Shown here: positions 1-64,000 of the stretch, one piece after another
How positions within the stretch are numbered: position 1 is the first letter of the stretch
Layout: the number at the start of each line of letters is the position of its first letter
Source of the DNA: Micromonospora sp. NBC_01813
Lineage (GTDB): Bacteria; Actinomycetota; Actinomycetes; Mycobacteriales; Micromonosporaceae
NCBI RefSeq assembly: GCF_035917335.1
Contig: NZ_CP109067.1
Span: forward strand, 4,773,001 to 4,837,000
Length of the DNA stretch: 64,000 nucleotides
Direction of reading: 5' to 3'
Program-made: the position numbers and the translations under genes
Notes under the pieces: model-generated
What the model was told of the DNA's origin: nothing
Seen by the model: only the letters and a program-made list of their open reading frames with translations
Database searches by the model: none

Positions 1-2
1 CG

Positions 3-386
3 TCCCTGGTCGCCGCGTTGACCTGCGGGCTCGTCCTGCTCGGCTTCGCCGCCACCAACGTCGGTGGACTTCCCGGCGTACTGATCCCGCTGTGGGCGGT
101 ACTCGCCGCCACCGGATTCGCGCTGCCGAACGCGCCGGCCCTGGCCCTGGCCGGGCACGGAGAAGCCGCCGGCACAGCGGCAGCCCTGCTCGGCGCGGTG
201 CAGTTCGGCGTCGGCGCACTGGCCGCCCCAGTCGTCGGACTACTCGGCAACGGCAGCACCGCGATGGCTGCGGTGATCACCGGCGGCATGCTGATCGCGG
301 TCGTCGTGCTCCTGGCCGTCGTACGGCCAGGCCGGCTTCCGGCGCTGGATCGCGAAGGACGCTCGCCAGTCGCCTCGGTGCACTGA
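3..386 (+). CDS. MFS drug exporter, C-terminal part (Bcr/CflA-like)
   Basis: The reading frame is open from the window edge, so only the last 127 or so residues of a longer protein are visible. It is almost entirely hydrophobic, with about four membrane helices. The segment 'GEAAGTAAALLGAVQFGVGA' is typical of the later helices of Bcr/CflA (DHA1) multidrug efflux proteins of the major facilitator superfamily. It would sit in the cytoplasmic membrane and export small molecules by proton antiport. The short basic tail ends at a TGA. A GC hairpin follows within 20 bases. It is ordinary chromosomal sequence next to two tRNA genes and is probably unrelated to the defence island. The start lies outside the window. 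Confidence 0.75.
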   Translation, partial: SLVAALTCGLVLLGFAATNVGGLPGVLIPLWAVLAATGFALPNAPALALAGHGEAAGTAAALLGAVQFGVGALAAPVVGLLGNGSTAMAAVITGGMLIAVVVLLAVVRPGRLPALDREGRSPVASVH

Positions 387-405
387 CGCCGCCGTCGACA
401 GCGCG

Positions 406-426
406 CCCGGGGCGCTTTGCCCCGGG
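406..426 (+). terminator. GC hairpin after the MFS gene
   Basis: Perfect 8-bp stem CCCGGGGC/GCCCCGGG around the loop GCTTT, 20 bases after the MFS stop codon and 50 bases before tRNA-Ser. There is no T-run, which is usual for actinomycete terminators. Confidence 0.6.
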
Positions 427-476
427 CCCGCGCCGCCCTGTATCCTCGGTCGGCGGTGGTCTGCAGCGGCCACCGG

Positions 477-567
477 GGAGACTTCGCCTAGTCTGGTCTA
501 TGGCGCCGCACTGCTAATGCGGTTGGGGTCTTAAAGCCCCTCCCGGGTTCGAATCCCGGAGTCTCCG
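477..567 (+). tRNA. tRNA-Ser(GCU)
   Basis: The 7-bp acceptor stem GGAGACT/AGTCTCC is intact. The anticodon stem CCGCA/TGCGG encloses CTGCTAA, giving anticodon GCT for AGC/AGU serine codons. A long variable arm with a GGGG/CCCC stem marks a class II tRNA. The T-arm GGGTTCGAATCCC is canonical. CCA is not encoded. Confidence 0.95.
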
Positions 568-602
568 CGCTTCGGCAAGGTGTGTATGCTTGCCAGGCAC
601 CT

Positions 603-675
603 GCGCCCGTAGCTCAACGGATAGAGCATCTGACTACGGATCAGAAGGTTAGGGGTTCGAGTCCCTTCGGGCGCG
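603..675 (+). tRNA. tRNA-Arg(ACG)
   Basis: Acceptor stem GCGCCCG/CGGGCGC. The anticodon stem TCTGA/TCAGA encloses CTACGGA, giving anticodon ACG (wobble inosine in bacteria). The T-loop GGTTCGAGTCC is canonical. The length is 73 bases without CCA. Everything immediately downstream is accessory defence DNA, so this tRNA is a plausible integration site. I found no second copy of its 3' end in the window. Confidence 0.95.
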
Positions 676-1148
676 CAAGATCATCAAGGGTCTGACCTGC
701 CGAAACGGTAGTCAGGCCCCTTGCTTGTTTCGTCCCTTGTGGTCGGTTGGGTGCTCGGTGGGTGCTCGTGCGACGAGCATCCCTCACGTCCCGGCCCGTC
801 CAGCGGCGACCCGTCCCGTCCCGATGGGTTTTGATCATGGTTACCCGCGTCGGGCCGGGAGTCCAGATAGTGGGACGTGCTTCCGTGGGCGAGGTGCCGC
901 TCTCCCCTCGGCCGGGTTCGCGGTGCTGGAGGCGCGGCCGTGTCGCCCCGATTTGGTGTGCGAGCGGGCTGCCCGCTGTCGCTGGTATCCGTTAGTGTCA
1001 ACTTGCCGTTAGAGGAACGTAGCGAGCGGTGATCACTTTCCTCCGGCGATCGCCCCGGCAGGTCCGTGCCGCCGCGAGTTTTCTGCTCACCGACCAGCGC
1101 CCGACCTGGGTGCGGTGGCAGGGCTGACCCCGTGGCCATCGTTTGCGA
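676..1148. other. Non-coding junction between tRNA-Arg and the pPIWI_RE cassette
   Basis: Apart from the tRNA terminator and a small perfect palindrome (TGCTCGT-GCG-ACGAGCA, 763-779) I see no supported gene. Open frames here lack ribosome sites and recognisable motifs. If the neighbouring systems form an island, one of its ends would lie here. Confidence 0.5.
688..720 (+). terminator. tRNA-Arg terminator
   Basis: Stem GGGTCTGAC/GTCAGGCCC (9 bp with one G-U pair) around a 14-base loop, starting 13 bases after the tRNA. A T-rich stretch (ttgcttgttt) follows, as in a classical intrinsic terminator. Confidence 0.7.
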
Positions 1149-1859
1149 TCAGCCGTGCAGCAGCTCGGGTGGCACCTGCGCCGGCAACGGCGGAAGCTGC
1201 CGCCGACCGGAGAGCAGCGCCCCGAGCTGGGGATAGAGGTGTGGAAGCTGGGTCAGGTCCCGTTCCTGTCCGAGGTTCCGTAGCGCGAAGAGCGCGTCCG
1301 TCGCCAGCGCCAGCCCGCCGAGCGTCGCTGCGGTGCCTTCCGCCCCGGCCAGGACCGAGTTCATCGCCTCGGTCCACTCCGGTAACAGCAGCCACGACGC
1401 GTGGAGCCGTTCGTCCAACGCCACGACGGGACGTGCCCGTAGCACCTCGTCAGGATCTGTCGGCAGCGCGACGGACACCGGGATGGAGTAGATGGGGTCT
1501 GTTGCGGCGAGCGCGAACAGCGTCGGATCCTGGACCAACGTCGGGTCGATGAGCTGGGCGAACGAGGTTGTCCAGACGACCATGTGGCCCGTCGTGGTGC
1601 CGTCCGGTCGAAGGACAGGCGGGCGTTTCCACACGCCGACCTCGGACACTTCGGTGAAGGTGTCGGTGGTCCGGTACAGGGTGGCGCAGGCGGCGATGGG
1701 CTCGGCGTCGAAGCCGAGGTGATGTAGTGCCCCGCTGATCTGGTGGCAACTGACCACGCAGGTGCCCACGGGCTTGCCGGACGAGGCTTGGTGCAGAACG
1801 GCCAGCACGGCGTACAGCGGTGTCAGTTCGACTGGTGCCTCGACCAGGAGCGCGAACAT
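1149..1859 (-). CDS. Transglutaminase-like putative cysteine protease, last gene of the pPIWI_RE cassette
   Basis: This 236-residue protein begins at an ATG 34 bases after the pPIWI_RE gene stops, on the same strand. A longer frame exists upstream but only overlaps the PIWI gene and reads as a low-complexity shadow. Residues 32-50 (GTC..SCHQISGALHHLGF) resemble the Cys-helix of transglutaminase/papain-like folds, with C34 as likely nucleophile. GHMVVW (H92) and LIDPT (D105) follow in the order Cys-His-Asp. The arrangement fits a bacterial transglutaminase-like peptidase or acyltransferase; I do not recognise an exact family. Being last in a defence operon suggests an effector or processing enzyme (inference). 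The start is uncertain because the best ribosome-site candidate, GGGAAG, lies about 20 bases upstream. Confidence 0.6.
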   Translation of the reverse strand: MFALLVEAPVELTPLYAVLAVLHQASSGKPVGTCVVSCHQISGALHHLGFDAEPIAACATLYRTTDTFTEVSEVGVWKRPPVLRPDGTTTGHMVVWTTSFAQLIDPTLVQDPTLFALAATDPIYSIPVSVALPTDPDEVLRARPVVALDERLHASWLLLPEWTEAMNSVLAGAEGTAATLGGLALATDALFALRNLGQERDLTQLPHLYPQLGALLSGRRQLPPLPAQVPPELLHG

Positions 1860-1893
1860 TGGGTGCGGTCGACCGTTAGCCAGCCGCTTCCCG

Positions 1894-4515
1894 TCACAAG
1901 TATTCGGCTGCGAGCTTGCACAAGTGTATGGGCGCCGGATGTAGCGTGGCCTGTTCGGTGTGTAGGTAGCTGCGTCGCAGCAGTTGGGTGAGGTCGGCGA
2001 ACGCGTCCGGCGTATCGGTGGCTTGCAGGAAGGCGGGAAGGATCTCGAGCGGGGTTTCGTTGGATGCCCGGAAGCGGTGGTTGGCGAGTACGTCGAGGTC
2101 GATCTTGGTTGCGGTGAGGGGGGTCTGCATCTGTTCGGCGCGGGGGTTGATCGAGTAGTAGACGTGGTCGTCGAAGGTGTAGAGGCCGTCACCGCGCGGG
2201 CTGTGCGTGTCGTAGTCGGGTGGGAATCCCAGTGCCACCTCCTGGGTTGTGTTCCGGTCTCGGACGCGGATGATCCTCAGGCCTGGGCATTGCTGGGGTG
2301 TGAGGAACGGCGGGGGTGGCTGATCATCGTCGAAGGTGTGCCCAGGGAGCACGAGCCTGTTGACGGCGATGTTCTTGTCCTGGATCCAGTTCCATCCCCA
2401 TTTGCGGAATCCGTAGGCTTTGACGAACACGGCGCGGTCGTGCTCGTCGATGACGGAGGTTTCGTCGACACCGAGGACGTTGGAGAGAAACCGCGATAGG
2501 ATCGCCTGCTGGTGTTTTCCTGCCGGTATGCGTCCCTTCCCGGCGGCTAGGGCTTGGGGAAGGTCGCTGTAGTGCATGGGAGGCACGGGCGTGGCGCTGG
2601 TCGTGGCGAGGTGGGCGGTGGGCTCGCCTTCGGGAGGCATGCGTACGACGAGCGGCATGCACGCGCCGTCGAGGTGGTGCAGCCATACCCCGACCAGTTC
2701 CATGCCGGCCAGCACCTCGTCCAATGGTGGGCGGCCGAGACGGCCGAGTTGGCGCAGGGCGTCGAGGACGGATGCGGAGGCTCGGTGGATGGTGCCCTTG
2801 GTGAAGACCGTGCCGGGGTACGGGCTGGGAGTCTTCTTCGGATTCGCCGGAGGTTTGGTCGGTGGCTTGAACCTGATGGCGGGTTTCATGCACTGTAGCC
2901 GCCGTCCGCTGCGGGCGAATGCCTTCTTCAGGGCGGGCTTGGGGTCGATGGCGCGGGTACGGGCGAAGTGGTCGGCGCCGTGGAGTTCGAAGATCGCTGC
3001 GACGCGCTGGCTCGCGGGGCCGATCTGGTTCTGTACGTGGTTGGCGTGGCTGCCCCGGAGGGTGGCGACTGAGCGGTCCTTGTCGGGGCGTTCGATGCCG
3101 GCCCCCAAGGCGCCGACCTCGCGTAGGTGGACGGTGAGGTTGAGGTCTCCGGTGAAGCGGATGGTGGCGGGGTCAGCGGGGTCTGGGTGGGGTTCGAGCC
3201 CGTGGTGCAGTTGCAGGGCGGCGAGTATGGCTTGGCGGGTGTCGTTGGACTGCGTCCACAGTTCCAGGGCGTAGGTTTCGGCGGTGTCGTGGGTGGGCGG
3301 GATGCGCCTGGCGGTTCGCGTTCCAACGCGTCGGGCTTCGGGCAATGGCTGGATCCCCAGCGGCTGAAGGATATTCGCGAGCTGTTCGCGGACGTGCATG
3401 TGATCGGCGGGGACGAAGCCGGTTTTAGCTCCGTGTCGCAGCGACCGTGCCTTGCGCTTGCCGTCCTCGTTAGGCTTGAACTGATCCAGAACGTCGAAGT
3501 CTTCTGCGTCGCTCTTGGTGCCTTCGGAGTAGAGGATGTAGGCGCGGATCGAGCCTTCCTCGTGGGCGGCCCGGGGGTCAGCGAACACCTTTTCCGGCGA
3601 GGGAAATGTCAGGTGGGTAAGACGTCCCAGCGTGCTGGCCAGTCCGGGGGTCCACTGCCAGGTCTTCTGGCCTCCCTTGACGTACCGGTGCTGCGCCTTG
3701 GCGGCCAGCAGCGTATGCGCCCCGCGTTCGTCGAGGAATCCGTCGGGGGCATGCAACAGGATGGTGGCGCCGGCGGGACCGTCGCCGCGTTGGGGGATGT
3801 AGGCCACGGGCTGCAAGGGGAAGCGGCTGCTGGTCAGGTCCGCGTGGATGCTGGGCAGCCCTCGGTGGGGAATCGTCTCGACGTGAAATCCGATCTTGGC
3901 TGTGGCCAGGCCACCGCCGGTCTGGGGAACCTCTGAGAACGGCAGCAGCACGAGGCTGCGGTGGTTGTTCGGGCTGGGTGGGCCGAGCAGCGACTCGCGT
4001 GCCTTGCCGACCAGGTGGAGCCCGTGCTCGCGTACGTATTGTGCTAGGAGGGTGGGGAGCAGGTCGTACATGTACTCCGACGGGGCTGCCGTGCCGTTGG
4101 GACGCTGGGCGTGGTCGAAGGCATTGATTGGAGTGTCGTCGAACCGCAAGTCGTCCGGATCGAAGGCATCCCACCAGTCGGTGGTGCTTCCGGGGGCGAC
4201 GGCGGTGCTGGCCCAGGCTCCGATGGCGACGGTGAGGATGGCGGGGTCGACGTCGGCGAATGCCACGATGAACCGGTCGCCGGCGAGGTTCCAGTTGACG
4301 TGGATGACGGCGGGGTCGATGCCGAGGAGAAGGCCGACGAGGCTGCGGGTGGGCAGCGAGAAACCGGGCTTGATCTCCGGCCTGGCGTGGTACTCCCGGG
4401 TTAGCAAATCCAGCCACGGTTTCGGGAAACTGGCGACCTTGCAGTGGACGTCCCAGCGGGCGTCGGGGGCGAGCGTGAATGCGGTCAGCTGCATCCGGTC
4501 ACTGATCTTGGCCAC
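1894..4515 (-). CDS. pPIWI_RE family PIWI/Argonaute-related protein
   Basis: This 873-residue protein has the layout of the prokaryotic PIWI_RE family: a long N-terminal pPIWI_RE_X-like region (about 1-350), a MID-like middle (about 370-520) and a C-terminal RNase H/PIWI domain (about 560-873). In the last part, 'KWGWNWIQDKNI' and 'RIIRVRDRNTTQEV' (from about residue 747) carry the Arg and Glu that name the family. PIWI_RE proteins are predicted to bind guide-target or R-loop nucleic acids in anti-plasmid or anti-phage defence. I could not confirm a DDE-type catalytic set, so slicing activity is open. The start is GTG, with GAAGGA about 10 bases upstream, and overlaps the helicase gene by 17 bases. 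It forms one operon with the genes at 4499 and 7831. Confidence 0.8.
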   Translation of the reverse strand: MAKISDRMQLTAFTLAPDARWDVHCKVASFPKPWLDLLTREYHARPEIKPGFSLPTRSLVGLLLGIDPAVIHVNWNLAGDRFIVAFADVDPAILTVAIGAWASTAVAPGSTTDWWDAFDPDDLRFDDTPINAFDHAQRPNGTAAPSEYMYDLLPTLLAQYVREHGLHLVGKARESLLGPPSPNNHRSLVLLPFSEVPQTGGGLATAKIGFHVETIPHRGLPSIHADLTSSRFPLQPVAYIPQRGDGPAGATILLHAPDGFLDERGAHTLLAAKAQHRYVKGGQKTWQWTPGLASTLGRLTHLTFPSPEKVFADPRAAHEEGSIRAYILYSEGTKSDAEDFDVLDQFKPNEDGKRKARSLRHGAKTGFVPADHMHVREQLANILQPLGIQPLPEARRVGTRTARRIPPTHDTAETYALELWTQSNDTRQAILAALQLHHGLEPHPDPADPATIRFTGDLNLTVHLREVGALGAGIERPDKDRSVATLRGSHANHVQNQIGPASQRVAAIFELHGADHFARTRAIDPKPALKKAFARSGRRLQCMKPAIRFKPPTKPPANPKKTPSPYPGTVFTKGTIHRASASVLDALRQLGRLGRPPLDEVLAGMELVGVWLHHLDGACMPLVVRMPPEGEPTAHLATTSATPVPPMHYSDLPQALAAGKGRIPAGKHQQAILSRFLSNVLGVDETSVIDEHDRAVFVKAYGFRKWGWNWIQDKNIAVNRLVLPGHTFDDDQPPPPFLTPQQCPGLRIIRVRDRNTTQEVALGFPPDYDTHSPRGDGLYTFDDHVYYSINPRAEQMQTPLTATKIDLDVLANHRFRASNETPLEILPAFLQATDTPDAFADLTQLLRRSYLHTEQATLHPAPIHLCKLAAEYL

Positions 4516-7500
4516 GTGGCTGCTTCCTTCGGGATCCGAGTGGCTGGCTGGTCTGTACGAGGTGGCACATCAGTTCCCACACGGCCACGTTGACGGCGTG
4601 TCGATGGTGTTCTTCGGCGTCGGCAGTGGCCTTCGGCTGGCTCAAGAGGCCGGTCAGGAACGCGTCGGTGGCTACGACGAGGCTGGTGCGTTTGGTGTCG
4701 GGCGCATCGTCGTCGGTCGACAGCCGTTCGGCGAACGCGGCATCGCACAGCCATACGGTGGTGCGTTGGTTGCCGCGGATCGTGCGTCCGATCGTCTGGC
4801 TCATGGGGACGAGGTTGTTGGCCACGAACGCCGGCCGGTAGTCCTCGTCGAGGGTCCGGAAGACCACCGGGTGGCCGATGAGGTCGTACCACAGGTCGCG
4901 AGCGGCGTAGCGCATCTGCCGGGTGTAGGCGCCGACGTCGCCGGGAAGGGCTTCGAAGGGATGCAGCAGGTGCCGCATCGCCATCTGGTTGACCAAAGAC
5001 AGCGGGAATCCGAGGTCGAACGGCGGCGGGTGGGACCGTGTGAGGTAGATGACGGCCCCGAGGGCGGCGGTGTCGCTGGCGTTGAGGATGTTGTAGCCGC
5101 GTTGGATGGACATCTCGGCGGCGACGAGGATGTCGTCGTCGCTGTGTCCGAAGCGGGCGATCAGCCGGCGTTGGATGCCGCCGTCCTGGGGGCCGGCGGC
5201 GTCGGGGACCACGTACCGCGCCGACAGGGTCGTCTTGTGGTTGATGTGCTCGGCGACCAGTCGCGCGTCACGGCCCGAGAGGGTGACCAGCAGGATCTGC
5301 CGCCGGTCGTCGGGCAGGGTGGCCCGGAGGTCGTCGATGCGGCTGCGGTGGCGGCCGGGGGTGACGTCGCACAGGTAGGAGACCATCTGACGCAGCGCGT
5401 CAGCCCTGGCCGGCCCGGCGCGGCCGGACACGAAGATCGGGTCGTTGGCCGGGGTCCGACCGGGCTGGACCAGCATGCTCGAGGTCCGCAGTGCCTTCCG
5501 GTCGTGTTCCTGCTGGCGGAGTACGAGGCTGGGGGTCTGCGGGATGTGGTAAAACGACGATCCGGGGATCCAGCTTGTGGCCGAAGTGATGATCACATGC
5601 GGGCCGGCGACTCCCTCGCATGCCAGCAGGTCGTGGGCGTGGTGAAGCAGCCATCGACCGACGCCGTGGACCCACACGATCTGCAGTGAGGCGCCGCCGC
5701 TGCGGCTGGCCGCCCACCTCAGCGCGAGCAGGTTGCCGATCGGGGCTTCGGGTACCAGCGGCCGGTAGTCGCGCGGGGGCTGGGCGAGCATGAACATCTC
5801 GTCGTCGGGCAGGCGCAGCGGCTCGCGCACCGACGGGTAGAGCCCGACCATGCGGAAGAAGGTCGTGGTGATGCGGCCGGACCAGATCGCCGCCTCGATG
5901 ACCAGGTGCAGCAGGTCGCGGTCGAGGTCGATGCGCTGCCGATTGGTGTGCTGGGGGGACAGGCTCGCGTTGATCCAGGAGTCGATCGTTTCCCGGACGA
6001 GGTCGTCGTCGCGGGGCAGTCTGGTCATGTGCTCGATGGCCGTTTCGAGGTCGTGACCATGGCGGACCAGCGGCTGTTCGGCGAGTGCCTGCAGTTGCTG
6101 TTCGTAGAATGCTTCGGCCGCGTCCTCAGCCGCCTTGTCGCCGTCGGCGTACGGCGCTAGCCCGTGGAGCGTGCGGGCCACCTGGCGGAACAGCGAGTGG
6201 GCGGTGAACGTCGTGTCGCCCAGCAGCGTCTGCAGGGCTTGGCCGGAGTCGGCCAGCGCGAGTTGGTTGAGGCTGAACACGGCCTGTTGGTGGATGAGCA
6301 GCAGCCGGTGCCATTCCTGGACTCCATGGTGGATCACCGCCGCCATCTCGCCGTTGGCCAGTCCCTGGTTGGTGCAGTCCACCATCCGGTGGGTCCAGCC
6401 GCTGTCGCTGGAGACCAGTTGTTCGGTCTGGACGAACTTCTGGTCGAAGACCTGCTGGACCGCGTCCGCCTCGTCGATGATCATGAGGTCGATGTGGTGC
6501 TGGACCACTTCGAGCCACCGCATGGACTCCGATGCGGGCTCCGCCCGGCTTGCCACGAGGCACTGCGGGGTGGTCACCCACACCTGGGCCGCAGCGATCT
6601 CGCGAAGTGCCTTCTGCGCCGGGCACACCGTCAGCAGGGGGCAGTCGTGGATGCGGGTCTGCGTGGTGTCGACTGTTCGCAGCCTGCTCCGGCAGGGAAA
6701 CTCCTCGGGGCGCAGCGGAGTCCAGCTGGCCTGGTTGGTGACCCGCAGCGGTTCCAGCAGGCACGAGGCGTTGGCGTACTCGGCCGCCGGGTCCGGGGGG
6801 TGTTGGCCGGAGGGGAACAGCTCGGCGGCTTGGTCGATGTGCGTCGTCCAGTATCGGCCGATGTGTTCTGACCTCGCGCTGCGGCCGATGAGGGGCACCG
6901 CGTCGATGCCGAGGTTTCGTAGGGCGGAGACCTTCTGGTAGACGTCGCCGACCGAGCCGACCACCAGGCAGACCCGGTCGCCGTGTTCGCGGACCCGGTT
7001 GACGGTCAGGAGGTCGGCCAGGGTCGTTTTGCCGGAGTTCATCAGCCCGACCCAGTGCTCCAGACCGTTGATGGTGAACTGCTGGGGCTGGTCCACCAGC
7101 CTGCCGGAGGCTGTGTCGACGACGCTGGGGCGCATCTCGGCGACCCACTTGGTGTAGTGCCCCTGGCGCAGGTCCGGCCGCTCGCGCAGTTGCTCGTCGA
7201 CGGCGTGGGCGGTCGTGACGATGTCCTTGTCGACGTCGACCGTCCACGGCTGGCGGCTTCGGCCGGCGACGGTGGGCAGCGCCACCAGCGGAGGCGCTGG
7301 CGGCAGGTGGTCGGGAAACTGCACGATCTCCCGGCGGTCGTCGACGTAGAAGGCGTACCGGCCGCCCGCCGGTGCCGGTGGGTGCTGGTCGCGTGCCGGG
7401 CGGTAGGCCAGTGGGTCGACCATCGCTGCGGCGTAGAACCGGTCGCGCTCCGCGACGATCGACGTAGCCTTCGGCTCGAAGACCGTGCGGTCGTTGACGC

Positions 7501-7834
7501 GCCGGTTGGGGTCGTCGACGCGCTCGAACGCGCGGATGGCCGCCGGTAGCCCGACGTACTTGTTGAGGGTGCTGCGCCAGTAGGCGCGGCGGGCGGTGTC
7601 GCGCATGCGGTGGCGCACCCGCCGGATAGTCGCTACGAGGTCGTCCGCCACCGCGACGTAGCCCGACAAGATGGCCGGCAACGCGCCGATCGGTTCCCCC
7701 GGGAAATTGGCCGCCATGAATGCCAGGCCGAGTTCCGCCTGGCAGAACTCCGCACTGGTCAGGACGGTCTCGGGAAAACTTGCGGCCTCCAGCCGACCCT
7801 GGAGGTCCTCGCACCAGCTGGTGGTGTCCCTCAC
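4499..7834 (-). CDS. DinG/XPD-like helicase with pPIWI_RE_Z region
   Basis: 1111 residues. The N-terminal 250 residues match the position of the pPIWI_RE_Z domain. A superfamily 2 helicase follows: Walker A 'GLMNSGKTT' (263-271), motif II DEAD (453-456) and a C-terminal motif VI-like 'SQTIGRTIRG'. Between motifs Ia and II are four cysteines (C358, C381, C398, C404), where XPD/DinG helicases bind an Fe-S cluster. This helicase is the established partner of PIWI_RE proteins and probably unwinds the nucleic acid that PIWI_RE engages. The GTG start overlaps the upstream stop as GTGA, so translation is coupled to the REase gene. Its own stop lies 17 bases inside the PIWI gene. Confidence 0.8.
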   Translation of the reverse strand: MRDTTSWCEDLQGRLEAASFPETVLTSAEFCQAELGLAFMAANFPGEPIGALPAILSGYVAVADDLVATIRRVRHRMRDTARRAYWRSTLNKYVGLPAAIRAFERVDDPNRRVNDRTVFEPKATSIVAERDRFYAAAMVDPLAYRPARDQHPPAPAGGRYAFYVDDRREIVQFPDHLPPAPPLVALPTVAGRSRQPWTVDVDKDIVTTAHAVDEQLRERPDLRQGHYTKWVAEMRPSVVDTASGRLVDQPQQFTINGLEHWVGLMNSGKTTLADLLTVNRVREHGDRVCLVVGSVGDVYQKVSALRNLGIDAVPLIGRSARSEHIGRYWTTHIDQAAELFPSGQHPPDPAAEYANASCLLEPLRVTNQASWTPLRPEEFPCRSRLRTVDTTQTRIHDCPLLTVCPAQKALREIAAAQVWVTTPQCLVASRAEPASESMRWLEVVQHHIDLMIIDEADAVQQVFDQKFVQTEQLVSSDSGWTHRMVDCTNQGLANGEMAAVIHHGVQEWHRLLLIHQQAVFSLNQLALADSGQALQTLLGDTTFTAHSLFRQVARTLHGLAPYADGDKAAEDAAEAFYEQQLQALAEQPLVRHGHDLETAIEHMTRLPRDDDLVRETIDSWINASLSPQHTNRQRIDLDRDLLHLVIEAAIWSGRITTTFFRMVGLYPSVREPLRLPDDEMFMLAQPPRDYRPLVPEAPIGNLLALRWAASRSGGASLQIVWVHGVGRWLLHHAHDLLACEGVAGPHVIITSATSWIPGSSFYHIPQTPSLVLRQQEHDRKALRTSSMLVQPGRTPANDPIFVSGRAGPARADALRQMVSYLCDVTPGRHRSRIDDLRATLPDDRRQILLVTLSGRDARLVAEHINHKTTLSARYVVPDAAGPQDGGIQRRLIARFGHSDDDILVAAEMSIQRGYNILNASDTAALGAVIYLTRSHPPPFDLGFPLSLVNQMAMRHLLHPFEALPGDVGAYTRQMRYAARDLWYDLIGHPVVFRTLDEDYRPAFVANNLVPMSQTIGRTIRGNQRTTVWLCDAAFAERLSTDDDAPDTKRTSLVVATDAFLTGLLSQPKATADAEEHHRHAVNVAVWELMCHLVQTSQPLGSRRKQPRGQDQ

Positions 7835-9039
7835 GCGGTCAACTCCTTGGCACGGACCTTTACCGAGTCGATAAGGACGTCCTCCCTGACGACGGTGACG
7901 CCGGCGCTTCCAGGCCGGCCATCCAGTTCGCTCTTCAGCTCCTTGAGGTACTGGCCTTGGTCGGCCCGGTGCTTCGGTATGGCCAGGAACCGCTTGTCAC
8001 ACGGGAAGCCCGCGGGCCATTCGAATCGCCGACCGAGCAGACGCGCGCTGAGCTGGTCTTTCGCGTCGACCGCCCAGACCTCGCAGACGCTGACCTCGCC
8101 GCGGCCGTCGCGACGCAGGAACTCGATGAGGATGTCGACCATGTCCAACCGGGGGTAGGCCACGACCTCGACGCGTCCGTCGAGGGTGGGGTCCTTGCTG
8201 AGCGTGTCCATGATCCGAACTTCGACCAGGCCGGGGTCGTGGATGAACCGACGTGTCGCCCGGTGATGTTCGTAGAACCGGCGGATGGTCTTGACCGACT
8301 TGGGCTCCGGGATGCCGCCGGTGCAGCCCGGCGTGCCGCAGGGCTCGCCGCCGGCCACCGGGTTGCCGCATCCCGGGCAGGTCAGATACCTGTACGTCCC
8401 GCTCGCGGGCGTACTGGTGTAGGCGTGCTCGATCAGTCGGCGAACGTAGGTCTGTCCGCTGTTGTCGGCCTCCGGCAGCTGCTGCTCCAGACGGAACAGG
8501 TCGGCGTCGCTGAGCACCGGACGGTCGATCAGCAGCCGGCGCAGAGCCGCATAGACAACCTCCACCTGCTGGTCGTCGGTCCCGCCGTTGGCCGCCGCAG
8601 CGGCCCTGATCGCCTTGAAGACCTGGTTTTCCACCCATTCGGCCTCGACATCGGCGCTCGAGGCGAGACGGGCGGCCTGCTCCGCGAACATCGAGAGCTC
8701 GTCGCCGACCAGTAGTTCGTGCTGTAGGTCGCTGTCCGACAGCGCTAGATCCACATCCCAGGTAATCAATGGACGTGCGCACCACGTCATGAGCTCCAGG
8801 TCGCTGGCCGGTCCCTCGCAGCCCTGGCCGAGGCACCGCCACCACACCCGGCTGAAGCCTACGCGCCACGACGCCGGCAGCAGCCCCAGGTCGGCCGCCT
8901 CCGATCGTGGATGATTACGCGACCGGATCATCTGCGCCAGGCCGCCGCAGAGCATGGTGACGGTGAGGTAGTCGTCGGCCGGCGTGGGCGACGAGGATCT
9001 GGCCTTGGACGCGTCCGCGGTCATGTCAATGGGGTTCAT
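7831..9039 (-). CDS. pPIWI_RE_Y protein with zinc ribbon and REase-fold nuclease domain
   Basis: 402 residues, first gene of the cassette. The middle contains a zinc ribbon (CPGCG...CGTPGC). The C-terminal part reads as a PD-(D/E)XK nuclease: D302 in 'LDMVDILIEF', then 'EVWAVDAKD' with D325 and K327. This fits the third component of the conserved PIWI_RE island, a predicted restriction-endonuclease-fold effector. I chose the ATG at 9039 because AGGA lies just upstream. The open frame runs back to 9210, but that stretch has no domain and covers a palindromic promoter element. A GTG three codons earlier is an alternative. The stop overlaps the helicase start. Confidence 0.72.
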   Translation of the reverse strand: MNPIDMTADASKARSSSPTPADDYLTVTMLCGGLAQMIRSRNHPRSEAADLGLLPASWRVGFSRVWWRCLGQGCEGPASDLELMTWCARPLITWDVDLALSDSDLQHELLVGDELSMFAEQAARLASSADVEAEWVENQVFKAIRAAAAANGGTDDQQVEVVYAALRRLLIDRPVLSDADLFRLEQQLPEADNSGQTYVRRLIEHAYTSTPASGTYRYLTCPGCGNPVAGGEPCGTPGCTGGIPEPKSVKTIRRFYEHHRATRRFIHDPGLVEVRIMDTLSKDPTLDGRVEVVAYPRLDMVDILIEFLRRDGRGEVSVCEVWAVDAKDQLSARLLGRRFEWPAGFPCDKRFLAIPKHRADQGQYLKELKSELDGRPGSAGVTVVREDVLIDSVKVRAKELTA

Positions 9040-9115
9040 CGAATCCTGCACTGTCGGGCCGAAGTAGGAAGCAGGGCAGAGCAGCAGCCGCCCTCCATGG
9101 GACTTCTGGTTTTTC

Positions 9116-9131
9116 TCCCTCAAGTGAGGGA
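9116..9131. promoter_or_regulatory. Palindromic operator-like site upstream of the pPIWI_RE operon
   Basis: Perfect inverted repeat TCCCTCA-AG-TGAGGGA (7-bp arms, 2-base spacer), followed on the plus strand by the unusually AT-rich caatat. It lies 77 bases upstream of the first pPIWI_RE gene, in the space shared with the divergent XRE/ImmA gene. An HTH repressor could bind here (inference). Confidence 0.45.
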
Positions 9132-9535
9132 CAATATCGCGAAGAGTCGACGACCACAACGAGGACCCTGATGGAGGATTTCGACTGTCGCGACCAGGCG
9201 GCACCCGCACTGGCTGGACCCCTGGACAGCAAGCCGCGCGCCCGCGGCAGGCTCGACCGGGGTCGACGCCGCAGTGGTCCGGCCTGCCGGGGCGCCGGCG
9301 TCTGCGGGCAACCGGGCCAAATCAAGGCGGACCCGAACCGCCCCCTTGGGCGAGCCCTTGCGTTCAGGCGGTCTCGGCCGGGTGTGAACCGACGCGGCCG
9401 TGGAACAGCCTCGGGCGTGTGGCCGACGTCCCGGTACCGTTGAAGGGGCGTGGGCTGCCGTGGCCGTAGCCTGGGGCGGCGGTGTCGTCGCCAGCCGAAC
9501 GACGTCACACGGGGTAACTGATCAACAATGAGCCG
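9132..9535. other. Divergent intergenic region upstream of the XRE/ImmA gene
   Basis: About 400 bases between two divergent transcription units. It probably holds promoters for both. Short open frames occur, but none has a ribosome site or recognisable protein features. Confidence 0.4.
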
Positions 9536-10618
9536 ATGCTGACACCGTCCCGCCTGAAGCTCGCCCGTCACCGACGGGGCTTGACGCGTGAGCAGCTTTC
9601 CCAGGTGGCCGGCATCACGACCCGCAGCCTGCTCGCCTACGAGAACGGGACGCAGCGCCCGTCCCCCGACAACCTCGACCGTCTGGCCGACGCACTCGAC
9701 ATGCCGACCGCCTTCCTGCAGGGCGGCGACGTTGACGAGATCCCCGTCGAAGCGATCAGCTTCCGCGCACTTAGCAAGATCACCGCTGGGAAGCGGGACA
9801 TGGCCCGCAGCGCCGGCCGCATCGCCCTGATGCTCGCCCAGTGGATCGACCAGCGGCGGGCGCTGCCGACGCCGGACGTCCCCAACCTAGTCGGCGCTGA
9901 CCCCGAAAAGGCCGCGGAGACACTCCGCAACCGGTGGGAACTGCCTGCGGGCGGCATCGACTGCATGATCAACCTTCTGGAAGGCCGTGGCGTACGCGTG
10001 TTCTGCGTCGCCATGGACTGCCACGAAGTCGACGCCTACTCCTTCGTCTGGAACGCGACGCCCTTCGTGTTCCTGAACACCACCAAGACCGCAGAGCGCA
10101 CGCGCTTCGACGCCGCCCACGAACTCGGCCACCTTGTGCTTCACGCCGGCTCCCGCCCCGCGCGCGGACCCCAGACCGAACGCGAAGCCGACCGCTTCGC
10201 CGGCGCACTCCTCATGCCCCGCGCCAGCATCTTGGCCTCCGGACTTCGAAACGCCAGCGCCCAGCACATCATCGCCTCCCGGAACCGGTGGCAAGTCTCG
10301 GCGATGGCCTTGGCGCATCGGCTCCACGAACTGTCGCTCCTGACCGACTGGGGATACCGAGCGGTGTGCATCGACCTCGCCCGCCTCGGCTACCGCAGCG
10401 GCGAGCCAGGGGGAATCGCACCAGAACACTCCCAAGTCGTAGTGGACGCCCTTCAAACGACACGGCCAGACACGTCGCTCGTCGCTCAGGCCGCCCACGA
10501 TCTACACCTCACGGTCGGAGAGCTCGAAAAGTACATTCGTGGACTCCTCCCGGAGGGCAGTTCCGCCACGCATCGACGGACACCACCCAGGCGCCCGACT
10601 CTGACGCTGCTGCCGTGA
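9536..10618 (+). CDS. XRE-family regulator fused to ImmA/IrrE-type metallopeptidase
   Basis: 360 residues. The first 60 or so form a Cro/C1-type helix-turn-helix ('LTREQLSQVAGITTRSLLAY'). The middle carries the zinc-peptidase motif HELGH at about residue 194, with a downstream 'EREADRFAGALLMP' supplying the third ligand. This is the HTH-ImmA architecture, in which the protease domain removes a repressor under stress or phage challenge, as ImmA cleaves ImmR in ICEBs1. It is transcribed away from the pPIWI_RE operon and towards the kinase/DISARM-like operon, so it may control either. Its own targets are not visible. The Arg/Pro-rich C-terminus looks disordered. Confidence 0.85.
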   Translation: MLTPSRLKLARHRRGLTREQLSQVAGITTRSLLAYENGTQRPSPDNLDRLADALDMPTAFLQGGDVDEIPVEAISFRALSKITAGKRDMARSAGRIALMLAQWIDQRRALPTPDVPNLVGADPEKAAETLRNRWELPAGGIDCMINLLEGRGVRVFCVAMDCHEVDAYSFVWNATPFVFLNTTKTAERTRFDAAHELGHLVLHAGSRPARGPQTEREADRFAGALLMPRASILASGLRNASAQHIIASRNRWQVSAMALAHRLHELSLLTDWGYRAVCIDLARLGYRSGEPGGIAPEHSQVVVDALQTTRPDTSLVAQAAHDLHLTVGELEKYIRGLLPEGSSATHRRTPPRRPTLTLLP

Positions 10619-11365
10619 GGCAGGCCCTGATCGGATATAGGAGGCGCTGGCGGCGTACTGGGCAACCGAAGGCGGCGAATCCTCACGACAGCTTACATCG
10701 AAAAGAACCCAGCTCGCGTGAAAGCCCCGGCTGGCCGGGATCGGGTGTATCTGCTGCGCGGGCAGTTCCTGTCCGTCTCCCGCACCGCTTCGGGCCTGGG
10801 CCTCGGCATCGCCTCCGTGGGCACGCCCGGCGCGGCGCCGGTGTTGCTGAGATGGAGATCGTGGATCGGGAGCTGATTCACGAGTCCGGTACCGTTGGCT
10901 GACCGGGCTCACCCCCATACGTCGACACCGATCAGGCGGTCTACGCCGCGATCGTGCCCCGATCCGCGGCGGCACGAGGGCGGTCGATCTGAAGGGGCTC
11001 CGGAAGGTCCCGCACCTGGCGGACGCCGACCTCGAGCGTGTGGACAAGGTAGTCCACTGCCTGCGCAACCGTCCGTCCCTTCGGCTGCTGGTACGCCGCG
11101 ACTCCCTGCGGTTGATGATCGACACGTCTGGTGGGTAGGCGCCACTGCGCGGTGCCGCCGCATTGCGGCGCACCCAGGTTATCCGTACCAGCCGCCGCTT
11201 CATGCCGATCACGAACCGCAGGGAGTCGCGGCCTATGAACAGTCACGAGTCGTGGTTCGGTCAGGGCGCCGACAGTGGGCAGGGCTCGTACGAGGGGCAC
11301 CGATGGGGCAGACTGGCGCCGACGCGAATCCGGGTTGGACTCGTGTGGAAAGGCAGGATCTCATC
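10619..11365. other. Region without an intact gene, possible gene remnants
   Basis: Frames shift repeatedly and none has a start, ribosome site and domain together. A frame ending near 11140 reads 'VDLKGLRKVPHLADADLE...' and looks like the tail of a lost coding sequence. The right half contains a large imperfect inverted repeat (separate entry). The kinase promoter probably lies near its end. Confidence 0.45.
11096..11231. repeat. Long imperfect inverted repeat with 18-bp perfect arms
   Basis: CCGCGACTCCCTGCGGTT (11096-11113) is repeated exactly in inverse at 11214-11231. Similarity continues inwards (TGATCG on both sides) and meets at a small central palindrome, CCGCA-T-TGCGG (11158-11168). 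Weak similarity extends outwards. Both arms read 'RDSLRxxI' in convergent frames, so this may be two decayed gene ends facing each other rather than a regulatory palindrome. Confidence 0.6.
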
Positions 11366-12541
11366 ATGGAGGACATTCCCGCCCAGATTGGCCGCTACGC
11401 CGTGGTGCGTCGTCTCGGGTCGGGCGGCATGGGAGAGGTCTTTCTCGCGTACTCGCTGGCCGGCTCGCCTGTGGCGGTGAAGGTGATCCGCAGCGACCGG
11501 CTGGACGAGGGCACTCGGGCTCGGTTCGAGCGGGAGGCCTTGATCGCTCGGACGGTGATCGGTACCAACCGGGTCGCGCGTTTCCTGGACGCGGACCCGT
11601 ACGCGCAACGGCCGTGGCTCGCGATGGAGTACATCGCGGGAGCCACTCTGCTCGACCACGTGGATGCGGACGGTGCGTTGTCGTTGCCGCTGGTGGCCAG
11701 CCTCGGCGCGCTGCTGGCCGAAGGGTTGGCGGCGGTCCACGAAGTGAATCTGCTGCACCGGGACCTGAAGCCGCAGAACATCATCCTCGGCGCAGACGGG
11801 CCGATGATCATCGACTTCGGCCTCGCGGCGCTCGTGGACGCCTCACAGGACTCGCTGTCCCATCCAGGGATGATCATCGGAACGGTCCGGTGCATGCCGC
11901 CAGAACAGGCCGGTGGCAATCCGCGTGTCGGGCCGGCCGCGGACGTCTACGCGCTTGGCACTGTGCTGCTGTACGCGGCAACCGGCCACTATCCGTACGA
12001 CGGCCCCAGGTGGCAGGCCATCGCCGCCCAGGTCACCAACCCTCAGGTGGCTCCGGACCTGAGCGGGGTGCCGGCTGGGCTCGTGCCGCTGCTGAGTTCG
12101 ATGCTGGCGCATGAGCCGCAGGACCGGCCGCCGGTCGCGGACGTAGCTGCGGCGTGCACGGGCCTACTCGGCGACGCGGGGCTGACACCGGCCAACGCCC
12201 GGCTGGCTCTGGTAGCACGTACGACGGGCCGTAACGCGGCGAGTGCTACGCACCGGCTGTCGCCGTCGATCGAGGCGCGGCTGGCGAAGTGGGTCGTCGA
12301 CGACGTGGATGAGAGCCCTCTCGACACCCCACCGTCCCTGCCCGCATCCGAGCCACCGCCCGAGGAAGATGCGCAGCCGCCCGGGACGGATTGGCCGCCG
12401 GAGCGGTCGGCGACGCCGGAACGGTCGGGTCCGTCGTCGGGCCGTGCTTCCACACCGCGGCGCCGCGCGGGACGGTTGTCCGCTTCCAGCCGGGTGGCCG
12501 ATGACCTGCGCAGGCAGTACGCGGTACAGATCAATTTGTGA
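11366..12541 (+). CDS. Hanks-type serine/threonine protein kinase
   Basis: 391 residues. Kinase motifs are in order: glycine loop 'GSGGMGEVF' (about 17-25), lysine in 'VAVKVIR' (about 38), catalytic 'HRDLKPQNI' (about 131) and DFG (about 150). The kinase lobe ends near residue 265. The remainder is Pro/Ser-rich, with no membrane helix and no PASTA repeats, so the kinase is cytosolic. I chose the ATG at 11366. A longer frame to 10895 is shadow sequence through the inverted repeat. It stops 42-66 bases before the SNF2 helicase gene on the same strand, so it may be a regulatory part of that defence operon, recalling the PglW kinase of BREX/Pgl systems (analogy only). A housekeeping role cannot be excluded. 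Confidence 0.85.
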   Translation: MEDIPAQIGRYAVVRRLGSGGMGEVFLAYSLAGSPVAVKVIRSDRLDEGTRARFEREALIARTVIGTNRVARFLDADPYAQRPWLAMEYIAGATLLDHVDADGALSLPLVASLGALLAEGLAAVHEVNLLHRDLKPQNIILGADGPMIIDFGLAALVDASQDSLSHPGMIIGTVRCMPPEQAGGNPRVGPAADVYALGTVLLYAATGHYPYDGPRWQAIAAQVTNPQVAPDLSGVPAGLVPLLSSMLAHEPQDRPPVADVAAACTGLLGDAGLTPANARLALVARTTGRNAASATHRLSPSIEARLAKWVVDDVDESPLDTPPSLPASEPPPEEDAQPPGTDWPPERSATPERSGPSSGRASTPRRRAGRLSASSRVADDLRRQYAVQINL

Positions 12542-12583
12542 TGAGGGTGTACGGCTTGTGGGTGGGATGTCGAAAGGGCCGGA

Positions 12584-15571
12584 GTGCGGGAAGGGGTCGG
12601 AGCCGGGGTGAGTGTCGAAACCGAGGTCGTGGAGCGGGACGAGGGGGCGTCGGCAGGTTACCCACCGGGTGCGCAGGTGCTGGTCCGCGACGAGCTGTGG
12701 CTCGTCCGGAAGATCACGAAGACCAGCCGCGACGGGTGGATGGTCGAGGTCATCGGCGTGTCGCCCTTCGTCCGTGGGACCGAGGCGGTGTTCTTCGATC
12801 AGCTTGACGATATCCGGGTCCTCGACCCGCGTCGGACGGAGCTGGTCGCCGACGATTCGTCGAACCACCGTCGCGCCCGCCTGTACCTGGAGGCCGTGTT
12901 CCGAAAGACCCCGCTGCCGCAGACGGAGCGAGGGCTGGCGTTGGCGGACGGGTTCCTCATGGACCATCAGGTGCACCAGCTTCGGCCGGCTGAGCTAGCC
13001 CTGTCGATGGAGAACCCGCAGCCGCGCATCCTCATCGCAGACGTCGTAGGACTGGGCAAGACGCTAGAGATCGGTATCCTGCTGGCCGAGCTCATTCGTC
13101 GCGGCCGCGGGGAGCGTATCCTGGTCGTCACGCCGCAGCATGTCCTGGAGCAGTTCCAGCGCGAGCTGTGGGCCCGGTTCGCCATCCCGCTGGTGCGGCT
13201 GGATTCGACGGGTATCCAGCGGATGCAACGGGAGATCCCGGCGGGCCGCAACCCGTTCGCCTATTTCAAGCGTGCGATCATCTCGATCGACACGTTGAAA
13301 AGCGCCACCTACGCCCCGCATCTGGAGCGCACCGACTGGGATGTCGTCGTCATTGACGAGTCGCACAACCTGGTCAACCGGGGCACCAAGAACAACGACC
13401 TGGCCCGGCTGCTCGCCCGCCGAACGGACGCGCTGGTGCTGGCCTCTGCCACCCCGCACAACGGCCGGGCGGCCTCGTTCGCCGAGCTGATCCGCATGCT
13501 TGACGAGGCGGCGATTGCGGATCCGACAAAGTACGACGTGGAAAGGCTGCGTCACCTGTACATCCGCCGGACCAAGACATCGCCGGAGGTGCGCGACGGT
13601 CTGCGCGGTGCGTGGGCGGACCGGGGCCCGTCCCAGCCGATCCCCGCCCAGGCGACCGACAGCGAGGCGGCAGTGCTCGAGGAACTGGGTAGCCGCTGGA
13701 TTCCCGCCGACGAGGGTGGTCAGTCCGTCAGCACGTCGCAGCTCATCCCGTACCGGTTGCTCAAGTCCTTCCTGTCGTCGCACCGCGCCCTGCTGGCGAC
13801 GATCGAGACCCGCCTGCGGACGCTCGGGGATCCGCTTCGTCACAAGCCGGCTGAGTCTGTAGCCCGCAATTCGGAGAGTGAAGCACTGCTGACTCTGCGT
13901 GACCTCGCAGGGCGTGTCCGAGACGACGAGGCTGCCAAGTTCCGCGCGCTCGTGGACGAGCTGCGCGAGATGGGTGCGGGCCCCGGCTCGGACGTTCGCG
14001 TCGTCGTGTTCTCGGAGAGCATCCCCACGTTGACCTGGTTGGCCGCGTCCGTTCCGGAAGCATTGGGGTTCAGCCGCGGATCGGGCCCAGATGGACGACG
14101 GCCGTGGCTGCGGTACGGCGGGGTGGTGCAGGTCATGCACCGCGATTCCACGGTTGACGAGGAACAGAACAGCATCGTCGAGCGGTTCGGGCTCCGTGAC
14201 GATCCCGTGCGGTTACTGTTCACCGGTGACATCGCGTCAGAGGGCGTCAACCTGCACCAGCAGTGCCACCGGCTGATCCATTACGACCTTCCCTGGTCCT
14301 TGATCCGCATTGAGCAGCGCAATGGTCGGATCGACCGCTACGGCCAGGAACACGAGCCACAGTTCCGGGCGCTGATCCTCACCTGCGACCTGCCGTGGCG
14401 GACCGATGAGGAGACCGGCCACCCGCGAACCCTGGACGACCGTCTGGTCGGGGAGAAGCTGCTGGTACGGGAGGCGGAGGCGCACAAGATCGAGGGGTCC
14501 GCCGAGGCGGTCACCGGCCTGTACCGGGCGCAAGAGGAAGAGGACCGGCTGATTCAGGACCTGATCGCCGGACGCACCGTGGAGCAGTCCATCGGCCGGT
14601 CGCGTCAGAGCGGGTCGGCCTTCCTGGCCGGCCTGCTGGGCCAGGTGGGCGCCGTTGCAGAACATTCCGAGGTCCGGACAGCCACCGTTCTGTCCCTGTT
14701 CCGGTCCACGGAGGACTACTTCGAGGAGGCGCTGCGGCAGGTATGCCGGCCGAACCCGGAAGACCACCTGTCGCTGCGGCGCGACAATGACGGCACGATC
14801 GCCTTCGAGCCGCCGGCGGATCTACTCCACCGGTTGCGGTCGCTGCCCAGGTCATACCTGGACGAGCAGCGGATCCTGCCGACGAAGAGTGAGCCAGGCC
14901 GGATGCGGATCACCTTCGCCAAGCCGCTCGCTGAGGCCCGCCTGCGTGCGGCGCGGGAAACGTCGAAATCCCAGTGGCCCAATGTCTCCTACGTCACCGA
15001 CGTACATCCGGTGCTGGACTGGCTGACCGACAAGGTGCTCGTGGAGGTCGGCCGGCATCAGGCGCCGGTGATGGCCGCGACGACTGAGGAACCGGTGTTC
15101 CTTATCCAGGGCGTGTGCTCCAACACGCTGGGCCGCCCCACCCTAGTCAAGTGGATGGCGGTGGCCGGCCTGACTGACCGCCCCCGGGTCGAGGAGTTGA
15201 CGCCTGCGCTGCTGCACCGTTGGGGCGTCGGCCCGCAGATGCCGGGCCGCGCTCAGCCGCGTGACCTGCCGGGGCTGAGCAGGCTCGTCCCGGCCGCCGT
15301 CGACCAGGCACGCCGGTACGTGGCCGAACGCAGCGGCGCATACCGGCAGGAGGTGTCGAAGCTGCTGGCCCCGTACCGAAGCCGGATCGGTACATGGCAC
15401 CAGGAGGCCCTGTTCGCCGCGCCCCGAGGCGCAGCCAAACAGGCTGTCGACGAGACGGCCGAACGCCTGCGTCACCTGGTGGAGGCGTTGGAGACCGTCG
15501 GCGAACCGATGCTGCGCGTGCTGGCGGTCCTCGAACCGTCCGACCGAGCGGCGGGAGGCGGAAACCTGTGA
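12584..15571 (+). CDS. drmD: SNF2-family helicase, DrmD-like (DISARM)
   Basis: 995 residues from the GTG at 12584 (AAAGGG upstream), or 987 from a GTG at 12608. An SWI2/SNF2 ATPase: Walker A 'DVVGLGKT' (about 152), DESH box (about 254), 'SATPHN', and the helicase C motifs 'ASEGVNLHQQ' and 'RNGRIDRYGQ' (about 550-580). This domain order matches DrmD of class 1 DISARM anti-phage systems. It would translocate on phage DNA and act with the downstream methyltransferase and DUF1998 helicase. Its GTGA stop overlaps the methyltransferase start, giving coupled translation. RapA-like helicases are the nearest alternative, but the gene context favours DISARM. Confidence 0.82.
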   Translation: MREGVGAGVSVETEVVERDEGASAGYPPGAQVLVRDELWLVRKITKTSRDGWMVEVIGVSPFVRGTEAVFFDQLDDIRVLDPRRTELVADDSSNHRRARLYLEAVFRKTPLPQTERGLALADGFLMDHQVHQLRPAELALSMENPQPRILIADVVGLGKTLEIGILLAELIRRGRGERILVVTPQHVLEQFQRELWARFAIPLVRLDSTGIQRMQREIPAGRNPFAYFKRAIISIDTLKSATYAPHLERTDWDVVVIDESHNLVNRGTKNNDLARLLARRTDALVLASATPHNGRAASFAELIRMLDEAAIADPTKYDVERLRHLYIRRTKTSPEVRDGLRGAWADRGPSQPIPAQATDSEAAVLEELGSRWIPADEGGQSVSTSQLIPYRLLKSFLSSHRALLATIETRLRTLGDPLRHKPAESVARNSESEALLTLRDLAGRVRDDEAAKFRALVDELREMGAGPGSDVRVVVFSESIPTLTWLAASVPEALGFSRGSGPDGRRPWLRYGGVVQVMHRDSTVDEEQNSIVERFGLRDDPVRLLFTGDIASEGVNLHQQCHRLIHYDLPWSLIRIEQRNGRIDRYGQEHEPQFRALILTCDLPWRTDEETGHPRTLDDRLVGEKLLVREAEAHKIEGSAEAVTGLYRAQEEEDRLIQDLIAGRTVEQSIGRSRQSGSAFLAGLLGQVGAVAEHSEVRTATVLSLFRSTEDYFEEALRQVCRPNPEDHLSLRRDNDGTIAFEPPADLLHRLRSLPRSYLDEQRILPTKSEPGRMRITFAKPLAEARLRAARETSKSQWPNVSYVTDVHPVLDWLTDKVLVEVGRHQAPVMAATTEEPVFLIQGVCSNTLGRPTLVKWMAVAGLTDRPRVEELTPALLHRWGVGPQMPGRAQPRDLPGLSRLVPAAVDQARRYVAERSGAYRQEVSKLLAPYRSRIGTWHQEALFAAPRGAAKQAVDETAERLRHLVEALETVGEPMLRVLAVLEPSDRAAGGGNL

Positions 15572-18500
15572 GCAGCGTCTTCGACTCGATCATCAATCGG
15601 GGCGAGTACCTGTCCGCCCACTACTTCGCCGACCAGCTCGGCACCGAGCTTAAGAAGCGACTGTTAGCCACCTGGGCGATTCGAGAGGGCGACGAGTACG
15701 ACAACCGGGCGACGCCCCGGCAGATGGTGCGGGCACTGCGCCGCGAGTACCTGACGCCTAATGTCCGTGGCTACCTCGCCGCCGGGCCCCAGGCCGACCC
15801 GTACGACCTGTTTGACCTCGGCACCTACAACGACCCCGAGTGGCGCAAAAGCCTGGTCGAGTGGCACCAGAATGTGCTGCGCGCACTCGGCTACGAACCC
15901 GCTCCCACCGAGCTGACAGTCCATCGGGCCGGCCGCGAACACGCCGTGCCTGTCGCCTACCACGGCCCCGGGATCGTGGCGCTGGACTGCGGATGGGCCG
16001 CGGACGGCGACGCCGCGTTCGACCCGGCCGGCGCCGGCAGGCTCCTGTCGCCGGTGCGGGTCAACGCCAGCGAACGCTACGAAACCGGGGCGGCCCTCGC
16101 GTCATGGCTGTTCCACGCCAACATCGGCCGTCCGGACTGCCCCCCACCACGCTTCATCCTCCTGCTGCACGGCGGCGTCATCGTGCTCGCCGACCGCAAC
16201 TCGTGGGCCGAAGGCCGCTACCTCGCCGCTAACCTCGACGCCGCACTTGAGCGCAACGACCGCGCCCAGTCCGGTGAGCTGGCCACGCTCGCAGCCTTGT
16301 TCTGCCGCGAGATGCTCTGCCCCGGCGAGAACGACACTGCCCCGGCGATGGACGCCCTACTCAAGGGATCCACCGTCAACGCCGTCGGGGTGTCCAAGGA
16401 GCTGCGCCACGGCGTCCAGCGCGCCGTGGAAATCATCGCCGGCGAGGTCCTTCGGCGGATGGCAGAGCCCGTCAACGACGTCACGCCGGCAGACATCGAG
16501 GAACCGCGCCTGCCGTTCGCCCGGGAACTGACCCGCGACTGCCTGCGATACCTCTACCGGATCCTGTTCCTGCTGTACGCCGAGGCCCGTCCCGAACTGG
16601 GCATCCTGCCCGCCGACGACGGCAACTACGAGGCAGGTTACTCAGTGGCGCGGCTACGGGAACTGGTCGCCCGCGACGAGGAACTGATGGAGGAGGAGGC
16701 GAGGAACAGCTTCCACCTCTACCACTCCCTTGACCTACTCTTCAACAAGGTCAACCTCGGTCACCGCCGCTACGGCACCGAGCCGGACGACGACCAGCCC
16801 GGCGACGACGAGCAGACCCGGCAGGAGAAAGCCGAGCGGCGCAGCGAGGACATCGGCCTGCGATTCGACCCACTGCGCAGCGAGCTGTTCGACCCGGACT
16901 CCATCCGGCTCATCGGCCAGCGGGCGCTCGACCCGCGGTGCGACGAGGAAACGGCGCCGCGCTGGCTCGACCTGCGCCTGCGCAACTCAGCCCTGCACCG
17001 CGTCCTGCGCCTGCTCACGATGAAGAAAGCCCGGCCAGGCACACTGGGCGGCTTCGTGTCCTACCGAAACCTCGGCATCAACGAGCTCGGCGCCGTGTAC
17101 GAAGGGCTGATGTCCTACACCGGCATCATCGCCGGTGAGGAACTGTGCGAGGTCGCCAGGGGCGGTGATCCTGACGAGGGATCGTGGCTCATCCCGGCCC
17201 GCCGGCAGAACGATTACCCAGACGACACACTGGTCCACTATGACGAGGAGGACGCCCGCCACGGGCTGCGCGGTGTCAAGAAATACGAACGGGGCTCCTT
17301 CGTCTACCGCCTCTCCGGCCGGGAACGCGAAACATCGGCCTCGTACTACACCCCCGAGTCGCTCACCACCGTCACGGTGGAGCTGGCGCTCAAAGAGCTA
17401 CTCGGCCAAGGCGCCGACAGCGACGCCGACCAGACACGCGCCGCCAGGCTCTTGTCGTACAAAATCTGCGAGCCGGCACTCGGCTCCGGCGCCTTCCTCA
17501 ACGAGGCGATCAACCAGCTCGCCGAGGAGTACCTACGCCGACGGCAGAAGGAACTAGACCGCTCGATCCCCGCCGGCGACGTGCTGACCGAGAAGCAGAA
17601 GGTCAAGGCATACATCGCCCTGCACAACGCCTACGGCGTCGACCTGAACGCCACGGGACGCGAGCTGGCCGAGGTTTCGCTGTGGCTGAACACCATGCAC
17701 CCGGGCATGCAGGCGCCGTGGTTCGGGCTACACCTGCGCCGCGGCAACTCGCTCATCGGCGCCCGCCGCGCCATCTACAGCGCCCACGACGTCTGCTCGC
17801 CAGAGAAGGCCTGGCTGAAAGCCAAGGGCAGCCTGCCGCCGACACCGTTACCGCTGCACCGCGACGGGCGACCGCAGCCACTACCCGACGACGCAGTGCA
17901 CCAGTTCCTGCTGCCCTCGCCGGGATGGGCCGCGATCACCCACTCCACCGAGGCGAAGAAGCTCGCCAAGGACGAGGTCGACCGGCTGGCCGCCTGGCGG
18001 CGAGGACTCCTCCAGCGCCCGGCTCGCAGCACCGCCCACCTCAACGCCGACGGCACCCCGAAGATCGACCGCCGTACCGGAAAACCGCGGCAGGAGGCTG
18101 CATCGCAGTTCACCAGGTTGCGCGACGCCGCCCGGCGGGCCGAGTTCCTGTGGTCGTGTGTAGTCAAGAGGATGGAGCTGTCCGAGCGGGAGATCGCCCG
18201 CCGGATCGACGTCTGGGGCGCAGACCCGGCCGACCCGGAGTACGCCTTCCTCCGGCGGCCCGAGCAGGCCGTGCCGAAGGAGAAGGTGTACGCCGAGCTG
18301 TTCGAGGCAGCGGGGACGCCGTACCGGCGCCTCAAAACTGTGATGGACGCCTGGTGCGCGCTGTGGTTCTGGCCCACCGACCGGATCGGCCTGCTCGACG
18401 GCACGCATCCCGAGTACGCGGCTGCCGTCGCGGAGATCGGCGTGGAGGCCCTTACTCAGCTACTCGGCGGCATCGTTGACGCCGAGGTACCGGTAGACCC

Positions 18501-21069
18501 CGCGCCCACCGGGGAAGACAGCGGCCAGCCGCCGGCCGCGGCGGACGAGCAGCCGCAGGCGCCCGAGCCGGTCTTCTTCCGCGCGATGACGCTCTTCCCG
18601 GTCGCCGGTGAGCAGATGGCGCTGGACGAGACGGAGTGGGAGACCGCCGCCGCGACGCCGGTCGCCACGTCCGAGCCGAAACCGAAGAAGGCGCCGAAGC
18701 CGAAGCAGCCGGCACGCCGCCCGACCATCCCACTGACAAGCGTCGATGACTGGCTGGACTTCCTGGAAGCCATGCTCGGCGCGGCCGACGTTCCTGACGG
18801 TACCCTGATCGACAAGTACGACGACCTCGACCAGATGAAGGAGTTCGAGGAAAACCTCGTCCTCTTCATGGGCATGGACAACGCCGATCCAGAGGCACGG
18901 TTCCCCTGGCTGCGGACGGTCCGGGAGCTCGCCGACCGGCACGCGTTCCTGCACTGGGAGCTGGACTTCGCGCTGGTCTTCGCGGAGAACGGCGGCTTCG
19001 ATCTTCAGGTCGGCAACCCGCCGTGGGTCCGGCCACGCTGGAACGAGGACGCCGTCTTGGCCGAGTTCGAACCCTGGTTCGAGCTGGAGGAAAAGCCCGA
19101 TCAGGAGGAGAAGGACCGCCGCCGCCATGAGTTACTGGAGCGCGCGGAGGTCCGGGGGTATGTGCTGCGCGAGCTGACCGCGACCAGCGGGCAGGTCGCC
19201 TTCTTCGGATCTACCCAGGTGTACCCGCTGCTCGTCGGCACGCAGCCGGACCTGTACCGGGCGTTTATGTGCCAGGTGTGGGCGCATCAGTCGGCCGGCG
19301 GCACGGTGGGCCTTCTGCACCCCGACAGCCACTTCACCGGCGACAAGGAGGGGCCGCTGCGGGGGGAGGCGTACCGGCGGCTGCGCATCCACGGAGACTT
19401 CGTCAACGCAGGGCAGCGCTTCTTCCCCGAGCCGGTGGGACACACGGCGCACTTCGGCGTCCACATATACAGCCGGCCCCGAGAAATCAGGTTCGACCAC
19501 CTGTCCTGGCTGGTGTCCACCGACGCGCTTCGGCACTCGCGGGACCACGATGGATCGGGGGACGTGCCGGGTGTCAGGTACAAGAACCGGGAGTTCGACG
19601 AGCGGCCGCACCGCAGCCGCGTCGTCATCGTCACGGAAGACGTGCTGGCGGTGTGGCGGAGGCTGCTAGACGAGGAGGACCGGCCGCTGTCCCAGGCGCG
19701 GCTGCTCTTCCCAGTTAGCACCGCCGAGGCCGCCGCGATCGAAGCGCTGGCCGCGTACCCGCTTCGGCTGGCCGAGTTGCTGCCGCAGATCTCCTCCGGC
19801 TATCACGAGAGTGGATCGAAGAGGGCCAGACTCATCGAGTACAACCGCGTCGATAGGGCGACCGGGCGCCAGTACCAGCCGGCGACATGGGGAGAAGTCG
19901 TCCTGAAGGGCATCCAGGTGAGCACGGCCACGCCAATCTTCAAACGGCACGACGCCAACAGCAACGACCCCTACGGCGTAGACCTGATCAGCCTGCCGTC
20001 CGACTTCGTGCCCGACACCGAGTACCTCTGCGTGCCGGGCCGAGACGCGGCGTTCCGGGAGGCGCAGGACCGGTGGGTGGACCACGAGGAACTGCGACGC
20101 CTGCGCACGGACGCGGTTGAGGTGACCCGGGCGCGAGCGCGCCTTGCCTCGACACTCGGGATGCCGGAGGTTGAGGTCGAGGACGAGCAGGTCGATGCGC
20201 TGCTGGTCGAGCAGGCTCGCCGGCCATACGTCGACTTCTACCGCCTGGCGTGGCGGCGGCAGGTGGCACCGAACACGGAGCGCGCCTTGTACTCGGCGCT
20301 AATCCCACCCGGGCCGACGCACATCCATGCCGTTCACAGCATGGTCATGCCGAGCATTCACCAGACCGTGCTGGTGGCCGGATTCTGGACGTCTCTCCCG
20401 CTCGACTACTTCCTTCGCGCTACGGGAAGGGGCGACCTCCAAGTCGCTGGAGCGAAGGTACTGCCCGCTCCGTCCGTAGCTCATCCGCTCGCCTCGGCGC
20501 TGTTGCTGCGTACCCTGCGGTTGAACTGTCTGACCAGTGTGTACGCGGGCCTGTGGGCGGAGCTGTTCGACCCCGCGTGGCTCGACGGCGAGACCTGGGT
20601 CTTCGAGTGGCCTGGCTTGCCGCCGCTGAACGACGTCACGCCGAACTGGCGGCCCGAAACGCCGCTGCGGACCGAGCGGGCCCGCCGGTCTACGCTGGTC
20701 GAGATCGACGCCTTGGTCGCCGTCTGGCTCGGGATGAGCGCCGACGCGCTCGTGGCCGCGTACCGTGGGCGGTTCCCGGTGCTGCAGAAGTACGAGGCTG
20801 TCACGTGGTTCGACGCCGACGGGTGGAAGCTCGCCGGCAACGCCCGCACCTTCGGCCAGCGGCAGACCAAGCAGACATGGGCGCAGTTCGAGGCGTACTG
20901 GAAGGACCCGGAGAACACTCCGCCGCCCGACGGCTACACGCCGCCGTTCTACAAGGCGGAGCGGGAGGCTGAGATGCGGGCGGCGCACGCCGTCTTCCAG
21001 GCTCGACTGGACGCCGCGGTCGCCCGAGGCGAGTGGGATCACGGGACAGCAGAGGTGAACGCGTCGTGA
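15568..21069 (+). CDS. drmMI: Very large adenine-specific DNA methyltransferase, DrmMI/PglX-like
   Basis: 1833 residues from a GTG preceded by GGGAGG; the upstream open frame is DrmD shadow. SAM-binding motif I is 'EPALGSGAFL' (about 634), followed by 'GVDLNATGRELAEVSLWL' and 'GNSLIG'. The catalytic NPPW lies only at about residue 1149, so roughly 500 residues, including a Lys/Pro/Glu-rich linker, separate motif I from motif IV. The family is N6-adenine class I methylase (Eco57I/PglX/DrmMI). It should mark host DNA so the system spares it; the C-terminal 500 residues are the likely target-recognition part. Both ends overlap neighbouring genes by 4 bases. Whether it also restricts is unknown; I see no clear nuclease motif. 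Confidence 0.82.
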   Translation: MSSVFDSIINRGEYLSAHYFADQLGTELKKRLLATWAIREGDEYDNRATPRQMVRALRREYLTPNVRGYLAAGPQADPYDLFDLGTYNDPEWRKSLVEWHQNVLRALGYEPAPTELTVHRAGREHAVPVAYHGPGIVALDCGWAADGDAAFDPAGAGRLLSPVRVNASERYETGAALASWLFHANIGRPDCPPPRFILLLHGGVIVLADRNSWAEGRYLAANLDAALERNDRAQSGELATLAALFCREMLCPGENDTAPAMDALLKGSTVNAVGVSKELRHGVQRAVEIIAGEVLRRMAEPVNDVTPADIEEPRLPFARELTRDCLRYLYRILFLLYAEARPELGILPADDGNYEAGYSVARLRELVARDEELMEEEARNSFHLYHSLDLLFNKVNLGHRRYGTEPDDDQPGDDEQTRQEKAERRSEDIGLRFDPLRSELFDPDSIRLIGQRALDPRCDEETAPRWLDLRLRNSALHRVLRLLTMKKARPGTLGGFVSYRNLGINELGAVYEGLMSYTGIIAGEELCEVARGGDPDEGSWLIPARRQNDYPDDTLVHYDEEDARHGLRGVKKYERGSFVYRLSGRERETSASYYTPESLTTVTVELALKELLGQGADSDADQTRAARLLSYKICEPALGSGAFLNEAINQLAEEYLRRRQKELDRSIPAGDVLTEKQKVKAYIALHNAYGVDLNATGRELAEVSLWLNTMHPGMQAPWFGLHLRRGNSLIGARRAIYSAHDVCSPEKAWLKAKGSLPPTPLPLHRDGRPQPLPDDAVHQFLLPSPGWAAITHSTEAKKLAKDEVDRLAAWRRGLLQRPARSTAHLNADGTPKIDRRTGKPRQEAASQFTRLRDAARRAEFLWSCVVKRMELSEREIARRIDVWGADPADPEYAFLRRPEQAVPKEKVYAELFEAAGTPYRRLKTVMDAWCALWFWPTDRIGLLDGTHPEYAAAVAEIGVEALTQLLGGIVDAEVPVDPAPTGEDSGQPPAAADEQPQAPEPVFFRAMTLFPVAGEQMALDETEWETAAATPVATSEPKPKKAPKPKQPARRPTIPLTSVDDWLDFLEAMLGAADVPDGTLIDKYDDLDQMKEFEENLVLFMGMDNADPEARFPWLRTVRELADRHAFLHWELDFALVFAENGGFDLQVGNPPWVRPRWNEDAVLAEFEPWFELEEKPDQEEKDRRRHELLERAEVRGYVLRELTATSGQVAFFGSTQVYPLLVGTQPDLYRAFMCQVWAHQSAGGTVGLLHPDSHFTGDKEGPLRGEAYRRLRIHGDFVNAGQRFFPEPVGHTAHFGVHIYSRPREIRFDHLSWLVSTDALRHSRDHDGSGDVPGVRYKNREFDERPHRSRVVIVTEDVLAVWRRLLDEEDRPLSQARLLFPVSTAEAAAIEALAAYPLRLAELLPQISSGYHESGSKRARLIEYNRVDRATGRQYQPATWGEVVLKGIQVSTATPIFKRHDANSNDPYGVDLISLPSDFVPDTEYLCVPGRDAAFREAQDRWVDHEELRRLRTDAVEVTRARARLASTLGMPEVEVEDEQVDALLVEQARRPYVDFYRLAWRRQVAPNTERALYSALIPPGPTHIHAVHSMVMPSIHQTVLVAGFWTSLPLDYFLRATGRGDLQVAGAKVLPAPSVAHPLASALLLRTLRLNCLTSVYAGLWAELFDPAWLDGETWVFEWPGLPPLNDVTPNWRPETPLRTERARRSTLVEIDALVAVWLGMSADALVAAYRGRFPVLQKYEAVTWFDADGWKLAGNARTFGQRQTKQTWAQFEAYWKDPENTPPPDGYTPPFYKAEREAEMRAAHAVFQARLDAAVARGEWDHGTAEVNAS

Positions 21070-24000
21070 GGCCGACGCTGCAGGCGCGGGCGCTGAAGGA
21101 GAGCCTGCTGCAGTATCTGTCGACCACGTACGCGTTGGCAGACGAGGGCGCACGGGAGGCCCTGCACCGCTTCCTCGGCGACGAGACGTCGGGCATGTTC
21201 CGCGGCCCGTACCTGCGGATCCGCACGCCGTTCACGCTCGCCGGACCGGGTTGGGAGCGGCATCTGCAGTGGCGGCGCGAGGGCTGGACGCCGTACGCCC
21301 ACCAGGCGGCGGCATTCGCCCGACTGACCTCCGCCAATGAGCACACACCGCAGCCGACGCTCATCACGACCGGCACGGGCTCTGGCAAGACCGAGTCGTT
21401 CCTCTACCCGGTGCTGGACCACTGCCGGCGGGAGCGCGCCGCCGGCAGGGCCGGCATCAAGGCGGTCCTGCTGTACCCGATGAATGCGCTGGCAACCGAC
21501 CAGGCCCAGCGGATCAACGAGTTGCTCATCGGCAACCAGGACGAGCTCGGCCGCGTCTCGGCCGGGCTGTACATCGGCGATCGGGCGGCCCTGCGCTACG
21601 ACCGGGTCCGTACCACGCGCTCGGAGATGCAGCTCACGCCGCCCGACATTTTGATCACCAACTACAAGATGCTGGACCTGCTGCTGCAGCGCGACGACGA
21701 CCGGCCGCTGTGGCGCGACGCTGACATCCGGTACGTGGTGGTCGACGAGTTCCACACCTACGATGGCGCGCAGGGCACCGATGTGGCGATGCTGCTGCGC
21801 CGCCTCGCGGCCGCAGTCGGGTGGCCGGACGAACGGCGACCGCTCGGCGACATCTGCCCGGTGGCGACGTCGGCCACGCTGGCGTCGGCCACCGACGAGG
21901 AGGCAATCGCAAGTCTGCTTGCCGTGGCGACGGACGTCTTCGGCGCCGAGTTCACCCACGAGTCGATCGTCGGGGAGGACCGGTTGTCGGTCGACGAGTT
22001 CATCCCGATGGACGACCTCCGTCAGGCGCTGCCGTTGCCGTCACCGGACGAGATCCTGGCGCTGCCCGATCCCGCCGTCAGTGACAGCGCGCTGCTGGAT
22101 CTCATCGAGGCGGTCACGGCGATCCGGGATCCGGACCGGGCGCTGCTGGGTAGCAACCTGAAGCGGCACCTGTTCACCAGGGCCGTACTCATGGCGTTCA
22201 GCGGCGACCTTCGAATCAACGCCGAGGTGCTCGACACGATGTGGAGGGCCGGCGCCTCCGGCTGGGCCGCGACGATCGCGCGGCAGCCGGAGAAGGCCGC
22301 CGAGGCGCTGGCGCGGTTCGTGGCGTTGCTCTCCCACGCCCGCGACCCGGACGCGAAGCCCGGCGAGGTGCGGCCATTCGTTCACGTCGAGGTCCACCAG
22401 TGGGCCCGCGCGGTGACCCGCCTGCTGCGCGGTGTGCTGCCGTGGCCGCGCGCGGAGTTCCGCTGGGATGTCGCAGGCAATGAGGACAGCATGGCGCGGG
22501 GTGGAAACCCTGTCGTGCCGGCTACCACAGCCACGGCCGGTCAGACCGCGAACCTGTTCCTTCCCGCGGTCTACTGCCGGTCGTGCGGCCGGTCGGGCTG
22601 GGCCGTGTTCTCGCCCGAGAGCGACGACGGCGAAGTCCAGTTCGACACTTTCAAGATCCGTCGGGCGGCTGCCGGCCAGGACAAGGTACGTGTTCGGTAC
22701 CTCATCGCCGGCACCGACCGGGAAGCGCGGGAAGGGTCAGGGCCGACAGTCATGCCGGTCAGTGCCCGTCGCGGTGCGAGCGGCTCGTCGGCAACGCAGG
22801 GTGTGGCCGGTACGTTGCTGGTGCTGGACGCCGTCCGGCAGCGGCTGCGCCCGCCGGACCCGGCCGGTGACTATGACACCGTGACCGGGGAGCCCCGGCT
22901 GACGGCGCGGGACTCGGCGTTCGTGCTGGCCAACGTCGGCCCGACGGCGAACACCGCGGCGCGGGAGGACTGGTGTCCCGCCTGCGGGGAGCGCAACGCG
23001 ATCCGGTTCCTCGGCACGGGCGCAGCCGCGGTGGCGGCGGCCGCGATCACGCAGCTGTTCACCGGCGGCGAGCTGGACAGGGAGGCAGGCGAGGCCAAGA
23101 CGTTGATGTTCAACGACTCGGTGCAGGACGCCGCCCACCGCGCCGGGTTCGTGGCCAACCGCTCGTACACCTTCTCGTTGCGGGCTCTGCTCACCGCGCA
23201 CCTCAATGAGCGCGACGGCACGGCCCTGAATGATCTGATCGCCGACGTCGTCGCGGCCACCACGGATCCCGCGACGCTGGCGGCCGTCGTGCCGCCGGAC
23301 TTGCATGGCCTACGCGGGGTTGACCGGCTGTTGTCCGGTCGTGGTCGGGGCGGTGACCTGGCGACCTGGAAGCTGGTCGGGCAGCGGCTGGCGTTTGAGA
23401 CGCTGATGGAGTTCGGGTTCCGCTCCCGCAACGGTCGCACGCTGGAGTTGACCCGTACCGCCGCCGCGCACGTGCGCATCCCCGATCCGGCCGCCGCGGT
23501 CGCGCTGGTCCGGGAGATCCACGCCGAGTTGGACCGCGACGGGCTGCCGGTGGTGGCCCAGGACGACACCCGCTACCTGGCCTTCCTGCGCGTCTTCCTG
23601 GAGCGGCTGCGCACGCGCGGTGCGGTCGCGCACACGTGGCTGGACCAGTACATCAACGAGGCGGGAACTAGCCGCTACTTCATCTGGGGGCGGCGGCCGG
23701 TCGGGATGCGGGCGTTCCCGAGCCGGGTCGCTGCCCCGGTGTTCCTGCTCGCCGCGCCGAAGGCGGGCAGTGAGTTCGACATCGCGGGCGGGCGGCTGTC
23801 CTGGTACGAGCGCTGGGCGGGTCGTTGCCTGGCGTTGCCGCGCGAGCTGGCGGGAGAGTTCTGGGGTCTGCTGCTGCCCAAGCTCACCTCGGCTGGTTTG
23901 CTGTCGGTGCGCACGCCCAACGACACCTCCGGGCGGGTCTACGGGTTGCGGCCCGGCAATGTCGAGGCGTTGCTGCTCGACGACAAGGAGGTGTCGCAGT

Positions 24001-27000
24001 CGTTCGTGCGCTGCCCGGTCTGCTCCTGGGAGCAGACGGTTCACCCGTCGCTGCTGGATCAGTGGCGTGACCAGCCGTGTCCGTCGTACCGGTGCCGCAC
24101 CGGTCGCCTGGTCGCCGGGGACCGTCCGGACGGCCTGGGACGCCACCACCGCGACCGCGACTACACCCGCGACTACTACCGAGGGCTGTACCGCCGGGCG
24201 GGCACCTACCAGATCGTGACGGCCGAGCACACGGGCCTGCTCACCCGGCCGCAGCGGGAACGCGTCGAGGTGGCGTTCAAGCGCAACTTGGGCGACAGTG
24301 ACGCCCGGTACAACGACCCCAACGTGTTGTCCTGCACGCCCACGCTGGAGATGGGCATCGACATCGGTGACCTCTCGGCGGTGGTGCTGGCGGCGCTGCC
24401 GCGCCGGCCCGCCAGCTACGCCCAGCAGACCGGCCGGGCCGGCCGCCGCACCGGCAACGCGTTTCTGCTGACCATCCCCGACCGGCGGCGGCGAGACCTG
24501 TACTTCCTGGACCGGCCCAGGGATCTCATGGCCGGCGCGATCGTGCCGCCCGGCTGCTACCTGTCGGCGGTGGAGATCCTCCGTCGTCAGTACGTCGCCC
24601 ACCTGCTCGACCTAGCGGCCGCCGAGAAGCTGGTCCGCGGCGACGGGATCGTCCTGCGGCCGCTGCCGCGCCGGGCACCCGCGCTGTTCGGCCCGTCCGG
24701 ATACCTCACCGACCTCGTCCAAGTCGCCACGGCGCAGGGCGCGACCCTGGTCGAGGGCTTCCTTCGGCTGTTTCCCACCGGAATCAGCGAGCACGTCAAG
24801 GACGAGCTGAGGGTTTTCGCCACCCGCCGGCTGGCTTCCGCTGTCGAGGAGGCCGAGCGCGAGTGGCAGCGGATGGAAACCCTCCTTCGCACCCGGCTGC
24901 GGGCAATTGACGAGGCGTACGCCGAACTGCACGACACGGACCCGGAGCAGGCGCGGGAAAAGGCCGAGTTGGACGCCGAGCGGCGCGTCGTGGGCAAGCG
25001 GCTGCTGCTGCGGGGCGACACGTCGGCTCAGGCCACGCTGTGCGACCTCGGCCTGCTCCCGAACTACGCGCTGATCGACACGACCACCACGCTGTCGGCC
25101 ACCGTCTACGGCGAGGACGGGGTCGTCGACCCCCGGACCGGACGTCCACGCATCACCGCCGAGAACATGACGTACCAACGTCCGCGACGCTTCGCCCTGT
25201 CGGAGCTGGCCCCAGGAAACACGTTCTACGCCCAAGGCTACCGGCACGAGATCACCGGCCTGGAGCTGATGACCGGCGGGCGGCCGGACTGGCACAGCTG
25301 GCGTGTCTGCCCGGCGTGCGGATACGTGCGCACCGAGCACGCCACCAACGACCGGTCACCGTGCCCTCGCTGCCACAGCACCCAGATCGCCGATGACGGA
25401 TCCTGCCTCTTCCACGTGGTGGAGCCCGTCACGGTGACGTCCCGCGACCGGCGGGAGGACGCCCGCATCCGTGACGACCAGGACGAGCGCGACCGCCGCT
25501 TCTACACCGTCATCGACGCGGTCGACTTTCCCGAGGACACCATCGCTCGCGGATCGTGGCGGCACGTCCGTCAGACCTTCGGCGTCGACTACTGCCGGCA
25601 GGCGATGATCCGCCGCGTCAACATCGGGCCGGCCCGATTCGACGCCCCGCCCCGGGACACCTTCGCCGGGCACACCGTGCGGCTCAACCCGTTCCACGTG
25701 TGCACCGGATGCGGCGCGGCCACCGCAGACGGCAAGCCGGTCTTCGACCACGACACCGACGCGCTGACCTCCTCGGCCGCACGTAACCCGAAGCTCAAGC
25801 ACCACCGGCCCTGGTGCCCGCTACGGCGCGCACGGCGCGACGGTATCACCCAGGAGCCGGTACTGCTGGCCCATCAGCTACGCACCGAGGCGATCCGCGT
25901 GCTGCTGCCGGCCGCGACAGCGGACGTCGACGCCAAGGTGCACTCCTTCCGGGCGGCCCTGCGCATGGGCATCGACCTGCACTTCGGTGGAGATCCCCAG
26001 CACCTCGACACCACCATCGCCTCCATGCCGGACCAAGCCAGCGGAGAACGCCGCTGGTTCCTGGTGGTGTTCGACGAACTGCCCGGCGGCACCGGCTACC
26101 TCGACCGGCTGACCAAGCCGGACGCCTTCAAGGACACCCTGGCCAAGGCATACGAGGCGCTGCGCAGCTGCCCGTGCGCTGAGGAACAGCGCCGGGCGTG
26201 CCACCGGTGCCTGCACCGCTACACCCCCGAATCGCTGCAGGACGTCGTGTCCCGACGCACGGCCATAGCGATGATCGAATCGCTGCTGTTCACCGCCGCC
26301 GGCACCGACGGGTGGGACACCGAGGAAGTCACCCACACCGGGCTGATCGGACTGGACCAGCAGGTCGAGTCCGACCTGGAGGCGCGTTTCCTCGCGGCCC
26401 TGCGGGAGTGGGCCACAGTGACCGACGACGTCGCCCTCGATGAGGACGGGCACGCCAGCGGACATCTGCGATTCACGTCAGGCGCCGACATCGTGCACTG
26501 GCGGCTCACCGCCCAGCAGCAGGTCAGCGGCACCCGCACCGACTTCACGTTCACCCGCGTAGACGGGCCGACGCAGAGTGTGAAGGTCTACCTGGAGGGC
26601 TACCGGTACCACGCCACCCGCGAACACAACCGCATCGCCACCGACGCCGCACAACGCACCCGCCTGCGCGCCGACGGCCACGCCGTCTTCCAAATCACCT
26701 GGGCCGACATCGACCTCTTCGAGGGCCGCACCACCAATGCAGATCCCGTCTGGCCGCCCTATGCCGGGATGGCACAGGAACAAGCCAAAACGGCCTACGA
26801 GCAGTACGGCGGGCAGCGGGTGGACCTACCCAGGGCGGTGTTCGCCAACCCCATCGACACCATGATCGCCTATCTGCGCGATCCCGACGCCGGCCGCTGG
26901 GCCCGCCGGGCGAACGCGCTGGTAACCGGGCTGCTCGCCACGCCCGGCACGGTCCCGATCATCGCTACCGGGAAGCGTCACGTGCTCGCCGCGGCGCTCC

Positions 27001-27776
27001 GCGCCGAACTGGCCCGACACGGAACGGACACCGGCCACGGAGCGGACGGCCAGCACGCGTCGGTCCACCTCTACCGGGCGCACGACCCAACCGGCCTGCC
27101 GATCATCGTCGCGCTCGACGCCGCCGAACCCGACCGGCTGCGGTGGTCCGCGCTGGTGGTGCTCGACGACGCCGAGGCCGTGCTGGACACCGACGCGCAC
27201 AAACAGCGCTGGCGAGCGTGGCTGTACTGGACCAACATCACCCAGTTCCTGCCTTACAGTGGCGGGGACGGTGTCCAGCTGGCGGCCAGCCGGGCCGCCG
27301 AGTTCGAGGTCGAGACGCTGGCCATCTGCGGCGGACCCGGCGAGATCGACACGCTAAGCGGCCGCTACCAGATGCCGGAGGCCGCACCGGCCCCGACCAC
27401 CGTCGGCGCTGACGCCATGCAGCCGCGGCGCGACACGACCTGGGACGAGGACATCCTCGAGATCCTCCGCGAGGAGCCGGACGAATCCGCTGACCTGCTG
27501 CGCCTCGCCGAAAAGCTCGCCGCCCGGGGCAAGCGGGCACCGGTCTTCGGCTACGAGCTGGGCTCAGGCCGCTGGCTCGCGGATTTCGGCTGGGCCGACT
27601 CCGACGTCAAAATCGCTGTCGTGCACCACGACGCCACGGCCGACAGCGACGAGGCACGCCGCCGCGACGAGGCGTACATCGACGCAGGCTGGACGGTGCG
27701 CACGGCAGAGGACTGGCTGGCCCACCTCGACGAACTGATCGCCCGGCTGCCTGACACGGAAGGCTCCACCCGATGA
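21066..27776 (+). CDS. Giant DEAD/DEAH helicase with DUF1998 and nuclease-like C-terminus (DrmA/DrmB or DruE-like)
   Basis: 2236 residues from the GTG at 21066 (AGAGGTG upstream, GTGA overlap with the methylase). Motifs: Walker A 'TGTGSGKTESF' (about 101), DEFH (about 224), 'TPTLEMGIDIGDL' (about 1090) and 'QQTGRAGRRTG' (about 1119). A DUF1998 region follows with 'DELPGGTGYLDRL' (about 1669) and a Cys cluster 'C.C...C.RCLHRY' (about 1702). Beyond it, 'VKVYLEGYRYHA...ITWADIDLF' (about 1830-1885) and the last 65 residues (ending 'AGWTVRTAEDWL') resemble Vsr-type nuclease folds. In DISARM, DrmA and DrmB are separate; DruE of Druantia is a similarly giant DUF1998 helicase. This looks like a fused or DruE-like form. 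Confidence 0.78.
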   Translation: MRPTLQARALKESLLQYLSTTYALADEGAREALHRFLGDETSGMFRGPYLRIRTPFTLAGPGWERHLQWRREGWTPYAHQAAAFARLTSANEHTPQPTLITTGTGSGKTESFLYPVLDHCRRERAAGRAGIKAVLLYPMNALATDQAQRINELLIGNQDELGRVSAGLYIGDRAALRYDRVRTTRSEMQLTPPDILITNYKMLDLLLQRDDDRPLWRDADIRYVVVDEFHTYDGAQGTDVAMLLRRLAAAVGWPDERRPLGDICPVATSATLASATDEEAIASLLAVATDVFGAEFTHESIVGEDRLSVDEFIPMDDLRQALPLPSPDEILALPDPAVSDSALLDLIEAVTAIRDPDRALLGSNLKRHLFTRAVLMAFSGDLRINAEVLDTMWRAGASGWAATIARQPEKAAEALARFVALLSHARDPDAKPGEVRPFVHVEVHQWARAVTRLLRGVLPWPRAEFRWDVAGNEDSMARGGNPVVPATTATAGQTANLFLPAVYCRSCGRSGWAVFSPESDDGEVQFDTFKIRRAAAGQDKVRVRYLIAGTDREAREGSGPTVMPVSARRGASGSSATQGVAGTLLVLDAVRQRLRPPDPAGDYDTVTGEPRLTARDSAFVLANVGPTANTAAREDWCPACGERNAIRFLGTGAAAVAAAAITQLFTGGELDREAGEAKTLMFNDSVQDAAHRAGFVANRSYTFSLRALLTAHLNERDGTALNDLIADVVAATTDPATLAAVVPPDLHGLRGVDRLLSGRGRGGDLATWKLVGQRLAFETLMEFGFRSRNGRTLELTRTAAAHVRIPDPAAAVALVREIHAELDRDGLPVVAQDDTRYLAFLRVFLERLRTRGAVAHTWLDQYINEAGTSRYFIWGRRPVGMRAFPSRVAAPVFLLAAPKAGSEFDIAGGRLSWYERWAGRCLALPRELAGEFWGLLLPKLTSAGLLSVRTPNDTSGRVYGLRPGNVEALLLDDKEVSQSFVRCPVCSWEQTVHPSLLDQWRDQPCPSYRCRTGRLVAGDRPDGLGRHHRDRDYTRDYYRGLYRRAGTYQIVTAEHTGLLTRPQRERVEVAFKRNLGDSDARYNDPNVLSCTPTLEMGIDIGDLSAVVLAALPRRPASYAQQTGRAGRRTGNAFLLTIPDRRRRDLYFLDRPRDLMAGAIVPPGCYLSAVEILRRQYVAHLLDLAAAEKLVRGDGIVLRPLPRRAPALFGPSGYLTDLVQVATAQGATLVEGFLRLFPTGISEHVKDELRVFATRRLASAVEEAEREWQRMETLLRTRLRAIDEAYAELHDTDPEQAREKAELDAERRVVGKRLLLRGDTSAQATLCDLGLLPNYALIDTTTTLSATVYGEDGVVDPRTGRPRITAENMTYQRPRRFALSELAPGNTFYAQGYRHEITGLELMTGGRPDWHSWRVCPACGYVRTEHATNDRSPCPRCHSTQIADDGSCLFHVVEPVTVTSRDRREDARIRDDQDERDRRFYTVIDAVDFPEDTIARGSWRHVRQTFGVDYCRQAMIRRVNIGPARFDAPPRDTFAGHTVRLNPFHVCTGCGAATADGKPVFDHDTDALTSSAARNPKLKHHRPWCPLRRARRDGITQEPVLLAHQLRTEAIRVLLPAATADVDAKVHSFRAALRMGIDLHFGGDPQHLDTTIASMPDQASGERRWFLVVFDELPGGTGYLDRLTKPDAFKDTLAKAYEALRSCPCAEEQRRACHRCLHRYTPESLQDVVSRRTAIAMIESLLFTAAGTDGWDTEEVTHTGLIGLDQQVESDLEARFLAALREWATVTDDVALDEDGHASGHLRFTSGADIVHWRLTAQQQVSGTRTDFTFTRVDGPTQSVKVYLEGYRYHATREHNRIATDAAQRTRLRADGHAVFQITWADIDLFEGRTTNADPVWPPYAGMAQEQAKTAYEQYGGQRVDLPRAVFANPIDTMIAYLRDPDAGRWARRANALVTGLLATPGTVPIIATGKRHVLAAALRAELARHGTDTGHGADGQHASVHLYRAHDPTGLPIIVALDAAEPDRLRWSALVVLDDAEAVLDTDAHKQRWRAWLYWTNITQFLPYSGGDGVQLAASRAAEFEVETLAICGGPGEIDTLSGRYQMPEAAPAPTTVGADAMQPRRDTTWDEDILEILREEPDESADLLRLAEKLAARGKRAPVFGYELGSGRWLADFGWADSDVKIAVVHHDATADSDEARRRDEAYIDAGWTVRTAEDWLAHLDELIARLPDTEGSTR

Positions 27777-30067
27777 CCGCACGGCTCAGCCTCTACCGCA
27801 AGGCCGAACAGGAGCTTTACAAACTCGACCGCGTGGTGAAAGCACAGTTCTACGACTTTTGCCACATCTTCCGGCAGAACCCGGAGCAACCCGGCCTCGA
27901 CCTCAAGAAGCTCAAGGGCGGCTCCAGGATCTATCGCGCGAAGATCAACCAGTCGTACCGGGCCCTCCTCGCTCCCGTGGGCGTCGACGCCGACGGCACG
28001 CAGAGCTGGCTCGTCGTGGCCGTCCGGCATCGCAAGGACGTCTACGACGAACTTCAGGTCGCCGTCAACCGAGTCACCGGCGAGATCGAGTTCGTCGACC
28101 TCGCCGTCGTCGGCGACAGCGCCCTACGCCGTGCCGGCATCACGCTTACGACAGCCGAGCCAGACACCGACCCGGCGACGAAGCCGACCCCGGAAGCGCC
28201 AGCGACTCCGCCCGCGCGGCCGCTGCTGGCCGGCTACGACGCCGACCAACTCCGGGAACTCGGAGTCGCCGACCAGATCGTCGACCTGGCCCTCGCCGTG
28301 ACCAACGACGCCGAGCTGGACGAGCTACTCGATGGCGCCCCGCCCCTGTCCAAGGACATCTTGTACGGCCTCGCGGCCGGGATGGGCATCGACGCGGTCC
28401 GCGAGGAGATCACCGCGCCTGTTCAGCTCGACCAGGAACCAGACCCGGCAGACCTGGCCGCTGCGTTCGCCCGTACCAAAGTCACCACCGTCGACAAGCA
28501 CGTGCAAGCGGCGATCGAGGAGGGCGACTTCCGGGCCTGGCGGGTCTACCTTCACCCCGCGCAGGAAAAGATCATCGGACGGCAGTACGGCGGTCCCGCC
28601 CGCGTTTCCGGCGGTCCCGGCACCGGCAAGACCGTCGTCGCGCTACACCGGGTCAAGCACCTCGCCGAAGCGCTGCCGCCCGGCACCGACAAGCCCATCC
28701 TCGTGACGACCTTCACCGCCAACCTTGCCAACGACCTCCGACTTCGACTGGCATCCCTTGTCGAGCCGCACCTGTTGACCCGGGTCGACGTCACGCACAT
28801 CGACCAGCTGGCCGCCCGGGCCGTCGGCGAGAACACCACCCAGCGGACCCGCAAGCGACGCATCAGCGACCACGCAGCCGTCACGGAGATGCGGCAACTG
28901 CTGCTCGAACTCGACGAACACCGCTGGGACGCAGACTTCCTTGTCGAAGAATGGGAGCAGGTGATCCTTGGCCAAGCGGTGCAGAGCCGCTCGGACTACT
29001 TCCAGGTGCGCAGGGCCGGCCGCGGTCGTGCCCTCTCCCGTCCCGAGCGCAGCCAGGTCTGGAAGCTGATCGAACAGCTCACTGCCCGACTGAACAAACT
29101 CGGCGTCGAGACCTGGGGCCAAGCCGCGGAGCGCGCCGCCCGGTACGAGATGGAGCGCGCCGCGACGATCGAGGCTCGCCGGACCGCCGGGTCATCGACC
29201 AACGACAGTTCCAGCTCCGGGCACCTCAGCTACCGATACCGGCACATCGTCGTCGATGAGGCGCAGGACCTACGGGCAGCGCACTGGAAGATGCTGCGCG
29301 CCATGGCAGATCCGAACCTGCCCGACGACATCTTCATCGCTGGGGACACCCACCAGCGGATCTACAATCACCAGGTCTCCCTCGGCGCCTTGGGCATCCA
29401 CATCCGCGGCCGGTCCGCCCGGCTGACCCTCAGCTACCGCACCACTCGGGAGATCCTCGTCCGCGCGCTGCTCATCGCCGACGACAAAAGCATCAGCTAC
29501 GACGACCTCGACGACGGCACGGACACCCTAGCCGGCTACCGGTCGATCCTGCACGGCCCACCGCCAGCCTTCGCCGGCTACGGCACCTGGGAGGACGAAC
29601 TAGCAGGGCTGGCCACCACGCTGGCGCACTGGCGAGCCGAACTGTCCACCAGCGAGAACGGCGTATCCCTGGACCCGGCCGGGCACATCGCGGTCTGCGT
29701 CACGGACCACGAGCGGGTCAGCCAGGTGATGGACTACCTGACCGCCAAGGCAAGCATGACCTGCGCCGAGCTGACCAAAGACGGCCCGGTGGGCGACGGC
29801 GCCATCCACGTCGGCACCATGCACCGCTTCAAGGGACTCGAGTACCAGCGGCTCGCGATCGTCGGCGCCAGCGAGGGCGTCCTCCCCCGCGCCGGCGTCG
29901 AGCGATACCGTAGGGAGGACCCGGTGCGGTACGAGCGCGAGTTGCGCAAAGCGCGGTCCCTGCTGTTCGTTGCCGCCACCCGCGCCCGTGACGCCCTCGC
30001 CCTAAGCTGGCACAACGCGCCGAGCCCGCTGCTTGCTGCGGTACCGGTACCGAGCGACCGGGACTGA
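27773..30067 (+). CDS. RelE/ParE-like domain fused to UvrD/Rep-type SF1 helicase
   Basis: 764 residues, starting with ATGA overlap on the previous stop. Residues 1-115 have the RelE/ParE toxin fold pattern, with 'LKGGSRIYRAKI' and 'VVAVRHRKDVYDEL'. A linker leads to an SF1A helicase: Walker A 'GGPGTGKT' (about 279), 'VVDEAQD' (about 492), 'LSYRTTREIL', 'GTMHRFKGLEY' and 'FVAATRARDAL'. Fusing a predicted ribosome-dependent RNase fold to a helicase suggests an effector gated by DNA or RNA unwinding (inference). No separate antitoxin gene is seen, so the RelE part may be inactive or controlled within the complex. It is the last gene of the operon, in the position where DISARM often has the PLD nuclease DrmC. 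Confidence 0.82.
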   Translation: MTARLSLYRKAEQELYKLDRVVKAQFYDFCHIFRQNPEQPGLDLKKLKGGSRIYRAKINQSYRALLAPVGVDADGTQSWLVVAVRHRKDVYDELQVAVNRVTGEIEFVDLAVVGDSALRRAGITLTTAEPDTDPATKPTPEAPATPPARPLLAGYDADQLRELGVADQIVDLALAVTNDAELDELLDGAPPLSKDILYGLAAGMGIDAVREEITAPVQLDQEPDPADLAAAFARTKVTTVDKHVQAAIEEGDFRAWRVYLHPAQEKIIGRQYGGPARVSGGPGTGKTVVALHRVKHLAEALPPGTDKPILVTTFTANLANDLRLRLASLVEPHLLTRVDVTHIDQLAARAVGENTTQRTRKRRISDHAAVTEMRQLLLELDEHRWDADFLVEEWEQVILGQAVQSRSDYFQVRRAGRGRALSRPERSQVWKLIEQLTARLNKLGVETWGQAAERAARYEMERAATIEARRTAGSSTNDSSSSGHLSYRYRHIVVDEAQDLRAAHWKMLRAMADPNLPDDIFIAGDTHQRIYNHQVSLGALGIHIRGRSARLTLSYRTTREILVRALLIADDKSISYDDLDDGTDTLAGYRSILHGPPPAFAGYGTWEDELAGLATTLAHWRAELSTSENGVSLDPAGHIAVCVTDHERVSQVMDYLTAKASMTCAELTKDGPVGDGAIHVGTMHRFKGLEYQRLAIVGASEGVLPRAGVERYRREDPVRYERELRKARSLLFVAATRARDALALSWHNAPSPLLAAVPVPSDRD

Positions 30068-30091
30068 TGCGATGTTGAACAGTTCGGTCCC

Positions 30092-30145
30092 GTCCGCCGT
30101 TGGTCGTGTCCACCGGCCGTTGCGGCCGATGAGGCGAGGGCGGAC
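30092..30145 (+). terminator. Hairpin after the defence operon
   Basis: Outer arms GTCCGCC/GGCGGAC and an inner stem CGGCCG-TTG-CGGCCG lie 25 bases after the stop of the RelE-UvrD gene. This suits a terminator or transcript-end structure. Confidence 0.45.
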
Positions 30146-30244
30146 ATCTCTCCACCTCCAGCGGCGTAGTCGCATGTACCGTGCCATAACTCATCACACC
30201 GACTGTGAGCTGGGAATTCTCCGTTCGGGCTGATGATCTCTGGT

Positions 30245-30346
30245 ATGACTGTGCGGCTGCTGTATCTGGGAATGATCAGCCTGTTCAAGGCTCTGGGCAT
30301 GCTGGTCCGCAGCGACAGGGCGCTGCTGGTAGAGGTCCTCGCGTAG
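30245..30346 (+). pseudogene. Truncated N-terminus of an integrase-type transposase
   Basis: 33 codons starting 'MTVRLLYLGMISLFKALGML' and stopping at TAG. This opening resembles the N-terminus of IS3/IS481-like integrase-core transposases in actinomycetes, which normally continues into an 'ELLVLRHEVAVLRRQ' stretch that is missing here. I read it as a decayed insertion-sequence fragment, which fits the edge of a mobile region. Confidence 0.4.
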
Positions 30347-30560
30347 AAGTGCGAGCCGATGACCGCAACCGGGTCGGTGAGCGACCTCGCTGACGCGGTG
30401 ACGGCAGTTGGCGGACTACCACGTCAAGAGTCCCGCCCTGGTCGTGCAGACGCCGGAAGGCGGCTGCGGACTTCTTCGGAAGGAGCAGATCGTTGCTAAG
30501 CCCGCCGCGCTGTGGTCCGCCGTGGCGTGTTTCGCTCGTCAGTGGGGACGCGCGATTGTG

Positions 30561-30947
30561 TTACCGGTCGCCGGGTGTGAGCGCGGCGCGGGTGTCGGGT
30601 GTGGCGTCGACCGCGTCGGCGGCGGCGCTGAGCTGCCGGGCGAGCGCGCGGGCTTGCTCCGGGGTGAGGGCGATCTCGGGGTCCAGGGATCGCAGTTCGA
30701 CCCGGACGTGCGGCTCGTCCAGGACGGACGGGCCGGCACGCCGGCTGGCTGGCATGTCGAAGTAGTCCGGCCAGACGGCAAGCTGAACGTTGTCCCCGCC
30801 GTCGTGGGCGTCGACGAGCGCGGTCGTGCCGCGGTGGTGGCGGGTTCCGGGAACGTCTTCCTCAACCGAGCAGGTGGTGCACCAGGGCGGGCATGTCGGC
30901 AGGGCAGGCGATCGTTTGACGGTATGGCCAGGCTGCCGGTCGTTCAC
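30561..30947 (-). CDS. DUF6907-family small protein
   Basis: 128 residues from a GTG with GGAAGGGA upstream. The 'CPPWC' motif near residue 19 followed by a C-terminal 'LTPEQARALARQLSAAADAV' helix is the pattern of the actinomycete DUF6907 family, whose function is unknown. The two cysteines could bind metal. It lies alone between the defence island and a winged-helix gene on the same strand and is not obviously part of an operon. Confidence 0.7.
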   Translation of the reverse strand: MNDRQPGHTVKRSPALPTCPPWCTTCSVEEDVPGTRHHRGTTALVDAHDGGDNVQLAVWPDYFDMPASRRAGPSVLDEPHVRVELRSLDPEIALTPEQARALARQLSAAADAVDATPDTRAALTPGDR

Positions 30948-31034
30948 GTGACAATCCCTTCCTTCAACGAACGCTGAGACCGCGGTTTCCCGCTGGTCTT
31001 GGCCAGTGCGGGGTGACGTCGGCGGGTAGCTGGG

Positions 31035-31388
31035 TCATCCCTCGTCGTCAGGCTTCCCATCGTCCGCGGTGTCGCCGTCGGGCTGGTCAAGGCGTGGCGC
31101 GATCTGAATGATGACGCGGATCTGGGCGAGACGGGCTCGGCCCGCTTGCGTGATGGTGTAGACGTTGTGGCCGTTGGCTCCCGGGCCAGGGCTGATCATC
31201 TTGCGCCGTACCAGGCGGTGTCGCGTGCGGGTCAACTCAGACTCGCTGAGGTAGCGGCCACTCCATGCTGCCATCTCGCGGCCCAACTCGGTGTAGCGCA
31301 GGGACTTGTGCTCCAGGCAGAACAGGGCTGCCGCGTCCCATAGGTTGTGAGCTAGATTGTCGATCTTGGCGAGGTCGTCGTACTCCAC
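31035..31388 (-). CDS. Winged-helix DNA-binding regulator (HxlR/PadR-like)
   Basis: 117 residues from a GTG with GGAG 6 bases upstream. Helices around 'LRYTELGREMAAWSGRYLSE' and a wing-like 'RRKMISPGPGANGHNVYTIT' indicate a winged helix-turn-helix. It ends with an acidic tail rich in Asp/Glu/Pro. There is no effector domain, so it is probably a small transcription factor; its targets are not visible. It is about 240 bases downstream of another small winged-helix gene on the same strand. Confidence 0.65.
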   Translation of the reverse strand: MEYDDLAKIDNLAHNLWDAAALFCLEHKSLRYTELGREMAAWSGRYLSESELTRTRHRLVRRKMISPGPGANGHNVYTITQAGRARLAQIRVIIQIAPRLDQPDGDTADDGKPDDEG

Positions 31389-31631
31389 TCGTCTCCACCC
31401 CGTTGTAGCCCCCCAACGACAACGATGCGCCGCTTGTCAAGCGAATCGTCGGGCATCTAACAGTGCAAGTTGCAAACATCAACGAGTATCCACCGCTCCG
31501 TCAAGCGCCTTCTAGGCAATCGCGGGTACTTTTCACCGTTGGATCCGACTATGCATCGAAATGCTGGGTCGTTCGGGCGATCCAACATCATCTGTTCGGC
31601 TGATGAACGGCAATGCTTCCGGCCGTCTGGG

Positions 31632-31931
31632 TCACGGTTCCCGGCAAAGATCAGCAACGATGGCTGCGACATCGCGTCCCAGGTCCGTCAAGGACAGCGT
31701 CTCCTGGCGTGGCGGCTCGTGTGGGGCGTCGCTGCCGGCCAGCGCGGTGAGGACGCCCACGCCGGCCAGACGACGAATGGCGAGTTCGAGCGCTTGCTGC
31801 TCGGCGAGGGCTGAGGTGGTAGGCGTCGGTTGCCGTCCGTGATGCAGCGAGTCCAGCACCTCGACCACGTACGGCGTCCTCACCAGGTCTACTGCGCTGC
31901 GCAAGGCGTGCTGTTCATCCTGCGGGTTCAT
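31632..31931 (-). CDS. Small winged-helix-like protein
   Basis: 99 residues from an ATG. 'RTPYVVEVLDSLHHG', 'EQQALELAIRRLAGVGVLTA' and 'LSLTDLGRDVAAIVADL' read as the helices and wing of an HxlR/ArsR-type domain. It is divergent from the Tad/Flp operon, with about 270 bases between, so it could control that operon (inference). No ligand-binding region is visible. Confidence 0.55.
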   Translation of the reverse strand: MNPQDEQHALRSAVDLVRTPYVVEVLDSLHHGRQPTPTTSALAEQQALELAIRRLAGVGVLTALAGSDAPHEPPRQETLSLTDLGRDVAAIVADLCREP

Positions 31932-32089
31932 CGCTGGCTAGCCTTCCCGTCAACAGCGGAAATCGGTGGCTGTCGTTGCCGTTTGGTGCAGTGTAGAGCC
32001 CAGTTCGGTGGCTGTGACCTACGAGGCGCAAGACCAAATCCGGTGTGGCCAGAAGGTTCTCTCGCGCGGTTACCTAGGGCTACGCACAA

Positions 32090-32124
32090 CTTGTTCGTGC
32101 GACGTGCACGCGCGGCTTGTTCGT
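32090..32124. promoter_or_regulatory. Direct repeat upstream of the Tad/Flp operon
   Basis: CTTGTTCGT occurs at 32090-32098 and again at 32116-32124, 26 bases apart start to start. They lie about 75-110 bases upstream of the first gene. Spacing near 2.5 helical turns suits a pair of regulator sites, but two copies of 9 bases could be chance. Confidence 0.3.
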
Positions 32125-32199
32125 ACTAACTCGGCGTGGCGTCCCTCTAGCTGCCTCGGGTAGGACGGAAGAGTCGCGCCAGATTGGGGGAGGTTGCAG

Positions 32200-32835
32200 G
32201 TGCAAACCTTGACGCGCAACGCGAAGCGGGATGCCGACGACGGCGTGTGGCCGCGTTCGTTCGGGCGTGCCGGCGTGGATCGCCGGGTCGATACTTTCCA
32301 ACGTTGGCGGTGGGTCGCCGGGCTGGGCGTATTGCTGCTGGGGTTGGCCGGCTGCGACAGTTCGACGCCCACGAGCCAGGGTTCGTCTGTGCCGTCGTTG
32401 TCGGCGCCTGCGCAGAGCACGCGAGGGTCGGCGGAGCAGCAGGCGCTCGCCGCGTACGAGGGTATGTGGCAGGCGTACGCGGCGGCGGGGTTGACGGCGA
32501 ATCCTGACGAGCCGGATCTGGCCCGCTACGCGTCGGGGCAGGCGTTGACGACGCTGAGGGACGGCCTGGCCCAGTACCGCGAGGACGGCCAGTTTCTGAA
32601 GGGTGACCTGGTCACCCATCCACAGGTCGCGGATGCATCGCCAGATCCGGACCCGACGTCGGTGACCGTCACCGACTGCCTCGATACCACCAAATTTCTG
32701 GTCTACACGCGTTCCGGCGAACTCGCGGACGACGCTCCGGGTGGACGCCGATACACGAAAGCCACCGTCACCAACCTGGCCGAGGAGGGCTGGAAGGTGA
32801 CCAGTTTCGGAGTACAGGCGGTGAACACGTGTTAA
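32200..32835 (+). CDS. Putative lipoprotein at the head of the Tad/Flp operon
   Basis: 211 residues from a GTG with GGAGG 6 bases upstream. A hydrophobic stretch 'WVAGLGVLLLGLAGC' ends in a lipobox (LAGC), so the mature protein should be lipid-anchored outside the membrane. About 35 basic residues precede it, so a later start is possible. The mature part, with 'ALAAYEGMWQAYAAAGLT', resembles small actinomycete lipoproteins with a nuclear-transport-factor-2-like fold; this is tentative. Its stop overlaps the next start by 7 bases, which ties it to the secretion operon. Confidence 0.7.
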   Translation: MQTLTRNAKRDADDGVWPRSFGRAGVDRRVDTFQRWRWVAGLGVLLLGLAGCDSSTPTSQGSSVPSLSAPAQSTRGSAEQQALAAYEGMWQAYAAAGLTANPDEPDLARYASGQALTTLRDGLAQYREDGQFLKGDLVTHPQVADASPDPDPTSVTVTDCLDTTKFLVYTRSGELADDAPGGRRYTKATVTNLAEEGWKVTSFGVQAVNTC

Positions 32836-33692
32836 AGCTTGCAAGATCGGCTACAGCTGTTCTCGTCGCCGCGGTCCTCGTTGCAGCGTCGGCGGTGCCG
32901 GCGCTTGCCGACGGCATCGGCAACGTGGACTGCCAGCAGAACCCCAGCGCGGCGGAGTGCAGTGTGGACGTCGGTGTTCCGGGTGGCCCTGGCGGTCCCG
33001 GCAACGGTGGGAACGGCGGCTCTAACGACAACGTTTCGGGCGGTGGTTCCGGCGACGGTGACGATAGCGGCCAGTCCTGCTTCTACGAGCGGGTGGACCC
33101 GCAGCCGCAGCCACCGGCGGGTGCCGGTGAGGGTGCCTGGTACGCGCAGATCTGCTTGTTCGGTGATGGCGGTTCATCACGGTCGTTGCCGGTGTGGATG
33201 GGTACGGCCCCGCAGGTCGATCTCGATGAGTTGGCGCGCAGTGCTCGGGCGAGGTTGCGGTTGCCGGTGCCTGCGATCCGCACGAACCCGGACACGGAGA
33301 GGGCCGACGTGTTGGTGACCGTGCCGGTGTGGTTCTGGGTCGATGACTCGTCGTGGGGTTCGCGGTCGGCGACCGCGTCGGTGCCGGGTGTCTCGGTCAC
33401 TGCGACAGCTACCCCGGAGAAGGTGGTCTGGCAGTTGGGGGACGGTACGTCGATCACGTGTGGGCAGGGCGTGGCCTGGGCTGCGGGCACCGATCCGAGG
33501 AAGGCGTCGCCGGCGTGTGGGCACGTCTACGACCTGCCGGCTCCCGTCACCCTGACCTTGACCGCCACGGTGACGTGGACGGTGACCTGGGCCGGTGGTG
33601 GGCGGTCCGGGACGGTGCCGAACCTCGTCACGACGGCGACGACGTCGGTGCATGTCGCGGAGGCTCCCGCGATCAACACTGGGCTGCGGTGA
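32829..33692 (+). CDS. Secreted protein of unknown function
   Basis: 287 residues from a GTG. A Sec signal peptide ends near 'SAVPALA-DG' (about residue 27). A Gly/Asn-rich linker (about 50-80) follows, then a beta-rich domain with four cysteines and 'TCGQGVAWAAGTD'. No family is recognised. The overlapping start and its place ahead of the SAF protein suggest an extracellular component of the pilus or of its assembly. It is the least conserved-looking part of the operon. Confidence 0.7.
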   Translation: MLKLARSATAVLVAAVLVAASAVPALADGIGNVDCQQNPSAAECSVDVGVPGGPGGPGNGGNGGSNDNVSGGGSGDGDDSGQSCFYERVDPQPQPPAGAGEGAWYAQICLFGDGGSSRSLPVWMGTAPQVDLDELARSARARLRLPVPAIRTNPDTERADVLVTVPVWFWVDDSSWGSRSATASVPGVSVTATATPEKVVWQLGDGTSITCGQGVAWAAGTDPRKASPACGHVYDLPAPVTLTLTATVTWTVTWAGGGRSGTVPNLVTTATTSVHVAEAPAINTGLR

Positions 33693-33698
33693 GCGCGG

Positions 33699-34385
33699 AT
33701 GTCTGTCACTACGGTACCCACCACGCCTGGACGGCCGGGGGCCTCGCCGGCCGCCGGGGCCGCGCCGACGCCGCCGCGCGGGCCGGTGTTGCGCCGGCGG
33801 GTCAGTCCGCTGCGGGTGCTGCTCGCGGTCCTGCTGATCCTCGGCTTCGCGTTGGCCGGCGCGGTCGTGGCCGACCGGATCGACACCCGCCTGCCGGTTT
33901 TGGCTACCGCCCGTGCGATCAACGCGGGCCAGGTAATCGCCGAGGCCGACCTGGTCGTGGTGCGGGTCGCTGCCGATAGCGCGGTGGCCACGGTGCCCGA
34001 GACCGACCGCGGTGCCGTGGTGGGCAGGACCGCGGCGGTTCCGCTCGTGGCGGGTGCCCTGTTGTCCCCGGCGCAGCTCGGCGCGGCGGCGTGGCCGCCG
34101 GCGGGCCAGTCGCTGGTCGCGGTGGGTGTGAAGCCGGGCCGGCTGCCATCGGGGGTCACTGCGGGCAGCCATGTATTGGTGCTGATCGTGCCGACCTCCG
34201 TGAATGCCGGGACGGGCAGTATGCCGCAGGTGGTGCAGGCGGAGGCGACGGTGTGGTCCCTGGAAGAGGCGAAGGACCAGTCCGGTGACATGGCCGTGTC
34301 GTTGTTGATCGCCGAGGTGGACGGTCGCCGGTTGGCGTCCGTGGTCGGTGATGTGACGCTGGTGCAGCTCGGTGTGGGGCGGTGA
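33699..34385 (+). CDS. SAF-domain protein, CpaB/RcpC-like
   Basis: 228 residues: a Pro-rich cytoplasmic N-terminus, one membrane helix ('VLLAVLLILGFALAGAVVA') and an extracytoplasmic SAF domain ('LATARAINAGQVIAEADLVV'). CpaB/RcpC proteins of Tad systems have this layout and help position the assembly machine in the cell wall. It starts 6 bases after the secreted protein, and its stop lies 7 bases before the TadZ-like start. A monoderm has no secretin partner, so its role here is probably wall-associated. Confidence 0.75.
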   Translation: MSVTTVPTTPGRPGASPAAGAAPTPPRGPVLRRRVSPLRVLLAVLLILGFALAGAVVADRIDTRLPVLATARAINAGQVIAEADLVVVRVAADSAVATVPETDRGAVVGRTAAVPLVAGALLSPAQLGAAAWPPAGQSLVAVGVKPGRLPSGVTAGSHVLVLIVPTSVNAGTGSMPQVVQAEATVWSLEEAKDQSGDMAVSLLIAEVDGRRLASVVGDVTLVQLGVGR

Positions 34386-34392
34386 GCGAGCA

Positions 34393-35199
34393 ATGCTGAT
34401 TGCTGTCGGCTACGGCAAGGGTTCGCCTGGTGCGACGACCCTCGGGTTGGGGCTTGCCGCGTTGTGGCCGCGACCGGACGTCACGTTGGTGGAATGCGAT
34501 CCCGCGGGGGGTGACCTGTGGGCCCGCTTCGGTCTCCACCCTGAGCCGGGGCTGTCCGGGCTCGCGGCGAGCAGGTGGGAGGGCCCGGTTCCGGGGTTCT
34601 TTCGGCGGCGTCTGAGCGTGGGCGCCGATGTCGTGTTGGCGATCCCCGGCGATGGTGCGGTCGCGTCGGTGCTGACGTTGGCCGATCGGGGACTCGACGC
34701 GCTACGGCAGGCGTCGACGACGGCGACTGTGATCCTCGACGTCGGGCGGTTGGACAGCCGCAGTCCGGCGCTGCCGCTGGCCGCCGCGGCTGACCATGTG
34801 CTGCTCCTGTCCGCGTCTACCCTGGCGCAGCAGGCCCAGGTCGGCGCACGGCTTTCGTGGTTGTCGAACGCCTTGTCCGGCAAACTGTGGCTTGTTGGTG
34901 TGGGCGATGGTGGACACCGCACTGCTGATCTGTCCCACGACCTGGGGTTGCCGGTCATCGGCACTGTGCCGTACAGCCGGTGGGGTGCCGGCGTGTTGTC
35001 GGGACAGGTGCGTATCCCCAACTGGCGGCGTCTGAAGCTGGCGCGGGCTGTCCACCGGATCGCGGTGGCGCTGTGTGCGCTCGAACCTGAACCTGATTCT
35101 GATCCGCGACCTGCCCGGATGGTGGTGTGGCCTGCCGCGGGCAGGGGTGTGGTGCCGTCGGCGCCGACACTCGCCGGCCGGTGGGGGGTGGCCGAGTGA
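34393..35199 (+). CDS. tadZ: TadZ/CpaE-like ParA-family ATPase
   Basis: 268 residues from the ATG at 34393; seven upstream in-frame codons overlap the SAF gene. The fold is ParA/MinD-like ('VTLVECDPAGGDLWARFG', 'VILDVGRLDS'). The P-loop is unusual: 'GKGSPGATT' in place of KGGxGKT, lacking the usual second lysine, so ATP hydrolysis may be weak. TadZ localises the pilus apparatus at the pole or septum. The stop overlaps the tadA start as GTGA. Confidence 0.72.
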   Translation: MLIAVGYGKGSPGATTLGLGLAALWPRPDVTLVECDPAGGDLWARFGLHPEPGLSGLAASRWEGPVPGFFRRRLSVGADVVLAIPGDGAVASVLTLADRGLDALRQASTTATVILDVGRLDSRSPALPLAAAADHVLLLSASTLAQQAQVGARLSWLSNALSGKLWLVGVGDGGHRTADLSHDLGLPVIGTVPYSRWGAGVLSGQVRIPNWRRLKLARAVHRIAVALCALEPEPDSDPRPARMVVWPAAGRGVVPSAPTLAGRWGVAE

Positions 35200-36485
35200 C
35201 CAGGTCGACGCTGTGGAAGGACTCGCCGCACCAGGAGGTCGTCGCCGCGCTGCGTGCCGAGGTTTCCCGGCGACTGACCGGTGCGGAGATGTCGGCGGCC
35301 GAACGCGACACGATGGTGGGCGCTTTGGTGACCGAGGTGCTCGACCGGCACGCGAGGGACAGCCTCGCTGGTGGGCGGATGCCGCTGGATCCGCCGGCGG
35401 AGAGGTACGTCGCCGCCGAGTTGCGGGAGTCGTTCAGCGCGTTGGGGCCGTTCGAGTCGCTGTTGCGTGACCCGCGGGTGACGAATGTGTTCGTCAACGG
35501 GCCGGTGGTGTGGGTGGTGCACTCGGATGGCAGTAAGCACCAGGTGCCGCCGCTGTTCGCCTCCCGGCAGGAGATGATCGAGCGGGTGCGTGACATCGCC
35601 GCCCGCTCCGGTGTCGATGAACGCCGGTTCGATCGTGGGATGCCCAGGGTCAGTGTCCGGCTGCCGGACGGGTCGCGGCTGTTCGCGACGCTGCTGGCGC
35701 GGGAGCCGTCGGTGTCGATCCGCCGGTACGCGCTGCTGAACGCGTCGCTTGATGAGCTGGCCGCCAGGCACCAGCTCATGGACCCGGTGGTGCGGGACCT
35801 GCTGATGGCGATGGTCCGCGCCCGCAAGAACATGATCATCTGTGGTGGTCCGTACACGGGTAAGACGACGTTTCTGCGGGCCGCGGCGAAGGCGATCGGG
35901 CCGGGAGAGCGGATCATCACGATCGAGGACACCGACGAGTTGGCCCTCGATCAGGACCCCGACCACCCGGACTGCGTCGCGTTGCAGGCGCGTGAGCCGA
36001 ACATGGAGGGCGAGGGCGGCGTCGACCTGGCCGAACTGGTCCGCTACGCCCTGCGGATGTCCCCGGACCGGGTGTTCCTCGGTGAGGCGCGCGGCGGGGA
36101 GGTCGTCCCGCTGCTCAACTGCATGAGCCAGGGCACCGACGGGAGCATGGCGACCATCCACACCTCCAGCTCGAAGCAGGCGTTCACGAAGCTGATGGTG
36201 TATGCCGCGCAGTCCGAGGAGCGGCTGCCGTTCGAGGCGACGGCGCCGCTGGTCGGGGTGGCGGTCAACTTCGTGGTCCACCTGGCCTGGTCGGCGAACG
36301 GCCACCGCCGGGTGGTGTCCAGCATCCGCGAGGTGGTGCACGCCGAGGGCGCCGAGGTGATCTCGAACGAGATCTGGCGGCCGGGCCCTGACGGCGCGGC
36401 CGTGCCGGGCGCGCCGATCCGCGCGGAGACCATCGACGAGCTGGCCGCGGCCGGGTTCAACCCCGACCTGCTGCGGGGCTGGTGA
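35196..36485 (+). CDS. tadA: Type II/IV secretion ATPase TadA/CpaF
   Basis: 429 residues from the GTG overlapping the tadZ stop; the longer frame to 35127 is shadow. Walker A 'GGPYTGKTTF' (about 217), the Asp box and 'RYALRMSPDRVFLGEARGGE' (about 284-304) are CpaF hallmarks. It is the hexameric motor that powers Flp pilin polymerisation (or retraction) at the inner face of the membrane. TadB and TadC follow immediately, the expected order. Confidence 0.88.
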   Translation: MTRSTLWKDSPHQEVVAALRAEVSRRLTGAEMSAAERDTMVGALVTEVLDRHARDSLAGGRMPLDPPAERYVAAELRESFSALGPFESLLRDPRVTNVFVNGPVVWVVHSDGSKHQVPPLFASRQEMIERVRDIAARSGVDERRFDRGMPRVSVRLPDGSRLFATLLAREPSVSIRRYALLNASLDELAARHQLMDPVVRDLLMAMVRARKNMIICGGPYTGKTTFLRAAAKAIGPGERIITIEDTDELALDQDPDHPDCVALQAREPNMEGEGGVDLAELVRYALRMSPDRVFLGEARGGEVVPLLNCMSQGTDGSMATIHTSSSKQAFTKLMVYAAQSEERLPFEATAPLVGVAVNFVVHLAWSANGHRRVVSSIREVVHAEGAEVISNEIWRPGPDGAAVPGAPIRAETIDELAAAGFNPDLLRGW

Positions 36486-36489
36486 CACG

Positions 36490-37356
36490 ATGCGTGCCCT
36501 GTTCGCGTTGCTGGGCGCCGGGGTCGCCCTGGCGGTGCTGTTGCTGATCTCCGGGCTGCGGACCCGGTCGAAGCCGCCTCGGCGGCTTCGGGCACGGCGG
36601 GAAAGTGTGGGGATCTCCGCGGTGCGCCTGGCGGGTGTGCTCGCCGTCGCGGCCGTCGCCGGGGTGGCGACCAGGTGGCCGGTCGCCGCGGTCCTGGCCG
36701 GGATCGCCGCCTACACCCTGCCGGCGGTGCTCGGCCCGGACCGCGCCCACAGGCGCGACCTCGCCCGGGTGGAGGCGATCGCCGCGTGGGCCGAGAACCT
36801 GTCCGGGACGCTGCGGTCGGCCGCCGGCCTGGAACAGACCATCGCCGAGACCGCGGCCGTCGCCCCGGCGGAGATCCGCGCCGAACTGGTCGCGTTGGGT
36901 GCCGCGCCGCGTGCCGGGATCCGGCTACCGGCAGCGCTGCGCGGCTTCGCCCGGGACATGGCGGACCCGACCGCGGACCTGGTCGCCAACGTGCTGCTGC
37001 AGGCCGCCGAGTACGAGGCCCGCGACATCTCCGGCAGCCTCGACGGGGTGGGCCGCGCGGCGCGCCGGCAGGCGTCGGCGCGGTTGCGGATCGCCACCGG
37101 CCGGGCCCGGACCCGCACCTCGGTGCGGATCATCATCACCGTCATCGTGGGCAGCGCCGTCGGCCTGGTGATGTTCGCCCGGGACTTCCTCAGCCCGTAC
37201 GACACCGCGCTCGGGCAGCTGATCCTCGCGGTCCTCGGCGCCGGGTTCGCCGGCTGCCTGCTGTGGATGGTCCGTATCGGCCGGATACCTGACATGCCAC
37301 GTATCCTCACCGGCGGCGACGACCCCGCCCTCGTCGGGCAGGGGACGCCGCGATGA
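36490..37356 (+). CDS. tadB: TadB-like type II secretion F-domain protein
   Basis: 288 residues, about four membrane helices and a central T2SSF cytoplasmic domain ('RVEAIAAWAENLSGTLRSAA'). TadB forms the inner-membrane platform on which TadA acts. It starts 5 bases after tadA and its stop overlaps the tadC start as ATGA. The strong Arg content near residues 20-40 (cytoplasmic loop) fits the positive-inside rule. Confidence 0.82.
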   Translation: MRALFALLGAGVALAVLLLISGLRTRSKPPRRLRARRESVGISAVRLAGVLAVAAVAGVATRWPVAAVLAGIAAYTLPAVLGPDRAHRRDLARVEAIAAWAENLSGTLRSAAGLEQTIAETAAVAPAEIRAELVALGAAPRAGIRLPAALRGFARDMADPTADLVANVLLQAAEYEARDISGSLDGVGRAARRQASARLRIATGRARTRTSVRIIITVIVGSAVGLVMFARDFLSPYDTALGQLILAVLGAGFAGCLLWMVRIGRIPDMPRILTGGDDPALVGQGTPR

Positions 37357-38225
37357 TCCAGCTGATCGTCATCGGCGCGCTGCTCGGCGCCGCCCTCGCC
37401 TGGCTGGTCACCAGTATGGCGCCGAGACGGCTGTCGGTGGCCGAAGCGCTCGACGCCGTGCGGCGTCCGCCCGCGCCGCCGCTGGCCGGTATGGAACGCG
37501 CCCAGCACGCCGTGGCGGCGCCGCTGTACCAGCTGCGGCTGCCCCGGGCGCAGACCCTGGCCGACCTGGCGATCCTGGAACGCGATCCGACCAGCTTCCT
37601 GGTCACCCAGCTCGGCCTGGCGGCGTTGGGACTGTTCGCGCCCACCGCCACCGTGGCCGGGCTCAACCTCATGGGCGCCGGCATCGGCTGGGGTGTCCCG
37701 CTGGTGCTCAGTGTGCTGCTGGCCGCAGGCGGCTACGTCGTCGCCGAACTGTCGGTGCGGGAGGAAGCCGACCAGCGGCGGCTGCTGATGCGCTACACCA
37801 TCGCCGCCCTGCTGGACGTCGTCCCCACATCCCTGGCGGCGGGCGCCGGGATCGAGCAGGCGATGACCAGCACGTCCCGTAACGCCTCCGGGTGGGCGGC
37901 GCGGCGCATCCGCGACGCGCTCGCCCACGCCCGCGACAACCACATTCCCATCGCCCAGGCGCTGCAGGAGCTGGGCGAGCAGACCGGCGTCGTCGAGCTC
38001 GAACAACTCGCCGGCAGCCTGCACCTGGCGGCAGGCGAGGGCAGCAGGATCCGTGAGGCCCTCATCCAACGCGGCGCGAGCCTGTCCGACCGTCTCATCG
38101 CCGACCTGGAGGCCAAAGCCGAGGCCGCGACCGAACGCATGTCGGTGCCACTGATGGCGCTGACCAGCCTTTTCCTCCTCGCCCTCATCTACCCCGCCAT
38201 GGCCGCGTTCCAGTCCGGAGCGTGA
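37353..38225 (+). CDS. tadC: TadC-like type II secretion F-domain protein
   Basis: 290 residues, membrane helices at both ends and in the middle, with the T2SSF core 'LLDVVPTSLAAGAGIEQAM'. It is the second platform protein, partner of TadB. It overlaps tadB by 4 bases. About 50 bases with a strong AAGGGAGGA site separate it from the pilin gene. Confidence 0.82.
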   Translation: MIQLIVIGALLGAALAWLVTSMAPRRLSVAEALDAVRRPPAPPLAGMERAQHAVAAPLYQLRLPRAQTLADLAILERDPTSFLVTQLGLAALGLFAPTATVAGLNLMGAGIGWGVPLVLSVLLAAGGYVVAELSVREEADQRRLLMRYTIAALLDVVPTSLAAGAGIEQAMTSTSRNASGWAARRIRDALAHARDNHIPIAQALQELGEQTGVVELEQLAGSLHLAAGEGSRIREALIQRGASLSDRLIADLEAKAEAATERMSVPLMALTSLFLLALIYPAMAAFQSGA

Positions 38226-38273
38226 GTCCGCCAACCCGGCACCATCCGCGCTACAAGGGAGGAACTGTTTCCC

Positions 38274-38480
38274 ATGGGCAGCACACTGCGGGCGCTCGCC
38301 GCCCGTCTCACCCTCACCCTCACCCAGCGGGCCGAACGGCTGCGGGCGGAACCCGACCGTGGCAGCCACTCCGTCGAGTACGCCATCGGCATCGGCCTCG
38401 GCGCGGCGATCATCCTGGCCCTCTACGCCTCCTACCGCAGCGGCGTCGCCACCGTCGTCTCCGGCTGGGTCTTCCAGTAG
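38274..38480 (+). CDS. Flp-type major pilin
   Basis: 68 residues: a basic leader, then 'RGSHSVEYAIGIGLGAAIILALYASYRSG' in segments, with a prepilin-peptidase site after Gly and Glu at position +5 of the mature chain. Length and the single hydrophobic helix match Flp pilins. The ribosome site AAGGGAGGA 11 bases upstream is one of the strongest in the operon, fitting a protein needed in many copies. The processing enzyme is not encoded nearby. Confidence 0.8.
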   Translation: MGSTLRALAARLTLTLTQRAERLRAEPDRGSHSVEYAIGIGLGAAIILALYASYRSGVATVVSGWVFQ

Positions 38481-38509
38481 CCCCACGGCATCGACGGGAG
38501 GTCTACCGC

Positions 38510-38923
38510 ATGCGCCTCATCCGCCCACCGGGTGCCGCCAGGACGTGGACCGCGTACCGGCGGCGCGGGCGCGACGACCGCGGCTCCACCGCGGTCGAGT
38601 TCGCCATCGGCGCCCCGGTGATCGTCGGTCTGCTCCTGCTGCTCGTGCAGGCGTTCTTCTTCGGCATGGGCAGCCTGGCCGCGCACGCCGCCGCCGACCA
38701 CGGCGCGCAGACGGCCCGGGTGCACGGCGGCAGCGCCGCCGCCGGCCAGGCCGACGCCACCGAACTGCTCCACCAGCTCGGCGGCTGGTTCGTCGACGAC
38801 CCGACGGTGACGGTGCACCGCGGCGCGGAAACCACCACGGTCACCATCAGCGGGACGGTGCACGGCCTGCCCGTTCCGGTCACCGCCACCGTGCGGGCAC
38901 CGACCGAACGGGTCACGCCGTGA
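38510..38923 (+). CDS. TadE-like pseudopilin 1
   Basis: 137 residues from an ATG preceded by GGGAGG. The N-terminus has 'RGSTAVEFAIGAPVIVGLL', a TadE-type prepilin-like segment with Glu at +5 after the Gly cleavage site, followed by a beta-rich mature domain. It is probably a minor pilin or tip component. Its stop overlaps the next gene as GTGA. The longer open frame back to 38222 is shadow of the Flp gene. Confidence 0.78.
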   Translation: MRLIRPPGAARTWTAYRRRGRDDRGSTAVEFAIGAPVIVGLLLLLVQAFFFGMGSLAAHAAADHGAQTARVHGGSAAAGQADATELLHQLGGWFVDDPTVTVHRGAETTTVTISGTVHGLPVPVTATVRAPTERVTP

Positions 38924-39435
38924 CCGCCGTAGCCCTGACCGCACGCGCGGCGCGGCGGCTACGGCGCGTCGCCGCCGCTGGGCGGCGGCCGCGCGGCGGT
39001 GACCGGGGCACCGTCGCGGTGGAACTGGCCATCGGGGTGCCCATGCTGGTCCTGGTGGTACTGATCGCCGCCGCGGCGTTCGTGATGGGCCGGGCGAACC
39101 TGGACGTCAACGCCGCAGCCGCCGCGGGCGCGCGGGCCGCGTCACTGGCGCGCACCCCGCCCGCCGCGACCAGCGCCGCCACCAGCGCCGCCACGGCCAA
39201 CCTCGCCGACCGCTGCGTCAGCCTCACCATCGACGTCCACACCGGCGGGTTCCACCGCGGCGGGCAGGTCCGGGTCACCGTGGCCTGCACCGTGACGACC
39301 CGCGGGCTCACCGGGATCGGCCTGCCCGGCGCCACCACGTTCGAGGCCACCGCGACCAGCCCCATCGACGTGTTCCGACACATCTCCCTCGGCCCAGCGG
39401 TCGGCGCGCACCCGGAGGACACCGATGATGCCTGA
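38920..39435 (+). CDS. TadE-like pseudopilin 2
   Basis: 171 residues from a GTG overlapping the previous stop. 'RGTVAVELAIGVPMLVLVVL' is a TadE-type segment with Glu at +5. The mature part carries two cysteines ('DRCVSL', 'VACTV') that could form a disulfide outside the cell. It is a likely minor pilin. It overlaps the third pseudopilin gene by 11 bases. Confidence 0.78.
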   Translation: MTAVALTARAARRLRRVAAAGRRPRGGDRGTVAVELAIGVPMLVLVVLIAAAAFVMGRANLDVNAAAAAGARAASLARTPPAATSAATSAATANLADRCVSLTIDVHTGGFHRGGQVRVTVACTVTTRGLTGIGLPGATTFEATATSPIDVFRHISLGPAVGAHPEDTDDA

Positions 39436-39889
39436 CCAGCCCACGCCGGCACAGGACACGCCCACCCGACGCCGGCGACAGCCGCTGCGCGGCGACTCCG
39501 GCGCAGTGAGCATCCAGGTGCTGTACATCGCGGTGATCGGACTGCTGTTCGCCGCAGCCCTCTACGGCGGCGCAGGCGTCCTCGCGGCCCGGTCACACGG
39601 ATACAGCCTCGCCCAGTCCGCCGCCCGCGCCGGCGCACAACAGATCGACCTCGCGCACTACCGCGCCACCGGGCAGATACGCCTCGATCCCGGCCCCGCC
39701 GCGCAAGCCGCCAAGCAGTACCTCGCCGCGGCGGGCGCCACCGGGACCGTCGACAAGGTCACCCTGGCCGAGATCACCGTGACCGCCACCAGCACCCAGG
39801 CCACCCCGGCGCTGCGGTCCTTCGGGTACGACACCGTCACCGTGACCTCCACCGCCTCGGCCACCGCCACCGTCACCGCGGCCGGCTGA
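39425..39889 (+). CDS. TadG-like third pseudopilin lacking the +5 glutamate
   Basis: 154 residues. The N-terminus has a short hydrophilic leader, then 'SGAVSIQVLYIAVIGLLFAA'. The spacing matches the two preceding pseudopilins, but the +5 position is Gln instead of Glu. The mature domain is Ala/Thr-rich and beta-like. It is probably a TadG/TadF-type minor subunit that stays membrane-anchored. The start may be either of two adjacent ATG codons (39425 or 39428). Confidence 0.68.
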   Translation: MMPDQPTPAQDTPTRRRRQPLRGDSGAVSIQVLYIAVIGLLFAAALYGGAGVLAARSHGYSLAQSAARAGAQQIDLAHYRATGQIRLDPGPAAQAAKQYLAAAGATGTVDKVTLAEITVTATSTQATPALRSFGYDTVTVTSTASATATVTAAG

Positions 39890-39926
39890 ACGACCGCACG
39901 CCAGCCACGACACAGGGAGGACAGCG

Positions 39927-42900
39927 ATGCTGCTGATGCACCGGCTGGGCCGGACGGCCGTGCGCGCCGGCAGCGGCCTCGCCCTGCTCGCCGTGGTCAC
40001 CGGCGTCCCCGCCGGCCTGGTGTTCTTCATCGGCTGGCCGCTTCCCCACGACCTGCCCACCACCTGGGATCAGATCGCGGCGATCCTCACCGGCGGCTTC
40101 CCCGACACCGCCGTCGTCGGCCTACTCGCGGTCGCGCTGTGGCTGGTCTGGGGATCGTTCTGCCACGCCCTCGTCGTCGAAGTGGCCGCCGCCCGCCGGG
40201 GTAGCCCGGCACGACGGATCCGGCTGATCTCCCCCATGCAGGCCCTGGCCGCGCTGCTGGTCGCCGGACTCGCCGCCGGCCCCGCCGCCGCCTCCGTCCC
40301 CGTCATCGCGCCGGCACCAGCCCTCGCCCCGCATTCCGCCGAACCGGCCGCCGCCACACAGAGCAGCCAGGCGGTTACCCCCGTTGTCGCCTGGCCCGGC
40401 GAACGCCACCCGGCGCGGTCCGTCCACGCCGCACCCCCGACACCGCCCGCATCGCCGGCCAGCCTCGACGGTGTGCCCACCGACCAGCCCCGGTTCGCCC
40501 TCACCGCGCACACCGGGCCACTGACGGTCACCGCCGCGGGCACCCAGTACACCGTCATCGTGCAACGCGGCGACACCCTGTGGGACCTCGCGCAGGCATG
40601 GCTGGGCGACCCGCACCGCTGGACAGAGATCTACCAACTCAACTCCGACCGCTACGACGACAACGGCCGCATCCACCACGGCGAGGGCCGCATGCGAGGC
40701 GGCGACCACATCGAGCCGACCTGGCAGTTGGTCCTGCCCGACGGCGCGACGCCACCCGCCAGCGCGAAGCCCGTTACATACATACCTCCGGCCACCATCC
40801 CACCCGCCGACGCCACCCCGACGTCACCGCCCACGACACCACAGACCCCGGCGCCGTCAACCACCACGCAGCCACCCGCCCCGGCCACCGCCGCACCCAC
40901 CACCCAGCCGGGTGACGACGGCGTGGTCGGCGACATCCCGAGCCAGGCGAGCCCGTCAGCCACCGCGTCACCGACGGCCAACAGCAGCGCCACGACCAGC
41001 CCGTCGGCGACCGCGACAGCCGACCCCGCACCACCCCGGACGGACCGGTCGCCGCCGCCAGGAGTGTCGCTGACCGGGAACAGCTGGATCGACCTCGGCC
41101 TCGCGCTCGCCATCGCCGCCGCCGCCACCACGGTCTGGCGACTACGCCGCCGCCGCTACACACCCCGCCCACCCAGCGCCCACACCCGCACAGACGACCC
41201 GGACCTGGCACCGCTGCCCGACCTGGTGACCAAAGTCCGGCGTGACCTGCGCACCCCCACCCCGGACGCCGACGCCCGCCTCCACGACCTGCTCAACGAC
41301 ACCGACGAGGTCGACGACCCCACCGACGAAGACGCGTTCACCGACGACGACCTGCCCGACGACGCCGACGAGCCAGAGCCCACCGACCCACCACCGCTCA
41401 ATCTGCCAGCCCTCGGCAACCCGATGCTCACCGCGTGGCCACCCGCCGGCCTGGGCCTGACCGGACCCGGCGCCGAGGCCGCAGCACGCGGCTTCCTCAC
41501 CACCGCACTCGCCGCCGGCGGCGTCGACGACCCCCACGGACGCAGCACCGTGGTGCTACCCGCCGCCACCCTGGCCACCCTGCTCGGCGCCGCTGCCGTC
41601 AACGTGCCCGACACACCCCGACTCACCGTCACCGGAGACCTCACCGAAGCCCTCGAACTCCTCGAAGAACAGACGCTGCACCGCACCCGCCTGCTGTACG
41701 GGCACGAGGTCGACACCGTCACCCAACTACGCGACGCCGACCCACACGAGGAGCCGCTGCCGCCGATCCTGCTGCTCGCCGACGCCACCGTCCCCCACGA
41801 ACGAGCTCGCATCGCCGCCCTACTCGCCCAGGGACAACGCCTCGACATCCACGGAGTCCTACTCGGGCCGTGGCCCGACGGCAACACCATCGTCGTCGCC
41901 GACGACGGCACCACCACCCCCGCCGCAGGCGAAGGCTCACGACATGGCAGCCACCCCGCCGACATCAGCCGCCTCACGGTCATCACCGCCGCCGAGACCA
42001 CCGCACTGCTGCCTACCCTCGCCGAATCCCACACCGGCCTGCCCCAGCCGCCGGCACCCACCGAGCCGCACCCCCACACCCCCCTCGCCATCACCAGGAC
42101 CGCGACCCCGGCGGACGACCACGACCAGCCCACCGGCGCACCCGCCCCGGAGCCCGACACCACCGCCGACCAGCACACCGACCCCACAGTAGCCGCGGAC
42201 ACCACCGAAACCCCGACCGTCGTAGCGCAAACGACCAGCTCGAACACGGCCGTACCGGCAGGCCCCCGAACGGACAGCGACGACGGTCAGGACCTGGACG
42301 ACGGCGAAGCAGACGCCGCCGACGACGGACCCGGCGTCGTCGCGGTGCAGGTCCTCGGCCGGCCCACCATCGTCGGCGCCGACCCCGACCAGCCGCTGCG
42401 CGCCAAAGCCATGGAACTACTCGTGTACCTGATCGCCCGCGACGGCAGCGCCACCGTCGACGCCATGAAAGAGGACCTGGTGCCGGACGCCACCGTCTCC
42501 AAGGCACCCCACCGCATCCACACCTACGTCTACGCCCTGCGCCTAGCCCTCAAACGCACCGGCGGAAGGGCCACCTACATCACCCACCCACGCCACCGGT
42601 ACCTACTCAACCGTGACACCCTCGATGTCGACCTGTGGCGCATGCAGAACGCACTCGCCGAAGCCGAAACCGCCACCGGCGACACCCGGATCGCGGCGCT
42701 ACGACGAGCGGTCGCCGCCTACCAAGGCCCCTTCGCCGACGACACCCGCTACGAGTGGGCCGAACCATACCGGGAGGCCGTACGCCGACAGGCCCTCGAC
42801 GCACACCTCACCCTCGCCGACGCGCTACGCGACCAACCGGACGAGGCACTCACGGTGCTGGACGCCGCCATCGCCCACGACCCGTACGCCGAGCAGCTGT

Positions 42901-43088
42901 ACCAGGCGGCGATGCGCCGACACGCTGATCTCGACGACGCCAACGCGATCGCCGCCCGGCTCTCCGAACTGACTCGCCGCTTGGAAGAACTCGACACCGA
43001 ACCCACCGACGACACCAGCGAACTCGCCGCCGCCCTCACCGACGACGTGCATCGGCGCGCCCGCCGCAACCGAGGCACCGCCGCATGA
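39927..43088 (+). CDS. Membrane-spanning LysM / BTAD-domain regulator
   Basis: 1053 residues, ATG with AGGGAGGA. Three hydrophobic segments lie in the first 120 residues, then a LysM domain (about 205-270: 'YTVIVQRGDTLWDLAQAWLG'), a long Pro/Thr linker and a fourth helix ('LGLALAIAAAATTVWRL', about 387-405). Asp-rich linkers and a C-terminal winged helix plus BTAD domain follow (about 801-1025, 'LRAKAMELLVYLIARDG', 'HRIHTYVYALRLAL'). With the N-terminus inside, LysM would lie outside the membrane and BTAD inside, so the chain could sense peptidoglycan and act on DNA or on partner proteins (inference). It is the second-last gene of the pilus operon; its stop overlaps the DUF2637 start. Confidence 0.8.
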   Translation: MLLMHRLGRTAVRAGSGLALLAVVTGVPAGLVFFIGWPLPHDLPTTWDQIAAILTGGFPDTAVVGLLAVALWLVWGSFCHALVVEVAAARRGSPARRIRLISPMQALAALLVAGLAAGPAAASVPVIAPAPALAPHSAEPAAATQSSQAVTPVVAWPGERHPARSVHAAPPTPPASPASLDGVPTDQPRFALTAHTGPLTVTAAGTQYTVIVQRGDTLWDLAQAWLGDPHRWTEIYQLNSDRYDDNGRIHHGEGRMRGGDHIEPTWQLVLPDGATPPASAKPVTYIPPATIPPADATPTSPPTTPQTPAPSTTTQPPAPATAAPTTQPGDDGVVGDIPSQASPSATASPTANSSATTSPSATATADPAPPRTDRSPPPGVSLTGNSWIDLGLALAIAAAATTVWRLRRRRYTPRPPSAHTRTDDPDLAPLPDLVTKVRRDLRTPTPDADARLHDLLNDTDEVDDPTDEDAFTDDDLPDDADEPEPTDPPPLNLPALGNPMLTAWPPAGLGLTGPGAEAAARGFLTTALAAGGVDDPHGRSTVVLPAATLATLLGAAAVNVPDTPRLTVTGDLTEALELLEEQTLHRTRLLYGHEVDTVTQLRDADPHEEPLPPILLLADATVPHERARIAALLAQGQRLDIHGVLLGPWPDGNTIVVADDGTTTPAAGEGSRHGSHPADISRLTVITAAETTALLPTLAESHTGLPQPPAPTEPHPHTPLAITRTATPADDHDQPTGAPAPEPDTTADQHTDPTVAADTTETPTVVAQTTSSNTAVPAGPRTDSDDGQDLDDGEADAADDGPGVVAVQVLGRPTIVGADPDQPLRAKAMELLVYLIARDGSATVDAMKEDLVPDATVSKAPHRIHTYVYALRLALKRTGGRATYITHPRHRYLLNRDTLDVDLWRMQNALAEAETATGDTRIAALRRAVAAYQGPFADDTRYEWAEPYREAVRRQALDAHLTLADALRDQPDEALTVLDAAIAHDPYAEQLYQAAMRRHADLDDANAIAARLSELTRRLEELDTEPTDDTSELAAALTDDVHRRARRNRGTAA

Positions 43089-44080
43089 ACGCAGCAGCCC
43101 TGCCCGCCGCCCGACCACAGCGGACCGACCTCCCGGCCGACACACCAGCCACCATCCGCAGCCTCAAACGCATCCGGTGGGCGGTCCGAGCCACCCTGAT
43201 CCTCGGTGTGATCGCCTCCGTGGCCGCAAACGTCCTACACGCCCAACCCCACCCGATCAGTCAGACCATCGCCGCCTGGCCTCCGGTGGCGCTGCTACTC
43301 ACCGTCGAACTGATCTCCCGCGTCCCGGTCCACCGCAAACTCCTGGCCGCCGCGCGGCTGATCGCCACCACCGCCATCGCCGGCATCGCCGCCTGGGTCT
43401 CCTACCACCACATGGTCGGAGTCGCCTCCCGCTACGGAGAAACCGGCCTATCGGCCTACCTGCTACCCGTCTCAGTGGACGGCCTCATCGTAGTGGCCAG
43501 CATCAGCCTGGTCGAACTATCGGCACGGCTCCAAACTGGCCCAACCCGCCCCGGCGGCGACGCCGCCCGCACCACACCAAAACATGAGGCGCCGCAACAC
43601 GCCGATCACGAGGCGATGACGTCGTCCGTCAACCCGCCTGGCACCCCCACGGGCAGTGCACTAGCCGACGACATGGTGATCGGCGAACCACCGCCGGCCG
43701 ATCCGGCCGACCACACACCAAGCCACCAGCCCGAGCCCGCAGGCAACCTCGACACGGCTGCGCACAACGACCCCGACAGCAAACCGCGTTCCACCGGGGC
43801 CCACCGCGACGACGAACCGAATCGCGGTCACGACAGCAGCGACGACAAAAACCCTGGCGAAAAGGCTCGGCAGCGGCGGCGCCGCGGCGCCACCAGGAAG
43901 GCCGTCATCGACGCCTACAGGAAAGACCCGACCCGGCACCCGACCACCATCGCTGAGACGGTCGGCACCTCTGAACGCACGGTACGCCGATACCTGGACG
44001 AGTTCCGCGCCAGCCCCGGCAAGAATTCGCCGAACGGCACCAACGGGGCGCAGCACGCCCACAACGGCACCGCTCGGTAG
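43085..44080 (+). CDS. DUF2637 membrane protein with C-terminal helix-turn-helix
   Basis: 331 residues, ATGA overlap with the previous stop. About four membrane helices in residues 30-145, including 'VLLTVELISRVPVH'-like and 'LLPVSVDGLIVVASISL' segments, match the DUF2637 family. It is frequent on actinomycete plasmids and integrative elements and related to Spd spread proteins. After a polar linker, 'RKAVIDAYRKDPTRHPTTIA...SERTVRRYL' forms a helix-turn-helix near the C-terminus. It may couple membrane position to DNA binding. It ends the operon; a hairpin follows at 44155. Confidence 0.75.
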   Translation: MNAAALPAARPQRTDLPADTPATIRSLKRIRWAVRATLILGVIASVAANVLHAQPHPISQTIAAWPPVALLLTVELISRVPVHRKLLAAARLIATTAIAGIAAWVSYHHMVGVASRYGETGLSAYLLPVSVDGLIVVASISLVELSARLQTGPTRPGGDAARTTPKHEAPQHADHEAMTSSVNPPGTPTGSALADDMVIGEPPPADPADHTPSHQPEPAGNLDTAAHNDPDSKPRSTGAHRDDEPNRGHDSSDDKNPGEKARQRRRRGATRKAVIDAYRKDPTRHPTTIAETVGTSERTVRRYLDEFRASPGKNSPNGTNGAQHAHNGTAR

Positions 44081-44396
44081 CCCACAGGCGCGACGAACAC
44101 TGCCAGACGCCCGCCGCGGATCCCTGCCGTCGCTGGATCGGCGACAGGGTACGCTCCGGACATCGTTGTCCGGAAACACAAAAAGGGCCAGAATTCTCTC
44201 TCTCGCCGAACAGCGTCGGCCGTGACCCTGAAATCGTGTGACTTTCGGTTTAGTTGACTTTCGGTGCCAGTTGGCACTGCGGTCGACGCGCTGCCAAGCG
44301 AAGGCGCACCTGCGATCCAGCTTGACTACCCTGTGTAACGACCAGCGACAGAACCTGTGCCCGGATCTGCCGAGTTGAGTGCGTTCAAATTGATGC
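44081..44396. other. Convergent intergenic region with hairpin
   Basis: Between the DUF2637 gene and a convergent minus-strand gene. It contains a perfect 8-bp hairpin TCCGGACA-TCGT-TGTCCGGA (44155-44174) and a weaker one just before it, and is more AT-rich than its surroundings. No gene is supported. Confidence 0.5.
44155..44174 (+). terminator. Hairpin after the Tad/Flp operon
   Basis: Perfect 8-bp stem with loop TCGT, 75 bases past the last gene of the operon. It is followed by an A-run rather than T-run, so its terminator role is tentative. Confidence 0.45.
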
Positions 44397-45353
44397 TCAC
44401 GCCGCGTCGTCCGAGCCATTACCGAATTCCTCTAGCTCGGCTAGTGCATGGCACATTCGCCCAATCAGCGACATTGCTCGTGGGCGCGGTAGGTCAATCA
44501 CGTTATGAGCAAATTCGTTTCGCACGAACTTGAACGCTGTTCTAAGCTCGCTACGCAAGATCTTTGCGCCGGTGTTCAGAAGACTTTGCGTCGCTGACCC
44601 CTGGAAGAACCCATCGACGAGGCGGATACCATATTCCGCCGAGCCGGTGAGCGATCGGATCCGCGACTCGATGATGACGCCCAACTCGCGCACGGCGGTG
44701 TCATACATGCCTGAATCGATGAGTGGCTGGATCCGGGCCTGTGCCCGCTGCGGAATCTCCAAGCCCTTGGCCCAAATAGCGTCGAGTGCGTTCCAGCCAT
44801 CGTCTGTCAGGCTGATCATGTGGCCAGGGACGACACCGAGCCAGTCGCGTGGCTCGTCGTTCGGATCGACATAGTCGTCATAGGTCTCCAGCAGGGGAAG
44901 TGAGACAGGAACCCACTGGCCGTCGACCATCTCGCCGAGCCTGTCCAGCACATCGCAGTCATGCCTGGGCAAACTGCCACGCTGATCCAACCCCAAGAGG
45001 TGTTGACGCAATTGATCGCGACGTCGTTTTTCATGCTCGCGACGCGTCAACGGTTGGACTCCAGCGACTAGTCCTCGTTCATGCGCGTCGACAAGGCCTT
45101 CGTGCCAGATGGCGCAGTGATACGACCTTTCATCGTACGGGTTGCCATAGCGACCGTACCGTGGCGCTAAGAGCAACGCACATTGGTCGATGTCGTCGAC
45201 CACCTCGAATTCTGTCTGCTGCGGGAAGCTGCCCAACGTCACGACCGCCGTCTCCCAGCCGTGCTCCAGCGGATAGGCTGGCCAATCCGCGTGGATGGCC
45301 ATCACGCCCCTTGATGTCATGCCGAAGTATCCCGGGTGCTCCTCCAGCCCCAT
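44397..45353 (-). CDS. Protein with C-terminal HEPN-like domain (TIGR02391/Ymh-like)
   Basis: 318 residues, ATG with GAGG upstream. The N-terminal half is unrecognised and Trp/Tyr-rich. The C-terminal 110 residues, with 'GIRLVDGFFQGSA' and RNEFAH (278-283), look like the TIGR02391 family. RX4H is the catalytic signature of HEPN RNases found in abortive infection and toxin systems. If active it would cleave RNA under some trigger sensed by the N-terminal half (inference). It stands alone on the minus strand with no obvious antitoxin partner. Confidence 0.6.
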   Translation of the reverse strand: MGLEEHPGYFGMTSRGVMAIHADWPAYPLEHGWETAVVTLGSFPQQTEFEVVDDIDQCALLLAPRYGRYGNPYDERSYHCAIWHEGLVDAHERGLVAGVQPLTRREHEKRRRDQLRQHLLGLDQRGSLPRHDCDVLDRLGEMVDGQWVPVSLPLLETYDDYVDPNDEPRDWLGVVPGHMISLTDDGWNALDAIWAKGLEIPQRAQARIQPLIDSGMYDTAVRELGVIIESRIRSLTGSAEYGIRLVDGFFQGSATQSLLNTGAKILRSELRTAFKFVRNEFAHNVIDLPRPRAMSLIGRMCHALAELEEFGNGSDDAA

Positions 45354-45431
45354 GCCCGCCTCATCTTCGTAGACCGTACCGTGGCATGAGCCAGATTAGC
45401 CCTATGTCTTGACCCTCGAGACCCCGACTTC

Positions 45432-45584
45432 GTGGGCACGCCTCCACAGCCCGGCTGGAGCCAGACCGAGGATCGGTTCACTCATCTGGGCTACCGCTAC
45501 CGGCTCGAACAACTGCTGCAATCGGCACCCAACTATACGGGTGGCGGCGGCTGGCCGAGTGGACTCATTGTGACACGTCCGTGA
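45432..45584 (+). pseudogene. Possible coding remnant
   Basis: A 50-codon plus-strand frame ('PGWSQTEDRFTHLGYRYRLE...') has protein-like composition but no ribosome site, and overlaps the tail of the YaaC-like gene. It reads like the C-terminus of a lost gene. Low confidence. Confidence 0.2.
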
Positions 45585-46617
45585 TCGTCTGGAGCAGCAG
45601 TTCCGGCGCTGCGGTCAACGCCTCACCGAGTAGTTGCTCGATCGGTACCGCAGATTTACTGCTGTCGACGGAGATATGGTCTGCCCATGCCTCTGGTTGG
45701 TATCGGGCGAGCATCGACAACGCGTACAGGACAGCCCACCACGCCATGACTGGGTGGAGGGAGTCTGCGTTCACGCCAACAGCGGGGAAGACGTATCGAT
45801 CATGCAGGCGGTAGAGAGTACTGTGCACGAGCGCCTCGGCGGTGCGCTCGTGATAGCTGCTTCGACTGGAAGGATACTCCATGTGGACGGTTCCGCCCTG
45901 GCCATCGGGATACACACCCTTAACGTAAATCGCAGATTGCCCAGCGAGCTTCGGGTACTGGCTCAGGAAGGCTTCCAGCGTTGGCGCTGGGCCCGCGTGT
46001 TGGGGCGGCGGCATGATGTCGGTCGGAATGCCTCTGACGATGAGCCGCACGGGTGGCGCCGTCTGAGCCTCATGCAGCACGCTGAGCTCATCGACGCTCA
46101 CTGGCAGTGGGGCCGCACTGACTGAGCGGTCCAAGGGGAACAAGCTGCCCTCAGGCAGGGTGTTCCACAGCCCTCCCAGCGACACCGGCGCGGTGCCGCC
46201 CCAAGTCGGCGAGTTCAGGATCTTCGACAGGCGGGTGAAGCTACCTGCGACGGTATTGTCGCCGAATAGTTGGACCTTGGCGATGGGGCCGGCGAGCGTA
46301 GAGGGGTTGGCCTTGATGCCGTGCCCGACCAAGGGGTAGTCGTTGTTGTGGACGTGCTTGGCGGCGGCTGCGATGGCTCTGCCGCCCTGCGAAAGGGCGT
46401 AGAACAGCAACAGCGGGCGGGTCGCGACACCCACGTTCGCGGCGGCGGTGAACATCTGCTGCGCCTGTTCGAGCGCGGCGACATAGGTCTTCCGGCGGCC
46501 CCCCTTGATGCCGGCGGGCGGCTCGGCCCGGGTTGACCGAAGTGCCGCCCACACAAGATCGATGCCTACCTGCGCTGCCACCCGACGATCGTCTGCTATG
46601 TCCCGATGGGATGCCAA
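45565..46617 (-). CDS. YaaC-like protein
   Basis: 350 residues. The N-terminal segment 'RKTYVAALEQAQQMFTAAAN' followed by 'LLLFYALSQGGRAIAAAAK' is typical of the YaaC family (first described in Bacillus, function unknown). The C-terminal part, with 'MAWWAVLYALSMLARYQPEAW', is also helix-rich, as in YaaC. No ATG is available at the front; the longest form starts at TTG with no clear ribosome site, and a GTG about 12 codons in is an alternative, so the start is uncertain. Confidence 0.65.
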   Translation of the reverse strand: MASHRDIADDRRVAAQVGIDLVWAALRSTRAEPPAGIKGGRRKTYVAALEQAQQMFTAAANVGVATRPLLLFYALSQGGRAIAAAAKHVHNNDYPLVGHGIKANPSTLAGPIAKVQLFGDNTVAGSFTRLSKILNSPTWGGTAPVSLGGLWNTLPEGSLFPLDRSVSAAPLPVSVDELSVLHEAQTAPPVRLIVRGIPTDIMPPPQHAGPAPTLEAFLSQYPKLAGQSAIYVKGVYPDGQGGTVHMEYPSSRSSYHERTAEALVHSTLYRLHDRYVFPAVGVNADSLHPVMAWWAVLYALSMLARYQPEAWADHISVDSSKSAVPIEQLLGEALTAAPELLLQTITDVSQ

Positions 46618-46989
46618 CCGATTTCGGCACCGTCTCTGTGGACTCCCTCGGTGGCGCCGTTACGGAAAGGGGCGGTGATCCGCCCGCGTCTCTTGGCCAG
46701 GGGCGGCGGTACATTCATGCCGCGAACCAACCGTTACCGTGAGTAACGGAGGTGCTGTGTTGTAGCTTTCCGGACGTGCCGAAGAGCGTGCATCCGATCT
46801 TGGTGATGTTCCGTGTTCCTTCATCTGCGAATGCGGGTGTTCGGAAGATAGAGGGTGCTCGCCGGCTTACGGTTCCCGCAGAATCGTCCATTCTGAGTCT
46901 CGGCCAGCGGCGAACTATCTGAGGATCAGCAGGTTCATCCTGGCGTGACGGACAGGCGCGACACGGCTGCCCTGACAGTGGTTGCGCGA
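46618..46989. other. Intergenic region with small palindrome
   Basis: About 370 bases between two minus-strand genes. It contains the perfect inverted repeat CCGTTAC-CGTGA-GTAACGG (46731-46749), a candidate terminator or operator. A 48-codon plus-strand frame from about 46776 has no recognisable features. Confidence 0.4.
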
Positions 46990-47478
46990 CTACTTATCGC
47001 TGCCAACGGCCCGGCGGACGGCCTGCCGAAAGTCATCTACGGCCTTTACGACATCTCTCACAACAGGTTCATCGCCACTGATAAGATTTCCGAATCGCAA
47101 CGTATTATCATACTTTTCTCGGTACGCAAGGCCGACATCCGCCTCCACAAGCTTCATCCATGCGTCTAGGACGTTGGACTCGGCCAGTAGACGCAGTTCT
47201 GCCGTGATCTCTCCTCGAGTGGCGACAGCTGACGGGCGACCCTGCCGGTCAGCCATCGGATCCGAGAGACCGTCAAGCCTTGCCGCAACGTCTTCAACGT
47301 AGGTCAAGGCCTTCAGGTACAGGGCGCTGCGTAGATCATTGAGCCGACTACCGCTCGCCAGCCGCGCCGATTGTCGTGCTGCTAGCGTTGGCCCGAAGAC
47401 CGCGCCAGCGACACCGGCAAGAGCGGCGACGGCAGTGCCAGCCACGCCATACAGAGCAACCGTTACCGTAGGATCCAC
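46990..47478 (-). CDS. Small membrane-anchored protein of unknown function
   Basis: 162 residues from a GTG. One N-terminal membrane helix ('VALYGVAGTAVAALAGVAGA') is followed by a helical, probably coiled cytoplasmic part ('ALYLKALTYVEDVAARLDGL'). The pattern is common in orphan actinomycete proteins of unknown role. No ribosome site is clear, and a leaderless message is possible because TATGTA lies about 14 bases upstream of the start. Confidence 0.5.
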   Translation of the reverse strand: MDPTVTVALYGVAGTAVAALAGVAGAVFGPTLAARQSARLASGSRLNDLRSALYLKALTYVEDVAARLDGLSDPMADRQGRPSAVATRGEITAELRLLAESNVLDAWMKLVEADVGLAYREKYDNTLRFGNLISGDEPVVRDVVKAVDDFRQAVRRAVGSDK

Positions 47479-47625
47479 TGGTCAAGGGTACATATCCGAC
47501 GCTACAACAAACTGTAACCGCTTGTGTGCGATACCTCATCCTTGGGGGAGTGCACTCATCTGCCGCCGATCGCGCTTGCCGACGAGGCGTTTTGAGAGAC
47601 GGGAGGCTGTAGTACGATCTCGGCC

Positions 47626-48513
47626 GTGCGTACCACCCCGCTGGCTTCGATCGATATGGGCGTGGTCTTCCCGCAGTTGCGTGGGTTCGCGCGGACGACT
47701 ATCCGGCTGCATCCACGCAAGGGCTCGCCGTCGGTCGAGCAGAGCTCCGTGGGCGGGCCGCTGCTGTGGCCGGCGAACGAGACCTGGCCAACCTGTGACG
47801 GTGAAGGTCTGGACGATCATCCAGCCGAGGCTGGAGTGCCACTCGTGCCGGTCCTACAACTGCTCGCCGACGATGTGCCCGAGCTGCCATTTCCGGAGGG
47901 CTCGGACGTGCTGCAGGTGCTGTGGTGCCCGTTTGACCATGATCCGTGGAGTGCTCCGCTTCCGCGGTTGCGCTGGCGGCGACGATCAGCGATCGGACCC
48001 CGACTGACGGCGATGCCCCCGCCACACGAGGACGCCGATGGGTGGTATGTGCCCGGCGCGTGCGTCGTCGATCCCGAGCGGGTGGTCGAGTACCCGTCGT
48101 ACGACCTGCCGCGCGAGGTGTGGTCGCAGATTCGGGAAGCGGCGCGTCGGGTCGAGGCTGACCACGGCTGGGAGTACGAAACCGACCTGGCGGTCGCTTC
48201 CGGGATCAAAGTCGGCGGCTACCCCGGGTGGACGCAGTCGCCTGACTGGCCGGTCTGCATGTGCGGGGTTCGGATGGAGCATCTGCTCACCATTGCCAGC
48301 TGGGAGTTCAGCCGGGGCGACGAGCGGCGTTGGGTCCCGCTGGAGGACCGGCCCGCAATGATCGGCTGGGGCTTCGACAGTCCGGATGACCATCCATGGC
48401 GGTCACTTCAGAACCCGGCGGGACTGATGCTCGGCGACGCTGGCGGCGTCTACGTCTTCGTCTGCACATCATGTCCAGAGCGTCCCCACGACTACCGATT
48501 CGACTGCTCCTGA
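47626..48513 (+). CDS. DUF1963 (YwqG-like) protein
   Basis: 295 residues from a GTG. 'GGPLLWPANETWPTC' and the C-terminal 'LMLGDAGGVYVFVCTSCPER' are hallmarks of the DUF1963/YwqG family, where a Gly-Asp-Ala/Gly-Gly stretch precedes a Cys pair. Relatives occur among immunity-like proteins next to polymorphic toxins, but no toxin gene is near. A GGGAGG about 20 bases upstream is far for a ribosome site. Confidence 0.7.
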   Translation: MRTTPLASIDMGVVFPQLRGFARTTIRLHPRKGSPSVEQSSVGGPLLWPANETWPTCDGEGLDDHPAEAGVPLVPVLQLLADDVPELPFPEGSDVLQVLWCPFDHDPWSAPLPRLRWRRRSAIGPRLTAMPPPHEDADGWYVPGACVVDPERVVEYPSYDLPREVWSQIREAARRVEADHGWEYETDLAVASGIKVGGYPGWTQSPDWPVCMCGVRMEHLLTIASWEFSRGDERRWVPLEDRPAMIGWGFDSPDDHPWRSLQNPAGLMLGDAGGVYVFVCTSCPERPHDYRFDCS

Positions 48514-48610
48514 CTCGACAGGAGTCACCGACAGCGTCCGAACCGGCATCCGGATCTGGCCGCCGATCGCGCTCGAAGCGCGCGGATTGCAACGCGTCTA
48601 TGGTAGCCGG

Positions 48611-49081
48611 ATGCTTGACCTGAGCAGGCTGGACCTGGAGGAGATCGCCGCCGCGCTCGAGGACCAGACCGACTACGAGCACCGATGGCTGATCAACCCG
48701 CAGACCGGCGAGATCGTGTTCTGGACGACGGACGGCGGCATCGACGGATACGCGCCCGTCGACCTTGACGACCTCGACCTGGTCGGTATTGACCCCCTAC
48801 CGCCCTACGTCTGGTACCAGGACATGGCCGACTTCGCCGAACGGATCAGTGACGCGGCGGCCGGCCGCAGGCTCGTCCGAGCGATCCAGGGCAGGGGCGC
48901 CTTCCGCCGGTTCAAGAACGAGTTGCATGAGGAGTTTCCGCACCTCCTGCCGGCGTGGTATACGTTCCGCGACATGCGCGCCAAGCGGCGGGCGGTGGAA
49001 TGGCTGGTCGACAATGCGCTGGTCGACGACGAGGCGGGCGAGCGGTTTGTGGCCCAGCACCCAGATCCCGACCTACCCTGA
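48611..49081 (+). CDS. UPF0158 family protein
   Basis: 156 residues from the ATG at 48611; the upstream TTG adds nothing conserved. 'LEEIAAALEDQ', 'WLINPQTGEIVFWT', 'DMADFAERISD' and 'GRGAFRRFKNEL' follow the UPF0158 pattern. The family has unknown function and often lies near stress or immunity genes. It follows the DUF1963 gene by about 100 bases on the same strand. Confidence 0.75.
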   Translation: MLDLSRLDLEEIAAALEDQTDYEHRWLINPQTGEIVFWTTDGGIDGYAPVDLDDLDLVGIDPLPPYVWYQDMADFAERISDAAAGRRLVRAIQGRGAFRRFKNELHEEFPHLLPAWYTFRDMRAKRRAVEWLVDNALVDDEAGERFVAQHPDPDLP

Positions 49082-49252
49082 GCCGGCACTTGCGCCACGC
49101 GGCCTCCTGTACGCGAACGCACGGATCTGCCGCGAGGAGGAGCGGCGCCGCTGGAGATCCAGCGCCTTACGTAGGAGCCCTTCGCGAGCTGTGTGCTATG
49201 TTGCTGGGCTGCCCTCCAGGCGGCTTTACCAGCTTGACCGAAAGGCATCGCA

Positions 49253-50662
49253 GTGTCGACGGCCGTGCCCCCGACCCGCCCTGAGGATCAAACGCCGATA
49301 CCACTCGACCGGACGTTCGGTACTGCCAACGCCGCAATCCTTCTGCACGAGGGGGCAATCCACGTCGGCGGACTCGGACCCACGAACGGTGTCATCGAGA
49401 TGACCTGTACCCCGGCACCACGGATTCGGTGGAAAATTGATGATCATCATGGAAATGGGATCAGCGTAGACCAGCGCACGCCCGACCTGATCATTCGCCA
49501 TAGAGACCATGACTGGGTTCTGCACGGGCATCGCGCCACCACACAAGAAGGGTGGATCAACGACGCCCAGTTCGGCGGACCGGATGCCCGGCTGCGCTGC
49601 GTACGCGTGGCTTGGATGAATCTGCCGAAAATCACCGGGCCCATCGTGCTGACGGAACAAATGCCGCAGGGGCATCGTTCCCGTTGGACTGGCCGATGGC
49701 AGTTGAAGGTCGATGGCTGGCACATCACCCTTGACTCACGGCCTGACCACACCGATGTCACGTCCGAGGCCCGGCACAAACGGCTATATGTTCTGACCCA
49801 CGCGATGGAGATCCGCCGGGCCGATAACGAAGACTTCACCGTCGACCAGGCCAACTCGCTGCTCGAGCAACTTCGCATTACATTCTCGTTTGCCTTCGGC
49901 TACTGGACCGCGCCGGTACTTCCCCGGGGCTATGACAAGGACGACCGGGTCGTATGGGAACGTTGGGCGGCTCCGATCTGCGAACCCTACCGTCGTACCG
50001 CGTCGGCGTGGCTCTACCCAGGCAGACCCGAGGACCTGACCGAACTGGCCCGCCGCGCAATACCCGCGCTCGCCGATCGCAGCCGGAGGGGAGCAACCCG
50101 CTTGCAGATGCAACTCGCGGTCTCATCCGTGGAGAGCGGCTTCGTCGAGCAGCGAATCCTGACCGCAGCCCCGGCAGTGGAAAATCTGAGCTGGGTGCGC
50201 CTAGTCGTTCGGCCGCAAAGCAGCCAGCGTACGCACAGAGGCTGGACCCGGGACGAATACAAGAACCACACTGCCGAGGACCGGCTGCGATACCTGTTGC
50301 AAGAGGCGTGCATTCCGACCGACATCGACCCCATGCAGTTCCCCGCTCTCGCGGCATTCACTGCGCGTGACCGCACTGACGGCCCTACCGCAGTGACGCG
50401 CATACGTAATCGCCTGGTGCATCCGAAGTCAGCTTACGAACTATCCGAGCACCACGGGCAAATAGAGGAGGCCTGGCTGCTGCAACGCCGCTATCTCACC
50501 CTGCTTATTCTGCACGACATCGGCTACCGCGGTGGCGTCGTGGATCCGATGAACCGCGTCGCGTGGGACGCCCACCCAGTGCCCTGGCTCGCCGGCTCGG
50601 TCAATCCATCGATGCCATTGGGCGGAAATGCGAATCGGCCTAGGCGCCCTGGCCGAGCGTAG
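49253..50662 (+). CDS. Large protein with C-terminal HEPN-like RX4H motif (ApeA-like)
   Basis: 469 residues from a GTG with AAAGG upstream. A beta-rich N-terminal half ('GWINDAQFGG', 'GRWQLKVDGWHITLDSRP') leads to a helical C-terminal half containing RNRLVH (385-390) within 'TRIRNRLVHPKSAYELSE'. This layout resembles ApeA-type single-gene abortive-infection proteins: a sensor-like N-terminus and a HEPN RNase at the end. The assignment is by motif and architecture only. It is monocistronic, with a hairpin 27 bases after the stop, fitting a stand-alone defence gene. Confidence 0.55.
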   Translation: MSTAVPPTRPEDQTPIPLDRTFGTANAAILLHEGAIHVGGLGPTNGVIEMTCTPAPRIRWKIDDHHGNGISVDQRTPDLIIRHRDHDWVLHGHRATTQEGWINDAQFGGPDARLRCVRVAWMNLPKITGPIVLTEQMPQGHRSRWTGRWQLKVDGWHITLDSRPDHTDVTSEARHKRLYVLTHAMEIRRADNEDFTVDQANSLLEQLRITFSFAFGYWTAPVLPRGYDKDDRVVWERWAAPICEPYRRTASAWLYPGRPEDLTELARRAIPALADRSRRGATRLQMQLAVSSVESGFVEQRILTAAPAVENLSWVRLVVRPQSSQRTHRGWTRDEYKNHTAEDRLRYLLQEACIPTDIDPMQFPALAAFTARDRTDGPTAVTRIRNRLVHPKSAYELSEHHGQIEEAWLLQRRYLTLLILHDIGYRGGVVDPMNRVAWDAHPVPWLAGSVNPSMPLGGNANRPRRPGRA

Positions 50663-50688
50663 CCGACCAATGTTGGAGTGGCCGGTCC

Positions 50689-50710
50689 GCTTGCGCTAAC
50701 CCCCGCAAGC
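50689..50710. terminator. Hairpin between convergent genes
   Basis: Perfect 7-bp stem GCTTGCG/CGCAAGC with an 8-base loop, 27 bases after the HEPN-like gene. Able to serve transcripts from both sides. Confidence 0.5.
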
Positions 50711-50934
50711 CGCCGAGAGAAGATCAGAAAAATTTGCGCACGTGACCACACAGTTCTCGCAAGGGGGCCGACCAACCCGATGGCAAGCACGGTAGTCGTC
50801 GTTGTCAGCATCCTCATCTGCCGCCAACCGCGCGTCATGCAACGCGACGGTGTGCGGCGCGGTAGGCACCCGGGACGGGGATACCGTCGACCGTCGCCGG
50901 CTCTGGTGAAGGCGGGCATGACGGGCGCCGTCCG

Positions 50935-51459
50935 TCAGTAGACGTACTGGTCGCAGTCGAGCCACAGACAGAGGTCAGCCAGTCGCCGCATCGTCTCGGC
51001 GGTGAGATGGATACGGGGTGTCGTCACCAGGATGTCGCCGGCCCCGTCTCGTCCGGAGTGCATCTCGATCACGACATTGACCCCGGCCCGGAGCCCCAGC
51101 ACCTGCCGGGCGTATGCCAGCCCTTCGGCGTGGGGATCGAGGACATCGAGCAACTCCCTGAGAACAAGCTCGGTGTCGTACTCCTCCCGCTGCGGCACGT
51201 CGACGTACCAGCCGCTTGACCTGTGAACGCGCTGACCCACGGCTTCGCCGCGTCGGTGAATCCGCGTGGGCTCCAGTCCGACCAGCCGCGTCACGTGCGC
51301 CGGATCGAAGTCCAGCCCATCGGCATCTTCGACAGGCGCCACCGTCAGGTAGGCGCGTTGAGTGCACCTGACCACCGCAGGGCCGGTGCCGCCCTGGTCT
51401 TCGTCGTTGCCCACGATTCCGAGAGCATACGATCCCGGGAAGGTCCCCGGGTCCACCAT
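50935..51459 (-). CDS. DUF4279-family protein
   Basis: 174 residues from the ATG at 51459. The conserved part begins later ('RAYLTVAPVEDADGLDFDP', then 'VTRLVGLEPTRIHRRGEAVG' and 'SSGWYVDVP') and matches DUF4279, a small family common among putative immunity proteins. A GTG at 51375 just before that part could be the real start and would leave room for a promoter between it and the divergent gene at 51485. Function unknown. Confidence 0.65.
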   Translation of the reverse strand: MVDPGTFPGSYALGIVGNDEDQGGTGPAVVRCTQRAYLTVAPVEDADGLDFDPAHVTRLVGLEPTRIHRRGEAVGQRVHRSSGWYVDVPQREEYDTELVLRELLDVLDPHAEGLAYARQVLGLRAGVNVVIEMHSGRDGAGDILVTTPRIHLTAETMRRLADLCLWLDCDQYVY

Positions 51460-51484
51460 TGCTGGCTCGCGCAAGGATGTGACG

Positions 51485-51895
51485 GTGCGCCACGAGCATC
51501 ATGTCTTCCACAACCCGCCGTCGGCGACGCCGGTCGAGGTACGCGCAGCGCTCGATCGCGGCGACCTTCCAGCCGCACTGGATTCCATGGTTGGCGCCAC
51601 ACTGTACGGCGATGGAGACTGGAGAGAGCTGCAGGAGCTGCATCTCCAGCTGCTCGCGCACGACGACGACCAAGTCAGCGCCCTTGCCGCAACGTGTCTG
51701 GGCCATCTGGCGAGGGTCTATCGTCAGATGGACGAAGGCCGAGTAGTCGCCGCGCTGCGCCGAGCCCGGTCGATTCCACACATCAGTGGTCGGGCTGCCA
51801 ACGCGCTGGAAGACATAGAAGTCTTTCTACATCCGCAACGTGCACGTTGGCGGGGACGCTTGTGGAGATCTGTCCGTCCTTGGACGTGGATCTGA
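51485..51895 (+). CDS. HEAT-repeat-like small protein
   Basis: 136 residues from a GTG with AAGGA 7 bases upstream; the longer open frame is antisense shadow of the DUF4279 gene. 'LDSMVGATLYGDGDWRELQE', 'AALAATCLGHLARVY'-like and 'GRAANALEDIEVFLHP' segments are paired helices as in HEAT/ARM-type solenoids, often used by toxin-immunity proteins. It is divergent from DUF4279; the two may share a promoter region. Confidence 0.6.
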   Translation: MRHEHHVFHNPPSATPVEVRAALDRGDLPAALDSMVGATLYGDGDWRELQELHLQLLAHDDDQVSALAATCLGHLARVYRQMDEGRVVAALRRARSIPHISGRAANALEDIEVFLHPQRARWRGRLWRSVRPWTWI

Positions 51896-52383
51896 CACCA
51901 ACGAGGGCAGCAGCATCTGCTGCGCGCACAGCCATCCGCATCTGCCGCGGATAGCGCTCGCTCCTCGGAGACCTGACACGCATCCTGCTACAGAAAGTGA
52001 CGGTCGTCCCGGGTCGGCCGACGCAAGCCAGTACCAGTTACCGCCGGCGGGCGGTGGTGGTGTCATCGCCGGCCCGTTGGCGCCGTCGTTGGGTGCGGCG
52101 AAGGACGTGGCCGCCGCCCGGCGTGGTGTTCACGTCGCCTCCAGGGTCGCTGGCCGTGAGGGCTGGTTGAGGGTGCATGCGGTGGTACTCCTGACAAATT
52201 GGGCAGGAGGTGGCCCCGCCATGCGGCGCGGGCCACCTCCCGGTGCGGAACAGGGGTTTGGTTGTCACCGGCGCCCCGGGCGGGGCGGTGGTGGGTAAAC
52301 CGGTGGTGGCCGCCGCGAAGGCGGAGCGTCGGTCAGCTGGGCGCGGGACGCCGCCGAGCAAGCTGGTGCGTGGGCGTGCGCCC
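51896..52383. other. Intergenic region with strong hairpin and doubtful ORF
   Basis: About 490 bases between convergent genes. It contains the 11-bp hairpin at 52206-52240. A minus-strand frame across it reads '...CPICQEYHRMHPQP...', with a possible Cys pair, but lacks a ribosome site, so I do not call a gene. Confidence 0.4.
52206..52240. terminator. Strong GC hairpin
   Basis: Perfect 11-bp stem GGAGGTGGCCC/GGGCCACCTCC with a 13-base loop, between convergent transcription units. Likely a bidirectional terminator. Confidence 0.6.
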
Positions 52384-52743
52384 CTACCGGGGCGGCGTGT
52401 GCATGGCCAGAACGCCGAGTTCGGCGAGTGGGGCGGCGAGGGTGCGTGCCTGGTCGATGGCGGTCTGCCGCTGGTCGTGCAGGGTCAGCGAGATCGTGGC
52501 CAGTGCGGTGGTGAACAGCTGGGTGTCGTCGGTGAGGCCGCCGTGGCCGTGGGCGGTGTCGAGGATGTCGTTGAGGTCCTGCTGGTGTGCGCGGATCAGG
52601 GAGTCGGCGTGGGCGGCGGTCGCGGCGGCGGTGATGAGGGCGGCGACGGGCGGGGTGTGCAGGTGTCGGTGGAGTGCGGTCCAGTTGACGGTGGCGCCGA
52701 TCTCGGCGGCGAGGTCGTCGACTGCCTGGGTGATTCCGTTCAT
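52384..52743 (-). CDS. Small helical protein of unknown function
   Basis: 119 residues, ATGA overlap with the stop of the DUF4262 gene, so the two are translated together. It is entirely alpha-helical in appearance ('AALITAAATAAHADSLIRAH'), with no motif I recognise and no membrane segment. Codon bias and overlap support a real gene. It closes a two-gene unit whose transcript would end at the 52206 hairpin. Confidence 0.65.
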   Translation of the reverse strand: MNGITQAVDDLAAEIGATVNWTALHRHLHTPPVAALITAAATAAHADSLIRAHQQDLNDILDTAHGHGGLTDDTQLFTTALATISLTLHDQRQTAIDQARTLAAPLAELGVLAMHTPPR

Positions 52744-53204
52744 GGCTGGTGGGGGCGGCCGAGCAGGGGTTGGACCCAGGTGGGGTATTCGTAGCCGTCG
52801 TCCCAGGGGAACCGGCCGTGCCGGTTGGGCCAGACGATCTGCTGCAGGCGGACGCGGGTGCGGCCGTAGAGGGCGAAGGCGGTGCCGGGGTGCAGGGCGT
52901 CGGTGGCGGGGCCGTCGACGATGACCGTGTCGTAGCCGGCGATCAGGCCGCTGATGTGTTGGCCGTGGGTGAACCGTTCGGCGCGGTCGTAGACCCTCCC
53001 GGCGGCCGTGTTCAGGATTGCGTGGGCGATGTGGGGGTCGAGACCGGCGATGACGAGCTCCGGATAGCCGTGGCGGGTGAGGCCGACGGTGTAGGCGAAC
53101 GGGCTGCTGTCGTCGTCGTTGTCGGGGAGGACGGCAGTCACGGCCCAGCCGAACACGTCGATCTGCTGCTGTTGGTTGCGCAGGATAGGGTCGAGGGACG
53201 GCAT
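52740..53204 (-). CDS. DUF4262 protein
   Basis: 154 residues with AAAGGAG upstream. 'FAYTVGLTRHGYPELVIAGL' near the front and 'RVRLQQIVWPNRHGRFPWD' near the end are typical of DUF4262, a widespread actinomycete family of unknown function. It is coupled to the helical protein downstream. Confidence 0.78.
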   Translation of the reverse strand: MPSLDPILRNQQQQIDVFGWAVTAVLPDNDDDSSPFAYTVGLTRHGYPELVIAGLDPHIAHAILNTAAGRVYDRAERFTHGQHISGLIAGYDTVIVDGPATDALHPGTAFALYGRTRVRLQQIVWPNRHGRFPWDDGYEYPTWVQPLLGRPHQP

Positions 53205-53467
53205 CGCAGTGCTCCTTTCATCTGGTGGTCTGCTGCAGAGGATGGAGACGGTGTCGCCGGGCAGGGGCGGGGTCCGTCGGGTCCGTTGATGTGCTGGTGG
53301 ATCCGGATGCGGTACCGGCGGCCGTATGCGTCGTGGAGGTGATGTCAGTGGCCTTTGTCGAGGAACGGACCCGGTAGCGCCATGTCGGTTCGCCGGTGGG
53401 CGGCGGGTGTTCGTCGGGCAGCATGACGACGCGGGCGTGGTGGTTGCCTTGGCACGGTTTAGAGGAC

Positions 53468-54414
53468 GTCTGATTCACGTATTTTGTCGGTTATGCGGGT
53501 TTAGCCGTATCGCCAGGTTGGGGTGGTTTCGGTGGTGAGTCGTTTGGCGAGGTTGTCGATCATCGCGATGGTGATCATGCTGGCGGAGTTGTCGGGTCGG
53601 GCTTCGTAGTCGCGTACGAGTCGGCGGTGGTGCATGAGCCAGCCGAGGGTGCGTTCGACGACCCATCGGCGTTTGACGACGCTGAAGCCCTTGGTCTGTG
53701 GGTCCTTGGTGACGATCTCGACGTCGACGCCGAGTGCGGCGCCGTGTTCGACGACGCGGTTCTTGAAGCCGGCGTCGGCCCAGGTTTTGGTCAGGGTGGG
53801 GTAGGCGGTGGTGGCCTGGTCGAGCAGGTCCATGCCGATGGCGTTGTCGCTGGCGCTGGCCGCGGTGACGATGACGGCGAGGAGCAGTCCGAGGGTGTCG
53901 GTGATGATGCCGCGTTTGCGGCCTACGATCTTCTTTCCGGCGTCGGTGCCCTGTGTGGATAGTGGGACGTTGGTGGAGGTCTTCACGCTCTGGCTGTCCA
54001 TGATGGATGCAGTGGGTTGGATGGTGCGGCCGTGGTGGTCGCGGACGAGGCCGGTGAGGTGGTAGTTGAGTTCGGTGAAGATGCCTTCCTTGCTCCAGGC
54101 GGCGAAGTAGCCGTAGACGGTGCGGTGGGGCGGGAAGTCGTGGGGCAGGTAGCGCCAGGCGATGCCGGTGCGGTTGACGTAGAGGATGGCGTTGAAGATG
54201 TCGCGCAGGTCGTGGGTGGGGGTGCGGCCGCTGACGCCGGCGTCGGTGCGGGCCTGCCGCCAGGCGGTCAGGCGGGGTGCGATCAGGGCCCAGCGGGCGT
54301 CGGACAGGTCGGACGGATAGGCTCGCCGTTCGGTCATTCGGTAGGCGTACGGCGTCCGGGCGACGGCTCGGCGGACGTAATGTCCGTCGATGTGGGGATC
54401 AAAGTGAATCAGAC
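53468..54414 (-). mobile_element. IS5-family insertion sequence
   Basis: About 947 bases bounded by perfect 11-bp terminal inverted repeats, GTCTGATTCAC (53468-53478) and GTGAATCAGAC (54404-54414), around one transposase gene. The dinucleotide AC flanks both ends, compatible with a 2-bp target duplication but too short to be sure. The transposase frame is intact, so the element may still be active. Confidence 0.8.
53501..54337 (-). CDS. IS5-family DDE transposase
   Basis: 278 residues, single uninterrupted frame. The N-terminal DUF4096-like part ('YPSDLSDARWALIAPRL') is followed by the DDE core: 'SIMDSQSVKT' (first Asp), 'TWADAGFKN' (second Asp) and 'RRWVVERTLGWL' (Glu). It catalyses cut-and-paste movement of its element. 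Length and motif spacing are normal for IS5 relatives in actinomycetes that use one frame. Confidence 0.9.
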   Translation of the reverse strand: MTERRAYPSDLSDARWALIAPRLTAWRQARTDAGVSGRTPTHDLRDIFNAILYVNRTGIAWRYLPHDFPPHRTVYGYFAAWSKEGIFTELNYHLTGLVRDHHGRTIQPTASIMDSQSVKTSTNVPLSTQGTDAGKKIVGRKRGIITDTLGLLLAVIVTAASASDNAIGMDLLDQATTAYPTLTKTWADAGFKNRVVEHGAALGVDVEIVTKDPQTKGFSVVKRRWVVERTLGWLMHHRRLVRDYEARPDNSASMITIAMIDNLAKRLTTETTPTWRYG

Positions 54415-54665
54415 ACGATCCCGGGGTGAAATGCGGCGAAGCCGGGCGGGTCTGTGGCTGCCGGTATGCTGTCTTTCTGGGTCGGTTCGGGCATTCTGAG
54501 CTGCTGGGGCCGGAAGGTGAATCGGCCGCTACTGGCGCGAAGATGAAGCAAACGTCCAGTTAGGCGGTGTCTGGCAGTGCGGCCGAGGGGTGGGCGTTGG
54601 CCGGGGTGCGATGGGGACACGCGGGAAGGTCTGGCGTGTATGTGCTGGCCGGGAGGGCACGGCGG

Positions 54666-55424
54666 TTATGGTCTCGGTGGTTCATTGGCTGTGTCGGCCT
54701 GTGCGGATTCCGGTTGCTCGCCTGGCGGGTCGACTTCGATGAATCCCCATAGTCGGCCGATGACTTGCAGTGCTTGGCTGGTGTAGCCGTCGGCGAAGCC
54801 GCGGCAGATCGCGGGTTGCGCGTTTGGGTAGAGATAGTGCGGCAGGGTGGAGTGGCAGACGATGTAGGTTCCCGCAGCGAGTGTCTCGGCGAGCAGCTCC
54901 CGTAGCCGGCCCTCCTGTAGATGCATCGGGTTGCCGGGCTTGAAGATGCAGGTGGCGCATTGCCGCGACAGCAGGCGGCTTTTGCCGAGTACGGGGTCGC
55001 CGACGCTGGCGCCGGGCACGACCGGGCCGCCGCGCTCAGGTGTGTCGTCGATCGTGCGCCGTCGCTGTGCGGCGGGTCGGGCGGGATTCTCGTAGTCGGC
55101 CGAGGTCGGGCGGTGGCATGACTTGCAGTAGAAGGTGGTGTCGTCGCAGGAGGTCGCCGCGCCACAGCAGTGGGTCATTCGCACCGGTCCCAGGACATCG
55201 TCGATGCGGTAGGGGTAGCCGTCAGCGTCGATCGGGTACGGCTGGATGATCTGCGTGGTGCTGCTCGCGCGTGGGCCCTGCGGGCAGGTGAGGTTGTCGG
55301 TGTCGTAGACGGTGGCGTGCTGGTAGTCCTCCCACCGTCCGGTGGTGGCGTTCCAGTAGCGCAGGGCGGGCAGACGGTCGTCGGGGTGGTGTGGGGTGGT
55401 GGCCTGGATGATGTGGGCGGTCAC
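54666..55424 (-). CDS. Actinomycete accessory protein with two Cys/His clusters
   Basis: 252 residues from a GTG with AAGGAAA upstream; the longer frame lacks protein-like sequence. A zinc-ribbon-like cluster ('CCGAATSCDD...YCKSCH') lies in the first half. The C-terminal half has 'CATCIFKPGNPMHL', 'IVCHSTLP' and 'AICRGFADGY', a pattern I recognise from uncharacterised proteins on actinomycete phages and plasmids; it resembles a multi-Cys metal site. Function unknown. It lies downstream of the 68-residue gene. Confidence 0.65.
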   Translation of the reverse strand: MTAHIIQATTPHHPDDRLPALRYWNATTGRWEDYQHATVYDTDNLTCPQGPRASSTTQIIQPYPIDADGYPYRIDDVLGPVRMTHCCGAATSCDDTTFYCKSCHRPTSADYENPARPAAQRRRTIDDTPERGGPVVPGASVGDPVLGKSRLLSRQCATCIFKPGNPMHLQEGRLRELLAETLAAGTYIVCHSTLPHYLYPNAQPAICRGFADGYTSQALQVIGRLWGFIEVDPPGEQPESAQADTANEPPRP

Positions 55425-55651
55425 GTCGTTTCCTTGGGGTAGGCGGGGCCTGCTGGGGCGAGTGGCAGGCGGGACGTGCGTCAGTCGCGGCGGCTGGTGT
55501 GCCGTTGGCGGTGCGCTCGTCGTCGGCGTGGGTTGGCTGGGCGGGTGGGTTGACCCGTCGGGCAGCCCGCTGGGAGCGGGCGCAGTCGTCGGTGTGCCGG
55601 CTGGCTTCAAGCCGCGTGCCGCTGCACCTGCCGGCTCGGCGGCAGTTCCTG

Positions 55652-55858
55652 CTAGGCGTCGGGCAGGTCACTGGCCTGGTGGTCATCCTCGTCGGCGGCG
55701 ACAGGGCCCAGGGTGATTCTGTTGCGCCAGTGCCGGACCGTGCCGATTTCCCACGGGTCTTCGATCTCTGGGCAGGCGAACTCCACTGTGGAGTCGAGCG
55801 CTTCTGGGTTCTGTTCGCCGAGTTGGACGAGTGCGGCGATCAGGTCGTGGGCCTTCAC
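55652..55858 (-). CDS. Small acidic protein of unknown function
   Basis: 68 residues ('VKAHDLIAALVQLGEQNPEA'...'WRNRITLGPVAADEDDH') from a GTG that overlaps the stop of a 28-codon gene as GTGA. The upstream overlap rather than a ribosome site defines the start. The C-terminus is strongly acidic. Codon bias supports a real gene. No family recognised. Confidence 0.6.
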   Translation of the reverse strand: MKAHDLIAALVQLGEQNPEALDSTVEFACPEIEDPWEIGTVRHWRNRITLGPVAADEDDHQASDLPDA

Positions 55859-55941
55859 CGCGCATCCCGCGGTGCCGACTCGGCGGGGGCGATCGGCGGG
55901 CCGGCGACCGGTGGGAGGTCCAGGAGCAGGTAGATGGGCAT
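55855..55941 (-). CDS. 28-residue small protein coupled to the next gene
   Basis: ATG with AAAGGA about 10 bases upstream encodes 28 residues beginning 'MPIYLLLDLPPVAGP', stopping at the TGA that overlaps the next GTG. It could be a microprotein or simply a leader that couples translation of the 68-residue gene. The conserved-looking ribosome site and overlap argue for translation. Confidence 0.5.
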   Translation of the reverse strand: MPIYLLLDLPPVAGPPIAPAESAPRDAR

Positions 55942-55990
55942 GGTGGGGGTGTTCCTTTCTCACGACTTGGAGTTGGTGGGGAAGGTTCGG

Positions 55991-56053
55991 GCCGTCGACG
56001 GCCACACGTAGCTCCGCTGTCGGCGGGCGGGTTGGGGTGTGGCCGTCGACGGC
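55991..56053 (-). terminator. 17-bp perfect inverted repeat after the VWA gene
   Basis: GCCGTCGACGGCCACAC (55991-56007) and its exact inverse (56037-56053), 29-base loop, downstream of the VWA stop. Each arm also contains the palindrome GCCGTCGACGGC. Likely terminator, but a protein-binding site is possible. Confidence 0.55.
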
Positions 56054-56156
56054 GCGTCGGGCAGGTGTCGGGTGGATCGGGCGGCTCGATGTCGCAGGGC
56101 GCTTGGCTGCCTGTGGTTCTTGGTGCCTCGTTACGCCGCGGCCGGTGTGGTGGCGG

Positions 56157-57761
56157 TCAGGCGTTCTCGAGCGTGGTGATCGCGGCGGCGGAGATCTGTG
56201 CGATCGCTTCGACCGGGCTGGCCACGGCCAGGGTGGTGGTGTGGCGGAAGGTGTGGCCGGACAGGTCTGCGGGTTGGAGCCACAGCACGGTGCATCCGCT
56301 GTGGTGCAGGGTGGTGATGAGCTTCTGTCCGGCTTCGATGTCGGCGAGGTGGCCGTCGGAGACCACGGCGAGCATCCGCAGGGGGCCGCGCTGGCGCAGG
56401 TCGAGGATCTGGTCGGCGAGTTTGACCGCGTCGGCGAACGCGGTGGTGCCGCCACCGGGGCTGATGTCCAGGACCTGGGTGGGGCGTTGCCTCGGCGGCA
56501 CGAGCAGGGTGGCGGTGCTACCGAAGGCGATGGTGACTGTCGCGGCGTGGTTGCGGTGGGCGGCGGTGGACAGGATCCAGCCGGCGGAGGACAGCGGTGC
56601 GGCGTAGGAGTCCATCGAGCCGGAGGTGTCGACGAGCACCGCGACGCGCAGGGTGGGTTTGGGTGGAGGCAGGGTGGCGCGTTGCTGCCAGGGCGCGGCG
56701 GTGGGGGTGGCGCCGGCGGCGCGTTGGGCGTCGGCGGTGATGGCTCGGCGGACACGCAGCCGGCCGGGTGGTATCGGCGAGGGTTTCGTGTCGGGTTCGG
56801 GTTGGTGGCTGCGGGCGGCGTGCAGTCGGGCGGCGAGTTGCTGGGCGGCCTGCTGTTCGTCGGCGGTCGGGTTGCGGCGCTGCCAGGTGGCGGGTGCGGT
56901 GTGCCGGCCGGCGGTCAGCTTTGCGGTGAACTCGGCGGGGCTGATGCCGGCGACGGAGGCGAGGTGGTCGGCCAGTGCCTTGGCGAGCTGCCCGGGGAAC
57001 ACGCCGGGGTCTGGTACCGGGACGTGGTGGTGCTGCTGTGGGTCGATGCCGAGGGCCTGGCACCATTGCCAGCCCAGGTCGATCATCGTGGTGGCGTCGT
57101 CGTCGGCGACGGTGTGGGCGGTTTTCCAGATCTCCCGGAGCCGTTTGAGCCGTTTGGTTCCGAGTACGGTGAGGACCGCTCCCCGGATGGTGCGGACGTC
57201 CTTGCTGGTCATGATGCGGGCGTCGACGCGGGCGAGGAGCAGCCCGGCGAGGTGGCCTGCGTGCCAGGGGTCGTCGACGGGTGCCTCGTCGGCGGTGATG
57301 AGGGTGTTGACGGTGTGGCGTAGCCAGCGGCGGTCGGCGCGGCGTCGGCCGCGTTGGCGGCCTTCGGCCCGGGATTCCTCGAGCAGTTCGGCGGCGGCGG
57401 ACACGACCGGCGGGGTATCTGGGGTTGTCCGGGCGGTCCAATGGCTGTGGGCGGCGTGGGCGGCCTCGTGGACGAGCAGCCCGTAGCCGGTGGGGACCAG
57501 CTTCTTGTGGGCGGCGCGGGCGGGGTTGGTGATGTCGGGGGTGTCGCCGATGTGGGTGGCGTCGACCTCGATGCGTCGCTCGGTGGGGTAGAAGCAGGCG
57601 GGGGCGCCGCCGCCGGCTCCGGGGGCGACGACCACGGTCAGGTCGGTGCGTCCGGTCAGGACCTTGATGTGTCTGGTCCAGGCCTTGGACCAGGCGTCCC
57701 AGTCGGTGTCGACCGGGGTGGGGCTGCCGGCAGGCCGGAGGTGACCACTGGGGTGCGGCAT
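56157..57761 (-). CDS. VWA-domain protein with N-terminal HEXXH motif
   Basis: 534 residues, GGAAGGAG upstream. The C-terminal VWA domain has the MIDAS motif DTSGSMDS (about 374-381) and later Thr/Asp elements ('SPGGGTTAFADAVKLADQIL', 'VVSDGHL'). The N-terminal part has HEAAH (98-102) and 'ELLEESRAE' (about 125-133), as in zinc metallopeptidases. It starts 26 bases after the MoxR gene on the same strand; MoxR-VWA pairs act as chaperone/insertase modules that remodel or metallate partner proteins. The metallopeptidase-like part makes this version unusual. Cytosolic; no signal or membrane helix. Confidence 0.75.
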   Translation of the reverse strand: MPHPSGHLRPAGSPTPVDTDWDAWSKAWTRHIKVLTGRTDLTVVVAPGAGGGAPACFYPTERRIEVDATHIGDTPDITNPARAAHKKLVPTGYGLLVHEAAHAAHSHWTARTTPDTPPVVSAAAELLEESRAEGRQRGRRRADRRWLRHTVNTLITADEAPVDDPWHAGHLAGLLLARVDARIMTSKDVRTIRGAVLTVLGTKRLKRLREIWKTAHTVADDDATTMIDLGWQWCQALGIDPQQHHHVPVPDPGVFPGQLAKALADHLASVAGISPAEFTAKLTAGRHTAPATWQRRNPTADEQQAAQQLAARLHAARSHQPEPDTKPSPIPPGRLRVRRAITADAQRAAGATPTAAPWQQRATLPPPKPTLRVAVLVDTSGSMDSYAAPLSSAGWILSTAAHRNHAATVTIAFGSTATLLVPPRQRPTQVLDISPGGGTTAFADAVKLADQILDLRQRGPLRMLAVVSDGHLADIEAGQKLITTLHHSGCTVLWLQPADLSGHTFRHTTTLAVASPVEAIAQISAAAITTLENA

Positions 57762-57786
57762 CGTGGAGGGCTCCTTCCGTTGGTGG

Positions 57787-58932
57787 TTAGTGCTGTGGGC
57801 CGAGGCTGAGGGTGGTGACGGTGGTGCCGAAATGGGTGGTCAGCGCTTTGATGACGGCGTCGCGGTCGTGGTCGGGGGCACGGCCAGCGAGGTTGGACAC
57901 CGCGGTGGCGAGGCTGAGGGTTTTGTGGAGGCGGGCGAAGCCGAGTAGTTCGCGTAGTTGTGGCGCCCAGGTGACGGTGCCGGCGGCGAGTTCGGTGTTG
58001 AGGTCGATCGCGGCGGCCACGGCAGGAGCGGCGACGCCAAGTCGGCGGGCCAGGTCCCAGTCGGTGGTGACCTCGATGTGTACCCCGAACCGGCTGGCGA
58101 GGGCTTCGGTGAGGACGGCGCCGTGGACGCCGGGGTTGTGGCCGGCGATGACGTAGAAGCCGTCGGCGGCGTCGACGCGTTCGTTGCGGTAGGCGGTGAG
58201 GTGGATGACGCGGCGGCCGTCCATCGCCGGGTAGAGCACGGACAGGACGCGGGGTGGGATGAGGGTGGCGTCGTCGACCAGCAGAGGCCGGCCTTCGCGC
58301 ATCGCCTGCACGAGGGGCCCGTGGACGTACTCGTAGCCGCCGTCGGGCAGTGGGATGAAGTTGCCGACGAAGTCCTCGACGACGGTGTCGCCGGTGCCGG
58401 CGACGGTGAGCAGGTCGTCGAAGGCGGCTTCGACCATGGCGGTTTTGCCGGTGCCGGGTGGCCCGTACAGCAGCACCGGCATCTGCGCGGCGCGGAGCCG
58501 GCGCAGCACCTCGATGTCGGTGCCGCCGGCGAGCTTGCGCGGCCAGTACAGCTCTCCGTTCGGGCGGGTGACGGGTTTGCGGCGGCTGGACCGGCCGGCG
58601 CGGCCACCGCCGGAGGTGCCGCGCGGTGCCGGCGGTGGAAGGGTGCCGGCGGCGGCGACGCCGGCCGGGGTGATCTGGAACCGGTGCGGGTTGGTGTGGT
58701 GGGTGGCGTAGCCGGCGGCGGCCATCTTCTTGAGCACTTCGAACACCGCCCCGGAGGAGGGCGCGTCGATCGCCTGGGTGATCTGCCCGACCTTGAGCGG
58801 GCTGTCGGGGTTGTCGGCCAGGTACTGCGCGACGCGCGGGTACAGGTGGCCCATCCGGCGACCGGGACCAGCGGCGGGTGTCAGGGTGGGGTTCTCGCCG
58901 GGGTTGGCCGGCTGCGGTGACGTCGGGTTCAT
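57787..58932 (-). CDS. MoxR/CbbQ-type AAA+ ATPase with N-terminal winged helix
   Basis: 381 residues from an ATG with CAGGAG upstream; the longer frame is shadow. Residues 30-90 look like a winged helix ('VGQITQAIDAPSSGAVFEVL', 'YATHHTNPHRFQIT'). The AAA+ core follows: Walker A 'GPPGTGKTAM', Walker B 'LLVDDATLIPP' and sensor 1 'FYVIAGHNPG'. MoxR ATPases work with VWA proteins to mature metal enzymes or protein complexes. The DNA-binding-like N-terminus suggests it may act on a nucleic-acid target or on its own transcription (inference). Confidence 0.82.
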   Translation of the reverse strand: MNPTSPQPANPGENPTLTPAAGPGRRMGHLYPRVAQYLADNPDSPLKVGQITQAIDAPSSGAVFEVLKKMAAAGYATHHTNPHRFQITPAGVAAAGTLPPPAPRGTSGGGRAGRSSRRKPVTRPNGELYWPRKLAGGTDIEVLRRLRAAQMPVLLYGPPGTGKTAMVEAAFDDLLTVAGTGDTVVEDFVGNFIPLPDGGYEYVHGPLVQAMREGRPLLVDDATLIPPRVLSVLYPAMDGRRVIHLTAYRNERVDAADGFYVIAGHNPGVHGAVLTEALASRFGVHIEVTTDWDLARRLGVAAPAVAAAIDLNTELAAGTVTWAPQLRELLGFARLHKTLSLATAVSNLAGRAPDHDRDAVIKALTTHFGTTVTTLSLGPQH

Positions 58933-58958
58933 CAAGGGGTGACTCCTGTCGCGACAGG

Positions 58959-58988
58959 GCCCGCGCACCCGTCTCCGGGTGCGCGGGC
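58959..58988 (-). terminator. 13-bp GC hairpin upstream of MoxR gene
   Basis: GCCCGCGCACCCG-TCTC-CGGGTGCGCGGGC, perfect, between the stop of the 203-residue gene and the MoxR start. Terminator for the former or 5' structure for the latter. Confidence 0.55.
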
Positions 58989-59155
58989 GGTGGAACGAAC
59001 GACCACACGTGCGGAGACGGGGTGGCAGCGCCGAGCCCGACGGTGAGGGCTGGTCGGTGCACACGCCGCGTTCAGGGGACAAGGAGGGTGGGTGCCCGTG
59101 CCGTTCGCGGATGCGGTGTGTTGGCGTCTTGCGGGCGGGGCCGGCTGTGAGGGTT

Positions 59156-59767
59156 CTAGTGGTTGCGGACCAGGTGGACGAGGCGGTGCAGTCCGGTGAC
59201 GATCCGGCGGTGACGGCTGCCTGCAGGCGGGTGCGTCCAGTGGTCCACGCGGGGGGTGTCCGTGCCGCGCACCCGGATGACCCGGTGCAGTCCCAGGTCG
59301 GTGTCGACGGCGGCCACGACACGAATCTCGCGACGCTGGCCAACTGGGGCCTTGGCCAGGTCGCCGTACCGGTAGCCGGGCCGGATCGGTCCTGCCCACG
59401 CCTCGAACACGAGGCCGACGCCAACGCAGGTGCGCCCGTTGGTGTGCAGCCAGCCGTCCAACCAGCGGCGGCCGGTGTGGCTGGTCAGATCGGTGGCGAG
59501 GCGGTGCAGGATGACCGGTACGGGCAGCGGGATGCCGGGGCGGCGTGGGTCGGGTGTGGTCCACAGGCCGGGCTCGGTGATGCTGGGGTCGGCCTCGATC
59601 ATGGCGGCGCCGTCGGCCTGGTGGTCGAACAGGCCGAACAGGACCGGTGTCTGGTCCCAGCCGTACCGGTGCGTGGTGGCCTCGGTGTGGGCCAGCATCG
59701 TGGTGATCGCCGTGCACGTGTCTGGCCGTAGTCGCTCGATCGCGGTGGTGGTGCGGTGGATGGTCAC
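59156..59767 (-). CDS. Accessory protein of unknown function
   Basis: 203 residues from a GTG with GGAAGGGA upstream. 'LFGLFDHQADGAAMIEADPS', 'WLDGWLHTNGRTCVGVGLVF' and 'EIRVVAAVDTDLGLHRVIRV' give a mixed alpha/beta protein without membrane helices. I recognise it only as a type found in actinomycete accessory regions. Its GTG overlaps the stop of a 60-codon frame (GTGA). A hairpin follows the gene. Confidence 0.65.
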   Translation of the reverse strand: MTIHRTTTAIERLRPDTCTAITTMLAHTEATTHRYGWDQTPVLFGLFDHQADGAAMIEADPSITEPGLWTTPDPRRPGIPLPVPVILHRLATDLTSHTGRRWLDGWLHTNGRTCVGVGLVFEAWAGPIRPGYRYGDLAKAPVGQRREIRVVAAVDTDLGLHRVIRVRGTDTPRVDHWTHPPAGSRHRRIVTGLHRLVHLVRNH

Positions 59768-59946
59768 GTGGTTGGTCCCTTCCGGTGAGACGGCGGAGTG
59801 CTCGTCTGGTGTGGATGGCATTGGTGGCGGGCTGGCCTGTTGGTTGTCGCCGGCCCGCGACGTCGGATCGGTAGGGGTGCGGCCCGGTCCCCCTTGCGGC
59901 CCGGGGTGCCCCACGTGGGCGTGGCTGCTGCGGCCTCGCCGGTCAT
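59764..59946 (-). CDS. Possible 60-residue coupled ORF
   Basis: A 60-codon frame rich in Pro/Arg/Thr begins in ATGA overlap with the 99-residue gene and ends in GTGA overlap with the 203-residue gene. The composition is not protein-like and the next gene's ribosome site lies within it, so it may be chance or a translational coupler rather than a functional protein. Confidence 0.3.
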   Translation of the reverse strand: MTGEAAAATPTWGTPGRKGDRAAPLPIRRRGPATTNRPARHQCHPHQTSTPPSHRKGPTT

Positions 59947-60242
59947 GCGGGTGTACCGGCAGGTTCGGCGTCGGGGTCGACGCGCAGCGCGTCGGCCCTC
60001 GACCGCGGCACGTCCTGCTCGTCGCCCCCGTCGGCAGGACGGCGTAGAGCAGCGGGATATGCACCTGCGGTGGAGTGGTCGCCGTGCAGGTGACGTCCCA
60101 CCGTGCCGTCGGCGGCACGCGCGGCGAGCCGTGCCCGTCCGCTCGGGCCGGTGCGTTCGATGGTCGCGGGCAGGTCCGACGCTGCCGCCACGGTGCAGCT
60201 GACGACGTCGGCCTCGACGGTCGGCGCGGGTGGGCCGGTCAT
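59943..60242 (-). CDS. Small protein of unknown function
   Basis: 99 residues; ATG with GGAAGGA 6 bases upstream, the same site used by neighbouring genes. 'VVSCTVAAASDLPATIERTG' and 'GRARLAARAADGTVGRHLHG' give a beta-rich small domain without recognised family. The strong ribosome site and codon use support a real gene. Confidence 0.6.
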   Translation of the reverse strand: MTGPPAPTVEADVVSCTVAAASDLPATIERTGPSGRARLAARAADGTVGRHLHGDHSTAGAYPAALRRPADGGDEQDVPRSRADALRVDPDAEPAGTPA

Positions 60243-60470
60243 CGCGGATCCTTCCCGAAGGTCGGCCTTTATTTACCGCGACGAATGGAATAGTGCCTTC
60301 GGGTGCGTCAGCAAGTCGTGTTCGCCGTGGGCGTTGCGCCTACGCCGTCGCCGCCCGGGGCAGGGTTCGTGGTAGGTCACCGCTGCGGCGAGGCGGTGCC
60401 CGCCCATGGTGCGCGGTGTCGCGTGGGCTTGGCCTGTCATCGGCCCGCTCGCGGTGATTGGCGTTGCCGG

Positions 60471-60513
60471 CACGGCCGGACGGCACCACCAGATGTGGTG
60501 CCGTCCGGCCGTG
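60471..60513 (-). terminator. 19-bp perfect hairpin
   Basis: CACGGCCGGACGGCACCAC-CAGAT-GTGGTGCCGTCCGGCCGTG, the longest uninterrupted stem in the window, immediately after the stop of the 123-residue minus-strand gene. An I-shaped actinomycete terminator. Confidence 0.75.
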
Positions 60514-60515
60514 TG

Positions 60516-60887
60516 TCACTGCGGGGCGATGGTGTTGCGGTAGGCGCTCAGGGTCTCGATGAGCCAGTGGTGCGCGTCGGCGTGCCGGGCGGCGAGCAGG
60601 TCGAGGTCCCCTCCGGTGGATCGCAGTTCGCCGCTGGAGTTGCAGGCCACGCCGGCGTCGAGCGTGGCGGTGACACGGGTGAGGATGCCGGCGGTGGATG
60701 CGATCCGCCGGCGCAGGTTCTGCTCGAGGTCCGACAGCCGCAGCGCGGCGTCGAGGATGAGGGCGACCAGGTGCCCTTCGGCGCTGTCCTCGGTGTGGCG
60801 GCGGCGCAGGGTGTCGGGGTCGGTTTCCGGCCCGAGGACGGGTCCGAGCATGTGGGCGATCAGGTTGGTGGCGGCGGGAGTCAGCAT
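60516..60887 (-). CDS. Helical protein of unknown function
   Basis: 123 residues, ATG with GGAG about 7 bases upstream. Helical throughout ('LVALILDAALRLSDLEQNLR', 'LDLLAARHADAHHWLIETL'), with one cysteine and no membrane segment. No family recognised. The 19-bp hairpin 3 bases past its stop suggests it ends a transcript. Confidence 0.6.
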   Translation of the reverse strand: MLTPAATNLIAHMLGPVLGPETDPDTLRRRHTEDSAEGHLVALILDAALRLSDLEQNLRRRIASTAGILTRVTATLDAGVACNSSGELRSTGGDLDLLAARHADAHHWLIETLSAYRNTIAPQ

Positions 60888-61011
60888 GCGGGTTCTCCGA
60901 ACTGGTGGCGGTACTGGGAGACGTGCCCCGGCGGGTGGCGGATGGGCCGAGCGGGTGCCGGTCGTGACGCCGGCCCGGGTCCTGCGAGCGTCGGCTCGAC
61001 GGTGGAGGTGG

Positions 61012-62142
61012 CTAGGCGGCCAGACCGGCCGCGGTGCGGCAGTGTGAGGTGGTGCGACGCTCGGCGGCGGTGTCGTAGGCGTCGCGGTACACGGCGATCG
61101 CCTCCTGCCGCCGGAGGTGGTCGAGGTCTTCCCAGTGGGGCGCGTGCCCGCCGGTGGCCTCGCGGTAGAGGTCGGCGGCGCCGTTTGGGTCGGGTTCGGG
61201 CAGCCGGGGTAGCAGGTCCAGGACGCGGGGGTCGCCGTCGTGAATGCCGGCGAGCAGCGTGCGGGCCGTCGTGGTCACGTCACCGGTGGAGCGGCCACCA
61301 ACGGTGTCCTGTGCCCACCAGTCGGCTGCGTTCGTCCCGTCGCGGTTGCCGGCCGCGGCGAGGTCGGTGAGCACCGCGTTCCACGAGCCGGCGGATGCCG
61401 CCGTCTGACCGGTGGTGGCGGGCGGCGGCGAGGGGGGCTGCTCGCTGCTGGCACGTATCCGGGTGTCTGCCGCCGTGGGATCGGTGGACAGGACGCGGGC
61501 GCCGCCGTGGTCGGCGACCCAGGCCAGCCATCGACTGGCGTAGCCGCCGACGGGTGGGAGGGCTGGGCACGGCGTGGGGTGGCTGGTGGCGTGCCGGTGC
61601 AGCCAGGCGGCTAGGGCGCGGCAGCGGTCCGGGTCGAGGTGACCGGGGACAAGGCCGCTGAACTGGTACGGCAACGGGTGACCGGCGTAGGCCAGTGCGA
61701 CGACGTGGTGTTGGACGGTGGTGGCGTCGAGCCAGCAGCCACGTCCGGCGGGCACCGCGATCGGTGTCCCGGCCGGGTCCGGGCCGCCGGTGCGCCAGCC
61801 GCAGCCGCCAGTGGCCGCGGTGGCGGCGCAGTCGATCAGCCCGCGGCTGTCGGCGATGACCGGCCCGCCGGCGAGCAGGGTCACCCCGATCGCGGTGCCG
61901 GTGATGCGGCAGGGGTGCCGCACCGGCCGGGCGAGTAGGCCCGCCACGGCGGGTGCGGCGGTGGTGTCCGGGTCGACCGGCCAGGCCCGGCCCGGCTGGC
62001 CGAGGAGGGTGGTGGGGCACAGCGGCCGGCCGTCTGCGTGCCGGAACGCGGGCACCGTGCCGCGCCGGGGCCTGGTCGCGGTGGTGGGCCGGGCGATGGC
62101 CGGTTGCCCGCATTCGGGGCAGGACAGTGCAGGAGTGGGCAT
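61012..62142 (-). CDS. Accessory protein with N-terminal zinc-finger-like CxxC
   Basis: 376 residues from an ATG with GGAAGGA upstream; the longer frame is low-complexity shadow. It opens with 'LSCPECGQPAIARP', a CxxC knuckle with a further Cys at 'GRPLCPTTLL'. The middle is Trp/Ala-rich ('GYASRWLAWVADHGGARVLS') and the end is helical ('YREATGGHAPHWEDLDHLRR'). Possibly a nucleic-acid-binding protein of plasmids or integrative elements; function unknown. Confidence 0.6.
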   Translation of the reverse strand: MPTPALSCPECGQPAIARPTTATRPRRGTVPAFRHADGRPLCPTTLLGQPGRAWPVDPDTTAAPAVAGLLARPVRHPCRITGTAIGVTLLAGGPVIADSRGLIDCAATAATGGCGWRTGGPDPAGTPIAVPAGRGCWLDATTVQHHVVALAYAGHPLPYQFSGLVPGHLDPDRCRALAAWLHRHATSHPTPCPALPPVGGYASRWLAWVADHGGARVLSTDPTAADTRIRASSEQPPSPPPATTGQTAASAGSWNAVLTDLAAAGNRDGTNAADWWAQDTVGGRSTGDVTTTARTLLAGIHDGDPRVLDLLPRLPEPDPNGAADLYREATGGHAPHWEDLDHLRRQEAIAVYRDAYDTAAERRTTSHCRTAAGLAA

Positions 62143-62176
62143 CGGCGGGTTCCTTCCCGACAAGGGGTGTCGCTGG

Positions 62177-62254
62177 GGCGGCGGCCCGCCGGCCGGGCGC
62201 GGTGCGCGCTGCCGTGTGGCGGCGCGGATCCGTACCCGGCGGGCGGGCCGCCGC
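62177..62254 (-). terminator. 21-bp inverted repeat with one mismatch
   Basis: Arms at 62177-62197 and 62234-62254 pair at 20 of 21 positions around a 36-base loop, in the 367-base gap between the DUF4314 and zinc-finger genes. The rest of that gap shows no gene. It could be a terminator or a 5' leader structure. Confidence 0.5.
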
Positions 62255-62508
62255 CACGACAGCGGTGGCTGGAAGCTCTGGTGGTGGTCAGGTGGGCTGT
62301 TGGCCAGCCGCCGCGAGGCGGGAGCACGCGACGGTGTGCGGGTTCGCATCTGGTCAGGTGGTGGCGCAGCCGGCCGGTCAGCGAGCGCGATGGTGTCTCC
62401 GTCGACGGTCGCCTACAAGACGGGCCCGCTGGTGGGCGGCATCTGGTCGGGGTGGCGGCCGGCAGCGCCCCCCACTTCGGCTGTGTGTGCCGCCAGGGTG
62501 GACGCCGA

Positions 62509-63204
62509 TCAGGCAGGCGATGCTCTCCTCCGCGGTGTCCGGGTTGTGGCCTCGGGGTTCGGGGTGAGTAGGCGGATGCGGTCTCCGGCGTCGAGGAGCA
62601 TGGCCAGGCAGGAGCCGCTGTCCCACTCGATCGACACCGTGCTGGACTCTCGCTGGTCGAAGGCCACCGTTCCCTGGTCGCCGGGGCGCAGCCGGGTGTG
62701 CGGGTCGTTGGTGTGTTCGAGCGCGACGCGGTCACCTTGGTGGTATCGCCCGCCGGTCGGCGCCGGTCCCGTGTTCGCATTGAGCGGGTGCTGGCTGTGC
62801 GGCAGCCACCGGTCGTGGACGGTGGCCTCGTACACCCGGACCGTCTGTGCCTCGGCGTCGAGCAGGTACATCCATCCGGTGTCGCCGTAGGGTGCGTCCG
62901 TGGCGACGTGGCCACGAACCACCAGATCACGAACCACCAGTTGCTCGGTGGCCAACGCGTGTCCGACACCGGCGACGGCGACGGTGGCTGCCGGTGGCCG
63001 GTGGTGCTGGCAGGTCGGGCACAGGCGGTGCCAGTGGTGGCTGAGCAGGGCCGTCACCGTGGCGATGGTGTCTCGGCCGAAGTGGTCCGCCCAGATGGTG
63101 CGTAGGGCGGCCACCGTGTCGGTGGGAGCTCCCGTCCAGTGCAGGTAGCGGGCGGTGAACGTGCCGTCGGCGGTGATCGCGCCGACGAGTGCGGACTCGG
63201 ACAT
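62509..63204 (-). CDS. DUF4314-domain protein
   Basis: 231 residues from an ATG with GAGAGGAAA upstream. The C-terminal 70 residues ('GDRVALEHTNDPHTRLRPGD' onward, 'VSIEWDSGSCLAML') are a DUF4314 domain, an SH3-like module found on phages and plasmids. The N-terminal half ('ITADGTFTARYLHWTGAPTD', a His/Cys stretch near 'CPTCQHH') is separate and unrecognised. The fusion suggests a two-part binding protein. Confidence 0.7.
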   Translation of the reverse strand: MSESALVGAITADGTFTARYLHWTGAPTDTVAALRTIWADHFGRDTIATVTALLSHHWHRLCPTCQHHRPPAATVAVAGVGHALATEQLVVRDLVVRGHVATDAPYGDTGWMYLLDAEAQTVRVYEATVHDRWLPHSQHPLNANTGPAPTGGRYHQGDRVALEHTNDPHTRLRPGDQGTVAFDQRESSTVSIEWDSGSCLAMLLDAGDRIRLLTPNPEATTRTPRRRASPA

Positions 63205-63295
63205 GGCTGTTTCCTCTCTTTGGATGGTGTGCCGCCGGGGCGACGCCGCACTCCGGACGGCTGCGGTGTGGACGGCGGCGGCGGCGGTATGGTGC

Positions 63296-63976
63296 TCAGT
63301 CCCGTGTCGGCAGCAGGTCGGCGGCGGTGACCCGCCGTGGGTGGCGGTACAGCGGGGTGTCGGCGGCTTCGGCGTCGCTGACGTCACCGGTGAAGGGTTT
63401 GTTGGCTTTCAGCAGGCGTGTGGCGGCTTTGCGCAGTGCGTCCGCCGATGCTGTGGTCGAGTGCTCGATCTCCCACAGCCCTTGAACGAGGGTGCGGCGG
63501 ATGTGTTCGAGGTGGTCGTGTTCCTTCTGAAGCCGCGCCCAGCTGCGCCCTTGGGCGAGGGCGACGTCGTCAAGGTCCTGGCTGCGGGTGTCGGCGGGGA
63601 TCAACGCGATCGCGGCGTCGAGTAGGCGGTGGGCGTCGATGCGTTCGTGGTCGGCGCGGATCCGCTCCCGGATGGCGATGTCGTGGTAGTGCTCGACGAC
63701 GTCGGCGGTGGTGGTGGGTCCCTCTTGACGGGGGACACCGTCCCAGCCGTGGTCGTACCAGGCGCTCAGCCAGTCGAGCAGTTCACGGACCTGCGCCCGG
63801 GTCGCCAGCACTGACCGGGATGAGGACTGGAAGTAGCTGCGGTGTCCGACGGCCAGGACGAGGTCATCGGACAGGGGCGGATGGTGGCGGGGGCCGACGG
63901 TCAGCATGCTGTTGCCGACGTTGTGGAGCTCGAATCTGCTGGTGCTGGCGCGGCCGAGAATCCGGTCGGTGGCCAT
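63296..63976 (-). CDS. Accessory protein of unknown function
   Basis: 226 residues, ATG with GGGAAGGA upstream. The N-terminal 90 residues are mixed, with 'DDLVLAVGHRSYFQSSS' and 'VRELLDWLSAWYDHGWDG'. The rest is long helices rich in Arg/Glu/His ('RIRADHERIDAHRLLDAAIA', 'RLQKEHDHLEHIRRTLVQGL'), a likely coiled coil. No family recognised. First gene of the visible minus-strand block; the promoter is beyond the window. Confidence 0.6.
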   Translation of the reverse strand: MATDRILGRASTSRFELHNVGNSMLTVGPRHHPPLSDDLVLAVGHRSYFQSSSRSVLATRAQVRELLDWLSAWYDHGWDGVPRQEGPTTTADVVEHYHDIAIRERIRADHERIDAHRLLDAAIALIPADTRSQDLDDVALAQGRSWARLQKEHDHLEHIRRTLVQGLWEIEHSTTASADALRKAATRLLKANKPFTGDVSDAEAADTPLYRHPRRVTAADLLPTRD

Positions 63977-64000
63977 CGTGGTCCTTCCCTGGACTGGGTG

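Follow-up and report, generated by a model that had tools for sequence, protein, structure and literature searches.

The window analysed here, a 64,000-nucleotide stretch of Micromonospora sp. NBC_01813 (contig NZ_CP109067.1), carries four genes identified by sequence comparison as an ARMADA type II system (ArmA-ArmB-ArmC-ArmD), which has already been named and tested. These genes being known, the apparently new element is a conserved protein kinase gene upstream of them. From sequence and comparative analysis we propose, with a probability of roughly 0.7, that the locus belongs to a kinase-headed actinomycete subclade of ARMADA II in which the kinase would gate the restriction machine.

Organization of the locus

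The kinase gene, the four Arm genes and their notable domains lie as follows, in window coordinates:

11366..12541, + strand: kinase gene, which we label ArmK (~391 residues; Hanks-type Ser/Thr kinase with a Pkinase match)
12584..15571, + strand: ArmA (995 residues; BrxHII/RapA/DrmD-like SNF2 helicase)
15568..21069, + strand: ArmB (1833 residues; PglX/DrmMI-like DNA methyltransferase with GxG and NPPW motifs)
21066..27776, + strand: ArmC (2236 residues; YprA/DruE-like DEAD helicase with fused MZB (DUF1998))
26373..26723, + strand: first C-terminal nuclease-like domain of ArmC (residues ~1770-1886; PD-(D/E)xK/Vsr-like)
27435..27746, + strand: second C-terminal nuclease-like fold of ArmC (residues ~2124-2227)
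27773..30067, + strand: ArmD (764 residues; RelE-like N-terminal domain and GajB-like UvrD helicase)
27773..28057, + strand: RelE-like domain of ArmD (residues ~1-95)

The four Arm genes span 12584-30067, all on the + strand, with the kinase gene directly upstream. Each of the A/B, B/C and C/D junctions is a 4-base overlap (gap -4), and GTG at 12608 offers an alternative ArmA start. A preliminary description had reported four genes of these families joined by GTGA, GTGA and ATGA overlaps, and the four + strand open reading frames and three 4-base overlaps were recovered here. It began the operon at 12584, however, and so missed the kinase gene at 11366-12541; this gene is part of the operon, and a span starting at 12584 begins too late. 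Pfam and PADLOC searches of the neighbouring proteins showed that the window is a defence island.

Comparison with E. coli ARMADA type II

Bell et al. (bioRxiv, September 2025; PMC12458937) gave ARMADA type II its name and tested it in E. coli. Their main text describes a strict gene order: a BrxHII-like helicase, a PglX-like methylase, a YprA-like helicase with a fused DUF1998 and a C-terminal nuclease of the Vsr-type PD-(D/E)xK kind, and a RelE-fused GajB-like helicase that is almost always present. According to the same text, the system of E. coli NCTC 12900 protected against 13 of 80 phages through direct, non-abortive defence in which the cell is not killed, deletion of any one Arm gene led to loss of protection, and six of eight point mutants abolished protection while ArmB G605A and ArmD D454N reduced it, most of the tested ATPase and methylase motifs thus being required (PMC12458937).

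The window resembles this system in having the same four families in the same order, and all eight of the mutated residues are identical in an alignment to the comparison locus of E. coli KCTC 2571. Residues K159 and D258 of window ArmA correspond to tested E. coli K136 and D236, ArmB G639 and N1150 to G605 and N971, ArmC K108 and D227 to K110 and D234, and ArmD K286 and D495 to K266 and D454. KCTC 2571 is presumably the same strain as ATCC 8739. Its ARMADA locus comes after genes for Zorya II and for a DruE-type helicase, like the array presented in the main text of PMC12458937. The window differs in sequence, with BLAST identities of 28-33% (ArmA 33%, ArmB 33% and 30% in two segments, ArmC 28%, ArmD 31%) over alignments spanning 78-96% of the window Arm proteins, and in its kinase gene, since the E. 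coli loci examined lack one upstream.

A phylogeny of the 2236-residue protein, one of the checks suggested in the preliminary description, placed 29 ArmC proteins, including those of the window and E. coli, on one side of a branch with support 99 in a tree of 31 rows, the outgroups being a single Druantia type III DruE protein and a single ARMADA I protein. The ArmA, kinase and helicase trees used throughout are quick trees that carried long-branch warnings. Gene content and order, retention of the eight tested residues and the grouping of ArmC with its E. coli counterpart together point to ARMADA II. The locus had been put forward as a possible distinct, little-described subtype; that claim does not survive, because this very set of four genes, identically ordered, already bears the name ARMADA II (main text of PMC12458937), a four-gene subtype that is both named and tested.

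ArmC retrieved 69 public actinomycete loci. The flanking sequence sufficed in 61, and 59 of these showed the order A-B-C-D, which is not due to chance. E. coli-type ARMADA is also common: operon DNA from an E. coli plasmid copy matched 527 of 5426 complete E. coli genomes, 513 of them over at least 80% of the operon. The text of a 2026 review places ARMADA among modification systems of unknown restriction mechanism (PMC12904381).

Domains of the Arm proteins

Profile searches with PADLOC, Pfam and NCBIfam, also proposed beforehand, returned DrmD, DrmMI/PglX, DruE and GajB-type matches. ArmA was matched as a DrmD/RapA/BrxH-type SNF2 helicase and ArmB as a PglX/DrmMI/type IIG-like methylase that also matched Eco57I; the NCBIfam cut-off was reached by none of the four Arm proteins. 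ArmC was DruE-like by PADLOC, and Pfam located DEAD at residues 79-275, Helicase_C at 1049-1128 and MZB at 1629-1716. ArmD gave a UvrD match (Pfam, E 4.4e-23) and GajB-type matches (PADLOC).

The C-terminal tail of ArmC gave PD-(D/E)xK-like fold matches with modest Z scores, mixed with unrelated rows. Foldseek returned no significant match for the tail model and a Pfam scan of the tail gave no match for the window row; acidic and histidine residues are invariant in the tail alignment. The second C-terminal nuclease-like fold is probably inactive.

The preliminary description had also read the fourth gene as a RelE-UvrD fusion, and here the family profile and the predicted fold bore it out. Taken alone, the ArmD N-terminus gave a weak ParE_toxin match below the cut-off (E 0.059); in a scan of 45 family rows the window row had no family match, and two ParE families were matched in two and three of the 45 rows. 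Against the PDB, however, the family profile matched RelE/YoeB chains (best E 3.3e-6), and a predicted model had Thermus thermophilus RelE as its top fold match (E 2.2e-6), with RelE toxins first among 18 matches at E <= 0.001. The model is of middling confidence overall (pLDDT 74), with the blocks spanning residues 1-90 at 85-96. These profile and model comparisons indicate that the ArmD N-terminus is a RelE-like domain, too diverged for a clear match from a single sequence.

Relationship to DISARM, Druantia and ARMADA I

The mixture of DrmD, DrmMI and DruE matches is what had suggested a new DISARM/Druantia hybrid subtype. The mixed character is real, in that the helicase is DruE-like and the first two proteins are DISARM/BREX-like, but the hybrid label is not upheld: ARMADA II is the existing name for exactly this arrangement, and in the helicase tree ArmC falls with its E. 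coli counterpart, leaving a new hybrid subtype very improbable.

Class 1 DISARM shares the DrmD-like helicase and DrmMI-like methylase but has separate DrmA and DrmB and the PLD nuclease DrmC. The window instead fuses DEAD and MZB in one 2236-residue protein. Pfam detected no PLD domain in the four Arm proteins, PLD-named profiles matched one protein (P0001) over helicase parts only, and no PADLOC match to DrmC was obtained in eight neighbouring proteins. The preliminary exclusion of class 1 DISARM was accordingly sound, with the MZB fused to the helicase and a PLD domain not found by Pfam.

Druantia type III is alike in its DruE-like helicase profile matches, but the partners in the window are a DrmD-like helicase, a PglX-like methylase and RelE-UvrD, and ArmC groups with ARMADA ArmC and away from the one DruE used, in keeping with the preliminary view that the locus is not Druantia. 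DruH was absent among the PADLOC matches listed for the four operon proteins and eight neighbouring proteins, in a library whose DruH models are unconfirmed. ARMADA I, in which the YprA gene usually comes first and RelE-UvrD is lacking, also fits poorly, the YprA gene being third in the window and RelE-UvrD present; the type I order was seen in a Nocardioides locus (L217).

A kinase gene directly upstream of ArmA

The kinase open reading frame is listed from 10895, but homology starts near the ATG at 11366, which is preceded by a purine-rich stretch, and its stop at 12541 lies 42 bases ahead of the ArmA start. The product matched Pkinase (Pfam, E 5.4e-35) and carries GxGxxG, HRDLKPQN and DFG motifs; Pfam found only kinase-type domains in this frame and did not find NERD.

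In Pgl/BREX type 2, too, a Ser/Thr kinase of an actinomycete works alongside a PglX-type methylase (text of PMC4365076). Its kinase PglW, however, is a protein of 1400-1600 residues that joins a NERD nuclease to kinases in tandem, as given in the text of PMC12839542, whereas the window kinase has ~391 residues and a kinase domain only; with NERD not found, the upstream gene was rejected as a PglW. The MADS kinase mad6 is alike in its profile match (E 1.2e-49), a comparison by kinase profile alone, and unlike in that the mad6 profile is 659 positions long.

All 71 loci in which the ArmA N-terminus could be read and 900 or more bases of upstream sequence were available had a kinase gene directly upstream of ArmA, on the same strand. 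This first set was drawn from the 69 named ArmC-fetched loci, a Streptomyces plasmid locus (L004) and 20 further stretches, the 71 comprising 59 named genome loci, L004 and 11 further genome stretches; many are close relatives, mostly Streptomyces, and two (L049 and L068) are from the same genome. At some loci the kinase is truncated by the end of the sequence; 68 of the 71 show the HRD pattern, and L070 reads HRDLTPKN. Identity to the window kinase was ~50-81% in 59 of 60 named loci and 43% in the edge-cut L090, against 35% for the best paralogue in the host.

As a census, 200 genomes of the host family were searched for ArmA at E <= 1e-100, which placed it at 50 sites in 45 genomes; one, a fragment without the N-terminus, was left out. 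With eight kinase queries and a kinase end required within 2.6 kb of ArmA, 31 of the 49 loci had a kinase directly upstream and 18 did not. Upstream room was 3.2-3.7 kb in all 18 negatives and at least 1.9 kb in the positives. The census shares 11 stretches, L068 and L119 with the first set, so that 58 of the 71 lie outside it. ArmA identity to the window was at least 45% in all 31 kinase-bearing loci and 42-44% in 17 of the 18 negatives, the last being a fragment with 54% over 353 residues; as judged by ArmA sequence, the negatives are all more distant than the kinase-bearing loci. They provide a background control from comparable genomes, and all four Arm genes were demonstrated in 7 of the 18.

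The kinase and ArmA also stay together when the rest of the operon does not. Other genes split ArmB from ArmC in four family genomes (L035/L061, L037/L062, L040/L063 and L041/L064, with GmrSD-type DUF262 proteins inserted in three), where the kinase still adjoins ArmA, and in G143, G172 and G092 the ArmA-kinase pair and ArmC-ArmD are on different contigs. With script-chosen starts, the kinase gene overlaps ArmA by 4 bases in L046, L047, L143 and L144. The kinase-ArmA pair is tighter than the remaining operon.

The main text of PMC12458937 contains no use of 'kinase', 'PglW' or 'Streptomyces'. A kinase-ARMADA link was not found in the literature searched, including text of PMC12839542 and PMC12904381, which is not proof of absence.

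Co-inheritance of the kinase with ArmA

An ArmA tree of 98 rows contained 81 loci with the kinase, 14 without it and 3 left unlabelled where upstream DNA was absent. The 95 labelled rows need a single change, the branch uniting the kinase loci has support 98, and no labelled locus inside this group lacks the kinase. The kinase-less loci are those of E. coli, cyanobacteria, alphaproteobacteria, Tsukamurella and 7 of the 18 census negatives. Distances between kinases tracked those between ArmA proteins (r = 0.94 over 39 loci, a value reached in 0 of 2000 permutations; r = 0.93 among the 32 nearer loci). Taken together, these data establish tight co-inheritance of the kinase with ArmA.

The kinase tree recovered the same main groups as the ArmA tree but did not gather all operon kinases into a single clean clade, with three changes needed for them, at least two of these forced. 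A kinase beside a stand-alone ArmD nests among the operon kinases, and two host paralogues are placed close by, though weakly supported. L137 and L141, whose operon kinases are the most distant, show 33-34% identity to that of the window, no closer than the best paralogue in the host (35%), so their case rests on position.

These patterns bear on two other accounts of the gene. It could be an independent defence or abortive-infection kinase, PD-T4-6- or Stk2-like, that merely neighbours ARMADA; Stk2 is a comparison case for kinase-based defence. The best PADLOC matches are indeed PD-T4-6 models and the window is a defence island, but the presence of the kinase follows ArmA phylogeny all or none and it still adjoins ArmA in rearranged loci, which makes this account improbable. 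Alternatively, the locus could be plain ARMADA II accompanied by a transcriptional or general regulator that travels along and has no part in defence. Such a role would suit both the kinase-less E. coli and cyanobacterial loci and the WYL genes that lie upstream of ArmA in two alphaproteobacteria (L177 and L178), where the same slot may be merely regulatory. It sits less easily with the close correlation of kinase and ArmA distances, the 4-base overlaps and a kinase group free of labelled kinase-less loci, and we consider it the less plausible, if still credible, explanation.

Proposed mechanism

The proposal that the kinase gates ARMADA draws on the Pgl precedent of PglW with PglX. According to the text of PMC4365076, PglW phosphorylates itself and resistance depends on its kinase activity; the authors suggest that it signals to the PglX methylase. 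By analogy with their families, ArmB methylation would mark host DNA, while ArmA, an SNF2-type translocase, and ArmC would find, translocate along and process phage DNA lacking the mark. The PD-(D/E)xK-like tail of ArmC may then cut the DNA, with ArmD (RelE-UvrD) helping as a second helicase. The kinase would be co-expressed with the Arm proteins and, like PglW, might respond to a signal of infection or of nucleic acid by phosphorylating at least one of them, such that a potentially self-toxic restriction machine would be active only during infection.

As a counterpoint, ARMADA II of E. coli gives protection although it has no kinase, and the core machine is independent of one. The fuller version of the proposal, a five-component phospho-regulated system in which the kinase was acquired a single time at the root of a large clade, was lost in no sampled locus with upstream DNA and gates the methylase, helicase and nuclease machine during infection, is one to which we give about even odds.

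Implications

In the main text of PMC12458937, ARMADA was tested only as a four-gene E. coli system. If a large actinomycete group carries a conserved kinase, four-gene constructs may not be complete for that group. Pgl raises the question of why protein kinases are recruited by defence systems that use PglX-type methylases, and the comparison brings this question within reach of testing. Should gating prove true, the locus would be another example, alongside Pgl/BREX type 2, of a protein kinase paired with a PglX-type methylase.

Genes surrounding the ARMADA type II operon

The window is a defence island. Upstream of the ARMADA type II operon (ArmA-ArmB-ArmC-ArmD), a three-gene pPIWI-RE (Ppr) system lies near tRNA-Ser and tRNA-Arg genes (window 477-676), and a gene for an XRE-ImmA/IrrE protein is placed between this system and the Hanks-type Ser/Thr kinase gene that directly precedes ArmA. 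Downstream, a secretion-type ATPase gene was found within a series of mostly + strand genes at ~32-44 kb of the window, a series that is perhaps a pilus or secretion cluster.

Genes flanking the ARMADA type II operon (window coordinates)
1894-9210, - strand: three-gene pPIWI-RE (Ppr) system, comprising a PIWI/RNaseH protein, a DinG/Z protein and a Y-REase protein
9536-10618, + strand: XRE-ImmA/IrrE protein (PADLOC RmrA, E 6.8e-132)
35127-36485 and surroundings: T2SSE secretion-type ATPase

Among the ARMADA loci compared, many of which have little upstream DNA, the only other carrier of the XRE-ImmA/IrrE gene was L048, a 98% relative. Other conserved genes flank the operon in relatives. In one subclade (L052-L058 and L063) a conserved gene of ~540-650 aa stands upstream of the kinase; judging by its sequence alone, its predicted product resembles an adenine methylase that has a DNA-binding part at the N-terminus. 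About 19 loci (L069-L089 and others), mostly from Streptomyces, share a conserved - strand gene of ~355 aa located ~4 kb downstream of ArmD; judged by eye, it may encode a restriction-type nuclease.

Variation in gene order and plasmid-borne loci

The gene order of ARMADA type II is described as strict by Bell et al. 2025 (PMC12458937). L035, L037 and L040 differ from this order in having GmrSD (DUF262) genes inserted between ArmB and ArmC. The order is also departed from in a Cylindrospermopsis plasmid (L216), where the ARMADA II-like genes are arranged C-D-A-B. Three relatives (L032, L039 and L041) encode a RAMA-CBS protein of 478-495 aa near ArmC, and in these ArmA and ArmB are non-adjacent.

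On a Tsukamurella plasmid (L005), ARMADA II comes directly after three genes, one each for UvrD, a helicase and DUF1998, and another UvrD gene stands after the operon. Its ArmC is split into two annotated genes. The operon on a plasmid of Nocardioides sp. JS614 (L217) is ARMADA type I-like and adjoins annotated DISARM drmA/drmB and McrBC-like genes.

Additional kinases and ArmD copies

The region downstream of ArmD was searched in 19 stretches. In 7 of them (L158, L159, L161, L163, L164, L166 and L167) ArmD is directly followed by another kinase, from a different family, so that the operon in these loci has a kinase at either end. In L043-L045 a second ArmD copy is present in tandem with a kinase between, and in L140 a kinase adjoins ArmD with ArmA-C not nearby. 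The kinase and ArmD may constitute a separate pair.
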